Positions 1 through 34,968 of a stretch of 34,968 bases of DNA are shown here, one piece after another. A program made the translations under genes and the position numbers. The stretch lies in contig JAQGOU010000641.1 of assembly GCA_028293445.1 (NCBI GenBank), positions 1 to 34,968 of the forward strand, in the 5' to 3' direction. Position 1 is the stretch's first letter, and each line of letters begins with the position of its first letter. The notes beneath the pieces are model-generated. The model searched no databases. It was given only the letters and a program-made list of their open reading frames with translations, and was not told where the DNA came from. This DNA is from Verrucomicrobiales bacterium. Its GTDB lineage: Bacteria > Verrucomicrobiota > Verrucomicrobiia > Limisphaerales > JACDHS01.

Positions 1-202
1 GGGTCGGATGAGATTAGAACCCTCATTCAGTCGCGGGTCTGACAAACACATTGATGTTTGTGGCCGACAGCGGCAGTGCCTCACATCGGCTGTTCAAACT
101 TTGAAGCAGCGAACCATCCGAGAACAAATGTCAGAGATCCGAGGCGGGAGATAAGAGATCGAACGTCGAAGATGGATGACAACAAAAGAGAAAGTAAAAC
201 AT
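1..202. other. Leading intergenic stretch
   Basis: No gene is recognised here. A reading frame of 341 codons runs on the minus strand across 131-1156, but it is antisense to the hypothetical gene at 203-1111 and resembles no family, so I treat it as non-coding. The stretch may hold the promoter of that gene, but no convincing -35/-10 pair was found. Confidence 0.4.
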
Positions 203-1111
203 ATGCAAAATCCAATAGATAAAACTAATAACGGTGCCCTTACGTCGATGGCGTTGGCGATTAATGGCGCAATCCTGTATCCAACGATGACCCTCCTGCG
301 TTATCCACTCATCGCACTGCTCGCTCTGCGCGCGGCTGCTTTGACTGCACGCGATAACTACGAGAATGCGAAACCTCCGCTGAAAGTGCTGCGCGATGCC
401 ATAGAAGTCGCGCGACTCGAGGCGCGTGTGTTCATGTTCCTCACTCGCGAAATTCTGAGACCGACCTTCGGTTTCGGATATTCCGAATTGTGGAATGCGA
501 TCGGTCTGTTCGTCTCGCTGGAGATTCCCCAGCGTGTCGATGACCTGATACTCGTGCTGGAAGCGGTGGTGGCTTATCTCACCGCCAATCCAGCGGCGGG
601 TGCGGCGCACAACCTGACTGCGGCGAGTGCGCAAGCAGTGTTGGACACGTTGTCCGATGCGCGCAAAGCAGTGAGCGATCAAGAGGATGCCATGGCAAAC
701 CTGTTGGTGGTTCGTGAAGACAAGTTCACCGCCTTGCGCAAAGGGTTGCGTGGGTTGCTCAATGAGTTGAGCGATATCCTTGGCCCATTGGATCCGCGCT
801 GGAAGGCGTTTGGTTTCAATATGCCGGGTGCGGAGGAAACTCCGGATGCAGTGACGGGTGTCATCGCAGTCCTGATTGGACCTACGGCGGCGGCGGTGAA
901 ATGGCCGGCGGTCGCACGCGGTGGATATTACCATGTCTACCAACGTGTCCAGGGTGTCGATGCGGAGCATGTGCTGATCGGTTCGCCCGCGGATCTCGAT
1001 TTCACGATCGAGAATCTGCCCGCGAACAAATCGATCGACATTGTTGTGGCCGCAGTGAACAACGGCGGCGAAGGCCCACACTCGGAAGCAGTGACTATCA
1101 TCACGCACTAA
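203..1111 (+). CDS. Hypothetical protein with C-terminal fibronectin III-like segment
   Basis: A 302-residue protein that I cannot assign to a named family. The N-terminal two thirds look alpha-helical, with two short hydrophobic stretches near residues 18-45 and Ala/Leu/Arg-rich helices after them. The last ~65 residues (motifs YYHVYQRVQG and ENLPANKSIDIVVAAVNNGG) look like a single fibronectin type III fold, which often mediates adhesion or protein contact. I place the start at the ATG at 203, which has a purine-rich stretch (AAAGAGAAAG) upstream; an in-frame ATG at 176 would add nine residues. The N-terminus reads MQNPIDKTN, which resembles the start of a small frame at 12551 (NPIDRTN). 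A strong terminator follows at 1196. Function unknown. Confidence 0.75.
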   Translation: MQNPIDKTNNGALTSMALAINGAILYPTMTLLRYPLIALLALRAAALTARDNYENAKPPLKVLRDAIEVARLEARVFMFLTREILRPTFGFGYSELWNAIGLFVSLEIPQRVDDLILVLEAVVAYLTANPAAGAAHNLTAASAQAVLDTLSDARKAVSDQEDAMANLLVVREDKFTALRKGLRGLLNELSDILGPLDPRWKAFGFNMPGAEETPDAVTGVIAVLIGPTAAAVKWPAVARGGYYHVYQRVQGVDAEHVLIGSPADLDFTIENLPANKSIDIVVAAVNNGGEGPHSEAVTIITH

Positions 1112-1195
1112 GCGCCTGCGGCGCATAGGCGATAGAACGGAATAGTCGATAGACAAGCGGCGACATCAGCCGCCGGGAATAAGGGAACGGTTCAT

Positions 1196-1231
1196 TGGCA
1201 AGTCGAGGTCATACTCGGCTTGCCATTTTTA
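1196..1231 (+). terminator. Intrinsic terminator
   Basis: A 12-bp stem (TGGCAAGTCGAG paired with CTCGGCTTGCCA, one G-U pair) with loop GTCATA is followed by TTTTT. It lies 85 bp after the hypothetical gene at 203-1111 and just before the stop of the convergent gene at 1260. Confidence 0.8.
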
Positions 1232-1259
1232 GTTTCAGCTGCCGCGCCCCTCACTGCCT

Positions 1260-4200
1260 TTAAGGCCACGAGAAGTAATAGAATCGTTGTGGGTAATTCG
1301 TGGCATTCGTATCGATAAACTGCAGCGCACCGAGGTTCGACGGCGCGGTTGCGGTGCCGATCGAAACCCAGGTCGCTGTGGTGAGGTTGGTATTCGCCCA
1401 AACGGTGTAGGTTAATTTGTTGGTGCCGGTGCCAAAGAGCTGGAATGTACCGTTCGCAAGTTTCTGGATGCTGTTGAATTTTGGCTGCGGTGGCAACCCG
1501 ATCTGCGTGAGGACGACATCATTGCCCGTTCCCCCGAGATAGCTGATCGTGAATTTGACACCTGTGTTCGCCGTTACCGTTGCCCCTTCCACCAGGCCTC
1601 CGAAGATGCCCGTGATCGCATCTCCCAGATCGTTCTTGAGAATTGTATACTGACTGTTCGGGGCGCCTACTCCACCTTGCGTAATCTGTAAAGTCGCGCT
1701 GGCAAGGTCCACGGTGCCGGTCACGTTCAACTGACTGTAGTCAGTCCCGGCGTTGGTGCCGTTGAGAGTAACTAAGAATTTTGCGCTCGAGTTCAAGGTG
1801 ACGTTGCTGCTGTTCATGATGCCCGGACCATTTCCGGGCGCGATCAAGCCTTCGCTGGCAATGGTGCCGAACGTGCCCGAACCCGCCAGGGAGGCGTTGA
1901 AATCCACGATGACGGGAACCTGAGGCTGGCTGCCATTGACGATCAGTTTGCCCGAATCAAGAACGTGAAGTGGGCCCACCGTGAACGTGTTATTACCATT
2001 CGAAGTGAACGTGCCGGCACCACGTTTGGCCACCGTGTAGCCACTGAAACTAGAACCAATGCCGGAAATGACTCCATCGAAAGTACTGCTCCCGCCGTTT
2101 AGACCTACTGTAATATAGCTGCTCGTGCCGACTTTGACGGTCCCGGAACCGCGCAAGGTATCCATCTCGGCAACGTTATTATTACCCAGATCGAGCAGGC
2201 CGCCGCTGTTCAACAAAATATCTGCATTCGGGGAGGTTTGAAAGGAGAGGACGAACCGAACGACGCTGGCGCAGCCTGCGATGACCAGGTTTCGGGGCAC
2301 CGCTACGCCCGTTGTTTTCAGCACCAATGTTCCACTGGACACAGTTGTCGTGCCGGCATAGGTGTTGGCGGTAGGCCCTTCCAGGGAGAGGGTCGAGTTA
2401 GTGTTGCCGCCATTGAATTGGGTGAAGCCGCCGGGGCCGCTGATTTGTCCGATGAGACGAAGCGTCGTGCCGAACTGGTAGGGAGCAAACGTGCTATCCG
2501 CATTGAGGATAATTGGCCCGAGCCAAATGTTGGTGCCACTCACTGTTTCCGAATCCAACGATCCCCATCCGAATTCCCCGGGCCCGTTCAGAGTGAGGGA
2601 TGACTGCGCCACGGTGAAGTTGCCGGTCATGGTTAACGTGGCAGCGTTGCTGACAATGGTGCTGTTATTCGTATTGCCCAGGGCCGAGCCGTTCTGGATG
2701 GAAACCCTTCCTTCTTGAATGATGTTGGTGCCCGTATAGGAGTTGCTGGCCGTCATGATCATATAAAATCCCCCGGCTTTCGTGAGCGTGTAGTTTCCTG
2801 AACTGGAGATCGCCGCATTGATATAGAGGGCGTTGGAAACCGCGATGGTGGTGTTCCCGGTTAATTGGATCTTGCCGTTGATCGTGGAGGGTCCATTAAT
2901 AAAATTCTCGACAATGTTTAACGGTGGGGAGAGCTGCAATGTTCCTGCGCCCGTAGTAATCAGCGCCGCATCCATCGTGATCGGCCCAACGTTGTCCGTA
3001 AATCCATTGAGGTCGAGCCAACCATCACTATTGATCTTCACGCCCACGCCGTCGTAAATGCACCCACTGGCCAGGTGACGGACGATCGCTGTCGGAGATG
3101 CGCCAAAGCCCGGACCAATGATCAGCGCTCCATTGCGAATGACATTGCTGGAATTGAGAAACAATGTTCCGCGATTGACCACTGTGTCACCAGCGTAAGT
3201 GCTGACACCAGCCGGGCCGGAAAGCGTCAGGCTACCAGAGCCGGATTTAACAATTCCACCCGAACCGGAAATAGAACTGACCGCGTTCAGAATCAGGGAG
3301 CAGTTCGTGGCCGTATCAATCGATGCGGCGGAGCCAAAGATGAAATTCGCCTGCCACGAATTAGTAGAGGCAGACTCGACACTCAAGGCACCATAGTACG
3401 CGGGATTGATGCTATTAATGGTCAGCGACTGATTGGTGATGTGAATGCCGCCGGACAAATTGACCGACGATTGGCCATTGAGTGTCATCGTATTGGTAAC
3501 GTTACCGAGCGCATACGAAGTATAGAGTTCCGCTACACCTTGCCCGTTGATGGTGTAGTTACCGGAATAGCTATTCGAGCCCGACCAGGTGGTTTTCAAC
3601 AATCCGTTTTGCACGATGTTCGCAAATCCAATCGTGTGGCAGGAAAAACCTAAGTACCCCGGATTGACCGAGTCGCCCCCTTGTAGGGTTAAGGTTCCTA
3701 TTTGGGTGTTAAGATTGCCGATAATGCTGCCCGTAACATTGGGTGCCACGGTAATTGTAGCGTTAGGAAAGAAATTCAACGTCCCGGTGCCGGTCTGAAC
3801 GCCGCTCGGACTCCCATTAAACATGATGTTTGTGCCGATGGTCTGAACAAAGTTATTTAAATCCAGCGTAGCATTCTGATTGAAGGTAATTGAGGCTGCG
3901 GTGGGAACTTCGCTGCTTTGCAACAGCATGACCGTGGGCGTGCCGGTGCCAGAGCCATCACCAATGATGAGCGGCCCTCCGAAAGCGTTGGCTCCGGAAA
4001 CGTTTAGTTTGAGCGTGCCTGCGTTGATGCGTGTTGTCCCGGTGTAGCTATTATCGCCGGCACATTGGTAGATCACACTGCCGGCTCCGGTTTTAGTCAC
4101 ACCAGCAACACCAGCGATGTGGCCTTTGATAGTCAGGCTGGCCGAGGTATTCGAAACGACGATGGAGAGATCACTGGCGCCCAGGTTGATGTCGTTCTCG

Positions 4201-4535
4201 ATCGTAGCTCCTATGGATGTATTTGTGACAATGATGCTGTTTGTGACGCCCAAGGCATTACCGCGAAGAGTAAACCCGCCGACCGCACCGTTGAACTTCA
4301 CCTGATTCAAGACAAGGCCCACGAGATTGTTTGTGTTCAGCTGAGTGGCGGTCCCCTGAAAGATTAGCGTGTCGCCGTTCGCCGGGGTGCCGACGCCTCC
4401 CCAGTTGGCGCTGACGTTCCAGTTCGCATTGGCGCCGCCGCCGCCGTTCCAGGTTAAAGTATTACCGAAGATCGGAATCGCGAGGAGGGTGAGTATTGCA
4501 ACGATCCCTGTGTGAAATGATTTGATGTAGCCCAT
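1260..4535 (-). CDS. Autotransporter-associated beta-strand repeat protein
   Basis: A 1091-residue secreted or surface protein. It has an N-terminal signal peptide (hydrophobic core TGIVAILTLLAIPIFG) followed by a passenger that begins NTLTWNGGG and is built of repeated short Gly/Asn/Ser/Thr-rich strands with motifs such as NSYTGTT, GTLKLN, SGGGI and SGTLVL. These are the autotransporter-associated beta-strand repeats (PATR family) common in Verrucomicrobiota and Planctomycetota. No C-terminal outer-membrane barrel is visible. Instead the last ~75 residues (LTYTVWANTNLTTATWVSIG...YPQRFYYFSW) form the small C-terminal domain often seen on verrucomicrobial exported proteins. An AGAGGAG Shine-Dalgarno lies immediately before the ATG, unusually close. 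It is downstream of, and codirectional with, the kinase and regulator genes, and a palindrome at 4570-4588 lies in its upstream region, so two-component control is plausible. Likely role is a cell-surface fibre or adhesin (inferred). Confidence 0.85.
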   Translation of the reverse strand: MGYIKSFHTGIVAILTLLAIPIFGNTLTWNGGGGANANWNVSANWGGVGTPANGDTLIFQGTATQLNTNNLVGLVLNQVKFNGAVGGFTLRGNALGVTNSIIVTNTSIGATIENDINLGASDLSIVVSNTSASLTIKGHIAGVAGVTKTGAGSVIYQCAGDNSYTGTTRINAGTLKLNVSGANAFGGPLIIGDGSGTGTPTVMLLQSSEVPTAASITFNQNATLDLNNFVQTIGTNIMFNGSPSGVQTGTGTLNFFPNATITVAPNVTGSIIGNLNTQIGTLTLQGGDSVNPGYLGFSCHTIGFANIVQNGLLKTTWSGSNSYSGNYTINGQGVAELYTSYALGNVTNTMTLNGQSSVNLSGGIHITNQSLTINSINPAYYGALSVESASTNSWQANFIFGSAASIDTATNCSLILNAVSSISGSGGIVKSGSGSLTLSGPAGVSTYAGDTVVNRGTLFLNSSNVIRNGALIIGPGFGASPTAIVRHLASGCIYDGVGVKINSDGWLDLNGFTDNVGPITMDAALITTGAGTLQLSPPLNIVENFINGPSTINGKIQLTGNTTIAVSNALYINAAISSSGNYTLTKAGGFYMIMTASNSYTGTNIIQEGRVSIQNGSALGNTNNSTIVSNAATLTMTGNFTVAQSSLTLNGPGEFGWGSLDSETVSGTNIWLGPIILNADSTFAPYQFGTTLRLIGQISGPGGFTQFNGGNTNSTLSLEGPTANTYAGTTTVSSGTLVLKTTGVAVPRNLVIAGCASVVRFVLSFQTSPNADILLNSGGLLDLGNNNVAEMDTLRGSGTVKVGTSSYITVGLNGGSSTFDGVISGIGSSFSGYTVAKRGAGTFTSNGNNTFTVGPLHVLDSGKLIVNGSQPQVPVIVDFNASLAGSGTFGTIASEGLIAPGNGPGIMNSSNVTLNSSAKFLVTLNGTNAGTDYSQLNVTGTVDLASATLQITQGGVGAPNSQYTILKNDLGDAITGIFGGLVEGATVTANTGVKFTISYLGGTGNDVVLTQIGLPPQPKFNSIQKLANGTFQLFGTGTNKLTYTVWANTNLTTATWVSIGTATAPSNLGALQFIDTNATNYPQRFYYFSWP

Positions 4536-4569
4536 GCTCCTCTTCTATCACGGGAATTCTGGACGAATA

Positions 4570-4588
4570 CTGTGCATCTGGCGCACAG
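4570..4588. promoter_or_regulatory. Palindrome upstream of beta-strand repeat gene
   Basis: CTGTGC-ATCTGGC-GCACAG is an inverted repeat about 35 bp upstream of the start codon of the beta-strand repeat protein. The same 19-bp element with one base changed occurs at 5326-5344. Its position between the regulator gene and a downstream gene on the same strand suits an operator, possibly for the adjacent response regulator (inference). Confidence 0.35.
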
Positions 4589-4624
4589 GGAGGAACTTGG
4601 AGGCTTGGGGGTTTGGAAGCTTTT

Positions 4625-5290
4625 TTACCCTTCGTCGGCCGCTTCCTGATTCCATTCAGGATAAATTTCCTCGGGTAACTGTTTGCGCCGAATGATGTCT
4701 TTCAGATCACGGATGATGGTTTTACGCGAAACATTAAAGTCGCGCGAAAATTCAGAAATGTTGGGACGATCCGCCACACCGCGAAGGCGTTTGATGATTT
4801 GATATTGACGAGCCAGACGCTCGGTAAAACGGCGGTCCGGTTCGGAAGCGTCAATTTTTTCCGCGCGTTCCAATGATTGGAGTGCGGCGACTGTTTCAGC
4901 AAATCCACACTCGGTCAATGCGATCTCTACCGTTCGATCCAGTTCGTCCAAATCGACAGGTTTCTCCATCGTGAAATGGGCTGACCGTGCGCCTTGAAGC
5001 GCGGCCAGTTGTTCGCGGACTTTTAACATGCCTGAAATAAGTATGATCGGCACATGCGCGGCAGCGCTTTTGAGTTTGGATAAAAAATCAACTCCTCGCT
5101 CGCCACCCTCAAGGACGTTATCGAGAATAATCAGGTCGGGTTTGGTTTCGACCATCGCCTTGAGCGCGGCGGTGCCACTGGAAACGCAGGTCAGGCGGTA
5201 TCCGCGTAGCGCCTTGGCATAAAGCTTGAGCTGCTTCGGGTCATCCTCAACGATCAAAATTGAAGCCAGGATTTCCATCGTCTCAGTCAT
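4625..5290 (-). CDS. Response regulator with C-terminal HTH output domain
   Basis: A 221-residue two-component regulator. Residues 8-125 form a receiver domain: acidic pair E15/D16 in ILIVEDD, phosphoacceptor D57 in LIILDNV, S86 in ILISGM and the cis-peptide Lys-Pro at K110. Residues ~160-205 (QYQIIKRLRGVADRP, NISEFSRDFNVSRKTIIRDL) look like a helix-turn-helix of the DeoR/HTH_11 kind, so this is a probable DNA-binding regulator. It begins 10 bp after the kinase stop and is surely cotranscribed with it. It lies just upstream of the beta-strand repeat gene, a likely target together with the palindromes at 4570 and 5326. Confidence 0.88.
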   Translation of the reverse strand: MTETMEILASILIVEDDPKQLKLYAKALRGYRLTCVSSGTAALKAMVETKPDLIILDNVLEGGERGVDFLSKLKSAAAHVPIILISGMLKVREQLAALQGARSAHFTMEKPVDLDELDRTVEIALTECGFAETVAALQSLERAEKIDASEPDRRFTERLARQYQIIKRLRGVADRPNISEFSRDFNVSRKTIIRDLKDIIRRKQLPEEIYPEWNQEAADEG

Positions 5291-5300
5291 TCATTCGAGG

Positions 5301-8300
5301 TTAAGGGTGGTCGGTCAATTTCGCGCTGTGCGTCTGGCGCACAGGCGCTGCGCCAATCGGAATCGTTACAGTGAAGTTAGCTCCTTTACCCAAATCACTC
5401 TCGATGCTAAGTCCAAGCCCCGCCTGTTGTGCCAGGGAATAAACGAGCGAGAGGCCAAGCCCCGTTCCAGCTTTGGCTCCGCTCCGTTTCGTGGTGAAGA
5501 AAGGCTCAAACAATCGGTCGCGAATTTCGGGCGCGATTCCCGGACCGGAATCAATCACGCTCAATTCCAAATATTGTTCCGCCGGAAACGGCCGTAAACT
5601 GTAAGTTCGCATGGGCAGGGATGGTCGCGAATGGAGAGAAATTTTCAACCGACCCTCGCCGTGCATCGCTTCCGAAGCGTTAACCAGCAAGTTTAATAAA
5701 ATTTGTTCCAGCGGTCCGCGAGGGACTTCGACTTTGGGGACGTTGCGCTCCAGTTCCAACGTCAGCGCGATTCCGCTCAGAAACTCACGGCTTAAGAGTG
5801 AGACAGCTTCTTCAACAACGGTGCCGAGGTCGGTCGGTTCTCCGCTGTCTTTTTCAGGACGCGCATAACCAAGTATCGAGTTCACCACGCTCTTCCCCTG
5901 CAACACGGCTTGTTCGATGTCCGCGACATGCTCTTGAATGCCTGCGTCAGCGGGAGCCTGGCGTCCGATGAGCTTGTTCGACATGCGAACGACCGAGAGC
6001 AAATTATTGAAATCGTGCGAGATGCCCGTTGCGAGAGTTCCGAGTGCCTGCATTTTCTGGCTGTGCATCAACTCGACCTTGGCGACATCCAATTCCCGGT
6101 TGCGCTCCGCTGCGTCTGCTTCGGCGACGACAAAGCGTTTGATTGCGATGTGGTGCCGACGCAACGTCAATAAAACCAAAAGTGCAACCAACATGGATCC
6201 GCCCATGCTGGACATGACAATCATCTTCCAGCTTCCAGAACTGCGTTGCGTCGGATCGATGGCGGTGCTCACTTGTTCCTGAGTCGCGCCCCAATTGATT
6301 TTCATTGCGGTCAGCTCCTTCCGGAGTTGACCCATGCGCCACACTTCGACCATGTCACTTGCGGTTGCCATGACGAGAGTGGATCCATCGAGCGACAAGC
6401 GCACGCTGTTGATACTTTGCGCCACTGGGGAAACTAGATCGCCGATCTTTTCGTTGGATCGCCAATCGCGCAGTTGCACCCGTTGCCGTGTCTGTGAGAC
6501 GGCGATTGTTTTATCGTCGGGCATGAAGGCGAATGCGGCATGCGTCAGGGAAGCCTCGTCGCGTGCGAACTCCTTTTGCAATTTCCAGTCTCCGACCGAC
6601 CAAATGGAGTAATGACTAATCCCCGCCAGGCCGAGCCAACGTCCATCCGGGCTGAAGCAAACCAAGGACGTAACGGTTGGCAATTCGGCCGCCAATTCTC
6701 CGCTGTTTCCATTCCAGACCTTGGGAGTATCGGACTCAAAATCGAAACCGGTTACAACCCAATTGCCGTCCGGACTGATGGCGAATCGTCCTGCACCGGT
6801 AGCGCTCGCCGGCCCTTTGAAATTGAGATTACGCCACCGGCCTTTCATTACTACGGGCGGAGTCTTGGCGGTCAGGTCAATCCTGACCAGGCGTCGGTCC
6901 GTCAATTCCACAGCGGCCCAATGATCATCCTGACTCAATGCAACAGCTCTGGCACCCAACCCGTCGGGCAACGAGATTTTTTTGGCCTGTGCTGACGACA
7001 GTTGTAATGCCCCGACGACGTTCGTCGAAAACGGCCACTCCTCCAAACCACCGTCGCTGCAAACGAAGACAGCGTTTTCTTTCATCGACACACGCACGTT
7101 GGAAACCGCACCAGGCACATACGTTTCCTTGTCGCCAGAGCTCAAATCCCAAAGTCGAAAGCCTTTAGTTTGCGTGACTGCGCACCATCGACCGCTCAAC
7201 GAGAGATCGATTGATAGCAGGAAGCCTTCGCTCTTGGGACATTCATGAAGCGCAAAAAGATTGCTGGGCAAGATCCGCCACGTCCCAAATCCGGCCCAGG
7301 GCTTCCAAAAAATAATACGCTGATCGTCGGACGTGAAAGTGCAGCCCATGCCTTCACCAATGGCGATCAATCGACCGAGGCGCACATCCCAAAGCCGCGT
7401 CGTGCCGTCGCGCGAACTGGAAAAGAACAGCGTCCCGGTAGAATTAAATGCCAGTCGGAGGCCCCGCTCGCTGTGACCAGTAAAATGTTGTTGTATCTTG
7501 TGTTCAGGGTCCCACAGGAGAACTCCACCGTCATTACCAGAAACGGCTAACCGTGTGTTGTCGGGAGACCATTCGATCATTTGCACGGGTGCCGCGTGCG
7601 TGAGCGTTGCCCGTTGTACTCCAGACGGAAAATCCAAAACGTCCACCCGGTTGTCCGTGACGATTGCGACCTGTTTTAAATCGGGGCGCACGCGAAATGT
7701 TTTCCCCCAGACATTGATGCCGCTGGCAATGCGTTGTCCGGTTATCACATTATAAATGGAAATGTTGCCCTGTTCAGCGAGGTCACCGAACGTCAGGAGC
7801 GTTGAATCCGACGAGAAAGCCAATCCAGTCAAGCGACGCGAGACGAGTGTATTCGTCGCGGCGACACTGTTCCAAAAAATGGGTTTTCGGGTTTCCAGAT
7901 TCCAGACCACCACGGTCCCACTGTCGAATCGTGCCGCCAGCAACGAGCTGTCCGGACTGATCGAAAGATCCCCGACCGGTCGCTGCGTCCAGCCGCTGAT
8001 CGCTGTTCCATCCAGCACGAACAGTTGACGACCATCCACGAGACTGTGAATGAGCACGTTTCCGGGACCGTCACCGAAAGCGAAATACTTCATACGCGAA
8101 TCTGTCAGGAAACGGGATAAACCTTTCGGCGTCGGAATGTTCGGTCCATCCGGCACCAAATCGGACAAAGCGAGACATGCGATAGCTTCCGTTCGCAATT
8201 CCGGGGAGAGCCGGATCGCGGCAGCGTTGCTGATGGCGTTCATGGCCGCTGCGCGACCACCCGCCTCTGAAGAGACTCGAAAAGCACGGGCTCCTTCTGT

Positions 8301-8540
8301 ATACGCCAGATGCAGTCGTTTCCGGCTGTCAGCCTCTGCCGCCTCGGCGCGTCTGACATTTTGAGCTGCAATTAAAGCTGCGAAGACCGCCAGCAGTGCG
8401 AGGGCAAGGACGGCTACTAAAACAATAATAACCGCGGTGTTGGTCCGCAACATGTCCCGTCGCGTCGCTTCGCTCATGCCCGCTTGCTCGCGCAAATGGG
8501 CAGTGGTCTCGGGTAAACCGTTGCGGGTTGGCTCTGTCAT
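5301..8540 (-). CDS. Membrane WD40-repeat sensor histidine kinase
   Basis: A 1079-residue fusion protein. A single membrane segment (residues ~34-58, IIVLVAVLALALLAVFAALI) is followed by a helical linker (AAQNVRRAEAAEADSRKRL) and about 600 residues of WD40-type propeller blades (e.g. LTGLAFSSDSTLLTFGD, QMIEWSPDNTRLAVSGNDG, LFFSSSRDGTTRLWD). A second membrane segment lies at ~770-793, and then a complete kinase core: H-box with His842 (ISHDFNN), N-box (ILLNLLVNASEAM), G1 (DSGPGIAP), F-box (EPFFTTK) and G2 (GTGLGLS). The predicted topology puts the propeller outside the cytoplasm as a sensor and the kinase inside. The partner is the response regulator 10 bp downstream. WD40 blades fused to a HisKA-type kinase are a Planctomycetota/Verrucomicrobiota style. 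The ligand is unknown. Confidence 0.88.
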   Translation of the reverse strand: MTEPTRNGLPETTAHLREQAGMSEATRRDMLRTNTAVIIVLVAVLALALLAVFAALIAAQNVRRAEAAEADSRKRLHLAYTEGARAFRVSSEAGGRAAAMNAISNAAAIRLSPELRTEAIACLALSDLVPDGPNIPTPKGLSRFLTDSRMKYFAFGDGPGNVLIHSLVDGRQLFVLDGTAISGWTQRPVGDLSISPDSSLLAARFDSGTVVVWNLETRKPIFWNSVAATNTLVSRRLTGLAFSSDSTLLTFGDLAEQGNISIYNVITGQRIASGINVWGKTFRVRPDLKQVAIVTDNRVDVLDFPSGVQRATLTHAAPVQMIEWSPDNTRLAVSGNDGGVLLWDPEHKIQQHFTGHSERGLRLAFNSTGTLFFSSSRDGTTRLWDVRLGRLIAIGEGMGCTFTSDDQRIIFWKPWAGFGTWRILPSNLFALHECPKSEGFLLSIDLSLSGRWCAVTQTKGFRLWDLSSGDKETYVPGAVSNVRVSMKENAVFVCSDGGLEEWPFSTNVVGALQLSSAQAKKISLPDGLGARAVALSQDDHWAAVELTDRRLVRIDLTAKTPPVVMKGRWRNLNFKGPASATGAGRFAISPDGNWVVTGFDFESDTPKVWNGNSGELAAELPTVTSLVCFSPDGRWLGLAGISHYSIWSVGDWKLQKEFARDEASLTHAAFAFMPDDKTIAVSQTRQRVQLRDWRSNEKIGDLVSPVAQSINSVRLSLDGSTLVMATASDMVEVWRMGQLRKELTAMKINWGATQEQVSTAIDPTQRSSGSWKMIVMSSMGGSMLVALLVLLTLRRHHIAIKRFVVAEADAAERNRELDVAKVELMHSQKMQALGTLATGISHDFNNLLSVVRMSNKLIGRQAPADAGIQEHVADIEQAVLQGKSVVNSILGYARPEKDSGEPTDLGTVVEEAVSLLSREFLSGIALTLELERNVPKVEVPRGPLEQILLNLLVNASEAMHGEGRLKISLHSRPSLPMRTYSLRPFPAEQYLELSVIDSGPGIAPEIRDRLFEPFFTTKRSGAKAGTGLGLSLVYSLAQQAGLGLSIESDLGKGANFTVTIPIGAAPVRQTHSAKLTDHP
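5326..5344. promoter_or_regulatory. Second copy of the CTGTGC/GCACAG palindrome
   Basis: CTGTGC-GTCTGGC-GCACAG matches the element at 4570-4588 at 18 of 19 positions. It lies in the last codons of the kinase gene, about 40 bp upstream of the response-regulator start, where it could act on the regulator gene. Chance coding constraint is an alternative. Confidence 0.3.
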
Positions 8541-8623
8541 CCCTTCGGGAACCTTTATGCCGGTGCTAGGTTCATATCAAGAATGAATCATGGATCCCTT
8601 AAGGGCCGGGTTAGATTCAAATT

Positions 8624-9367
8624 GTGTCGAGGAGACATTCTGCCGTTGAAAGAAACCGATTTGCGGGCATGCTGTTGGGTATGAACACCGGCGACTTTTC
8701 TGGAATCGGTCACTCCCCTTTAGGCCGACGACATTTCCTCAAAACACTCGGAATTGGTGCGACGGTTTTTTCCGTCCCCGGATTGTTTGCGGAGCAGCTC
8801 ATGCTCACACCCGCACAAACAGAAGGTCCCTTTTACCCGGACAAACTTCCGTTGGACACCGACAACGATTTGATCATCGTCAACGATTCAATCACTCCCG
8901 CGGTTGGTGACATCACGTGGCTCGGTGGAAAAATTCTCGATGAACACGGCGCGCCAATTCGTAATGCCACGGTGGAGATCTGGCAGGTGGATCATCACGG
9001 CGTTTACCTGCACACCGAAAGCGGCGGTGTTGGGAGGCGCGACAAAAACTTTCAGGGCTTCGGCAGGTTTGTGACCGGTTCGAGTGGCGAATATGTATTC
9101 CGGACGGTGAAGCCGGTCGCCTATCCCGGTCGGACGCCGCACATTCATTTCGCGGTGAAGATGAAGGGTCGCGAGAAGTTCACGACGCAATGCTACATTC
9201 GCGGCGAACCGCAAAATAAAACCGATGGAGTCTTGCGGGGTATTAGAGACGAGAAAGCGCGTGAGTCGGTGATCGTTCCGTTTTCTCCGCTAAAGGATTC
9301 AAAGATTGGCGAACTGACCGCGCAGTTCAATATCGTGATGGGTTTTACGCCGACCGATAAGGCTTGA
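8624..9367 (+). CDS. Intradiol ring-cleavage dioxygenase-like protein, Tat-exported
   Basis: A protein of the protocatechuate 3,4-dioxygenase/catechol 1,2-dioxygenase superfamily (non-haem Fe(III); cleaves catechols between the hydroxyls). Family marks are QTEGPFYPD, GGKILDEHGAPIRNATVEIWQVD, HHGVYLH and YPGRTPHIHF. The two tyrosines (in GVYLH and AYPGR) and the two histidines of HIH match the four iron ligands. The N-terminus carries a twin-arginine signal (GRRHFLKTLGIGATVF), so it is probably folded before export, as in other exported intradiol dioxygenase-like proteins. The coordinates use a GTG start; in-frame ATGs at 8669 and 8681 fit the signal peptide better and no well-placed Shine-Dalgarno decides between them. 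The physiological substrate is unknown; no aromatic-catabolism genes are nearby. It is divergent from the kinase gene. Confidence 0.85.
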   Translation: MSRRHSAVERNRFAGMLLGMNTGDFSGIGHSPLGRRHFLKTLGIGATVFSVPGLFAEQLMLTPAQTEGPFYPDKLPLDTDNDLIIVNDSITPAVGDITWLGGKILDEHGAPIRNATVEIWQVDHHGVYLHTESGGVGRRDKNFQGFGRFVTGSSGEYVFRTVKPVAYPGRTPHIHFAVKMKGREKFTTQCYIRGEPQNKTDGVLRGIRDEKARESVIVPFSPLKDSKIGELTAQFNIVMGFTPTDKA

Positions 9368-9380
9368 GAAAAACTTTTTT

Positions 9381-9413
9381 TCACCACGGATGGACATGGA
9401 TAAACACGGATGG
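9381..9413. repeat. CACGGATGG-type dispersed intergenic repeat
   Basis: Three near-copies of the unit (CACGGATGGACA, CATGGATAAA, CACGGATGG) stand in tandem directly after the dioxygenase gene. This low-complexity motif is recognisable from intergenic regions of several bacterial phyla. The frame into the next gene crosses it, which argues that the upstream in-frame ATG at 9390 is not the true start of that gene. Confidence 0.45.
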
Positions 9414-9512
9414 GGCAGGGCAGCAATGAGAATGACCAATCTGATCAGGACAATTTCTTATGTCGGTTCATCTGTGTCAGTCAGAACTAGATATTTGCTG
9501 CACCGCTCGCGG

Positions 9513-10829
9513 ATGCTGGTCCGTGGTTACAACCGCCTTTTACTTTTGCTCCTGTCGTTTGTCGCTGTGTGCTTGCACGCCGCAGAGTGGCCGGAATGGC
9601 GCGGGCCAACGCAGCAAGGACACGCCATTATTTCCGGCGCGCCGCAGACATGGAGCGCAGAAACCAACATCACCTGGAAGACCACAGTTCCTGGCCGCGG
9701 ATGGTCGTCGCCGGTAATCGAGGGTAAAGAGATTTGGATGACTACCGCGATCGAAGCGCCGGCAAAACCGGAGGACATTGCTCGACGGCTCAAAGTGAAC
9801 ACGGGAGACCAACCGCTGACGCTGGTGGAAGGTATCGAACTACGCGCCGTATGCGTCGATCTCGTTTCAGGAAAGCTTTTACAGAATGTTCTCCTGCTCA
9901 GTGAACGCGAGCCGCAATGGGTGCATGAATTGAACAGTTATGCTTCACCTTCCCCCGTGATTGAAGACGGACGGCTCTACTGTCATTTCGGTACTTTTGG
10001 TACGGCTTGTGTCGATACCAAAGCGGGCAGGGTGGTTTGGACTAATGATACTCTACATGTTTTTCACGACAATGGCCCGGGGAGCTCACCGGTGTTGTGG
10101 AAAGGTCTTTTAATTTTTCATCTTGATGGCACGGATCAACAATACCTCGTCGCCCTCGACAAGAAGACCGGGAAAGTGGTCTGGAAAACCAATCGCTCGG
10201 GTCAAATGGATCCTGCGGGTCCGCTCAAGAAGTCTTACACCACGCCGATTCTTTTAAAGGTAAACGGCACCGAAGAATTAATCTCACCCGCGGCCAGTTG
10301 GCTTTACAGCTATGATCCCGCCACAGGTCGGGAACTTTGGAAGGTGAGTTATGGAGTGCTTGGTTTTTCGATTTCCCCACGAACCGTCGTGGGACACGGG
10401 ATGATCTATCTCAGCACATGTTTTCCCCGAGCGGAAATGCTCGCGGTGCGTTACGAAGGTCTGCCGCAGCCGCAAATCGCTTGGCGTTACGGGAAAGGCG
10501 TGCCAAACATGTCGTCCCCGTTGCTCGTGGGCGAAGAGCTTTACTTCGTAAACGATGGCGGAATTCTTACTTGCCTCGACGCTAAGACTGGCAACGAACA
10601 CTACCGCGAGCGCCTCGGAGGCAATTTTAGTTCCTCCCCCACGCTTGCGGATGGCCGCATTTATTTTTCTAATCAGGAAGGCGCAACCTATGTAGTTAAA
10701 CCGGGGAAATCATTCGAAGTCCTCGCGAAAAACGAATTGCCCGGAAAGATTTTTGCCTCGCTCGCGGTTGCTGATCGGGCCTTCTTTCTCCGAACGGATA
10801 CAAGTCTCTATCGGATCGAACAGAAGTAG
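9513..10829 (+). CDS. PQQ-like beta-propeller outer-membrane/periplasmic protein
   Basis: A secreted protein of about 438 residues from this start. The chosen ATG gives a compact signal peptide (YNRLLLLLLSFVAVCLHAAEW), followed at once by the WPEWRGPTQQG motif that opens this quinoprotein-like family in Planctomycetota and Verrucomicrobiota. Propeller blades are visible as repeated W-motifs (ITWKTTVPGRGWSSPVIEG, VVWTND, GKVVWKTNRSG, LFVN-type strands, YFVNDGGILTCLDAKTGNEHY). Such proteins bind PQQ or act as scaffold propellers; I see no direct evidence for the cofactor. Longer in-frame starts at 9390 and 9426 would place a repeat element and a poor leader inside the protein. It converges with the delta-60 gene, only 19 bp apart. 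Confidence 0.8.
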   Translation: MLVRGYNRLLLLLLSFVAVCLHAAEWPEWRGPTQQGHAIISGAPQTWSAETNITWKTTVPGRGWSSPVIEGKEIWMTTAIEAPAKPEDIARRLKVNTGDQPLTLVEGIELRAVCVDLVSGKLLQNVLLLSEREPQWVHELNSYASPSPVIEDGRLYCHFGTFGTACVDTKAGRVVWTNDTLHVFHDNGPGSSPVLWKGLLIFHLDGTDQQYLVALDKKTGKVVWKTNRSGQMDPAGPLKKSYTTPILLKVNGTEELISPAASWLYSYDPATGRELWKVSYGVLGFSISPRTVVGHGMIYLSTCFPRAEMLAVRYEGLPQPQIAWRYGKGVPNMSSPLLVGEELYFVNDGGILTCLDAKTGNEHYRERLGGNFSSSPTLADGRIYFSNQEGATYVVKPGKSFEVLAKNELPGKIFASLAVADRAFFLRTDTSLYRIEQK

Positions 10830-10848
10830 CACGTGCAAGGCGCACGGA

Positions 10849-12243
10849 CTAATTAACGAAGATACGATAGAACCGATTGCTTACCGTGGCGTTCGTATCG
10901 TTGAACGTTTTGACCGTGCCATCTCCGCTCACGGGTGAAAGCGAACTCCAGTTGGTTTGTGAGAACGAGTTGATGTATTGCAAGGTGTAGGTCTTACCGC
11001 TGACAGTAGTCGCCACAGTAGAGAAGGTATTATTCGTTCTGTGTGAACTTATCATCTGCGGTCGCACGAATGGCGCTGCGTTGGTGCTGGACAGAAAACG
11101 GGCAATCCCACTCCGCGGTTGTCCATCCACCGTGCTGAAGCCGCCGCTGAGAAGGATTTTTCCGTCGGGTTGGGGAAGGATCATCCATGCCCAGTTATCT
11201 ACGTTGGCAGAAAACGTTGTCTCGAGTGTCCCGTCGGCATTCATGCGCGCGATACTCGTGCGAGAAACCCCGTCTACCGCAGTGAATTCACCGCAAAGAA
11301 GAATTTTCCCATTCGCATCAAGAGTGGCACATTGAATTTTCTCATCTGCGTAGCCTACGAAGTTCGTATCGATGCTTCCGCTAGAGGTGCGCCTTTCAAT
11401 CTCCTTTAAGAACAGGCCTTGCAGATTAAGCGAGTGCCCGGCGCAGAGATAGCTTCCGGTGCTGAGTTTGGTGGCAGTGTAAACGGCTGTTCGATCACCG
11501 AAAAATGGTAGAAAGGAATTATCCGGCGAACCATTCGGATTTATAAGCGCCATCCGGTTATGAGAACTATTGTTGTAATTATCAAACCAGCCGGTGACGA
11601 GAATCTGATTGTTGGTCAACACCTGAATCGAACGGCCCCAGGTGCTTAAGCCTGAGCCCATGGAAAAAGTGCCGTCGAGGGTGCCATTGGTATTAAGACG
11701 CGCTAGACCGCTTACACGCGTCCCGTTGAAGTTGGTGAAATTTCCGGTGATAAGAATTTTTCCATCGCTCGGCTGAATCGCAACTTGAAACACGAACGGA
11801 TCCGGATTGCCGGTGATGCTTACGCCGAGGGTGCCGGTCGCTCCGGTGCCGGTATCAAACGATGTATCGACGGTGCCGTTTGTGTTGAGTCGTGCAATGC
11901 AATGGTGCGGATAAACTCCCGCATTGTTGAAAAAGCCGCCCACGATAATCTTTCCGTCTGTTTGCACGGCCATGTGTCTCACCCAATAGCCGACGTCGGC
12001 CCCGAACGAAGTATCCACACTGCCATCCGAATTCAGCCGCGCGATATTGGATTTAGGCTGCCCATTAAAAGAGGTGAAGTTGCCGCACACGAGAATTTTG
12101 CCATTGGATTGTAACGCAACCGATTCAACGAAACCGCCTGCCGCACCTGTGCCAGGATTGAATGTTGAATCGAGAAGACTTTGCCCGTGTGCAACCGTAC
12201 ACGCCAAGGCGAAGAACATTCCCGAAAGAATTTTAAAACGCAT
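10849..12243 (-). CDS. Delta-60 repeat (DUF5122) beta-propeller secreted protein
   Basis: 464 residues with a signal peptide (MRFKILSGMFFALACTVAHG) and at least seven repeats of the delta-60/DUF5122 kind, each with the signature DGKILVCGNFTSFNG...IARLNSDGSVDTSF. The last ~75 residues (TYTLQYINSFSQTNWSSLSP...NRFYRIFV) are a C-terminal module like that on the beta-strand repeat protein at 1260. The start is fixed by AAGGAG six bases before the ATG at 12243; an upstream in-frame ATG at 12288 lacks a site. The family is extracellular or surface-linked; its function is not established. Confidence 0.85.
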   Translation of the reverse strand: MRFKILSGMFFALACTVAHGQSLLDSTFNPGTGAAGGFVESVALQSNGKILVCGNFTSFNGQPKSNIARLNSDGSVDTSFGADVGYWVRHMAVQTDGKIIVGGFFNNAGVYPHHCIARLNTNGTVDTSFDTGTGATGTLGVSITGNPDPFVFQVAIQPSDGKILITGNFTNFNGTRVSGLARLNTNGTLDGTFSMGSGLSTWGRSIQVLTNNQILVTGWFDNYNNSSHNRMALINPNGSPDNSFLPFFGDRTAVYTATKLSTGSYLCAGHSLNLQGLFLKEIERRTSSGSIDTNFVGYADEKIQCATLDANGKILLCGEFTAVDGVSRTSIARMNADGTLETTFSANVDNWAWMILPQPDGKILLSGGFSTVDGQPRSGIARFLSSTNAAPFVRPQMISSHRTNNTFSTVATTVSGKTYTLQYINSFSQTNWSSLSPVSGDGTVKTFNDTNATVSNRFYRIFVN

Positions 12244-12303
12244 ACAACTCCTTATGACGAGTTTCTTAGAAAGGGATCGTGGCTGCAATGGGGCAACCCG
12301 ATG

Positions 12304-12572
12304 AGGACACGATCAGCGTAAGGGCGGACTACCGAGTATCGGATCGCGGCGAAAAGATTTGGTTCGACACCCCGAGGACAAAGAGAGAAACCCCTACACC
12401 AAAAGTGCAGCGGCGTGGCGGGTGATTGAAACTATTTTGTAAGTTACAGGAGCGCCAGAGCAATCGCGGTTCATGTAACTTTTTATCAGCCAGATTACCT
12501 TTAGAGACCCGCGTGAGTAACCACTCTTCTATATATCCAGATAGCCTGATATGAAGTTTTTTAAAAATCCCA
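12304..12572. other. Intergenic region before the RNA island; hairpin with T tract
   Basis: No gene is recognised. At 12441-12485 AAGTTACA pairs with TGTAACTT across a 25-nt GC-rich interior, followed by TTTTT, which could be a terminator or the end of an unknown short transcript. Confidence 0.35.
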
Positions 12573-12858
12573 TTGACAGAACTAATGAGCAGTTAGTAGG
12601 TTCTGCGCATAGTTCAATGAATATCTGCAACAACATACTAACAAAGCCAGCCGGGCAAACCATGCCGGTCGCAAGTGCGATTCGTCATAGTCGCTTGGCT
12701 AACGGTTGTATGTTTAACCGGAGTCTATCTAACGGCTGGGGATATAAACCCGAATCGAATAAAGATAGACTGGAGGTAAGCAGGTAAGGAATAGAACTCT
12801 CACATAAGAAATTTTCCAACCCCTGTTTACCGAGTGTAAACAGGGGTTTTTAGTTTTT
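12573..12858 (+). ncRNA. Candidate structured RNA (or short transcript) ending in a terminator
   Basis: The interval starts at a TTGACA box (12573) and ends at the intrinsic terminator at 12820. Nested pairings are AACATAC (12632) with GTATGTT (12708); inside it AAGCCAG with CTTGGCT; inside that a GGCA/TGCC hairpin and TCGC-AAGT-GCGA. After these comes GTCTATCT paired with AGATAGAC (12723-12770) around a GGG/CCC core. The -10 region is weak. I do not recognise the family: it is not tmRNA, SRP RNA, 6S or RNase P by their signature sequences. A 78-codon frame (12551-12787, MKFFKNPIDRTN...) overlaps it and is the competing explanation. Confidence 0.4.
12820..12858 (+). terminator. Intrinsic terminator
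   Basis: The perfect 11-bp stem CCCCTGTTTAC/GTAAACAGGGG has a 5-nt loop and is followed by TTTTTAGTTTTT. Confidence 0.85.
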
Positions 12859-12898
12859 ACCATTTAACCAAAAATCAGACATACAACGGGTGATGAAA

Positions 12899-13128
12899 GT
12901 TAAGTGCGTCTACAGGACGCAACCCATCAGTCAGATCAAGCCGGCGACAGCGCCAGGCAGTTTTACTCTAAATTTACAATTTAAGGGCTTCGGAGGAGGT
13001 GTGCCCAAAACACCGAAACGTCCACCGCGAAATACCTGTGGCTACGGAGACTGCCAACCGTAACGGTGTTTGTTCTTTGTTGTTATTAATAAAGGCCCGG
13101 AGTTATGAACTCCGGGCCTTTCAATTTC
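12899..13128 (+). ncRNA. Second candidate structured transcript
   Basis: Between two terminators lies a gene-free stretch rich in short hairpins: GCGTC-TACA-GGACGC at 12906, GGCG-ACA-GCGCC near 12943, GGTGT/ACACC with a bulged GGAGGA strand near 12993-13015, and TACGG/CCGTA near 13043-13062. It ends in the terminator at 13091. No open frame with a ribosome-binding site fits. Promoter and family are not recognised; it may be a leader, a small RNA or a decayed element. Confidence 0.3.
13091..13128 (+). terminator. Strong intrinsic terminator
   Basis: AAAGGCCCGGAGTT pairs perfectly with AACTCCGGGCCTTT (14 bp, loop ATG) and is followed by CAATTT. It insulates the upstream region from the tRNA block that begins 70 bp later. 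Confidence 0.85.
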
Positions 13129-13199
13129 TAAGGTGTGCACACGGTCAGGTATGTCTTTCCGGTGCGATCTGCACCTATCTATATTAGCTGAGTATTCAC

Positions 13200-13272
13200 A
13201 GGATGCGTGTCAGCTACACATCAGAGTCTCCAAAACTTCGATTACTCCGGGCAGCACGGAGGCATCCTGCCA
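13200..13272 (+). tRNA. tRNA-Trp(CCA), deviant T loop
   Basis: Acceptor AGGATGC pairs with GCATCCT, with discriminator G and encoded CCA. The anticodon loop is CTCCAAA. The T arm CTCCG/CGGAG is perfect, with loop GGCAGCA (G at position 55, non-consensus at 54 and 58). The D arm is poorly formed and lacks GG. Confidence 0.75.
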
Positions 13273-13277
13273 TTTTC

Positions 13278-13355
13278 TGCGGGGAACTCGACTAAAGCAC
13301 AGAGGTGAGCCTCATAAACTCATACAGGTGGGTGCAATTCCAACCCCCGCTACCA
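13278..13355 (+). tRNA. tRNA-Met(CAU), unpaired first base pair
   Basis: GCGGGG pairs with CCCCGC at acceptor positions 2-7; with encoded ACCA the 1-72 pair would be T-T, and an unpaired end is a hallmark of initiator tRNAs. The anticodon loop is CTCATAA and the T loop TGCAATT (G55). The anticodon stem lacks the three G-C pairs of a normal initiator, so initiator or elongator cannot be settled. Confidence 0.75.
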
Positions 13356-13395
13356 TTTGGTGCTAGCGCACGGCCACGGCGCCTGCGGCGCATCT

Positions 13396-13472
13396 GCTTC
13401 CGTAGCTTAAATCGTTAAAGCAACCCGTTGTCTGCGGGAAGAGTGTGGGTGCAACTCCCACCGGAGGCGCCA
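13396..13472 (+). tRNA. tRNA-Asp(GUC)
   Basis: Acceptor GCTTCCG/CGGAGGC, discriminator G (as expected for Asp), CCA encoded. Anticodon loop TTGTCTG. T arm GTGGG-TGCAACT-CCCAC with G55. The D loop AAATCGTTA lacks GG. Confidence 0.85.
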
Positions 13473-13479
13473 TTTTTAC

Positions 13480-13554
13480 TGCTCAGTGGGATAATAGTAG
13501 TCCACCCGCTTGTTAAGCGGAACGGTGTTGGTGCGATTCCGACCTGAGCAGCCA
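13480..13554 (+). tRNA. tRNA-Asn(GUU)
   Basis: Acceptor TGCTCAG/CTGAGCA, discriminator G, CCA encoded. Anticodon loop TTGTTAA on a CCGC/GCGG stem. T loop TGCGATT (G55). Confidence 0.85.
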
Positions 13555-13589
13555 TTTTGATTACTAACCAACCGAAAGAAAGGAAGCCA

Positions 13590-13733
13590 ATGAAGCCAGT
13601 CAATCGTTATAAAAGTCAGTTGCTCTATAGTAAGAGCTACAAGCCGGTCCGCACCTTTCGAATCCGTCAGGGCGTGAAGAGCGGCCTGACGTTTCGCCCC
13701 ACACGCCTCAGTGTCGATCGAAAGATCGCGTGA
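13590..13733 (+). CDS. Small basic protein between tRNA genes
   Basis: A 47-residue protein, MKPVNRYKSQLLYSKSYKPV followed by RTFRIRQGVKSGLTFRPTRL and ending VDRKIA. It is preceded by a good ribosome-binding site (AAAGGAAG, six bases before the ATG). About a quarter of its residues are Lys or Arg, which fits RNA binding. I do not recognise the family. It lies between tRNA-Asn and tRNA-Ile and is followed at once by a large hairpin. Being embedded in an RNA array, it could be an RNA-binding accessory or a relic. Confidence 0.55.
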   Translation: MKPVNRYKSQLLYSKSYKPVRTFRIRQGVKSGLTFRPTRLSVDRKIA

Positions 13734-13738
13734 ACGCT

Positions 13739-13779
13739 TGCCGGCTGCTGCTTTTCTATAGCGAAAGCAGTGGCCGGCA
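13739..13779 (+). other. 16-bp perfect hairpin between small ORF and tRNA-Ile
   Basis: TGCCGGCTGCTGCTTT pairs along its whole length with AAAGCAGTGGCCGGCA (two G-U pairs), with loop TCTATAGCG. There is no T run, so it is more likely an RNA processing or stability element than a terminator. Confidence 0.6.
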
Positions 13780-13790
13780 CGCTAGTGCCC

Positions 13791-13861
13791 CCTTCTGTAG
13801 CTCAAAAGCAGAGCACCCGCCTGATAAGCGGGAGAACACGGAGCGTTACCGCGCAGAAGGA
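13791..13861 (+). tRNA. tRNA-Ile(GAU)
   Basis: Acceptor CCTTCTG/CAGAAGG, discriminator A, followed by GCA rather than CCA. The anticodon arm CCCGC-CTGATAA-GCGGG is perfect. The T loop AGCGTTA lacks both T54 and A58, but G55 and C56 are present. The short D loop AAAAGCA has no GG. Confidence 0.8.
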
Positions 13862-13865
13862 GCAT

Positions 13866-13941
13866 CCCCTAAATAGCTGAGATAGATTAGCGCCTCGTTG
13901 AAGCCGAGGAGACGTTGGTGCGATACCAACTTTGGGGACCA
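13866..13941 (+). tRNA. tRNA-Phe(GAA)
   Basis: Acceptor CCCCTAA with TTTGGGG (one T-T mismatch), discriminator A, CCA encoded. Anticodon arm CCTCG-TTGAAGC-CGAGG. T arm GTTGG-TGCGATA-CCAAC (G55). Confidence 0.8.
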
Positions 13942-13951
13942 TTTTTAATAT

Positions 13952-14029
13952 GTCCGTGAATGCAAAGCAGATCGAGCAATCCGTTTTTCCAACGGAGCCT
14001 AGCCGGTGCAAGTCCGGCCACGGATACCA
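13952..14029 (+). tRNA. tRNA-Glu(UUC)
   Basis: Acceptor GTCCGTG/CACGGAT, discriminator A, CCA encoded. Anticodon arm TCCGT-TTTTCCA-ACGGA. T arm GCCGG-TGCAAGT-CCGGC (G55). Position 37 is C, which is unusual. Confidence 0.8.
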
Positions 14030-14033
14030 ATTC

Positions 14034-14111
14034 GTCCACGTAGCTCAGTTAGATTAGAGCGCCACTTTGCGAAGGTGGAGGTCACAGGTGCGAGTCCTGT
14101 CGTGGACACCA
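14034..14111 (+). tRNA. tRNA-Arg(GCG)
   Basis: Acceptor GTCCACG/CGTGGAC, discriminator A, CCA encoded. Anticodon loop TTGCGAA. The D arm GCTC-AGTTAGATTA-GAGC is the clearest case where the usual GG reads AG. T arm ACAGG-TGCGAGT-CCTGT (G55). Confidence 0.88.
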
Positions 14112-14122
14112 TTTTATGTTTT

Positions 14123-14198
14123 CAGGATTGTGGTGTAATCAGCAGCATCTTCGTTTGTGAAACGAACGGTCCGGGTGCGAATCCCGGCTTCCTGACCA
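14123..14198 (+). tRNA. tRNA-His(GUG)
   Basis: Acceptor CAGGA/TCCTG (five pairs, then mismatches), discriminator A, CCA encoded. Anticodon arm TTCGT-TTGTGAA-ACGAA. T arm CCGGG-TGCGAAT-CCCGG (G55). The bacterial His identity pair G-1:C73 is not evident. Confidence 0.8.
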
Positions 14199-14210
14199 AT
14201 TTATAGTTTT

Positions 14211-14342
14211 CGATGGGCCGAAGTTTGCAGGTTATCTCACGCAAGGGGAGGACGCTCGCCACGAGAGAGCGCCGGGACGAAAGTTCAGGTCGGGTTCGAT
14301 TCCCGTTACGAGATCCCCACTCTGCGACGCACTTGTCCATCG
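14211..14342 (+). ncRNA. Y RNA a (Ro-binding stem with tRNA-like T-arm domain)
   Basis: The ends pair as CGATGGGC/GTCCATCG. The 5' strand continues CCGAAGTTTGCAGGTTATC and the 3' strand ends CGCACTTGTCC. This closely follows the Ro-binding ends of vertebrate Y1 RNA (GGUCCGAAG...GUUAUC and GCACUUG, from memory). Inner helix TTGCAG/CTGCGA. The domain inside has a canonical T arm (CGGG-TTCGATT-CCCG), a GG-CGCTC/GAGCG-CC hairpin and an ATCTC/GAGAT stem next to the Ro stem, so its tRNA-like part is arranged differently from units c-e. It begins 13 bp after tRNA-His. Confidence 0.72.
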
Positions 14343-14349
14343 ACTCTTT

Positions 14350-14458
14350 CACGGGCCGACGGTTTTTGGGTTATTGGAAAAGCAGTCTTCGGACTGTGAG
14401 CGGGTTCAAGTCCCGCCGATCAGGCAACTGATTGATCCCAGGCCAGACCTTGTCCGTG
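14350..14458 (+). ncRNA. Y RNA b (reduced tRNA-like domain)
   Basis: The closing helix CACGGGC/GTCCGTG has a changed pair relative to unit a that is compensated on the other strand. Conserved CCGA and CTT internal loop, inner helix TTTGGG/CCCAGG, then TTAT. The inside holds a UUCG-capped hairpin (CAGTC-TTCG-GACTG), a canonical T arm (GCGGG-TTCAAGT-CCCGC) and acceptor CGATCAG capped by the tetraloop GCAA and paired with CTGATTG. After AT the 3' inner-helix strand begins, so there is no D arm. This is a permuted acceptor/T-arm mini-helix rather than a full tRNA mimic. Confidence 0.75.
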
Positions 14459-14463
14459 TTTCC

Positions 14464-14485
14464 AACGAACCACAGAGCGGTTCGT
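14464..14485 (+). other. Hairpin between Y RNAs b and c
   Basis: ACGAACC pairs with GGTTCGT around loop ACAGAGC, followed by a short pyrimidine run. It may separate or terminate transcripts between units. Confidence 0.4.
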
Positions 14486-14492
14486 CAACTTT

Positions 14493-14620
14493 CGACGGGT
14501 CGTTGAATTGGGTTATCCCTATCACGGACGTGGTCGCCGGTTCGAGTCCGGCCTTCGGCTCCATTTGCCGGAGTAGCTCAGTGGTAGAGCACGTATTCCC
14601 AGTTCACTCCTTATCCGTCG
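14493..14620 (+). ncRNA. Y RNA c (circularly permuted tRNA mimic)
   Basis: Closing helix CGACGGGT/ATCCGTCG (covaries: GGGT with ATCC). Inner helix TGAATTGGG/CCCAGTTCA, 9 bp. In between come GTTAT, T arm GCCGG-TTCGAGT-CCGGC, acceptor 3' strand CTTCGGC (14553-14559), 7-nt loop TCCATTT, acceptor 5' strand GCCGGAG (14567-14573) and a canonical D arm GCTC-AGTGGTA-GAGC. The acceptor halves are in reverse of tRNA order and pair perfectly (one G-U). This matches the YrlA architecture, in which the anticodon arm is replaced by the Ro-binding stem. Confidence 0.85.
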
Positions 14621-14642
14621 TTTCTCTTCTGCACTTCAATTT

Positions 14643-14772
14643 CGATGGGCCGTTGATAGTGGGTTATTGGAACTGTTGGTTGGTGGTTCGAATCCGTCCT
14701 CGCGTTGTTTCAGCGCGAGTAGCTCAATTGGATAGAGCAGCAGTAAACATCCACGTCGCTTCTTGTCCGTCG
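14643..14772 (+). ncRNA. Y RNA d (circularly permuted tRNA mimic)
   Basis: Closing helix CGATGGGC/GTCCGTCG, then CCGTTGA and GGGTTAT. Inner helix GTGGGT/ATCCAC. T arm loop TTCGAAT. Acceptor CTCGCGT (14699-14705), loop TGTTTCA, partner GCGCGAG (14713-14719). D arm GCTC-AATTGGATA-GAGC with the canonical GG. A tRNA-like stem GCAGT/ACTGT can form where the anticodon stem would be. The next unit follows after only six bases, so processing rather than separate promoters is likely. Confidence 0.85.
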
Positions 14773-14778
14773 TCTTTT

Positions 14779-14893
14779 TAATGGGCCGTTAGATTCAGGT
14801 TATCTGTCATTGGTTCGACTCCAATCTGCTCCGCTAAACGGGGCAGTAGCTCAGAAGGTAGAGCAATTCTCTGGATCGTTCCCTTGCCCATTA
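14779..14893 (+). ncRNA. Y RNA e (circularly permuted tRNA mimic)
   Basis: Closing helix TAATGGGC/GCCCATTA is perfect, with compensated changes at four positions relative to unit d. CCGTTAG and GGTTAT are present. Inner helix GATTCAG/CTGGATC. T arm ATTGG-TTCGACT-CCAAT. Acceptor CTGCTCC (14826-14832), loop GCTAAAC, partner GGGGCAG (14840-14846). D arm GCTC-AGAAGGTA-GAGC, GG present. Confidence 0.85.
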
Positions 14894-14952
14894 CAATTTC
14901 CACAGCCGATTGGTTGCGGAGCGTTCACCATAAACACAACCCAGGAGGTTAT

Positions 14953-15042
14953 ATGCATACAAAACAAAATCATGAAGACGGGCCGTTTTTTCGAGATCAC
15001 CAGCAAACGGCGCAAAGGGTTCCCATCGGAAACACGGGTTAA
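14953..15042 (+). CDS. Possible 29-residue leader peptide
   Basis: [20 protein letters not shown] followed by nine more residues and a stop. The reason to list it is the best ribosome-binding site in the area (CCAGGAGGTTAT, ATG two bases on). The ATG of the SEC-C-like gene lies 19 bases further, in another frame, without its own site. It may be a translated leader, or the two frames may be one gene broken by a frameshift. Confidence 0.35.
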
Positions 15043-15166
15043 GAAAGGTCTGAGAATCGTTCATGGAGATAAAGAGCTCCACGAGAAACTCGGGCGCAAT
15101 GATCTGTGTCCGTGCGATTCAGGACGCAGCTTTCAAAAACTGTTGTATGCACTCGGGACGCTATGA
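14972..15166 (+). CDS. Small SEC-C-motif-like protein
   Basis: About 64 residues, [20 protein letters not shown]..., then [20 protein letters not shown]. The segment [17 protein letters not shown] matches the SEC-C zinc motif (GRNDPCPCGSGKKYKKCC), but the C-terminal Cys-Cys pair is replaced, so metal binding is probably weakened. The N-terminal half is very basic and could contact RNA. It lies between Y RNAs e and f, directly upstream of rsr. Its start is uncertain (see the overlapping frame at 14953). Confidence 0.5.
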
Positions 15167-15212
15167 CGGATCGCTGCGGAAATATTATTCCCGGTAAAAA
15201 GACTCAATTCGA

Positions 15213-15274
15213 TGCGGGCCGAATGTGATGGGTTATCGCCTGATAAACGAACCGTCCCATCCACCTTGCCCGCA
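15213..15274 (+). ncRNA. Y RNA f (minimal, no tRNA-like domain)
   Basis: Closing helix TGCGGGC/GCCCGCA (a further compensated variant), CCGAATG after it, inner helix GTGATGGG with CCCATCCAC (one bulged C), then GGGTTAT with a small TTATC-GCCT-GATAA hairpin, and CACCTTGCCC on the 3' strand. At 62 nt it keeps only the Ro-binding module. It lies 61 bp upstream of the rsr start codon, so it is either an independent Y RNA or a 5'-UTR element through which Ro could bind its own messenger (inference). Confidence 0.75.
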
Positions 15275-15335
15275 CTACAGATTCGTTGGAGTCAAATCAA
15301 TCGGCTCCGGCAACACCAGAAAGGAAAACCAAACT

Positions 15336-16985
15336 ATGGCACTCAATTACGCAAAACTGTTTAACCGCCGCGTGACTCCACAGTCACAGCCGATTCCTGG
15401 ATCGAGTCAGGTCCGCAACTCGGCGGGCGGGTATTCATGGGAAGTCGATGACTGGCAGAAGCTCGATCGCTTTCTTATACTCGGAGCGGAAGGCGGCACT
15501 TACTACATCGGCGAGCGCGATCTCGTGAAACAGAATCACGACGCGATCATTCGCTGTATCAAGTTCAACGGTGCGCGTGTGGTCAATCGCATCGTCGAAA
15601 TCTCGGAGAGCGGCCGCGCTCCGAAAAACGATCCAGCGATCTTCGCCCTCGCGCTTGTGGTCACGCACGCGGTGCCGGAGGTGAAAGCGCACGCCTTCGC
15701 AAACTTGAACAAAGTTTGCCGCATCGGGACGCACCTCTTCCACTTCGCGCAGTATGTGAACGCGATGCGCGGGTGGGGACGTGGGCTGCGCAATGCCGTT
15801 TCGAGTTGGTATGCGTCGCAAAGCGTCGACGCACTCGCGTTGCAGGTCATTAAATATCAGCAGCGCGATGGCTGGTCGCATAGCGACTTGCTCCGTCTTG
15901 CCCATGCGAAAGCGCCGAGTCGTGAATACGACACGCTCTTTCGCTGGATTCTTGCGGGTGAGAGTGGTCTTGGTGAGCGCACGGTTTCACGCAAAGTGAA
16001 CGGTGAAAACCGCGTGGCTAAATACCAGGCCGTCGGTGAACTGCCGCAGTTGGTTCAAGCCTTCGAGCAAGCGAAACGCGCGTTGAGCAAAAGCGAAATC
16101 GTGAAACTCATCACGGATTCGAATTTGCCGCGCGAAGCCATCCCGACGCAATGGCTGAATGAGGTCGCGGTGTGGGATGCGTTGCTTCAACGCATGCCGA
16201 TGACCGCGATGATTCGTAACCTCGGTAAGATGACGAGTCTCGGCTTGCTGAAACCCTTCAGCGACGCCCGGAAGCTTGTCGTCACCAAGCTGAAAGACGA
16301 ATCCGCATTGAAACGCGCCCGTGTTCATCCTCTGGCCATCTTGATCGCAGCGAAAATCTACGCTCAAGGACATGGCGATAAAGGCGATCTGAAATGGTCG
16401 CCTGTTTCGCAGGTCGTGGATGCACTCGATGAGGCGTTTTATGCGACGTTTGCCAACGTTGAGCCTTCCGGCAAACCGGTCCTGTTGGCTCTCGACGTCA
16501 GTGGCTCGATGGGGATCTCGATGATTGCGGGCTCGTGCCTGAGTGCGCGTGAAGCCAGTGCCGCGATGGCATTGATCACGGCGGCTACGGAAGACGAATG
16601 CCACATCATGGGATTCTCCAGTGAGTTCGTTCCATTGAACATCTCGCCGCGCATGCGTCTGGATGATGTCGTCAAACGCCTGAGTAGCTTGCCGTTTGCG
16701 GCGACCGACTGCGCGTTACCGATGGTTTGGGCGCAGCGCAATAAGCTCAATGTTTCCGCATTCGTGACCTACACGGACTCGGAGACGTGGGCGGGGAACG
16801 TGCACCCTTCACAAGCATTGCGCGCTTATCGCGGAGAATTCGCACCGGATGCAAAAGCGGTGGTCGTCGGCATGACGAGTAACGGCTTCACCCTCGCGGA
16901 TCCAAACGATCGCGGGATGTTGGACGTCGTTGGCTTCGATACCGCGGCACCCGCTGTTATCGCGGATTTCATCCGCAGTGGATAA
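15336..16985 (+). CDS. rsr: Ro60/Rsr RNA-binding protein (TROVE + vWA)
   Basis: A 549-residue orthologue of Ro60/Rsr, the ring-shaped protein that binds Y RNAs on its outer face and 3' ends of misfolded or decaying RNAs in its pore, and in bacteria works with PNPase and RNA repair. The TROVE domain spans residues ~10-360 (NSAGGYSWEVDDWQKLDRFL, LGAEGGTYY, HDAIIRCIKFNGARVVNRIVEIS). The C-terminal vWA domain has an intact MIDAS: D387-x-S389-x-S391 (LDVSGSMG) and D481 (TYTDSETW). The start is set by AAGGAA about ten bases before the ATG; upstream in-frame codons would overlap Y RNA f. A terminator follows. The tandem Y RNAs immediately upstream are its expected ligands. Confidence 0.95.
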   Translation: MALNYAKLFNRRVTPQSQPIPGSSQVRNSAGGYSWEVDDWQKLDRFLILGAEGGTYYIGERDLVKQNHDAIIRCIKFNGARVVNRIVEISESGRAPKNDPAIFALALVVTHAVPEVKAHAFANLNKVCRIGTHLFHFAQYVNAMRGWGRGLRNAVSSWYASQSVDALALQVIKYQQRDGWSHSDLLRLAHAKAPSREYDTLFRWILAGESGLGERTVSRKVNGENRVAKYQAVGELPQLVQAFEQAKRALSKSEIVKLITDSNLPREAIPTQWLNEVAVWDALLQRMPMTAMIRNLGKMTSLGLLKPFSDARKLVVTKLKDESALKRARVHPLAILIAAKIYAQGHGDKGDLKWSPVSQVVDALDEAFYATFANVEPSGKPVLLALDVSGSMGISMIAGSCLSAREASAAMALITAATEDECHIMGFSSEFVPLNISPRMRLDDVVKRLSSLPFAATDCALPMVWAQRNKLNVSAFVTYTDSETWAGNVHPSQALRAYRGEFAPDAKAVVVGMTSNGFTLADPNDRGMLDVVGFDTAAPAVIADFIRSG

Positions 16986-16990
16986 ATCAA

Positions 16991-17029
16991 AGCAGTCGCT
17001 GTGCAAACGGCGACTGCTCTTCTTAATTT
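16991..17029 (+). terminator. Intrinsic terminator after rsr
   Basis: AGCAGTCGC pairs with GCGACTGCT (9 bp, loop of 10) and is followed by CTTCTTAATTT, six bases after the rsr stop. Confidence 0.8.
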
Positions 17030-17078
17030 GGACCAGACCAGCAGCCTGAGTGAACTCTTCACGGAAGGTCCTGCGCAT

Positions 17079-17143
17079 AGGTTGGTCTACGTCGAATAGA
17101 AATCGACCCTGGTAAACAGTGGGTTCGAATCCCATACAGCTTG
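17079..17143 (+). tRNA. Reduced tRNA-like RNA with canonical T loop (Ser/Leu-like or pseudogene)
   Basis: Anticodon-like arm GTCGA-ATAGAAA-TCGAC, small variable hairpin CTG-GTAAA-CAG as in class II tRNAs, T arm GTGGG-TTCGAAT-CCCAT (T55 canonical), then CAGCTT. A six-pair acceptor can form with AGGTTG at 17079, leaving no room for a D arm; a full-length fold with an acceptor further upstream pairs poorly. Either a D-armless tRNA-like RNA or a decayed tRNA-Ser/Leu gene. Confidence 0.4.
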
Positions 17144-17280
17144 AGGCATCCAGATCCGCGCGCGAGCGCAACCCCACGGAACTTTGTGAGAGGGTGAAAG
17201 GGTTTTCCCGTTTCCGAAAGGTGATCTGCTGCTTCAGGCTAAAATTTCAATCGCAATTAAATCAAGCAAAGGAGGAAGTA

Positions 17281-18072
17281 ATGAAAGTTGAGATCCTATT
17301 TATCATTGGCCTTGCCCTGGCCTTTGTTTTCGGCGCGTGCATACGGAAGAAAGTGCGCCGCGCCTTTATTGTCCCCGAAGGTTATGCCGGTCTGCTCTAC
17401 CAATACGGTCAGTTCGTGGAAACGCTCGGCGCAGGGCGACACATTCGTTGGGGGCTGAACTTCACTTTGGAACCGGTCGACTTCCGTAAAGCATTCCTCA
17501 ACGTCCCGGGTCAAGAGGTTCTTACCGCGGATACTGTTGGTCTCAAGGTGAGTTTGTCGTTGGCCTACCAGATGACGGACCCGATCAAGGCCGCTCACGA
17601 CACGCAGAATTGGCAGACCGATCTCTACAATTCCGCGCAGTTGGCGTTGCGTTCTGTCATTGGCGGCCTTGCGACCGAAGCCTTGCTGGACCAGCGCCTG
17701 GAGATCGGCGCGCAACTTCTCGCTCGTGTGCAACCGGACGCAGCGAAGGTCGGCATTCACGTTCTTGCTGTGGAGGTGAAGGACGTGATGTTTCCGGCCG
17801 AACTGAAACGCGCCTTTGCGGAAGTGTTGAAGGCGAAACAAGAAGGCCAGGCCGCGCTCGAACGTGCACGTGGCGAAAGCGCGGCTCTCCGCAATCTCGC
17901 CAACGCCGCTCGTGTGCTGGACGGAAACCCAGCGCTGATGAACCTCCGTCTGTTGCAGTCGATGGATGCAGCGCACAACGCTGGTAGCACGCTGATGTTT
18001 GGAATGCCAAACGGTTTCGTGCCGTTGAAAGCCGGCAAGCCGATCTCAGAAAAAGAAGCGGGTGAAACTTAA
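17281..18072 (+). CDS. Slipin / SPFH (band 7) family membrane protein
   Basis: 263 residues: an N-terminal membrane anchor (ILFIIGLALAFVFGACI), then the SPFH domain (RAFIVPEGYAGLLYQYGQFVETLGAGRHIRWG, TADTVGLKVSLSLAYQMTDP, VEVKDVMFPAELKRAFAEVLKAK) and an Ala/Glu-rich coiled coil (KQEGQAALERARGESAALRN). These proteins oligomerise in detergent-resistant membrane patches. The start is fixed by AAAGGAGGAAGTAATG. SPFH proteins recur beside Ro and RtcB genes in bacterial RNA-repair loci (established in general terms), so here it probably tethers the Ro/Y RNA machinery to the membrane (inference). A hairpin terminator follows. Confidence 0.9.
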   Translation: MKVEILFIIGLALAFVFGACIRKKVRRAFIVPEGYAGLLYQYGQFVETLGAGRHIRWGLNFTLEPVDFRKAFLNVPGQEVLTADTVGLKVSLSLAYQMTDPIKAAHDTQNWQTDLYNSAQLALRSVIGGLATEALLDQRLEIGAQLLARVQPDAAKVGIHVLAVEVKDVMFPAELKRAFAEVLKAKQEGQAALERARGESAALRNLANAARVLDGNPALMNLRLLQSMDAAHNAGSTLMFGMPNGFVPLKAGKPISEKEAGET

Positions 18073-18076
18073 TCAA

Positions 18077-18117
18077 AACGCGAGCGGGTGTGAATGCATT
18101 CGCTCGCGTTCTTGGTT
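18077..18117 (+). terminator. Hairpin terminator after slipin
   Basis: AACGCGAGCG pairs with CGCTCGCGTT (10 bp, 14-nt loop), followed by CTTGGTT; a weak T run. Confidence 0.6.
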
Positions 18118-18207
18118 GCGGTTCATCTTTTAATCGGAAGGCCATTTGAAAGTTAAATGCGTATTCCTGTCTCGACGCAGTTGCATGCGAATGAGAGGGT
18201 GCCCTTC

Positions 18208-18876
18208 ATGATGAGCGTTCGCGCGAAGGTAGCTTTGGAACTAGGTATCATCGCATTGCTCACAACAGTCTTTCTCGTTTTATTTCCACACAGAAATCCG
18301 TTGATGGATATGGGACTTGCGACATTAGCCTTGGTCGCCCTTGGCTTGTCTGCGAAGTACACGAAGAACGTGGTTTGGGCGGCGTCACCATCTCCAATTC
18401 CTGAGCCTCGGATGAAACGCTGTTTGAAGGTGGCTCTCTGGGTAACTTTGCTGCCGGCGTTACTCTTCTTGCTCATCGGTGCGGTCATTGCTTACCGGAG
18501 TGGTGGCTGGCCAGCGGTCGTCAGCAGGGTATTCAATTGGAGAATCCTGGCGGCATTCTGTTGTTATCTCCCTTGGGCATTGATTCAGCAAACTCTGCTT
18601 CAGTTCTATTTACTCGGGCGATTGATGGCCTTGTTTCCAAAGCGCCATTTGTTTGTCCCGATGATTATTACGGGAGCGTGTTTCGGTCTGGTGCATTTGC
18701 CTGATGTATGGTCCGCGCTCGTCACTGTCGTGGCCGGTACAGTGTGGAGCTATATGTATTACCGTTATCGACGCTTGTTGCCATTAGCGTTCTCGCATGC
18801 GGCGCTGGGCTCAGCGTTTTACTATGGAATTTTCGGCCACGATCTTTCCGCCGAATGGAGCGCACTCCTGCCGTAG
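18208..18876 (+). CDS. CPBP-family intramembrane protein, active-site motif altered
   Basis: About 222 residues with some six membrane segments. The CPBP (type II CAAX protease/Abi) signature is recognisable as FGLVHLPDVWSALVTVVAGTVW (His of motif 2) and LPLAFSHAALG (His of motif 3). Motif 1, normally EExxxR, reads IQQTLLQFYL, so the catalytic Glu pair is replaced by Gln-Gln and this protein is probably not a normal glutamate protease. I place the start at 18208, nine bases after GAGAGGG; an in-frame ATG at 18157 would add 17 residues. It is downstream of slipin, and both are membrane proteins of the island. Members of this family occur in phage defence and bacteriocin immunity; the role here is unknown. 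Confidence 0.75.
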   Translation: MMSVRAKVALELGIIALLTTVFLVLFPHRNPLMDMGLATLALVALGLSAKYTKNVVWAASPSPIPEPRMKRCLKVALWVTLLPALLFLLIGAVIAYRSGGWPAVVSRVFNWRILAAFCCYLPWALIQQTLLQFYLLGRLMALFPKRHLFVPMIITGACFGLVHLPDVWSALVTVVAGTVWSYMYYRYRRLLPLAFSHAALGSAFYYGIFGHDLSAEWSALLP

Positions 18877-18942
18877 ACACTGAGCCGCTCAGAAGCCGCA
18901 AGTCAGACAAACAATTCCCTCGCGCATCTCATTGCGCTCTCT

Positions 18943-19014
18943 ATCCCATTAGCCGAGTAGCTCAGGCGACGGTCTGCAAAACCGTTTACGTTGGTGCGAT
19001 TCCAACATGGGATT
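18943..19014 (+). tRNA. tRNA-Cys(GCA)
   Basis: Acceptor ATCCCAT/ATGGGAT, discriminator T (Cys identity), CCA not encoded. Anticodon arm ACGGT-CTGCAAA-ACCGT. D arm GCC/GGC with loop GAGTAGCTCA. T arm GTTGG-TGCGATT-CCAAC (G55). Confidence 0.85.
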
Positions 19015-19022
19015 CTAATTTC

Positions 19023-19098
19023 GCGGCAGTGATGTGAAGAACCAGCATGTCAGTCTTCCAAACTGATCGTCCGGGTGAGAATCCCGGTTGCCGCACCA
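19023..19098 (+). tRNA. tRNA-Gly(UCC)
   Basis: Acceptor GCGGCAG/TTGCCGC, discriminator A (Gly usually has U), CCA encoded. Anticodon arm TCAGT-CTTCCAA-ACTGA. T arm CCGGG-TGAGAAT-CCCGG: G55 as in the others, and uniquely A at position 56. Confidence 0.8.
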
Positions 19099-19121
19099 AC
19101 TCTAGAAAAGAAAAATGCGTG

Positions 19122-19283
19122 ATGAAGTCTCAAATGAGATTGGCGCTCCCGCAAGCGGGATTAAGTCCTGACGCCCCGGCACTAAGATCTCAAAGCCGGA
19201 AAGGGACCCGAGCTCATCACCACGCAGAAGGAATTTACTCGTTCCGAAGACTCCTTCAACCGGAAGTTATTCACGAAATTTAG
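19122..19283 (+). CDS. Doubtful 53-residue ORF or structured RNA
   Basis: The frame reads MKSQMRLALPQAGLSPDAPA then LRSQSRKGTRAHHHAEGIYS and ends LLQPEVIHEI; basic, no family recognised, and only a weak purine tract (AAAAGAAAAA) upstream. The same stretch forms many hairpins (TGAGAT with ATCTCA enclosing GGCG/CGCC and TCCCGC-AA-GCGGGA; CCGGC/GCCGG; GAAGGA/TCCTTC), so it may be an RNA gene of the island instead. Confidence 0.3.
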   Translation: MKSQMRLALPQAGLSPDAPALRSQSRKGTRAHHHAEGIYSFRRLLQPEVIHEI

Positions 19284-19344
19284 GGAGGCGGGTGCGCAGT
19301 CAGGTTACACCCACCTGGCTGTGGTGGTTCGACTCCACCCTCCC
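19283..19344 (+). tRNA. Anticodon-armless tRNA-like RNA with canonical T loop
   Basis: GGGAG pairs with CTCCC as an acceptor. GGGTG pairs with CACCC as a D arm (loop CGCAGTCAGGTTA with a normal GG). Then ten bases lead directly into T arm GGTGG-TTCGACT-CCACC. There is no space for an anticodon arm. Either a deliberate minimal tRNA mimic or a tRNA gene that lost its anticodon arm. Confidence 0.45.
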
Positions 19345-19390
19345 GTTCGGTCGGTTCTCGAAAAAGGTGAAATTCCGCGATAGGAAAAAG

Positions 19391-19998
19391 ATCCTTATAC
19401 TTTTAAAAGGCAGTTTTCCGAGACGAGAAAACGTCCTTTTACAAATATTAGCGGAAAATTGTGCCGGGAAATTTGGCCTTATAAGGGAAAAGGCCGGAAA
19501 ATTGCCATGGGAAAAGTGCCTTTTACGCGTATAAGGCAAATTTCCGGGACCAAAAAACCACCTTTTACCCGTATAAGGCAAATTTTGGAGACCGGGAAAC
19601 CTCCTTTTACGCGTATAAGGCGTTTTTTGGGCGTCTGAAAACTACCTTTTACGCATATTCGAGGAAAAATTCTTCCGGGAAGTTCGTCTATACGCGTATA
19701 AGGCAAATTTTTGCTCTGTCGAAAAGACCTTTTACGCGTAAAAGGCACTTTTCCCGGAGGTTTTTCTCCTCTTTTCCGTATAGGGCAGTTTCCCCGGACC
19801 AAAATTTCGCCTTATACGCGTAAAAGGTGTTTTTCCGGGACCGCCAAAGAGCCTTTTACGCGTAAAAGGCAGTTTCGGACGACGGCGCAACGCACTTTTT
19901 GCGTAAAAGGCGTTTTTAGAGGCCCGTTTTTTTGCCTTTTACGCGTATAAGGCATTTTTCCCAGCGCCGGAATTTCTACCTTATACGCAAATTGCCTT
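19391..19998. repeat. Phased palindromic repeat array, ~42-bp period, 15 units
   Basis: Cores resembling GCCTTTTACGCGTATAAGGC recur with starts near 19393, 19435, 19477, 19519, 19561, 19603, 19646, 19687, 19728, 19769, 19810, 19852, 19893, 19935 and 19979. Units differ by point changes; the best are near-palindromes. Between cores lies a second degenerate motif, T tract-CCGGGACC-A tract. The mean spacing of 41.9 bp is four helical turns, with A/T tracts about every 10 bp, so the DNA should be curved and present all sites on one face. It is gene-free and lies between the two RNA blocks on the right of the island. Confidence 0.85.
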
Positions 19999-20067
19999 TT
20001 GTAACCGTTTGATTCTGAGACAGGTGCGGAATTCATAGCCGAATACCCGCACTTTTTCCAGTTTGCC

Positions 20068-20144
20068 GCCGCGTTAGCCCAATTAGAAGAGGCACCCCGC
20101 TCAGAACGGGGAGGTTGAAGGTGCGAGTCCTTCACGCGGTACCA
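20068..20144 (+). tRNA. tRNA-Leu(CAG), class I shape
   Basis: Acceptor GCCGCGT/ACGCGGT, discriminator A, CCA encoded. Anticodon arm CCCCG-CTCAGAA-CGGGG reads Leu, but the variable loop is only five bases, whereas bacterial tRNA-Leu normally has a long variable arm. The D loop AATTAGAAGA shows AG for GG. T loop TGCGAGT (G55). Confidence 0.82.
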
Positions 20145-20149
20145 CTTTC

Positions 20150-20224
20150 GCCCGTTTAGTCCAATGCAGAGACAGCGAACTTAAAATTCGCACAGTGCCG
20201 GTGCAAGTCCGGCAACGGGCACCA
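20150..20224 (+). tRNA. tRNA-Leu(UAA), class I shape
   Basis: Acceptor GCCCGTT/AACGGGC, discriminator A, CCA encoded. Anticodon arm GCGAA-CTTAAAA-TTCGC. Short variable loop ACAGT. T arm GCCGG-TGCAAGT-CCGGC (G55). Five bases separate it from the preceding Leu gene. Confidence 0.82.
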
Positions 20225-20258
20225 CGCTTTTGTATGTCGTCCGCGAAGGACCGAAATT

Positions 20259-20345
20259 GGAATGTCGACCAGACAAGGTTCTGGGCCTGTTTGCTAAACA
20301 GTGCGTCCCGCCTGGCGGGATGTGGTGCAAGTCCACGGCATTCCG
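20259..20345 (+). tRNA. tRNA-Ser(GCU), class II
   Basis: Acceptor GGAATGT/GCATTCC, discriminator G, CCA not encoded (CAC follows). Anticodon loop TTGCTAA. A long variable arm TCCCGCC/GGCGGGA, as expected for Ser. T arm GTGG-TGCAAGT-CCAC (G55). Confidence 0.82.
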
Positions 20346-20760
20346 CACCTCCCACGACACACTTTTTCGCGAGCCTTTCAAAGGGCTCGCTCACCACTTT
20401 CACCCCGGACGTAGCGCTCGAGGCGTCTGGCTCCCCGACGCAGTCGAACCGGGAGGAACCGCGTTCCGGGGTGAATTCATTTGCTCACGCAGAGCGATTA
20501 CCAGAAGTAATTTCCGGAATGGTGAAATGGGGAGCCGGGCAGTGCTAGGCGCGAGTGACGCGCATGTCCTAATGGACCTGTAAGGAGCGAGCAACGACGC
20601 AATGCCCGGCTCCCCATTTCAGCCATAGGCCGGGGGTCTTTTGCTTTTTGTCTTCGTTGTCGGTCTCGGCAAGATCCACCAGGGATATTGCCTTCGACCT
20701 CCGCCTCGCCAAAAAACAAAATCCCTCCCGCCATTCCGGAAATTACTTCTGGCAATCGCT
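20346..20760. repeat. Cluster of nested inverted repeats
   Basis: No gene is seen. Hairpins in order: GCGAGCC/GGCTCGC at 20369-20390; TTCACCCCGGA (20399) with TCCGGGGTGAA (20465); a 30-bp inverted repeat with one mismatch, 20493-20522 against 20731-20760; directly inside its left arm a perfect 19-bp repeat, 20523-20541 against 20603-20621, enclosing GCGC/GCGC and GTCC-TAAT-GGAC hairpins; and GGCAAGATCC/GGGATATTGCC near 20668-20692. The right arm ends at the 5' end of a damaged tRNA-Leu. It could be a non-autonomous mobile element or a highly structured RNA; no transposase is present. Confidence 0.75.
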
Positions 20761-20830
20761 CTAGCCCAACAGAAGAGGCACGACGTTGAGAACGTCGACA
20801 GCGCAGGTGCGAATCCTGCCGTGAGCACCA
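20758..20830 (+). tRNA. tRNA-Leu(GAG), 5' acceptor truncated
   Basis: Anticodon arm CGACG-TTGAGAA-CGTCG, D arm GCCC/GGC with loop AACAGAAGA, T arm GCAGG-TGCGAAT-CCTGC (G55), acceptor 3' strand CGTGAGC, discriminator A, CCA encoded. The 5' strand reads GCTC and then TA directly, so three acceptor bases (expected ACG) are missing, exactly where the neighbouring inverted repeat ends. Probably inactivated, or a variant needing 5' repair. Confidence 0.7.
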
Positions 20831-20842
20831 TTTTTTAGTCGA

Positions 20843-20916
20843 GGCTCGCAAGCATTAAAGTGATGCAACGGACTTTTAATCCGTGGAACAGGGCGCATTA
20901 CCCTGGCGGGCCACCA
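20843..20916 (+). tRNA. tRNA-Lys(UUU)
   Basis: Acceptor GGCTCGC/GCGGGCC, discriminator A, CCA encoded. Anticodon arm ACGGA-CTTTTAA-TCCGT. D arm GCAT-TAAAGTG-ATGC, no GG. T arm CAGGG-CGCATTA-CCCTG with G55 and C56 but no T54 or A58. Confidence 0.85.
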
Positions 20917-20920
20917 GTTT

Positions 20921-20995
20921 TGCCGTTGAGTGTGGAAGTCTGCACACCTGTCTTTGACACAGGTAGAGCCGGAGCGTTACCGGCAGCGGCAGCCA
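20921..20995 (+). tRNA. tRNA-Gln(UUG)
   Basis: Acceptor TGCCGTT/AGCGGCA, discriminator G (as for Gln), CCA encoded. Anticodon arm CCTGT-CTTTGAC-ACAGG. T arm GCCGG-AGCGTTA-CCGGC, the same deviant loop as tRNA-Ile. Confidence 0.85.
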
Positions 20996-21041
20996 TCCTC
21001 GCGGGCATGTAACAACAAAGGACAAACACCTCTTTAAATTT

Positions 21042-21626
21042 ATGTCCGACAAACTAAACAAAGCGACCGTCCTGGTCCTGAATCGAAACTGGCAGGCCAT
21101 CAATGTGCGCACGCCCGCCGACGCTATTTGCCAAATGGCAACCGGCGTAGCCACGGCTCTCGAGTTCGAAGGCGAGAATCAGATTCGTCCCGTCCGCTGG
21201 GCCGAATGGATCACGTTGTCGATTCGCGAAGTTGACCAGGCGATCTGCACCGTGCGCGGCCCGATTCGTCTGCCGACCGTTATTGTCCTCGCGAACTTTG
21301 CCAAGGTGCCGAAGAAGCGCCCGAAGTTTTGCGCGAAAACGATTCGTGAACGCGACGGGAATCGTTGCCAGTACACCGGCAAGGTCTTGAAGCCGGACGA
21401 AGGCAACATCGATCACGTTCTACCCCGTTCACGCGGCGGCCAGGATGTTTGGGAGAATTGCGTTTGGGCGAGCAAAGAGGTTAACAGCCGCAAAGGCAAT
21501 CGGTTGCCGGACGAGGCGGGATTGAAGTTGCTCACGACTCCAAAAGCGCCGAAAGAACTGCCGATGACGATGCTCATTCGCAATGCGCATGGAATTGCGG
21601 AGTGGAAATTGTTTTTGAACGAATAA
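21042..21626 (+). CDS. HNH endonuclease family protein
   Basis: 194 residues. The N-terminal ~85 residues (TVLVLNRNWQAINVRTPADAICQMA...WAEWITLSIRE) form the conserved leader of a widespread small HNH family. The HNH fold follows: KFCAKTIRERDGNRCQYTG, then D124-H125 (NIDHVLPRSRGG), N139 (WENCVWASKEVNSRKGNR). The zinc-binding Cys pairs of many HNH proteins are incomplete (only NRCQYTG), but the catalytic D-H...N set is intact. The start has no well-spaced Shine-Dalgarno. It lies between tRNA-Gln and RtcB; a DNA- or RNA-cutting role in the island is possible but not shown. Confidence 0.85.
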   Translation: MSDKLNKATVLVLNRNWQAINVRTPADAICQMATGVATALEFEGENQIRPVRWAEWITLSIREVDQAICTVRGPIRLPTVIVLANFAKVPKKRPKFCAKTIRERDGNRCQYTGKVLKPDEGNIDHVLPRSRGGQDVWENCVWASKEVNSRKGNRLPDEAGLKLLTTPKAPKELPMTMLIRNAHGIAEWKLFLNE

Positions 21627-22000
21627 GTCAATGAGAGCGGTGTGCCAGAATTACTGGATGCGCCGCTCTCAAAATCAAAATAGAGATGAAAAACCAAAAC
21701 AGGGAATCGGAGGACACGTGGAGACCATCGCCAAAACTGCCGACGCCATGGCGGCCAACGTCAATTTTGGCGGAGCACGATTTAAATACAGCACGGCTGA
21801 AGCACGAATGGAGGGGTAGTCGCACGGAGGCAACGTGTTTTAGATGGATTAAACTGCGGGCTATTCGTCTTACGCGAAAGTCACGCAAAGCCTTGGATTT
21901 GCTATTAAAAATGGGCCTGTATGGCCGTTAGTAAAGGTCTAACTGTCAGGGTATCCTGCCCTGTCTATTTATTGAAACCTGGAGAAGATTAATTAACTGA
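21627..22000. other. Intergenic region before rtcB
   Basis: No convincing gene. An 81-codon frame (21686-21931, basic C-terminus ending LLKMGLYGR) lacks a ribosome-binding site and overlaps another frame. A small GGCC-TGTAT-GGCC hairpin lies near 21914. A GGAGAAG stretch 13 bases before the rtcB ATG may be its ribosome-binding site. Confidence 0.4.
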
Positions 22001-23395
22001 ATGAACTCAAAAGATTTAATTCGATTGGGCGTGCCGTTTGGCGAGGCGACTCGTCGCGCGACGGATTTCATCGCGCAATACGTGCTCAGCGGCGGGGACA
22101 AATCACGCATTGAAGAGGAAGTGAAAGCGATCGTCGCGAACCCGGCGCTCTTTGCGGAGGACCCGTTGCGTAAAGAATTCGCAAAGGCCCTCGTCAACGC
22201 GCCGCCGCCGGCCCGCACGGATCCGGCCAAGTATCGCCAATGGGGCGAGGGTTTGGAATCCGAGGCGATCAATCAAATGGAGAAGGCGTGTTTCCTTCCT
22301 GTTTCGGTGGCGGGCGCGCTCATGCCGGATGCGCACGTGGGTTACGGCCTGCCGATCGGCGGTGTGTTGGCAACTGACAATTGTGTCATCCCGTACGCCG
22401 TCGGTGTCGATATCGCGTGCCGCATGAAAATGACGGTGCTCGATATTCCGGTGCGCGATCTTGAACACAAACAGGATCGTCTCACCCGCGCCATCGAGGC
22501 GGAGACACGCTTTGGCGTCGGTTCGACGTTCAAGCAACGCCGCTCCCACGACGTGCTCGATGCGGATTGGGGCTGCAGTGGCGTCACGAAACAAAATAAG
22601 GATCGCGCGTGGTCGCAGTTGGGCACGAGTGGTAGCGGTAATCACTTTGTTGAGTTCGGGCTTTTCACGGCGAACGAAAAGATTCTAGGACTTGAGCCGG
22701 GAACCTACGTCGCACTCTTGAGTCATAGCGGAAGCCGTGGCACGGGCGCTGCCGTCTGCGATTACTACAGCAAGCTTGCGGTGAAGAAACACCCTGAGCT
22801 GCCGAAGGAATTACAACGACTCGCCTGGCTTTCGCTGGACGAAGCGGATGGCCGCGAATACTGGGACGCGATGGAGTTGATGGGCCAATACGCTGCGGCG
22901 AATCACGCGTGTATCCATAAACACATGGCGGCAAACCTCGGCGCGGAAGTGTTGCTCGACCTCGAAAATCACCACAACTTTGCGTGGAAAGAAAAACACG
23001 TGATCGATGGTGTCGAACGCGAGGTCGTTGTGCATCGCAAAGGCGCGACGCCGGCCGGCGCAGGTGTGCTCGGAATTATTCCGGGCTCAATGGCGACGCC
23101 TGGGTTCGTGGTGCGCGGCAAGGGCAATGCGGAATCGTTGAATTCAGCGTCGCATGGTGCCGGACGAGTGATGAGCCGCACGAAAGCGTCCCAGACGTTT
23201 AACTGGAAAGAGGTGAATCAATTCCTGCGCGATCGCGGAGTGACGTTGATTTCGGCGGGCCTTGATGAAGTGCCGATGGTTTACAAAAACATCCATCAAG
23301 TGATGGCCGCACAATCCGATCTCGTCGACGTGATTGGTCAATTCGATCCGCGACTGGTGAAGATGGCGCCGCACGGCGAACGTGCCGAAGATTAA
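22001..23395 (+). CDS. rtcB: RNA 3'-phosphate/5'-OH ligase RtcB
   Basis: 464 residues, the GTP- and Mn2+-dependent ligase that joins RNA ends bearing 2',3'-cyclic or 3'-phosphate to 5'-OH ends, such as tRNAs cut by nucleases. All hallmark blocks are present: MPDAHVGYGLPIGGV, GVDIACRM (metal ligands D137, C140), GSGNHFVEFG, LSHSGSRGTG, NHHNFAW, HRKGATPA, IPGSMATPGFVVRG and SASHGAGRVMSR with H385 as the predicted guanylylation site. Length is close to the family norm. There is no rtcA cyclase, archease or rtcR regulator beside it. Linkage to Ro and Y RNAs recalls the rsr-yrlBA-rtcBA locus of enteric bacteria. Confidence 0.96.
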   Translation: MNSKDLIRLGVPFGEATRRATDFIAQYVLSGGDKSRIEEEVKAIVANPALFAEDPLRKEFAKALVNAPPPARTDPAKYRQWGEGLESEAINQMEKACFLPVSVAGALMPDAHVGYGLPIGGVLATDNCVIPYAVGVDIACRMKMTVLDIPVRDLEHKQDRLTRAIEAETRFGVGSTFKQRRSHDVLDADWGCSGVTKQNKDRAWSQLGTSGSGNHFVEFGLFTANEKILGLEPGTYVALLSHSGSRGTGAAVCDYYSKLAVKKHPELPKELQRLAWLSLDEADGREYWDAMELMGQYAAANHACIHKHMAANLGAEVLLDLENHHNFAWKEKHVIDGVEREVVVHRKGATPAGAGVLGIIPGSMATPGFVVRGKGNAESLNSASHGAGRVMSRTKASQTFNWKEVNQFLRDRGVTLISAGLDEVPMVYKNIHQVMAAQSDLVDVIGQFDPRLVKMAPHGERAED

Positions 23396-23440
23396 GAGCC
23401 TCGTGATAAGGCGATGGACGTTGGGTGGAGACGCGTAAGA

Positions 23441-25354
23441 TTATTGGATCATACCGCGTTTCCGCAGCATTTCTTCCATCGCCTTGTCCATGGCAAAATC
23501 GGCGAGAGACTTTGTAACCTGGTCGAGTTGCAAATTGGCTTCCTTGAGTTTGCGCGGATCGCCCGTCTTGGTTCGCGGCTCCTCGGTTTCCAGAACCTTT
23601 TCCACTTCGAGAAGCGCGTCTTCAATTTGCTTCTTGTACTCGGGATCGAGTTCCGAAGCAAATTGAGCCATGGTTTTACGGGTGGCTCCCATGTTGTCAC
23701 CGGCGTTGCGCTTCGCTTCTGTCCATTGGCGAAATCGCAAGTCGTCGAAGGCGTGATCAACCGATTCCTCGACCATCTTTTGCACTTCGGCGTCATCAAC
23801 ATCCACCGCCGATTTCATTTCAACCACCTTTTGCTTACCTGTTTTGATGTCACGGGCGAGCGCGTGGAGAATTCCATTGGCATCGATTTCAAATTGCACG
23901 CCAACGCGTGGCACGCCTTTGGGCGCCGGCTCAAATTCTATTTCAAATTTGCCCAGGCTCCAGTTATCACGGGCACGCTCGCGTTCGCCCTGCAGAACGT
24001 GGATCAGCATACTGCGTTGATTGTCTACTGCAGTCGTAAACATCTCGCCCGCTTTAATAGGGATGGTCGAGTTGCGTGGAATAATAACGTTCATTAAACC
24101 GCCGAACGTTTCGATGCCGAGTGAGAGCGGCGTGACATCCAACAGTAAAAGATTTTTGAAACCGCCCGAAAGAATTTCTGCCTGAATGGCCGCACCCAGC
24201 GCAACCGCTTCGTCAGGATTCTGTGAGGTATTGAGCTGCGGTCCCTTTCCTTTATGAAAGTCTGAACCTAGTCGGAGATCGCCACGGGCCTCATCGAATT
24301 CGGCGCAGCCAAACCACTCGGACACGAGCTTGCGGACGAGCGGCATGCGAGTCTGTCCACCAACGAGAATGATTTGATCCAGGTCTTTCGTTTCCAGTTT
24401 CGCATCGGCAACAGAGCGAAGACAATGCGGGCGCGTACGGAGAATGATGTCGCGCGTGAGAGCCTCGAGTTCGGTGCGTGTGAGCTTGTAGCCAAATGAA
24501 AATTCTGGTGTGAGAAAGGGTAACCCAATTTCCACTTCTGTTTCGGAGGAGAGACGAATCTTGGTTTGTTCGGCAACTTCCCGAATGCGGGAAAGCATGG
24601 GTAAATTGCTTTTTGCATCGGGACCACCTGCGGATTTGATCTTCTCGACGATGAACTCCACCAGTTGACTATCCAGATCATCGCCACCCAACCGGGTGTT
24701 CCCGTTGGTGGCAAGAACCTGAAACACGCCATTATTCAATTCAAGGATTGAGAGATCGAAGGTGCCACCGCCCAGGTCGTATACGGCGATCTTCGAATGC
24801 TCCTTCAGTTTATCCAATCCATAGGCAAGCGCCGCCGCTGTGGGTTCGTTGACAATGCGTTCCACCGTAAAGCCAGCCAACTCTCCGGCCCTCTTCGTTG
24901 CGTTCCGTTGTGCATCGTTGAAATAGGCCGGCACCGTGATGACAGCACGCGTGACTGGTTCGCCGAAATAACCTTCCGCATCGTGCTTCAGCTTCTTCAG
25001 GATTTCTGCGGAAACTTCTTCCGGGGCCCAACTGCGACCATGAATGTCCATCGTGACGGTTCCAGAGCCTTCGCCTCGCACCGGATAAGTCACGAGCATT
25101 TCTTCTCGGGAAATATCGGCACCGCGACGACCCATGAAACGTTTTACTGAGTAAACTGTTTCTGCCGGCTTGATCACTCGAACACGATTGGCTTTGTGCC
25201 CGACGATCGTTTCTCCAGTGGATGAAGTGAAATGAACGACGGACGGCGTGAGTCTTTGGCCTTCGGTATCGGCAATAACAAAAGGAATTCCCGAATCGAC
25301 AGTCGCAACCAGGGAATTGGTTGTGCCGAGATCAATGCCGACGATTTTACTCAT
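23441..25354 (-). CDS. dnaK: Hsp70 chaperone (DnaK/HscA-like)
   Basis: 637 residues with a complete nucleotide-binding domain: phosphate 1 motif GIDLGTTNSLVA, VPAYFNDAQRNATKRAGELAG, adenosine-side IVNEPTAAALAYGLD and phosphate 2 AVYDLGGGTFDLSIL. The substrate-binding domain has LLLDVTPLSLGIETFGG and NTTIP-like RNSTIPIKAGEMF. The C-terminal lid is short and lacks the acidic EEVD-like tail, and no GrpE or DnaJ gene is adjacent, so this is a secondary Hsp70 (HscA/HscC-like) rather than the housekeeping DnaK with certainty. I take the start at MSKIVG; ten upstream in-frame residues look like leader. It converges with rtcB. Confidence 0.9.
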   Translation of the reverse strand: MSKIVGIDLGTTNSLVATVDSGIPFVIADTEGQRLTPSVVHFTSSTGETIVGHKANRVRVIKPAETVYSVKRFMGRRGADISREEMLVTYPVRGEGSGTVTMDIHGRSWAPEEVSAEILKKLKHDAEGYFGEPVTRAVITVPAYFNDAQRNATKRAGELAGFTVERIVNEPTAAALAYGLDKLKEHSKIAVYDLGGGTFDLSILELNNGVFQVLATNGNTRLGGDDLDSQLVEFIVEKIKSAGGPDAKSNLPMLSRIREVAEQTKIRLSSETEVEIGLPFLTPEFSFGYKLTRTELEALTRDIILRTRPHCLRSVADAKLETKDLDQIILVGGQTRMPLVRKLVSEWFGCAEFDEARGDLRLGSDFHKGKGPQLNTSQNPDEAVALGAAIQAEILSGGFKNLLLLDVTPLSLGIETFGGLMNVIIPRNSTIPIKAGEMFTTAVDNQRSMLIHVLQGERERARDNWSLGKFEIEFEPAPKGVPRVGVQFEIDANGILHALARDIKTGKQKVVEMKSAVDVDDAEVQKMVEESVDHAFDDLRFRQWTEAKRNAGDNMGATRKTMAQFASELDPEYKKQIEDALLEVEKVLETEEPRTKTGDPRKLKEANLQLDQVTKSLADFAMDKAMEEMLRKRGMIQ

Positions 25355-25416
25355 GGCCGACACGTTGCCACGAAGCAACATCAAAGCAAAATCGAATTTT
25401 CCTGCTTTCCTGATCA

Positions 25417-26094
25417 GTGAATTCGAGTTATCTGGCAGGCGTGAATTGCATCGTCACCGCGGGCCCGACGTACGAACCTTTGGACGAAGTTCGGCGATTG
25501 ACGAATTTTTCCTCGGGAAAGCTGGGCTCACTCCTCGCCAACTTCCTTTTTGAACAAGGTCATCAGGTCACCTTGTTGCTCGGCCATTATTCGACTTTTC
25601 ATCGGGAACAAAAAGCACAGGAGATGCAAACGTTCACCACGACGGAAGATTTGCGTCAGCGGCTTAAAGAGAGTTCTGCAAAACAGATCGGTGCAATTTT
25701 CCATGCGGCAGCCGTGAGCGATTTTGGTTTCGGGAAAGTTTTCGAACGCCAGGCGGACGGAACGCTCGTTGAAACCAAAAGTGGCAAAATTTCCACACGA
25801 GGCGGGGCGCTCCTCGCTGAGTTGGTGCCGACTCCCAAGATCCTGCGCGAATTACGCAATTGGTTTCCGCATGCAGCCATCATTGGTTGGAAGTATGAAG
25901 TCGATGGCACGCGCGAGGATGTTATTGCCAAAGCCAGGGAACAAATTCTCGAGTGCAAGACGACAGCGTGTGTGGCCAATGGGCCGGCGTATGGCTTCGG
26001 CTTCGGGTTGGTTACCGTAGAAAATAACCAGCACTTTTCTAATGTTGATGAACTTCTGGCGGCGCTCGAACTTACCGCAACGACGGCTAGATGA
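25417..26094 (+). CDS. CoaB-type phosphopantothenoylcysteine synthetase domain protein
   Basis: 225 residues from a GTG start; a second in-frame GTG at 25441 also fits. The protein matches the DFP/CoaB domain: VTAGPTYEPLDEVRRLTNFSSGKLG, ...HAAAVSDFGF...KISTRGGALLAELVPTPKIL and VANGPAYGFGFG. In bifunctional CoaBC this half condenses 4'-phosphopantothenate with cysteine. The CoaC decarboxylase half is absent here, so either it is encoded elsewhere or this is a stand-alone synthetase. It starts 60 bp from the divergent Hsp70 start and probably shares its promoter region. Confidence 0.85.
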   Translation: MNSSYLAGVNCIVTAGPTYEPLDEVRRLTNFSSGKLGSLLANFLFEQGHQVTLLLGHYSTFHREQKAQEMQTFTTTEDLRQRLKESSAKQIGAIFHAAAVSDFGFGKVFERQADGTLVETKSGKISTRGGALLAELVPTPKILRELRNWFPHAAIIGWKYEVDGTREDVIAKAREQILECKTTACVANGPAYGFGFGLVTVENNQHFSNVDELLAALELTATTAR

Positions 26095-26096
26095 TC

Positions 26097-27938
26097 TTAC
26101 ATCTCGAACTTTGAAACGCGTCGGAGTCCCAGTTGAAGCGGTAATTGCCCGAGCAAAAGGGAAAACAACAGAAAGCCGATCGAGGCGACCACGGCGAAAT
26201 TGAAGGATGGCCCCCTCAAGATTGAGGAATGAACTTCGTCGCGGATTCGCCAGGGAGCGCCGAGAGACAACATCGCCACAGAGCCCACGATATAAAGGAA
26301 GCTCAGGACGAGACAGAATGTGCCGCCGAAGCCGCTGACGATTTTGCTCGGATTCTCTTCCTTGAAGTTCGGATACAAAACGCCCAACCCCATCGCGAGG
26401 CCATTCAACGTGAAGGTCATGATGGTAATGGTGCCGGCAAAAAAGAATGTGCGTTCAAGCGGCATCTTCAGCATGTGACACGACAGAGTAATCAGCCCCA
26501 GCGTGACCACGAGCGATGCGAGGGTTGCCAGCCAAAATTTAACTTTCACAACTTTAACGAGACCGATGGGTGCCATGCCGACAATCCAGAGACGTTTTCC
26601 TTCTAGGGAAAATTGTGGGTAAACGAAGCGCGTCGTGAGGGTGGCAAGATTCAGCGAGCAAGCGCCTAGATTAAGATAGGAAACAAGGTGAATCCAAAAG
26701 GGGTTGGTGAGTTGCTGTGTGAAATGACGTAAATTGATGATGTAAACTCCGAGCAGGCCAAAGAGAATGACGGTCTGTCCCCACTGAGTGGTGTCGCGCC
26801 AAAAGATTCGAATATCTTTCAGGATGAGCGCCCGCACATCCGATCCGGCCCCACGAATATTCTGCAACAGCTTTTCAAAGAGACTTTGAGGATAACGGAA
26901 GATGTTCTGGCGGGAACGCAAAGACCGGAACCAATTCCATTGTTCAAAGACGCTCGCCCGGCTATGCACAACTGAAAAGGCGTCGTAGAACGTTTTCCCC
27001 ATTGTCGTAAAACTTAGGTAACCGAAGAACAGCACGTAACTAAGGAGCACCAGGATAAAGAAGAGAGCTGACGACCAGGCGCCTTCCGCCCAGAGCAGGA
27101 CGCTGCTCGACATCCAATAGCTCGGTAGCAAGGGCGAATGTGAAAAGTGAGTTTTCATCATCAAGCGATCCATAACCGCTAACACGCGCACCTCATTGGG
27201 ATCATCTGCAATCGGTTCGGGTCGAAGCCAGTGAGCCGCGGCGCACAGGAGCAAGACCGCCGCAGAGAGGGCAACCATTTGAAAGGCCCGTCGGTCCAGA
27301 AAGCGCGCAAGATTCAGCGCAACCCATGCTCCCGCTACTGCGGGTAAAACAATAAACAGGGCCGTTGAAAAAAGTGTGATCAGATAGAAATGCCAGGGAG
27401 CTTTGCTGATTAATCCATACGCGCCGAGCAGCGGGGCAATCAAAAACAGAAAAGCCCATGAAGCCAGCAGCGTGGATTCGATAAATTTCCAGCGAAAGAT
27501 AGTTTGTGTCGAAACAGGGAGTGAAAGGAGAAAGTGGGTTTCACGGTTTCGAAAAAAATTCGTATAACTGATGATCAAATTGCTCAAGAACAAGAGGACG
27601 AACAGAAACGCAAAGAGCAGGAAAATCAGCCGCTCTGCCAGCAGAGTTCCAAAGCCGGGAAAATCGCGAAGCAGAAAATTAAGGCCGCGCTGAAACAGCC
27701 AAAAGGCGACCCCAAAGTAACCGATGATAAATCCTACAATGACGGACGTGAGGAGTCGCGACTCCCTTTGTACCCCGGCGAGGCGTCTGCCAGCCTGCAA
27801 CAAATTAACGCGCATGAGTTGCGCGAGGTGAGAGCGAAACCCGCCTCCTGCCGCAGCCTTCGGTACAGTTGTGGGCAGCTTGAGTGTTTGGCTTTCCGCC
27901 ATTTGCGTTATGGTTACAATCCAGAAGCTGCGAATCAA
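26097..27938 (-). CDS. ABC-2-like exporter permease, 12-14 membrane segments
   Basis: 613 residues. A basic cytoplasmic N-terminus is followed by many hydrophobic segments (SVIVGFIIGYFGVAFWLF, LIFLLFAFLFVLLFLSNLII, LYLITLFSTALFIVLPAVAG-like, VALSAAVLLLCAAAHWL, ALFFILVLLSYVLFFGYLSF). A large loop (LEKLLQNIRGAGSDVRALILKDIRIFWRDTTQW) and a second membrane half follow, as in permeases of the ABC exporter class common in Verrucomicrobiota. The NRETHFLLSLPVS segment is typical of these permeases. The cognate ATPase is not in the window. An in-frame ATG at 27902 is an alternative start. Substrate unknown. Confidence 0.75.
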   Translation of the reverse strand: MIRSFWIVTITQMAESQTLKLPTTVPKAAAGGGFRSHLAQLMRVNLLQAGRRLAGVQRESRLLTSVIVGFIIGYFGVAFWLFQRGLNFLLRDFPGFGTLLAERLIFLLFAFLFVLLFLSNLIISYTNFFRNRETHFLLSLPVSTQTIFRWKFIESTLLASWAFLFLIAPLLGAYGLISKAPWHFYLITLFSTALFIVLPAVAGAWVALNLARFLDRRAFQMVALSAAVLLLCAAAHWLRPEPIADDPNEVRVLAVMDRLMMKTHFSHSPLLPSYWMSSSVLLWAEGAWSSALFFILVLLSYVLFFGYLSFTTMGKTFYDAFSVVHSRASVFEQWNWFRSLRSRQNIFRYPQSLFEKLLQNIRGAGSDVRALILKDIRIFWRDTTQWGQTVILFGLLGVYIINLRHFTQQLTNPFWIHLVSYLNLGACSLNLATLTTRFVYPQFSLEGKRLWIVGMAPIGLVKVVKVKFWLATLASLVVTLGLITLSCHMLKMPLERTFFFAGTITIMTFTLNGLAMGLGVLYPNFKEENPSKIVSGFGGTFCLVLSFLYIVGSVAMLSLGAPWRIRDEVHSSILRGPSFNFAVVASIGFLLFSLLLGQLPLQLGLRRVSKFEM

Positions 27939-27974
27939 GCTTGAGTCGGTTCAATTCTTTTCCAGAATAGGAGG

Positions 27975-28925
27975 GTGTCATCACCAATCATCGTCACCGG
28001 CGGCGCGGGGTTCATCGGGTCACACCTTACTGAGCGTTTACTGAGGGATGGAAAGTCGGTCGTTGTGATCGACGATTTGTCCACCGGTCGCCTCGATAAT
28101 CTACGCACCGTGGAATCTCATCCGCAGTTGCGAGTCATTACTGATAAGGTTTCAACGTGCAAAGAGCTTCCGGAAATCGTGGCGGGCGCGGAATCCATTT
28201 ATCACCTTGCAGCAGCCGTGGGCGTGGAACTGGTGATGAAATCTCAGATTCACACGATCGAGACGAACCTCCACGAAACAGAAGTGATCCTCGAAGTTGC
28301 CAGCAGGTTTAAGGTTCCGGTGCTGTTGACATCCACGTCGGAAGTTTACGGGAAAAGCCAGAAGGACGTTTTTTCGGAAGAGGACGATTTGGTGATCGGG
28401 CCGCCGCACTTAAGTCGCTGGAGTTATGCCTGCTCAAAACTCATGGATGAATTTCTGGCATTGGCCTACGCGCGGGAGAAAGGTCTCCCGGTCCTCATCG
28501 CTCGATTATTTAATACGGTAGGTCCTCGTCAAACCGGGCGTTATGGAATGGTTTTGCCCCGCTTCATTGAAGCGGCCAGGAAGGGGGAATCGCTCAAAGT
28601 CTTTGGTGATGGCAAACAGACCCGCTGTTTTTGTTATGTGAAGGATACCGTCGAAGCTCTAGTGCGGCTCCAGAACTGCGCCGGTGCGAAAGGTGGCATC
28701 TTCAACGTGGGAAGAGACAGTGAAATCAGCATCGTGCAGCTGGCGCAACTGGTGTTGCAGATCCTGGGGTCACGCTCTTCGATCGAGTATGTTCCGTACG
28801 ACAAAGCTTACCTGGCAGGCTTCGAAGATATGCGCCGGAGACGGCCCGCGATTCAGAAGCTGGCGAACACGATCGGTTTCCATCCTCAAACCTCGATTGA
28901 GGAGATTATCCGCCTGACCTCGTAA
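27975..28925 (+). CDS. NAD-dependent sugar nucleotide epimerase/dehydratase (extended SDR)
   Basis: 316 residues. Rossmann motif VTGGAGFIGSHLTERLL at the N-terminus, DDLSTGRLDNL, YHLAAAVGVELV, TSTSEVYG, the catalytic YxxxK (WSYACSKLMDEF) and RLFNTVGPRQTGRYGMVLPRF, then FGDGKQTRCFCYVKDTVEAL. Closest in style to UDP-glucose 4-epimerases and UDP-glucuronate decarboxylases, which supply activated sugars for cell-surface polysaccharide. The GTG start directly abuts AGGAGG with no spacer, so the true initiation codon is unclear. A bidirectional-looking terminator follows. Confidence 0.88.
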   Translation: MSSPIIVTGGAGFIGSHLTERLLRDGKSVVVIDDLSTGRLDNLRTVESHPQLRVITDKVSTCKELPEIVAGAESIYHLAAAVGVELVMKSQIHTIETNLHETEVILEVASRFKVPVLLTSTSEVYGKSQKDVFSEEDDLVIGPPHLSRWSYACSKLMDEFLALAYAREKGLPVLIARLFNTVGPRQTGRYGMVLPRFIEAARKGESLKVFGDGKQTRCFCYVKDTVEALVRLQNCAGAKGGIFNVGRDSEISIVQLAQLVLQILGSRSSIEYVPYDKAYLAGFEDMRRRRPAIQKLANTIGFHPQTSIEEIIRLTS

Positions 28926-28932
28926 AAAGAAA

Positions 28933-28968
28933 AAAGGCGTTCTGTTAAACAGAACGCCTTTCGCTTGA
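28933..28968. terminator. Intrinsic terminator between convergent genes
   Basis: AAAGGCGTTCTG pairs with CAGAACGCCTTT (12 bp, loop TTAAA); the A-rich 5' flank and T-containing 3' flank allow it to work in both directions. Confidence 0.85.
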
Positions 28969-28979
28969 GAAACTAAATC

Positions 28980-29756
28980 TTAGTAGTTCGGCGTAACGAC
29001 GCGATTGCCAGTGGCTGCGCTAACAACATTCGGGTCGCCCGTAGCTTTGAGCTGTTCCTTGAGTTTGTTGACCGTGACTTGTTGCACGCTGCCGTCAGCC
29101 AAACCGATGTTGCCAACGCCATTATGCATTTCTGTCGTCCAGTTGTAAGCGGTAGTGCTGTTGCTGGACAAAAGCCCATTACCTGCAACAATGGCACTCA
29201 CAAGCCCCGGCTTAATTGCCGACGTCTTATCAGCAGCGCCATTCGCACCAGTTGTTCCAATACCAATGTTGCGGTCACCGGAAAGAAGCATGCCGGGCGT
29301 CGTGTCATTGGCATCAACACCATAGAAATAACTCAAGGCGCTGTTATTTTGCGCAGTGGTTGCATTCACACCACCGAAAGAGAAACTGTTAGTGGTGGCG
29401 GCGGGCATAGTGAAATCCAATGGTGCCCGTGGAAGCACGGGGCGACCGGAATCGCTCGGACAAATCAGGACCTTGGGGCTGCTCAATTGATCACCGGCAG
29501 CTTGAAATAAGTTAAACGCGTAATTCGTTCCAGCTGTGCCAAGTTCGCCGGGATATTTCCCGTCGTTGTCATTGGCGAACATGCGCATCGCGGTGCCGAC
29601 TTGCTTCAAGTTGCTGACGCAGTTGATACGTTGAGCACGAGCTTTGGCTTTAGCGAGTGCTGGCAGGAGCATTCCTGCCAAAATTGCGATAATCGCAATA
29701 ACGACTAACAACTCAATAAGAGTGAAAGCCCCGATGATATGGTTTTTCTTTTTCAT
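28980..29756 (-). CDS. Type II secretion-like pseudopilin with H-x9-DG C-terminus
   Basis: 258 residues. A prepilin leader and methylated helix ([26 protein letters not shown] with the Glu at +5), then the [34 protein letters not shown] segment and the closing motif [14 protein letters not shown] (H-x9-DG). Such proteins are multiplied in Verrucomicrobiota and Planctomycetota genomes; they probably build short pilus-like or secretion pseudopilus structures. AGGAAA eight bases before the ATG supports the start. Confidence 0.9.
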
Positions 29757-29992
29757 AAAGTTTTTCCTGGTTGTTTTCTTTGGTTGCTATTTTTGAGAGC
29801 GGGCACTGTATTGAACTCTCAATTTCAGTGTCAACCCCATTTGCTAAGAAACCTTTTAGCAGCAACAATGCCACCCTCCTTTCGCCCCATCCGACGACTT
29901 TCGACGTGTGTTTTTAACTCCTTTATGCTTAATTTTCACGCACTGTGCGTGAGGTTCACGCATTTTGGTTGAAAAAAGCTCTAAACAAACAA

Positions 29993-30751
29993 ATGTTCTC
30001 CAAATCTCTTCTGCTCACTTTTGCTCTGCTGGTAATCAATCTCACCATGGCGCCTCTCGCCAAAGCCGGGGATTTCACCGCATCGAACTCGCAACTTCTC
30101 CTGGTCACCACTCCCAATTGGACCTCCGTTTCGGGAAGCCTCCGCCGTTTTGTGCGGGGTACGTCCGACTCGCCCTGGCGTCAGGTTGGAGCTGAAATGC
30201 CAATTGTGGTAGGCCGAAACGGGCTGGGCTGGGGGCAAGGTTTGCATCCCACCAATCACTTTTCCGGTCCGATCAAGAAGGAAGGCGACGGCAAAAGCCC
30301 CGCGGGAGTATTTAGTTTGCCCTCCGCCTTTGGCTTGGAACCACACACGAGCCTTGAGTTTATCAAACTGCCGTATCAACAACTTTTATCCCCCATCGAA
30401 TGCGTCGACGACACCAATTCTATCTATTACAACCAGATTGTCAGTCGCGATGGGGTCAAGAAGGTGGACTGGAACAGTTCGGAGAAGATGCGCGAAATCG
30501 GCCAGCAATATCGCCTGGGCGTGTTCGTGAACCATAACTCCAGTCCCCGCGAATTCGGTGGCGGTTCCTGTATTTTCCTACACATCTGGAAAGCCGCGGG
30601 CACCGGCACCAGTGGCTGCACGGCCATGACCTCCGAAAACATGGAGGTGTTGCTCCGCTGGTTGGATCCCGCGCAGAAGCCCATTCTTGTCCAACTGCCT
30701 GAAAGCGAATATCAAAAGCTCAAAGGTCCGTGGCATCTGCCCAATCGCTGA
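29993..30751 (+). CDS. L,D-transpeptidase (YkuD) family periplasmic enzyme
   Basis: 252 residues from the ATG that begins a clear signal peptide (MFSKSLLLTFALLVINLTMA, then PLAKAGD). The YkuD core is visible: VVGRNGLGWGQG, GDGKSPAGVFSLPSAFG, and the catalytic His197 (FLHIWKAAGTG) with Cys209 (TSGCTAM). Such enzymes form 3-3 peptidoglycan cross-links or attach proteins to the wall. It is the L,D-transpeptidase variant with a long insertion, common in Gram-negative bacteria. An upstream in-frame ATG at 29945 gives a worse leader. Confidence 0.87.
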   Translation: MFSKSLLLTFALLVINLTMAPLAKAGDFTASNSQLLLVTTPNWTSVSGSLRRFVRGTSDSPWRQVGAEMPIVVGRNGLGWGQGLHPTNHFSGPIKKEGDGKSPAGVFSLPSAFGLEPHTSLEFIKLPYQQLLSPIECVDDTNSIYYNQIVSRDGVKKVDWNSSEKMREIGQQYRLGVFVNHNSSPREFGGGSCIFLHIWKAAGTGTSGCTAMTSENMEVLLRWLDPAQKPILVQLPESEYQKLKGPWHLPNR

Positions 30752-30853
30752 TCAGCCATTCGTTTTCCGCTGAAAGTCTTTCATTAGTCTGCTGAAACAG
30801 ATTAATGACTACGGATTTGACGTCGCGGCGAAAATTTCCAATAGTCCACCCCC

Positions 30854-31837
30854 ATGAAAGCATTTTCCTTCTCTTTGGCATTGGCAGCACTGGCGCTTTG
30901 TTCCTGTGGCGAGAAATCGGGCTCACCAAACCCGGGCACTCCGCAGCCGCAAGGTTCAACCGGCAAAAAACTGACGGTCGGTTTCTCACAAATTGGCGCG
31001 GAAAGCGCCTGGCGTTCGGCGGAAACCGATTCCATCCGCTCCGAAGCAGAAAAACGCGGCGTTGACCTGAAATTCTCGGATGCCCAACAAAAGCAGGAAA
31101 ACCAGATCAAAGCCTTGCGCACCTTTGTGGCCAACGGCGTTGATGCCATTATTCTTGCGCCTGTCGTCGAAACCGGTTGGGAACCGGTGCTGCGCGAAAT
31201 CAAACAAGCGAATATCCCGGTCGTGCTCGTCGACCGCGGCGTGAAGGTTTCCGATGAATCGCTTTATTCCACGCTGATCGCCTCCGACTTTGTGGAAGAA
31301 GGACGTCGCGCCGGCGAATGGCTGGCCAAGAAGCTCGAAGGGAAGGGGAACATCGTTGAACTGGAAGGCACGATCGGCGCTGCCCCGGCCATTGATCGCA
31401 AAAAAGGTTTTCATGAAGTTATCGACAAGAATCCCGGCATGAAGATTCTCCGCTCGCAAAGTGGTGACTTCACCCGCGCCAAAGGCAAAGAAGTCATGGA
31501 AGCGTTCTTGAAAGCGGAAGGCAAAAACATCAATGCGGTTTACGCACACAACGACGACATGGCGCTCGGTGCGATTCAGGCGATTGACGAAGCGGGCATG
31601 AAACCCGGCACCGATATCGTCGTGATTTCGATCGACGGCGTCAAAGCGGCATTCGAAGCGATGGTTGCCGGCAAGTTAAACTGCACCGTCGAGTGCAATC
31701 CTCTCCTCGGGCCTGCCGCATTCGACGCCATCGAAGCGATTCGCGCTGGCAAGGCAGTCGAGAAAAAGACTATCGCTAAAGATGAGGTATTTGACCAATC
31801 CACGGCCAAGGACGTGATCGGCAGCCGGAAATACTAA
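30854..31837 (+). CDS. ytfQ: Sugar ABC transporter substrate-binding lipoprotein, YtfQ-like
   Basis: 327 residues. Lipoprotein signal with lipobox LCSC (Cys18), a Pro/Gly-rich linker, then a periplasmic binding protein (Peripla_BP_4): LTVGFSQIGAESAWRSAETD, QKQENQIKALRTFVANGVDAIILAPVVETGWEPVL, IDRKKGFHEVI, RSQSGDFTRAKGKEVMEAFLKAEGKN, VYAHNDDMALGAIQAIDEAGMKPG. The pattern is strikingly that of E. coli YtfQ, the galactofuranose-binding protein. The ATPase and permease genes are not within the window; a terminator follows directly, so this is a stand-alone gene. Confidence 0.9.
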   Translation: MKAFSFSLALAALALCSCGEKSGSPNPGTPQPQGSTGKKLTVGFSQIGAESAWRSAETDSIRSEAEKRGVDLKFSDAQQKQENQIKALRTFVANGVDAIILAPVVETGWEPVLREIKQANIPVVLVDRGVKVSDESLYSTLIASDFVEEGRRAGEWLAKKLEGKGNIVELEGTIGAAPAIDRKKGFHEVIDKNPGMKILRSQSGDFTRAKGKEVMEAFLKAEGKNINAVYAHNDDMALGAIQAIDEAGMKPGTDIVVISIDGVKAAFEAMVAGKLNCTVECNPLLGPAAFDAIEAIRAGKAVEKKTIAKDEVFDQSTAKDVIGSRKY

Positions 31838-31858
31838 TCCTACGGTGTAGATTTAGAT

Positions 31859-31899
31859 GCTGGAGCGGTGGAATTTTGCCACCCTCCAGCTTTCTTTTT
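31859..31899 (+). terminator. Intrinsic terminator after ytfQ-like gene
   Basis: GCTGGAG/CTCCAGC and an inner GGTGG/CCACC form one long stem, followed by TTTCTTTTT. Confidence 0.9.
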
Positions 31900-32014
31900 G
31901 GTTCAGAACAGCGAGGCTGTCGCTGCCTTTGGTTTTTCCTTCACTTCACTTGCCTGCAAATTCCAAAAACGTCAAAACCCCAATAAAACCCACATAGTCC
32001 CCCTGGAAAATCGT

Positions 32015-32306
32015 CGTCAGCTATCTAGATCCAAATTTTTGCTCTAAAAAAGTGCTCTCAGCTATCTAGAACGGTTTTTTTGCTCTGAAAAACTGCCCTC
32101 AGCTGTCTGGATTGGAATTTTTGCTCCAAAATTTTGGTTCCAGCCAGCTGGATCCGTTTTTTGGCTCCAAAAAAGTGCCCTCGGCTATCTAGAACGGTTT
32201 TTTTACTCCGAAAATGGCGATCCAGACAGCCGAGGGCGTTTTTTTAGAGCAAAAATTTGGATCCAGATAGCCGAGGGTGTTTTTTTGGCTCCAAAAAAAG
32301 ACCCTC
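32015..32306. repeat. Second phased palindromic array, 41-bp period, 7 units
   Basis: Cores like CAGCTATCTAGAACGG begin at 32018, 32059, 32100, 32141 and 32182, each 41 bp apart. Two inverted copies (CCAGACAGCCGAGGGC, CCAGATAGCCGAGGG) follow at 32222 and 32263. T and A tracts (TTTTTTTGCTC, GAAAAA) fill the spacers at about 10-bp steps. Units 5 and 6 together form a large inverted repeat. Period and layout match the array at 19391-19998, but the core sequence is unrelated. Confidence 0.82.
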
Positions 32307-32484
32307 GCCGGAAAAAGGAACTATTTCGACCACCGACTTCGGATCGAGGGCGGCGGTTCCCTTGTGACCGCGCCCGACGCCCTGAAGAGTCTTTCGGATT
32401 CCATTCTGTCGAGGTCCCAAAAGAAACTTTTCTCCTTTCTTCGCTTTCCTTGACACCAACAGGGCCTATCTTTCAGATTAATAC
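32307..32484 (+). promoter_or_regulatory. Upstream region with possible promoter
   Basis: TTGACA at 32450-32455 is followed about 18-19 bases later by an AT-rich box (ATTAAT), a plausible sigma-70 promoter for the DUF4175-like gene starting at 32485 or 32509. If transcription begins just after the box, the leader would be very short. Nothing else is recognised here. Confidence 0.35.
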
Positions 32485-34968
32485 GTGGCTCCGCCTGAAA
32501 ATCGCTCTGTGAGTCTGCCGGACAGCTTGCGCCGTCAGTTTCTGGAGTTGGAGCGTCGACTCTGGAAAGTTGAGACGGCTCTTGTGGTTTCCGTTGCGCT
32601 TATTGGCGTCTGCGCGACGTTTCTCATCCTTTTTTTCTCAGATCGTTTTTGGGATTCACCGATGTGGCTGCGGTCGTTTCTTTTCATTCTCGCGCTGCTC
32701 GTCGTCGTGCCCGCGGCGGCGTTCTGGATCCGGCACTGGGTAATCAAGCGCCGGGACCAGCGCAAACTGGCGATCCTCGTCCAGAAAAAGTTTCGCCGCC
32801 TGGGCGATCGCCTGCTGGGCATTGTCGAACTTTCCGGCGAAAAACAGCACGACAGCAATTTCTCTCCCGAGCTCTATCGCGCCGCCATCAGGCAAGTCGC
32901 TGAGGAAGCGGAAAAGTATCCTTTCGTCGATGCGGTCGAAACCCGTCTCCCGAGGAAAGTATTTCTCGGGGCCGGAGTTTTAGTAGGAGTGGCCATTCTG
33001 ATCATCGCCCTTTTTCCCGCGGCCAGTGCCAACGCCTTTGCCCGGCTCGCCGCACCGATCGTAAAGATTCATCATTACACTTTGGTGGACCTTGAACTTG
33101 CCTCCGACAAACTGGTGGTTCCGCACGGCGAAAATTTTGAAGTCCGCGCCCGGGTGAACTATCGCTCCTTTTGGAAACCCTCACGCGCCGTCGCCCACGT
33201 GGGACAGCAACCGTCGCTGCCAGGCGCTGCCCAGGGCAACATGGTTGTCTTTCAGGTCCCCGGCCAAATGCAGAACGGGGTCCTCACGATCAAACTTGGC
33301 GACGCCGAAAAGCAATTGCCGATCGTTCCGAGCCACCGGCCATCCTTAAAAGAATTGTCTGCGTCGATTCAGTTGCCGGATTATCTCAAACAACCAGCCA
33401 CGAACAGCATTGTCCACAACGGTTCTTTGCCTTTGCTCGAAGGGAGCCTGGTTTCGTTTCGCGCTAAATTGAATCGAGAGATTTCCCGCGCTGAACTGGG
33501 GATCGAAGGCAAGGATCTGCAATCGTTGAAAATCTCGGGCGATGAATTCTCGACGGACCAGATCAAGAGCGACAACGTCACGCATTTTCTTTTCTCGTGG
33601 GAAGATAAACTCGGCTTGAGCAATGGGGCGCCGTGGCGACTCGCCGTGCAGGCCCTCAAAGATGCGCCGCCGTTCCCTGACCTGCCGGATCTCGCACGCG
33701 ACTCGGCGATGCTTTATAGCGACGTCCTGGATATTCGCCTTCAGGCGCGCGATGACTTTGGCGTGAGTGATTTCGGGTTGTCGTGGGACTTCACGTCCGG
33801 AACCGACGAAGGAGATAGTCGCGCGGTCACGGAAATGAAAAACCAAACGCGGACGCCGCATGAAAAATCCGTCGAAAAGGTGTTTCACTGGAGCCCGGGT
33901 GTATTTGGAATTCCTCCCGATTCATCCGTCGAGCTCACCGGCTATGCGCGCGATTATATGCCGAATCGGGAACGCGTTGAATCCGCAGTCTACCGCATTC
34001 ATATCTTGGGGAACGAGCAACACGCCGAACTCATCCGCCAACAACTGGAAACGACGCTTGCGCAGGTCGAAGAAATTGCGCGCATGGAAGATAAGATCGC
34101 GGCGAAAACTTCCGAACTGCAGAGCGACACGAATTCTTCTCCCAAACAAGCCGCCGATAAAATCGCGGCCGCGAAACAGGATCAGGCACAAAATGCGAAG
34201 GCTCTTGAACAATTGGCCCGTGAAGGAATGCAGGCGCTGCGCGAGGCGATGAAGAACCCGGTTTTCAAAGAACAACTTCTGCAGGATTGGTCGAAGAACT
34301 TCCAGGAGATGCAGGAGCTTTCGCAAAAGGGCATGCAGGCCGCGGCGGAGGATTTAAATGCCGCGCAACAAAACGCGGCCAAGCAGAATGCCAAGGAAAA
34401 GAACCTCGCCGACGCCCGCAAGAAAGAAGAAGACGTTCTGAAGCAACTGGAGAAGATTCAGGGCAAAGTTAACAAGGGTCTTGACGATCTGCAGGCGCTC
34501 ACGCTCGCCCAGCGGTTGCGCAAAGTGAGTTCTTCCGAAAACGACATCGGCGCGGAGTTGCAAAAGATTCTTCCGGAAAGCATCGGTTTAATGCCATCGG
34601 AACTTTCTCCGAAACTGCAACGGATCAACGGCAAATTGTCCGAGGCGCAGGAGGGCACCCAAAAGGAAACCCAACGCCTCGAAAAGGAAATCAATCGCTT
34701 TTTCGAACGAACCCAGAAAAAGAATTACGGCGATGTCAGCAAGCAAATGAAGGATGAACGGACCGCCGACGAGTTGGATCGGGTGCGGTCCATGATTACG
34801 GATAACATCAGCATGGAAGCCAGTCGGTCGCTGGCGAATTGGTCGACGAAATTTGCGGAATGGGCGGTGAAACTCGACCCGCCTCCGGCCGATTCAAAGA
34901 GCCCCGCCAACCAGGGCGAGGGCGATGGACCAAAGCCTGAAGATATGACGAAGCAACTGCTGGCCCTG
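32485..34968 (+). CDS. DUF4175-like membrane coiled-coil protein (3' end outside window)
   Basis: At least 828 residues, open at the window end. Two N-terminal membrane segments (ETALVVSVALIGVCATFLIL, LRSFLFILALLVVVPAAAFW) are followed by a short cytoplasmic stretch and a third segment (VFLGAGVLVGVAILIIALF). Then comes a beta-rich periplasmic part and, from about residue 510, a long Gln/Lys/Glu/Ala-rich coiled coil (EHAELIRQQLETTLAQVEE..., KQLEKIQGKVNKGLDD). This order is that of the large DUF4175-type proteins found beside MoxR/vWA operons in Verrucomicrobiota. The start is GTG at 32485 or GTG at 32509; a stop lies just upstream at 32479. Function unknown. Confidence 0.75.
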   Translation, partial: MAPPENRSVSLPDSLRRQFLELERRLWKVETALVVSVALIGVCATFLILFFSDRFWDSPMWLRSFLFILALLVVVPAAAFWIRHWVIKRRDQRKLAILVQKKFRRLGDRLLGIVELSGEKQHDSNFSPELYRAAIRQVAEEAEKYPFVDAVETRLPRKVFLGAGVLVGVAILIIALFPAASANAFARLAAPIVKIHHYTLVDLELASDKLVVPHGENFEVRARVNYRSFWKPSRAVAHVGQQPSLPGAAQGNMVVFQVPGQMQNGVLTIKLGDAEKQLPIVPSHRPSLKELSASIQLPDYLKQPATNSIVHNGSLPLLEGSLVSFRAKLNREISRAELGIEGKDLQSLKISGDEFSTDQIKSDNVTHFLFSWEDKLGLSNGAPWRLAVQALKDAPPFPDLPDLARDSAMLYSDVLDIRLQARDDFGVSDFGLSWDFTSGTDEGDSRAVTEMKNQTRTPHEKSVEKVFHWSPGVFGIPPDSSVELTGYARDYMPNRERVESAVYRIHILGNEQHAELIRQQLETTLAQVEEIARMEDKIAAKTSELQSDTNSSPKQAADKIAAAKQDQAQNAKALEQLAREGMQALREAMKNPVFKEQLLQDWSKNFQEMQELSQKGMQAAAEDLNAAQQNAAKQNAKEKNLADARKKEEDVLKQLEKIQGKVNKGLDDLQALTLAQRLRKVSSSENDIGAELQKILPESIGLMPSELSPKLQRINGKLSEAQEGTQKETQRLEKEINRFFERTQKKNYGDVSKQMKDERTADELDRVRSMITDNISMEASRSLANWSTKFAEWAVKLDPPPADSKSPANQGEGDGPKPEDMTKQLLAL

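Follow-up and report, generated by a model that had tools for sequence, protein, structure and literature searches.

The window analysed here, a stretch of DNA of 34,968 nucleotides, contains six Y RNA genes (units a to f) arranged in a run on the plus strand directly upstream of a Ro60 gene (Table 1). The six units probably form an array that serves the adjacent Ro60 protein, within which units b-e, spanning 14348-14894, would act as tRNA-shaped docks or decoys in a tRNA-damage island. Bacterial Y RNAs are known mainly as one or two per genome. The YrlA-type design of units b-e is known from single RNAs, and here it is multiplied and diversified within a tRNA array that is accompanied by RNA-repair genes. 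The Y RNAs are flanked on both sides by this tRNA array, and genes for Band_7, HNH and RtcB proteins are located further downstream.

Table 1. Features of the Ro60 locus and its surroundings; positions are those of the window.
Feature	Position	Strand	Description	Basis
tRNA array, left part	13396-14198	+	Asp, Asn, Ile, Phe, Arg, His; non-standard elbows	
Y RNA unit a	14210-14343	+	Ro stem and non-permuted, Deinococcus-Y-like middle with T arm	Ro motif GGCCG..GGTTAT; basal helix UCGAUGG/CCAUCGA; Deinococcus_Y_RNA 37.9 bits (cut-off 80)
Y RNA unit b	14348-14460	+	UUCG hairpin; T arm 14400-14416; acceptor hairpin 14417-14434 (CGATCAG 14417-14423, cap loop GCAA, CTGATTG 14428-14434); without D arm	
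Y RNA unit c	14492-14621	+	T arm 14536-14552; acceptor CTTCGGC 14553-14559/GCCGGAG 14567-14573; cap loop TCCATTT (as RNA UCCAUUU, N73-CCA); D arm 14576-14590	YrlA 40.2 bits; R1 85.4 bits; z -3.52
Y RNA unit d	14642-14773	+	T arm 14682-14698; acceptor CTCGCGT 14699-14705/GCGCGAG 14713-14719; cap loop TGTTTCA; D arm 14722-14738	YrlA 41.2 bits; R1 61.5 bits; comparative pairs
Y RNA unit e	14778-14894	+	T arm 14809-14825; acceptor CTGCTCC 14826-14832/GGGGCAG 14840-14846; cap loop GCTAAAC; D arm 14849-14864	YrlA 39.0 bits; R1 69.5 bits; z -3.10, all arms in minimum-energy fold
Y RNA unit f	15211-15276	+	Short; Ro stem, without tRNA-like part; nearest unit to Ro60 gene	Ro motif; z -3.30; many relatives have orthologues immediately upstream of Ro60
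Ro60/Rsr protein (TROVE and vWA)	15336-16985	+		Pfam TROVE 1.3e-45; vWA_Ro60 8e-65
Band_7/SPFH protein	17281-18072	+	Downstream of Ro60	
tRNA array, right part	18943-20995	+	Cys, Gly, Leu, Leu, Gln and two more tRNA matches	
HNH endonuclease	21042-21626	+		Homologues near Ro60 in several relatives
RtcB-type RNA ligase	22001-23395	+		Pfam 1e-86; homologues beside Ro60 in many relatives

Inspection of the run revealed a Ro-binding stem motif with paired ends in all six units, and the strict pattern GGYCG..GGTTAT placed the six motifs within about 1 kb on one strand. The basal helices each have their own sequence, yet each pairs. When 119 distinct units from several phyla were counted, base 3 of GGNCG and base 4 of CTTNY were found to switch together (C-G in 91, T(U)-A in 25 and other combinations in 3). 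The Y RNA genes adjoin the Ro60 gene in the window and likewise in relatives. The Ro60 gene product scored 510.9 bits against the NCBIfam Rsr model, below the 900-bit cut-off of that model. The units are presumed to be expressed and bound by Ro60.

In units b-e, a T arm with a TTCRA loop is followed by the 7-nucleotide acceptor 3′ strand, a cap loop of 4-7 nucleotides and then the acceptor 5′ strand. In units c-e, the acceptor 5′ strand leads into UA and then a D arm of four pairs. Reading at the level of individual bases confirmed all four of the acceptor strand pairs, as well as the D arm of units c-e, that had been described in an initial annotation of this DNA. Its interpretation of the module as a permuted one, with the 3′ half preceding the 5′ half and the open ends joined to the Ro stem, was also supported. 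The circularly permuted order leaves the acceptor end closed as a hairpin, with the Ro stem extending from the position that an anticodon arm would occupy. The set of units that was recognised initially, b-e, was correct but overlooked units a and f, which are the non-permuted members of the run. Because unit b is without a D arm, the tRNA-like domain is complete only in units c-e. No anticodon arm was recognised in b-e, either by inspection or by tRNA finders, and the latter found no intact tRNA genes overlapping the units, of the kind that the initial annotation had held to be incompatible with its interpretation.

A 5-bp T arm with a TTCNA loop, followed immediately by a 7-bp hairpin with a loop of 3-9 nucleotides, was found exactly four times on the plus strand of the window, at units b-e. 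In 20,000 dinucleotide shuffles of the middle region of each unit, a T stem plus acceptor arose in 32-158 shuffles, the same combination with a D arm in 0-8 and that with a TTCNA loop in none. Single-sequence folding gave z-scores of -2.2 to -3.5 for units b-f (-2.56 for b); unit a on its own folded no better than shuffles (z -0.77). The minimum-energy fold of unit d as a single sequence was not cloverleaf-like and was without the T arm, which was apparent from the comparative pairs.

Ro60 was used to retrieve comparison loci from other Verrucomicrobia. Orthologous arrays were present in many relatives and followed one order: the a-like unit comes first, then b and c (the latter with GGTCG), after which at least one e-like unit precedes f beside Ro60. 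This conservation of the array as separate orthologous units is new. In a core alignment of 20 units, 99.1% of cells were paired, a percentage that is biased upward because the units were picked by a pairing filter. Changes on both sides were observed in 11 of the 16 pairs, including 6 of the 7 acceptor pairs, which bears out the initial claim that each acceptor covaries individually. None of 500 shuffles scored as high, slid controls were 31-51% paired, and RNAalifold, given no structure, produced an identical structure for the core alignment. In loci retrieved afterwards, 12 distinct units had 80 of 84 acceptor pairs formed; a comparable filter had been applied to these units, and two of them may nearly duplicate earlier ones, so that they provide support rather than an unbiased test. 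When non-c units that differ in their acceptors exchanged strands, mean pairing fell from 6.9 to 3.9 of 7. The acceptors of e-like units drift with compensation, and the acceptor sequence of unit c is kept across genera.

A model of the module core (R1) was run on 293 genomes of the order. R1 alone is not specific: tandem ordinary tRNAs apparently reach scores in the 40s of bits, and at E 0.001 nearly all genomes give a match. Y RNAs were therefore called only from about 50 bits upward, a level reached in roughly 39 of the 293 genomes. Other arrangements were observed at individual comparison loci (denoted by L numbers). At L130, a Y unit with its motif at 1802 on the minus strand begins with an acceptor hairpin (GCCTCC-GCCATAT-GGAGGC), followed by a D arm, an anticodon-like arm and a T arm, as if a tRNA had been cut between T arm and acceptor. 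At L003 (3539, minus strand) and L028 (1974, plus strand), a tRNA of normal order is present within a Y RNA and has a GCAA tetraloop at the place of the anticodon loop.

The topology of the module is that of YrlA (RF02553), and the design is therefore already known. Shared with YrlA are the Ro stem, the order of T arm, closed acceptor hairpin and D arm (units c, d and e), the position of the gene beside Ro60/rsr and an RtcB gene in the neighbourhood, as in the Salmonella operon. The likeness to YrlA put forward initially was upheld, and the YrlA covariance model aligned to units c-e with matching arms. However, the scores of 39-41 bits are below the Rfam gathering threshold of 69 and 7 of 14 control genomes also weakly match the model, so the YrlA score alone proves little; the YrlA consensus gave no match in E. 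coli genomes. The window differs from known YrlA in having several distinct copies with a 7-bp acceptor, placed inside a tRNA array, and in the N-CCA loop of unit c, which takes the place of the short cap in the Rfam consensus. In addition, unit b lacks the D arm and units a and f are of another type. PMC8394870 describes YrlA as a mimic of the D, T and acceptor arms and as a substrate of DusA and TruB, and reports binding of its tRNA-like domain to PNPase, with a role in tethering that enzyme.

Unit a aligns over the full model of the Deinococcus radiodurans Y RNA (RF01053) but remains below its cut-off (Table 1), and units b-e are of a different type. A permuted module comprising T arm, acceptor and D arm is also found just upstream of Ro60 in the Y RNAs of mycobacteriophage HyRo and Gordonia phage Cashline, which have fewer units than the window and are without the N-CCA loop. 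As the Cashline locus contains two permuted modules with different acceptors, differing acceptors are not unique to the window, although they had been considered new in the initial annotation. Permuted tRNA genes of algae and archaea, some of which encode CCA in the loop, similarly place the 3′ half before the 5′ half; by contrast, the units in the window have no recognised anticodon arm and their ends form a protein-binding stem. Two-piece tmRNA likewise has the acceptor 3′ strand before the 5′ strand across a loop, but no tag sequence was identified in the units, and the genome encodes a separate ordinary tmRNA (G000:C186, 173 bits).

The cap loop of unit c consists of N-CCA and a spacer in 20 of 21 orthologues, the spacer ranging from 2 to 22 nucleotides (total loop 6-26) while CCA is constant. 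Because the N-CCA is kept and the spacer varies, as at a tRNA 3′ end, unit c may be opened in the manner of two-piece tmRNA. RNase P usually prefers U before G1 of a tRNA, and the base preceding G1 is U in 16 of 19 c units. An alternative to the array of closed modules can thus be formulated, in which the transcript of unit c is opened: RNase P would cut just ahead of G1 in the acceptor 5′ strand, and trimming on the 3′ side would stop at N-CCA. The product would be a tRNA mimic in two pieces, held by Ro60 and ending in a genuine CCA, comparable to the permuted tmRNAs, which work as two pieces (PMC3978253). N-CCA is also present in four b units and six D-arm units, which would favor opening. 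On the other hand, short caps (for example GCAA, GGAA or UCCG) close other b and e-like units, arguing against opening as a general need, U is also common before the ordinary tRNAs of the array, and the sole c exception (L024) has a long insert inside CCA. Moreover, the CCA could be an undecayed relic, given that the N-CCA loops have the look of a tRNA 3′ end plus leader and plausibly fit descent from tandem tRNA genes. Opening of unit c is on balance unlikely, and it is slightly more doubtful still that unit c and its orthologues represent a new RNA form, a permuted Y RNA module that is cut by RNase P and matured to CCA; the loop sequence of unit c is compatible with its continued use as an opened, CCA-ended RNA. 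If true, a Ro60-held two-piece tRNA from unit c could meet enzymes that need a free acceptor end.

Extra sequence in the acceptor cap loop was observed at L003, L024, L025, L032, L056 and L130, and several of these share a GCGCCAGCAC stretch; letters similar to this stretch also occur near position 13360 of the window.

The initial annotation had proposed that different acceptors signify that different tRNAs are mimicked. Such an array of specific mimics, each copying the acceptor of another tRNA, would be in keeping with the differences between units and with retention of the c acceptor across genera. When the 39 chromosomal tRNA genes of the genome were parsed and compared, the best host matches of the c, d and e acceptors were 10-11 of 14 bases, and host tRNAs of different isotypes matched one another at 8-12 of 14 acceptor bases. 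Nothing above this null was found for c, d and e, and mimicry of particular tRNAs is therefore unsupported. As the e-like acceptors also change freely with compensation, specific mimicry is considered improbable.

It is more improbable again that the units are permuted tRNA genes joined by RtcB into working tRNAs, a reading suggested by the order of the halves and the nearby RtcB gene. The outer ends of the units form the Ro stem, an anticodon arm was not recognised in b-e, tetraloops seal the acceptor in several orthologues, and the genome has a set of 39 tRNA genes on the chromosome. A reading of the units as remnants of tandem tRNA genes that decayed within the array has least to commend it, although the N-CCA loops, with their resemblance to a tRNA end and short spacer, make descent from such genes plausible: the common Ro motif and conservation across many genomes oppose it, and as a present-day description it is ruled out by covariation of the two acceptor strands in the 20-unit alignment.

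The elbow of the neighbouring tRNAs was examined in a set comprising the array tRNAs of the window (13396-14198 and 18943-20995) and those of the Verrucomicrobia loci L003-L059. Among 156 distinct genes, G55 (TGC for TTC in the T loop) was present in 150 and AG instead of GG in the D loop in 124; the few array tRNAs with TTC mostly retain GG. In contrast, U55 and GG were present in 39 of 39 chromosomal tRNAs of the genome, and U55 in 181 of 181 tRNAs of Ro60-linked loci in other phyla. Across the whole accessory tRNA set, both partners of the 18-55 tertiary pair seem to have changed in a compensatory manner. A literature search for an A18-G55 elbow gave nothing to the point. The Y RNA modules keep TTC, with GG in most D-arm units, and at the level of sequence their elbow resembles that of housekeeping tRNAs rather than that of the neighbouring array tRNAs. 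The presence of a rewired elbow in the array tRNAs beside an ordinary elbow in the Y RNAs is new. Between tRNA genes of the right part of the array, a dense run of repeats related to CCTTTTACGCGTATAAGG was observed at 19360-20010.

The most likely role of the units is to serve, while bound to Ro60, as tRNA-shaped docks or decoys within a tRNA-damage island that includes RtcB. Each RNA of the run would provide a Ro-binding stem, to which Ro60 would bind, and b-e would add the YrlA-type circularly permuted tRNA-like module. With an ordinary D-/T-loop elbow (c-e) and the acceptor helix, this module may hold, or compete for, a protein that recognises the tRNA elbow. Candidate partners include PNPase, as in RYPER, tRNA-modifying enzymes and a tRNA-cutting nuclease. 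The occurrence of several module versions beside RtcB and an accessory tRNA array would fit a tRNA-damage response island. RtcB and tRNAs with rewired elbows beside Y RNAs with normal elbows suggest a scheme of decoy, substitute and repair against tRNA damage. The units also form a natural series, with different acceptors, with or without a D arm and with sealed or CCA ends, which offers ready variants for tests of partner recognition.

A parallel from gene content is provided by Anabaena, where a single repressor, TrcR, governs the accessory trn tRNA array together with rtcB and the genes for an HNH protein and a slipin (PMC10272220). This gene set is strikingly similar to that of the window, but Ro60 and Y RNA are absent from the main text of that report. 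Upstream of the Y array, several relatives (L021 at 968-2080, L024, L028, L029, L032 and L056) have a second RtcB homologue, a distant one that shares about 27-30% identity with the RtcB of the window. Within the array at L024, ARAGORN identified a tRNA with anticodon TTA (stop) at 7463-7537.

Follow-up and report, generated by a model that had tools for sequence, protein, structure and literature searches.

Helically phased dyad arrays in dispersed non-coding elements of a Verrucomicrobiota genome

The window analysed here is a stretch of 34,968 nucleotides, contig C654 of a 6.89-Mb draft genome (G000) of a Verrucomicrobiales bacterium. Between its tRNA genes lies an array of near-palindromes, A1, which we take, at about even confidence, to be a copy of a MITE-like element of about 0.6 kb that is non-coding, non-autonomous and dispersed in the genome; its interior would be a lattice of putative dimeric-protein sites on one helical face. 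A1 and a second array of the window, A2, have dispersed as whole copies; terminal repeats enclose one A2 subfamily, and the dyad arms of A1 diverge less than its spacers. Arrays of this kind are placed between genes and keep the same lattice independently of their sequence.

Array layout and dyad spacing

The features of the window are listed in Table 1. The cores of A1 start at 19393, 19435, 19477, 19519, 19561, 19603, 19645, 19686, 19728, 19768, 19810, 19852, 19893, 19935 and 19979, that is, at distances of 40-44 bp (mean 41.86 bp). The autocorrelation peaks with 0.507 at lag 42, whereas 300 first-order Markov shuffles reached at most 0.354 at any lag. Thus the palindromic array of 15 cores that a preliminary description had read from the letters is far above chance; the 42-bp peak on which that description had staked itself is present, its mean spacing of 41.9 bp stands and its range of 41-44 bp has to be widened to 40-44 bp. 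The T-tract/CCGGGACC/A-tract motif that it placed at the half period is visible in the sequence as well. TRF detected the inner part only (19519-19658, period 42). A1 is non-coding, is flanked by tRNA genes and is self-complementary across 456 bp. Immediately upstream of the element, a tRNA-like sequence with an acceptor-like stem (19283-19345) was not called by ARAGORN.

Table 1. Features of the window and of the A2 element
Feature	Position	Strand	Description
Y-RNA-like motifs	14215, 14647, 14783, 15216		
Ro60/TROVE gene	15225-16985		
tRNA-Cys and tRNA-Gly genes	18943-19098	+	upstream of A1
Possible left terminal inverted repeat of the A1 element	19356-19379	+	TCTCGAAAAAGGTGAAATTCCGCG; matches the C648 copy's right end read as reverse complement
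Array A1	19391-19998	.	15 near-palindromic cores (best CCTTTTACGCGTATAAGG) with a period of 41.86 bp; at half period, a second dyad (T-tract/CCGGGACC/A-tract)
A1 element, right end	19986-20006	-	homology between copies stops near here
Two tRNA-Leu genes	20068-20224	+	downstream of A1
RtcB gene	22001-23395		
Array A2	32010-32305	.	period 41; a GC-richer module and a T5-GCTCC-A5 dyad take turns; sequence unrelated to A1
Ends of the A2 long-subfamily element	GGGTGTGATTGGAAGTGGGTGA / GGGTGTGATTCAAAGTGGCTGA		463 bp; terminal inverted repeats present

That the A1 element may be bounded by terminal inverted repeats is, on the sequence, suggestive only: the putative left repeat reached a score of 34 against the C648 copy's right end (0 of 500 random 60-mers reached 34, the best being 27) and of 20 against the right end in the window itself. 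For A2, the autocorrelation is 0.647 at lag 41 (shuffle maximum 0.411). The preliminary description mentions neither this array nor the dispersed copies of A1 and A2. Many A2 modules have no local palindrome, and the orientation of the units flips between the left and right halves of A2 elements.

The surroundings of A1 (13396-23395) contain an array of 11 tRNA genes and resemble a Ro/Y-RNA and RNA-repair locus of bacteria. The closest relatives of the RtcB protein are from Verrucomicrobiota, several of them from subdivision 3 or Pedosphaera. Elsewhere in the window, a histidine kinase with a WD40-type beta-propeller region (5301-8540) adjoins a response regulator (4625-5290), and a Pfam NAD-GH match antisense to an Hsp70 gene (23414-24097 and 23441-25384) is probably spurious.

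With dyads defined by at least 7 of 10 pairs, 42 arrays yielded 254 of them versus 78 in phase-permuted controls, and the dyad-to-dyad distances pile up at 20-22, 41-42, 62, 82-84 and 102-106 bp. The true unit is therefore a dyad every ~20.7 bp, i. e. every two helical turns, and the repeat of 41-42 bp results from the alternation of two different sites. The clearest example is the array at 10978-11373 of locus L173, where GGAA..TTCC alternates with TTTTAGCTTCTAAAA and the spacers of 5-7 bp vary freely. With 72 dyad pairs one period apart pooled, the identity from unit to unit is 0.88-0.91 at 5-6 bp from the dyad centre, compared with 0.62 at a distance of 1 bp and 0.50 at 10 bp, a profile that would correspond to two half-sites about one turn apart. 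The dyads are found at multiples of ~20.7 bp, and the cores lie on one helical face, as had been proposed. The proposal of strong curvature as a common feature fared less well: when 19 sequence clusters were represented by one array apiece, the A/T signal was highest at 10.4 bp, but only moderately so (mean power 8.5 vs 2.7-7.3 at other harmonics).

Abundance, spread and dispersal of the arrays

The abundance of such arrays was estimated from a scan for repeats with periods between 20 and 100, made in 100-bp windows with an identity threshold of 0.56. It covered 252 kb of G000 (30 arbitrary contigs) and 298 kb (20 arbitrary stretches) of G001, a relative from another genus of the same family; from one contig set only the arbitrarily chosen 10 of 20 contigs entered the density. 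In G000 all 16 repeats, and in G001 19 of 21, had a lag of 41, 42 or 82-85, together 35 of 37. This amounts to ~64 arrays per Mb in each genome, or ~2% of the DNA, with none in shuffles. By the gene caller, all 35 sampled arrays are non-coding, and none of 42 arrays counted in the two genomes is mostly coding. When arrays sharing at least eight 11-mers were joined, 42 arrays from G000 and G001 fell into at least 19 clusters. Spacing is kept more than sequence, as had been supposed; many unrelated clusters share one period. For G000 as a whole, the estimate is several hundred elements, belonging to many families that are unrelated in sequence. A1, initially regarded as a single special site, is one of these intergenic elements.

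Among the other genomes pooled, 7 of 57 repeats of period 20-100 had one of these lags. The counts were 1 of 6 in other families of the order (19 stretches), 5 of 42 in 80 named loci and 1 of 9 in G003, G052 and G013 together. Some of these matches are coding or tRNA repeats; true arrays are L099 and one in G003 (L295, 6259-6630). L099, a locus with a 41-bp array, belongs to an acidobacterium of group gp7 (G116, ~70% GC). In 20 stretches of G116, nine repeats with lag 41 or 42 were found; eight of them are non-coding and represent several unrelated sequences (the coding locus L238 was excluded), and G206, from the same class, has similar arrays. The stretches from G116 and G206 were partly picked via search matches, so no density is given for them. 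The same architecture with other sequences in Acidobacteriota shows that the lattice, though patchy, is not confined to one lineage.

The individual sequences are far more restricted. A1 had no match in G001 or in plasmids, and A2 was found in no other genome among 387 of the phylum. Absence or loss of phase in close relatives had been named as a refutation of the preliminary reading, and the outcome is mixed: in G001 the A1 sequence is missing, but equally phased arrays of other sequence are abundant. With a T5/A5 pattern for A2-like arrays, which detects AT-tract families only, G000 alone stood out among the 387 and 396 genomes scanned (51+31 matches; reversed control 1+3), the runner-up being G324 with 13+6. 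A lone array with ~40-bp units and T/A-tract dyads was seen in G324, which belongs to another family of the phylum (G324:C87:7330-7507). An orthologous empty A1 site was sought in G001, where the RtcB contig is not syntenic and carries no tRNA genes.

Within G000, copies of A1 are present on contigs C202 (90%), C571 (86%) and C648 (90%), with weaker ones elsewhere; several are cut by contig ends. A2 copies with 82-92% identity occur in at least eight further contigs. The copies retain variants unit by unit and share common ends; they have therefore moved as whole elements. This mode of spread fits poorly with a partition site, one of the roles first considered. One A2 subfamily, the long one, makes up the interior of an element of 463 bp that is bounded by terminal inverted repeats of ~20 bp (GGGTGTGATTNNAAGTGGNTGA), and these ends also enclose short array-free elements of 169-217 bp. 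The terminal repeat has 31 sites genome-wide in G000, with none for the reversed-pattern control. Short elements of this kind were seen at L317, L320-L323 and L337. A target-site duplication was found in one case (7 bp, TTCAGGA, at L321); it was not evident by eye in the other complete terminal-repeat pairs listed, all shorter than 900 bp, from the 30 loci with this repeat, and the A1 copy in C571 has none of 6-9 bp.

Constraint on the dyads and possible roles

Substitutions between A1 copies affected 14 of 280 positions in the dyad arms (5.0%) versus 21 of 118 in the spacers (17.8%; p = 1.3e-4), and between A2 copies, where the difference is weak, 36 of 547 versus 25 of 229 (p = 0.056); these p-values are optimistic because the copies compared have the window copy or a parent in common. 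Where both positions of a pair had changed from one unit to the next (155 cases), a Watson-Crick pair was kept in 76, versus one third by chance (p = 3.8e-5), yet 668 changes are one-sided. Symmetry therefore matters, but not strictly.

A possible interpretation is that dimeric DNA-binding proteins attach at the dyads. As the conserved half-sites at 5-6 bp on either side of the centre are about one turn apart, each major-groove turn on one face would bear a half-site, and a regular nucleoprotein array could form. The likeliest use would lie in the life of the element itself, either in recruiting the machinery that mobilises it or in packaging it. The protein-coated DNA of the preliminary description appears a sensible reading. 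Against a shared reader speaks that so many unrelated sequences would not easily be read by one protein. More tentatively, the arrays could constitute a separate class of elements set by geometry and not by sequence, with dyads at two turns, many unrelated sequences and members in at least two phyla, and read by a putative dimeric protein system that measures helical turns.

Alternatively, the dyads could be kept for the hairpins or cruciforms that they form in single strands. The element would then fold into many small hairpins or a single long rod, either as DNA while it is mobilised or as a transcript. We consider this possible but doubtful. A1 folds far more stably than its shuffles both as one DNA strand (-145.6 vs -85.1, z -7.8) and as RNA (-254.2 vs -167.3, z -9.6), and the excess of pair-keeping double changes and the foldback-like flip of orientation between the halves of A2 elements would suit hairpins too. 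However, an array at 11142-11577 of L142 keeps a single orientation throughout, so foldback is not general, and every unit of an array repeats the same motif despite diverged spacers. The mismatches show no overall excess of G-T over A-C (138 vs 139), i. e. no overall wobble signature of RNA, and heterogeneity between arrays is mild (p = 0.010, with units that are not independent). A row of dimeric proteins along one face of the double helix would fit better than hairpins because of the two-turn spacing, the half-sites one turn apart and the freely varying spacers; hairpins need no phase.

It is unlikely that the arrays are sites of chromosome organisation, at which, as first suggested, intergenic lattices would nucleate a nucleoid-associated protein, bridge DNA or silence transcription. 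The density is high and similar in two genera, and the arrays are strictly intergenic and helically phased with constrained dyads, but dispersal as whole copies and terminal inverted repeats look mobile, the distribution is patchy (absent or rare in the other families of the order) and a universal motif is missing. A nucleoid or silencing role of the elements could nevertheless exist. A silencer is not suggested by the gene arrangement, for which the raw counts show no obvious preference: among 27 arrays with both neighbours called (including a tRNA pair at 13384-13568, lag 82, that was later excluded), convergent genes flank five and divergent genes another five; for gaps of at least 150 bp, irrespective of arrays, the numbers are 21 and 33 of 142, respectively. 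A role as terminator or promoter was rejected on the same counts.

Finally, it is still less likely that the arrays are a by-product of DNA synthesis, grown by slippage or hairpin-primed template switching with a period that is the enzyme's and not selection's: this would account for unrelated sequences with the same period, for the foldback switches of A2 and for the self-complementarity of A1, but dyads stayed while spacers diverged, A1 copies retain unit-specific variants, and after dispersal the arms diverge less than the spacers.

No candidate for the protein that would bind the dyads was found among the Y1 transposases and the array-flanking genes. In 63 of the 69 listed neighbours that were scanned, no family occurred more than three times, most being single-member and unrelated, and the 25 families shown for these genes include no common regulator or transposase. 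Y1 genes are present in 12 of 12 genomes tested, with dense arrays or not. Those of G000 and G001 are flanked by another repeat, and no lattices were found near the best Y1 genes of G000, G001, G116, G206 and G003. A Y1/RAYT transposase was therefore dismissed as the partner, the best Y1 genes adjoining other repeats.

Relation to known repeat systems

Like MITEs, the arrays' elements are short, non-coding and dispersed in many copies, and one A2 subfamily has the ~20-bp terminal inverted repeats in common with array-free elements. Unlike in MITEs, the interior is a helically phased lattice of dyads. A target duplication was evident in one case. ArgR boxes and ParR/omega sites are dyads or half-sites on one helical face that are bound by dimers, one motif being present at one or few places. 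The arrays resemble them in their one-face dyads and the dimer binding proposed here, but occur at an estimated several hundred places with many motifs. With CRISPRs they have in common the regular repeats; here, however, the spacers are ~5 bp and the repeats are palindromic and vary, whereas a CRISPR has near-identical repeats and unrelated spacers of ~30 bp. No cas families were present in the 20 window proteins scanned, and the earlier distinction from a CRISPR holds. A plausible CRISPR with period 61 lies near a phased array in G001 (L158, 13550-16616), the only one seen.

REP, BIME and REPIN repeats with RAYT (Y1) transposases and GTAG/CGTC repeats have been reported in Verrucomicrobia (O. 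terrae; PMC3733652). They are likewise intergenic palindromes in many copies. A REP/RAYT system has one conserved palindrome family per genome, whereas here many unrelated sequences have one spacing. In the oyster, Helentrons carry satellite-like arrays inside non-autonomous eukaryotic elements (PMC7492417). A tandem array borne by dispersed non-autonomous elements is shared; the arrays described here are bacterial, with dyads at two-turn spacing and the same period across families.

No description of such arrays was found in the literature, most subscription journals lying outside our coverage. Dispersed non-autonomous repeats are a known kind; the lattice is the new part. Bacterial repeats are usually recognised by their sequence. 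Here many repeat families without sequence relationship have a fixed helical spacing in common, and this holds within one genome, for a relative from another genus of its family and across a phylum boundary. Whether the spacing is read can be tested directly because the arrays are abundant and easily found by autocorrelation rather than by similarity search. If a protein reads the spacing, this would represent a new means of marking or mobilising DNA.
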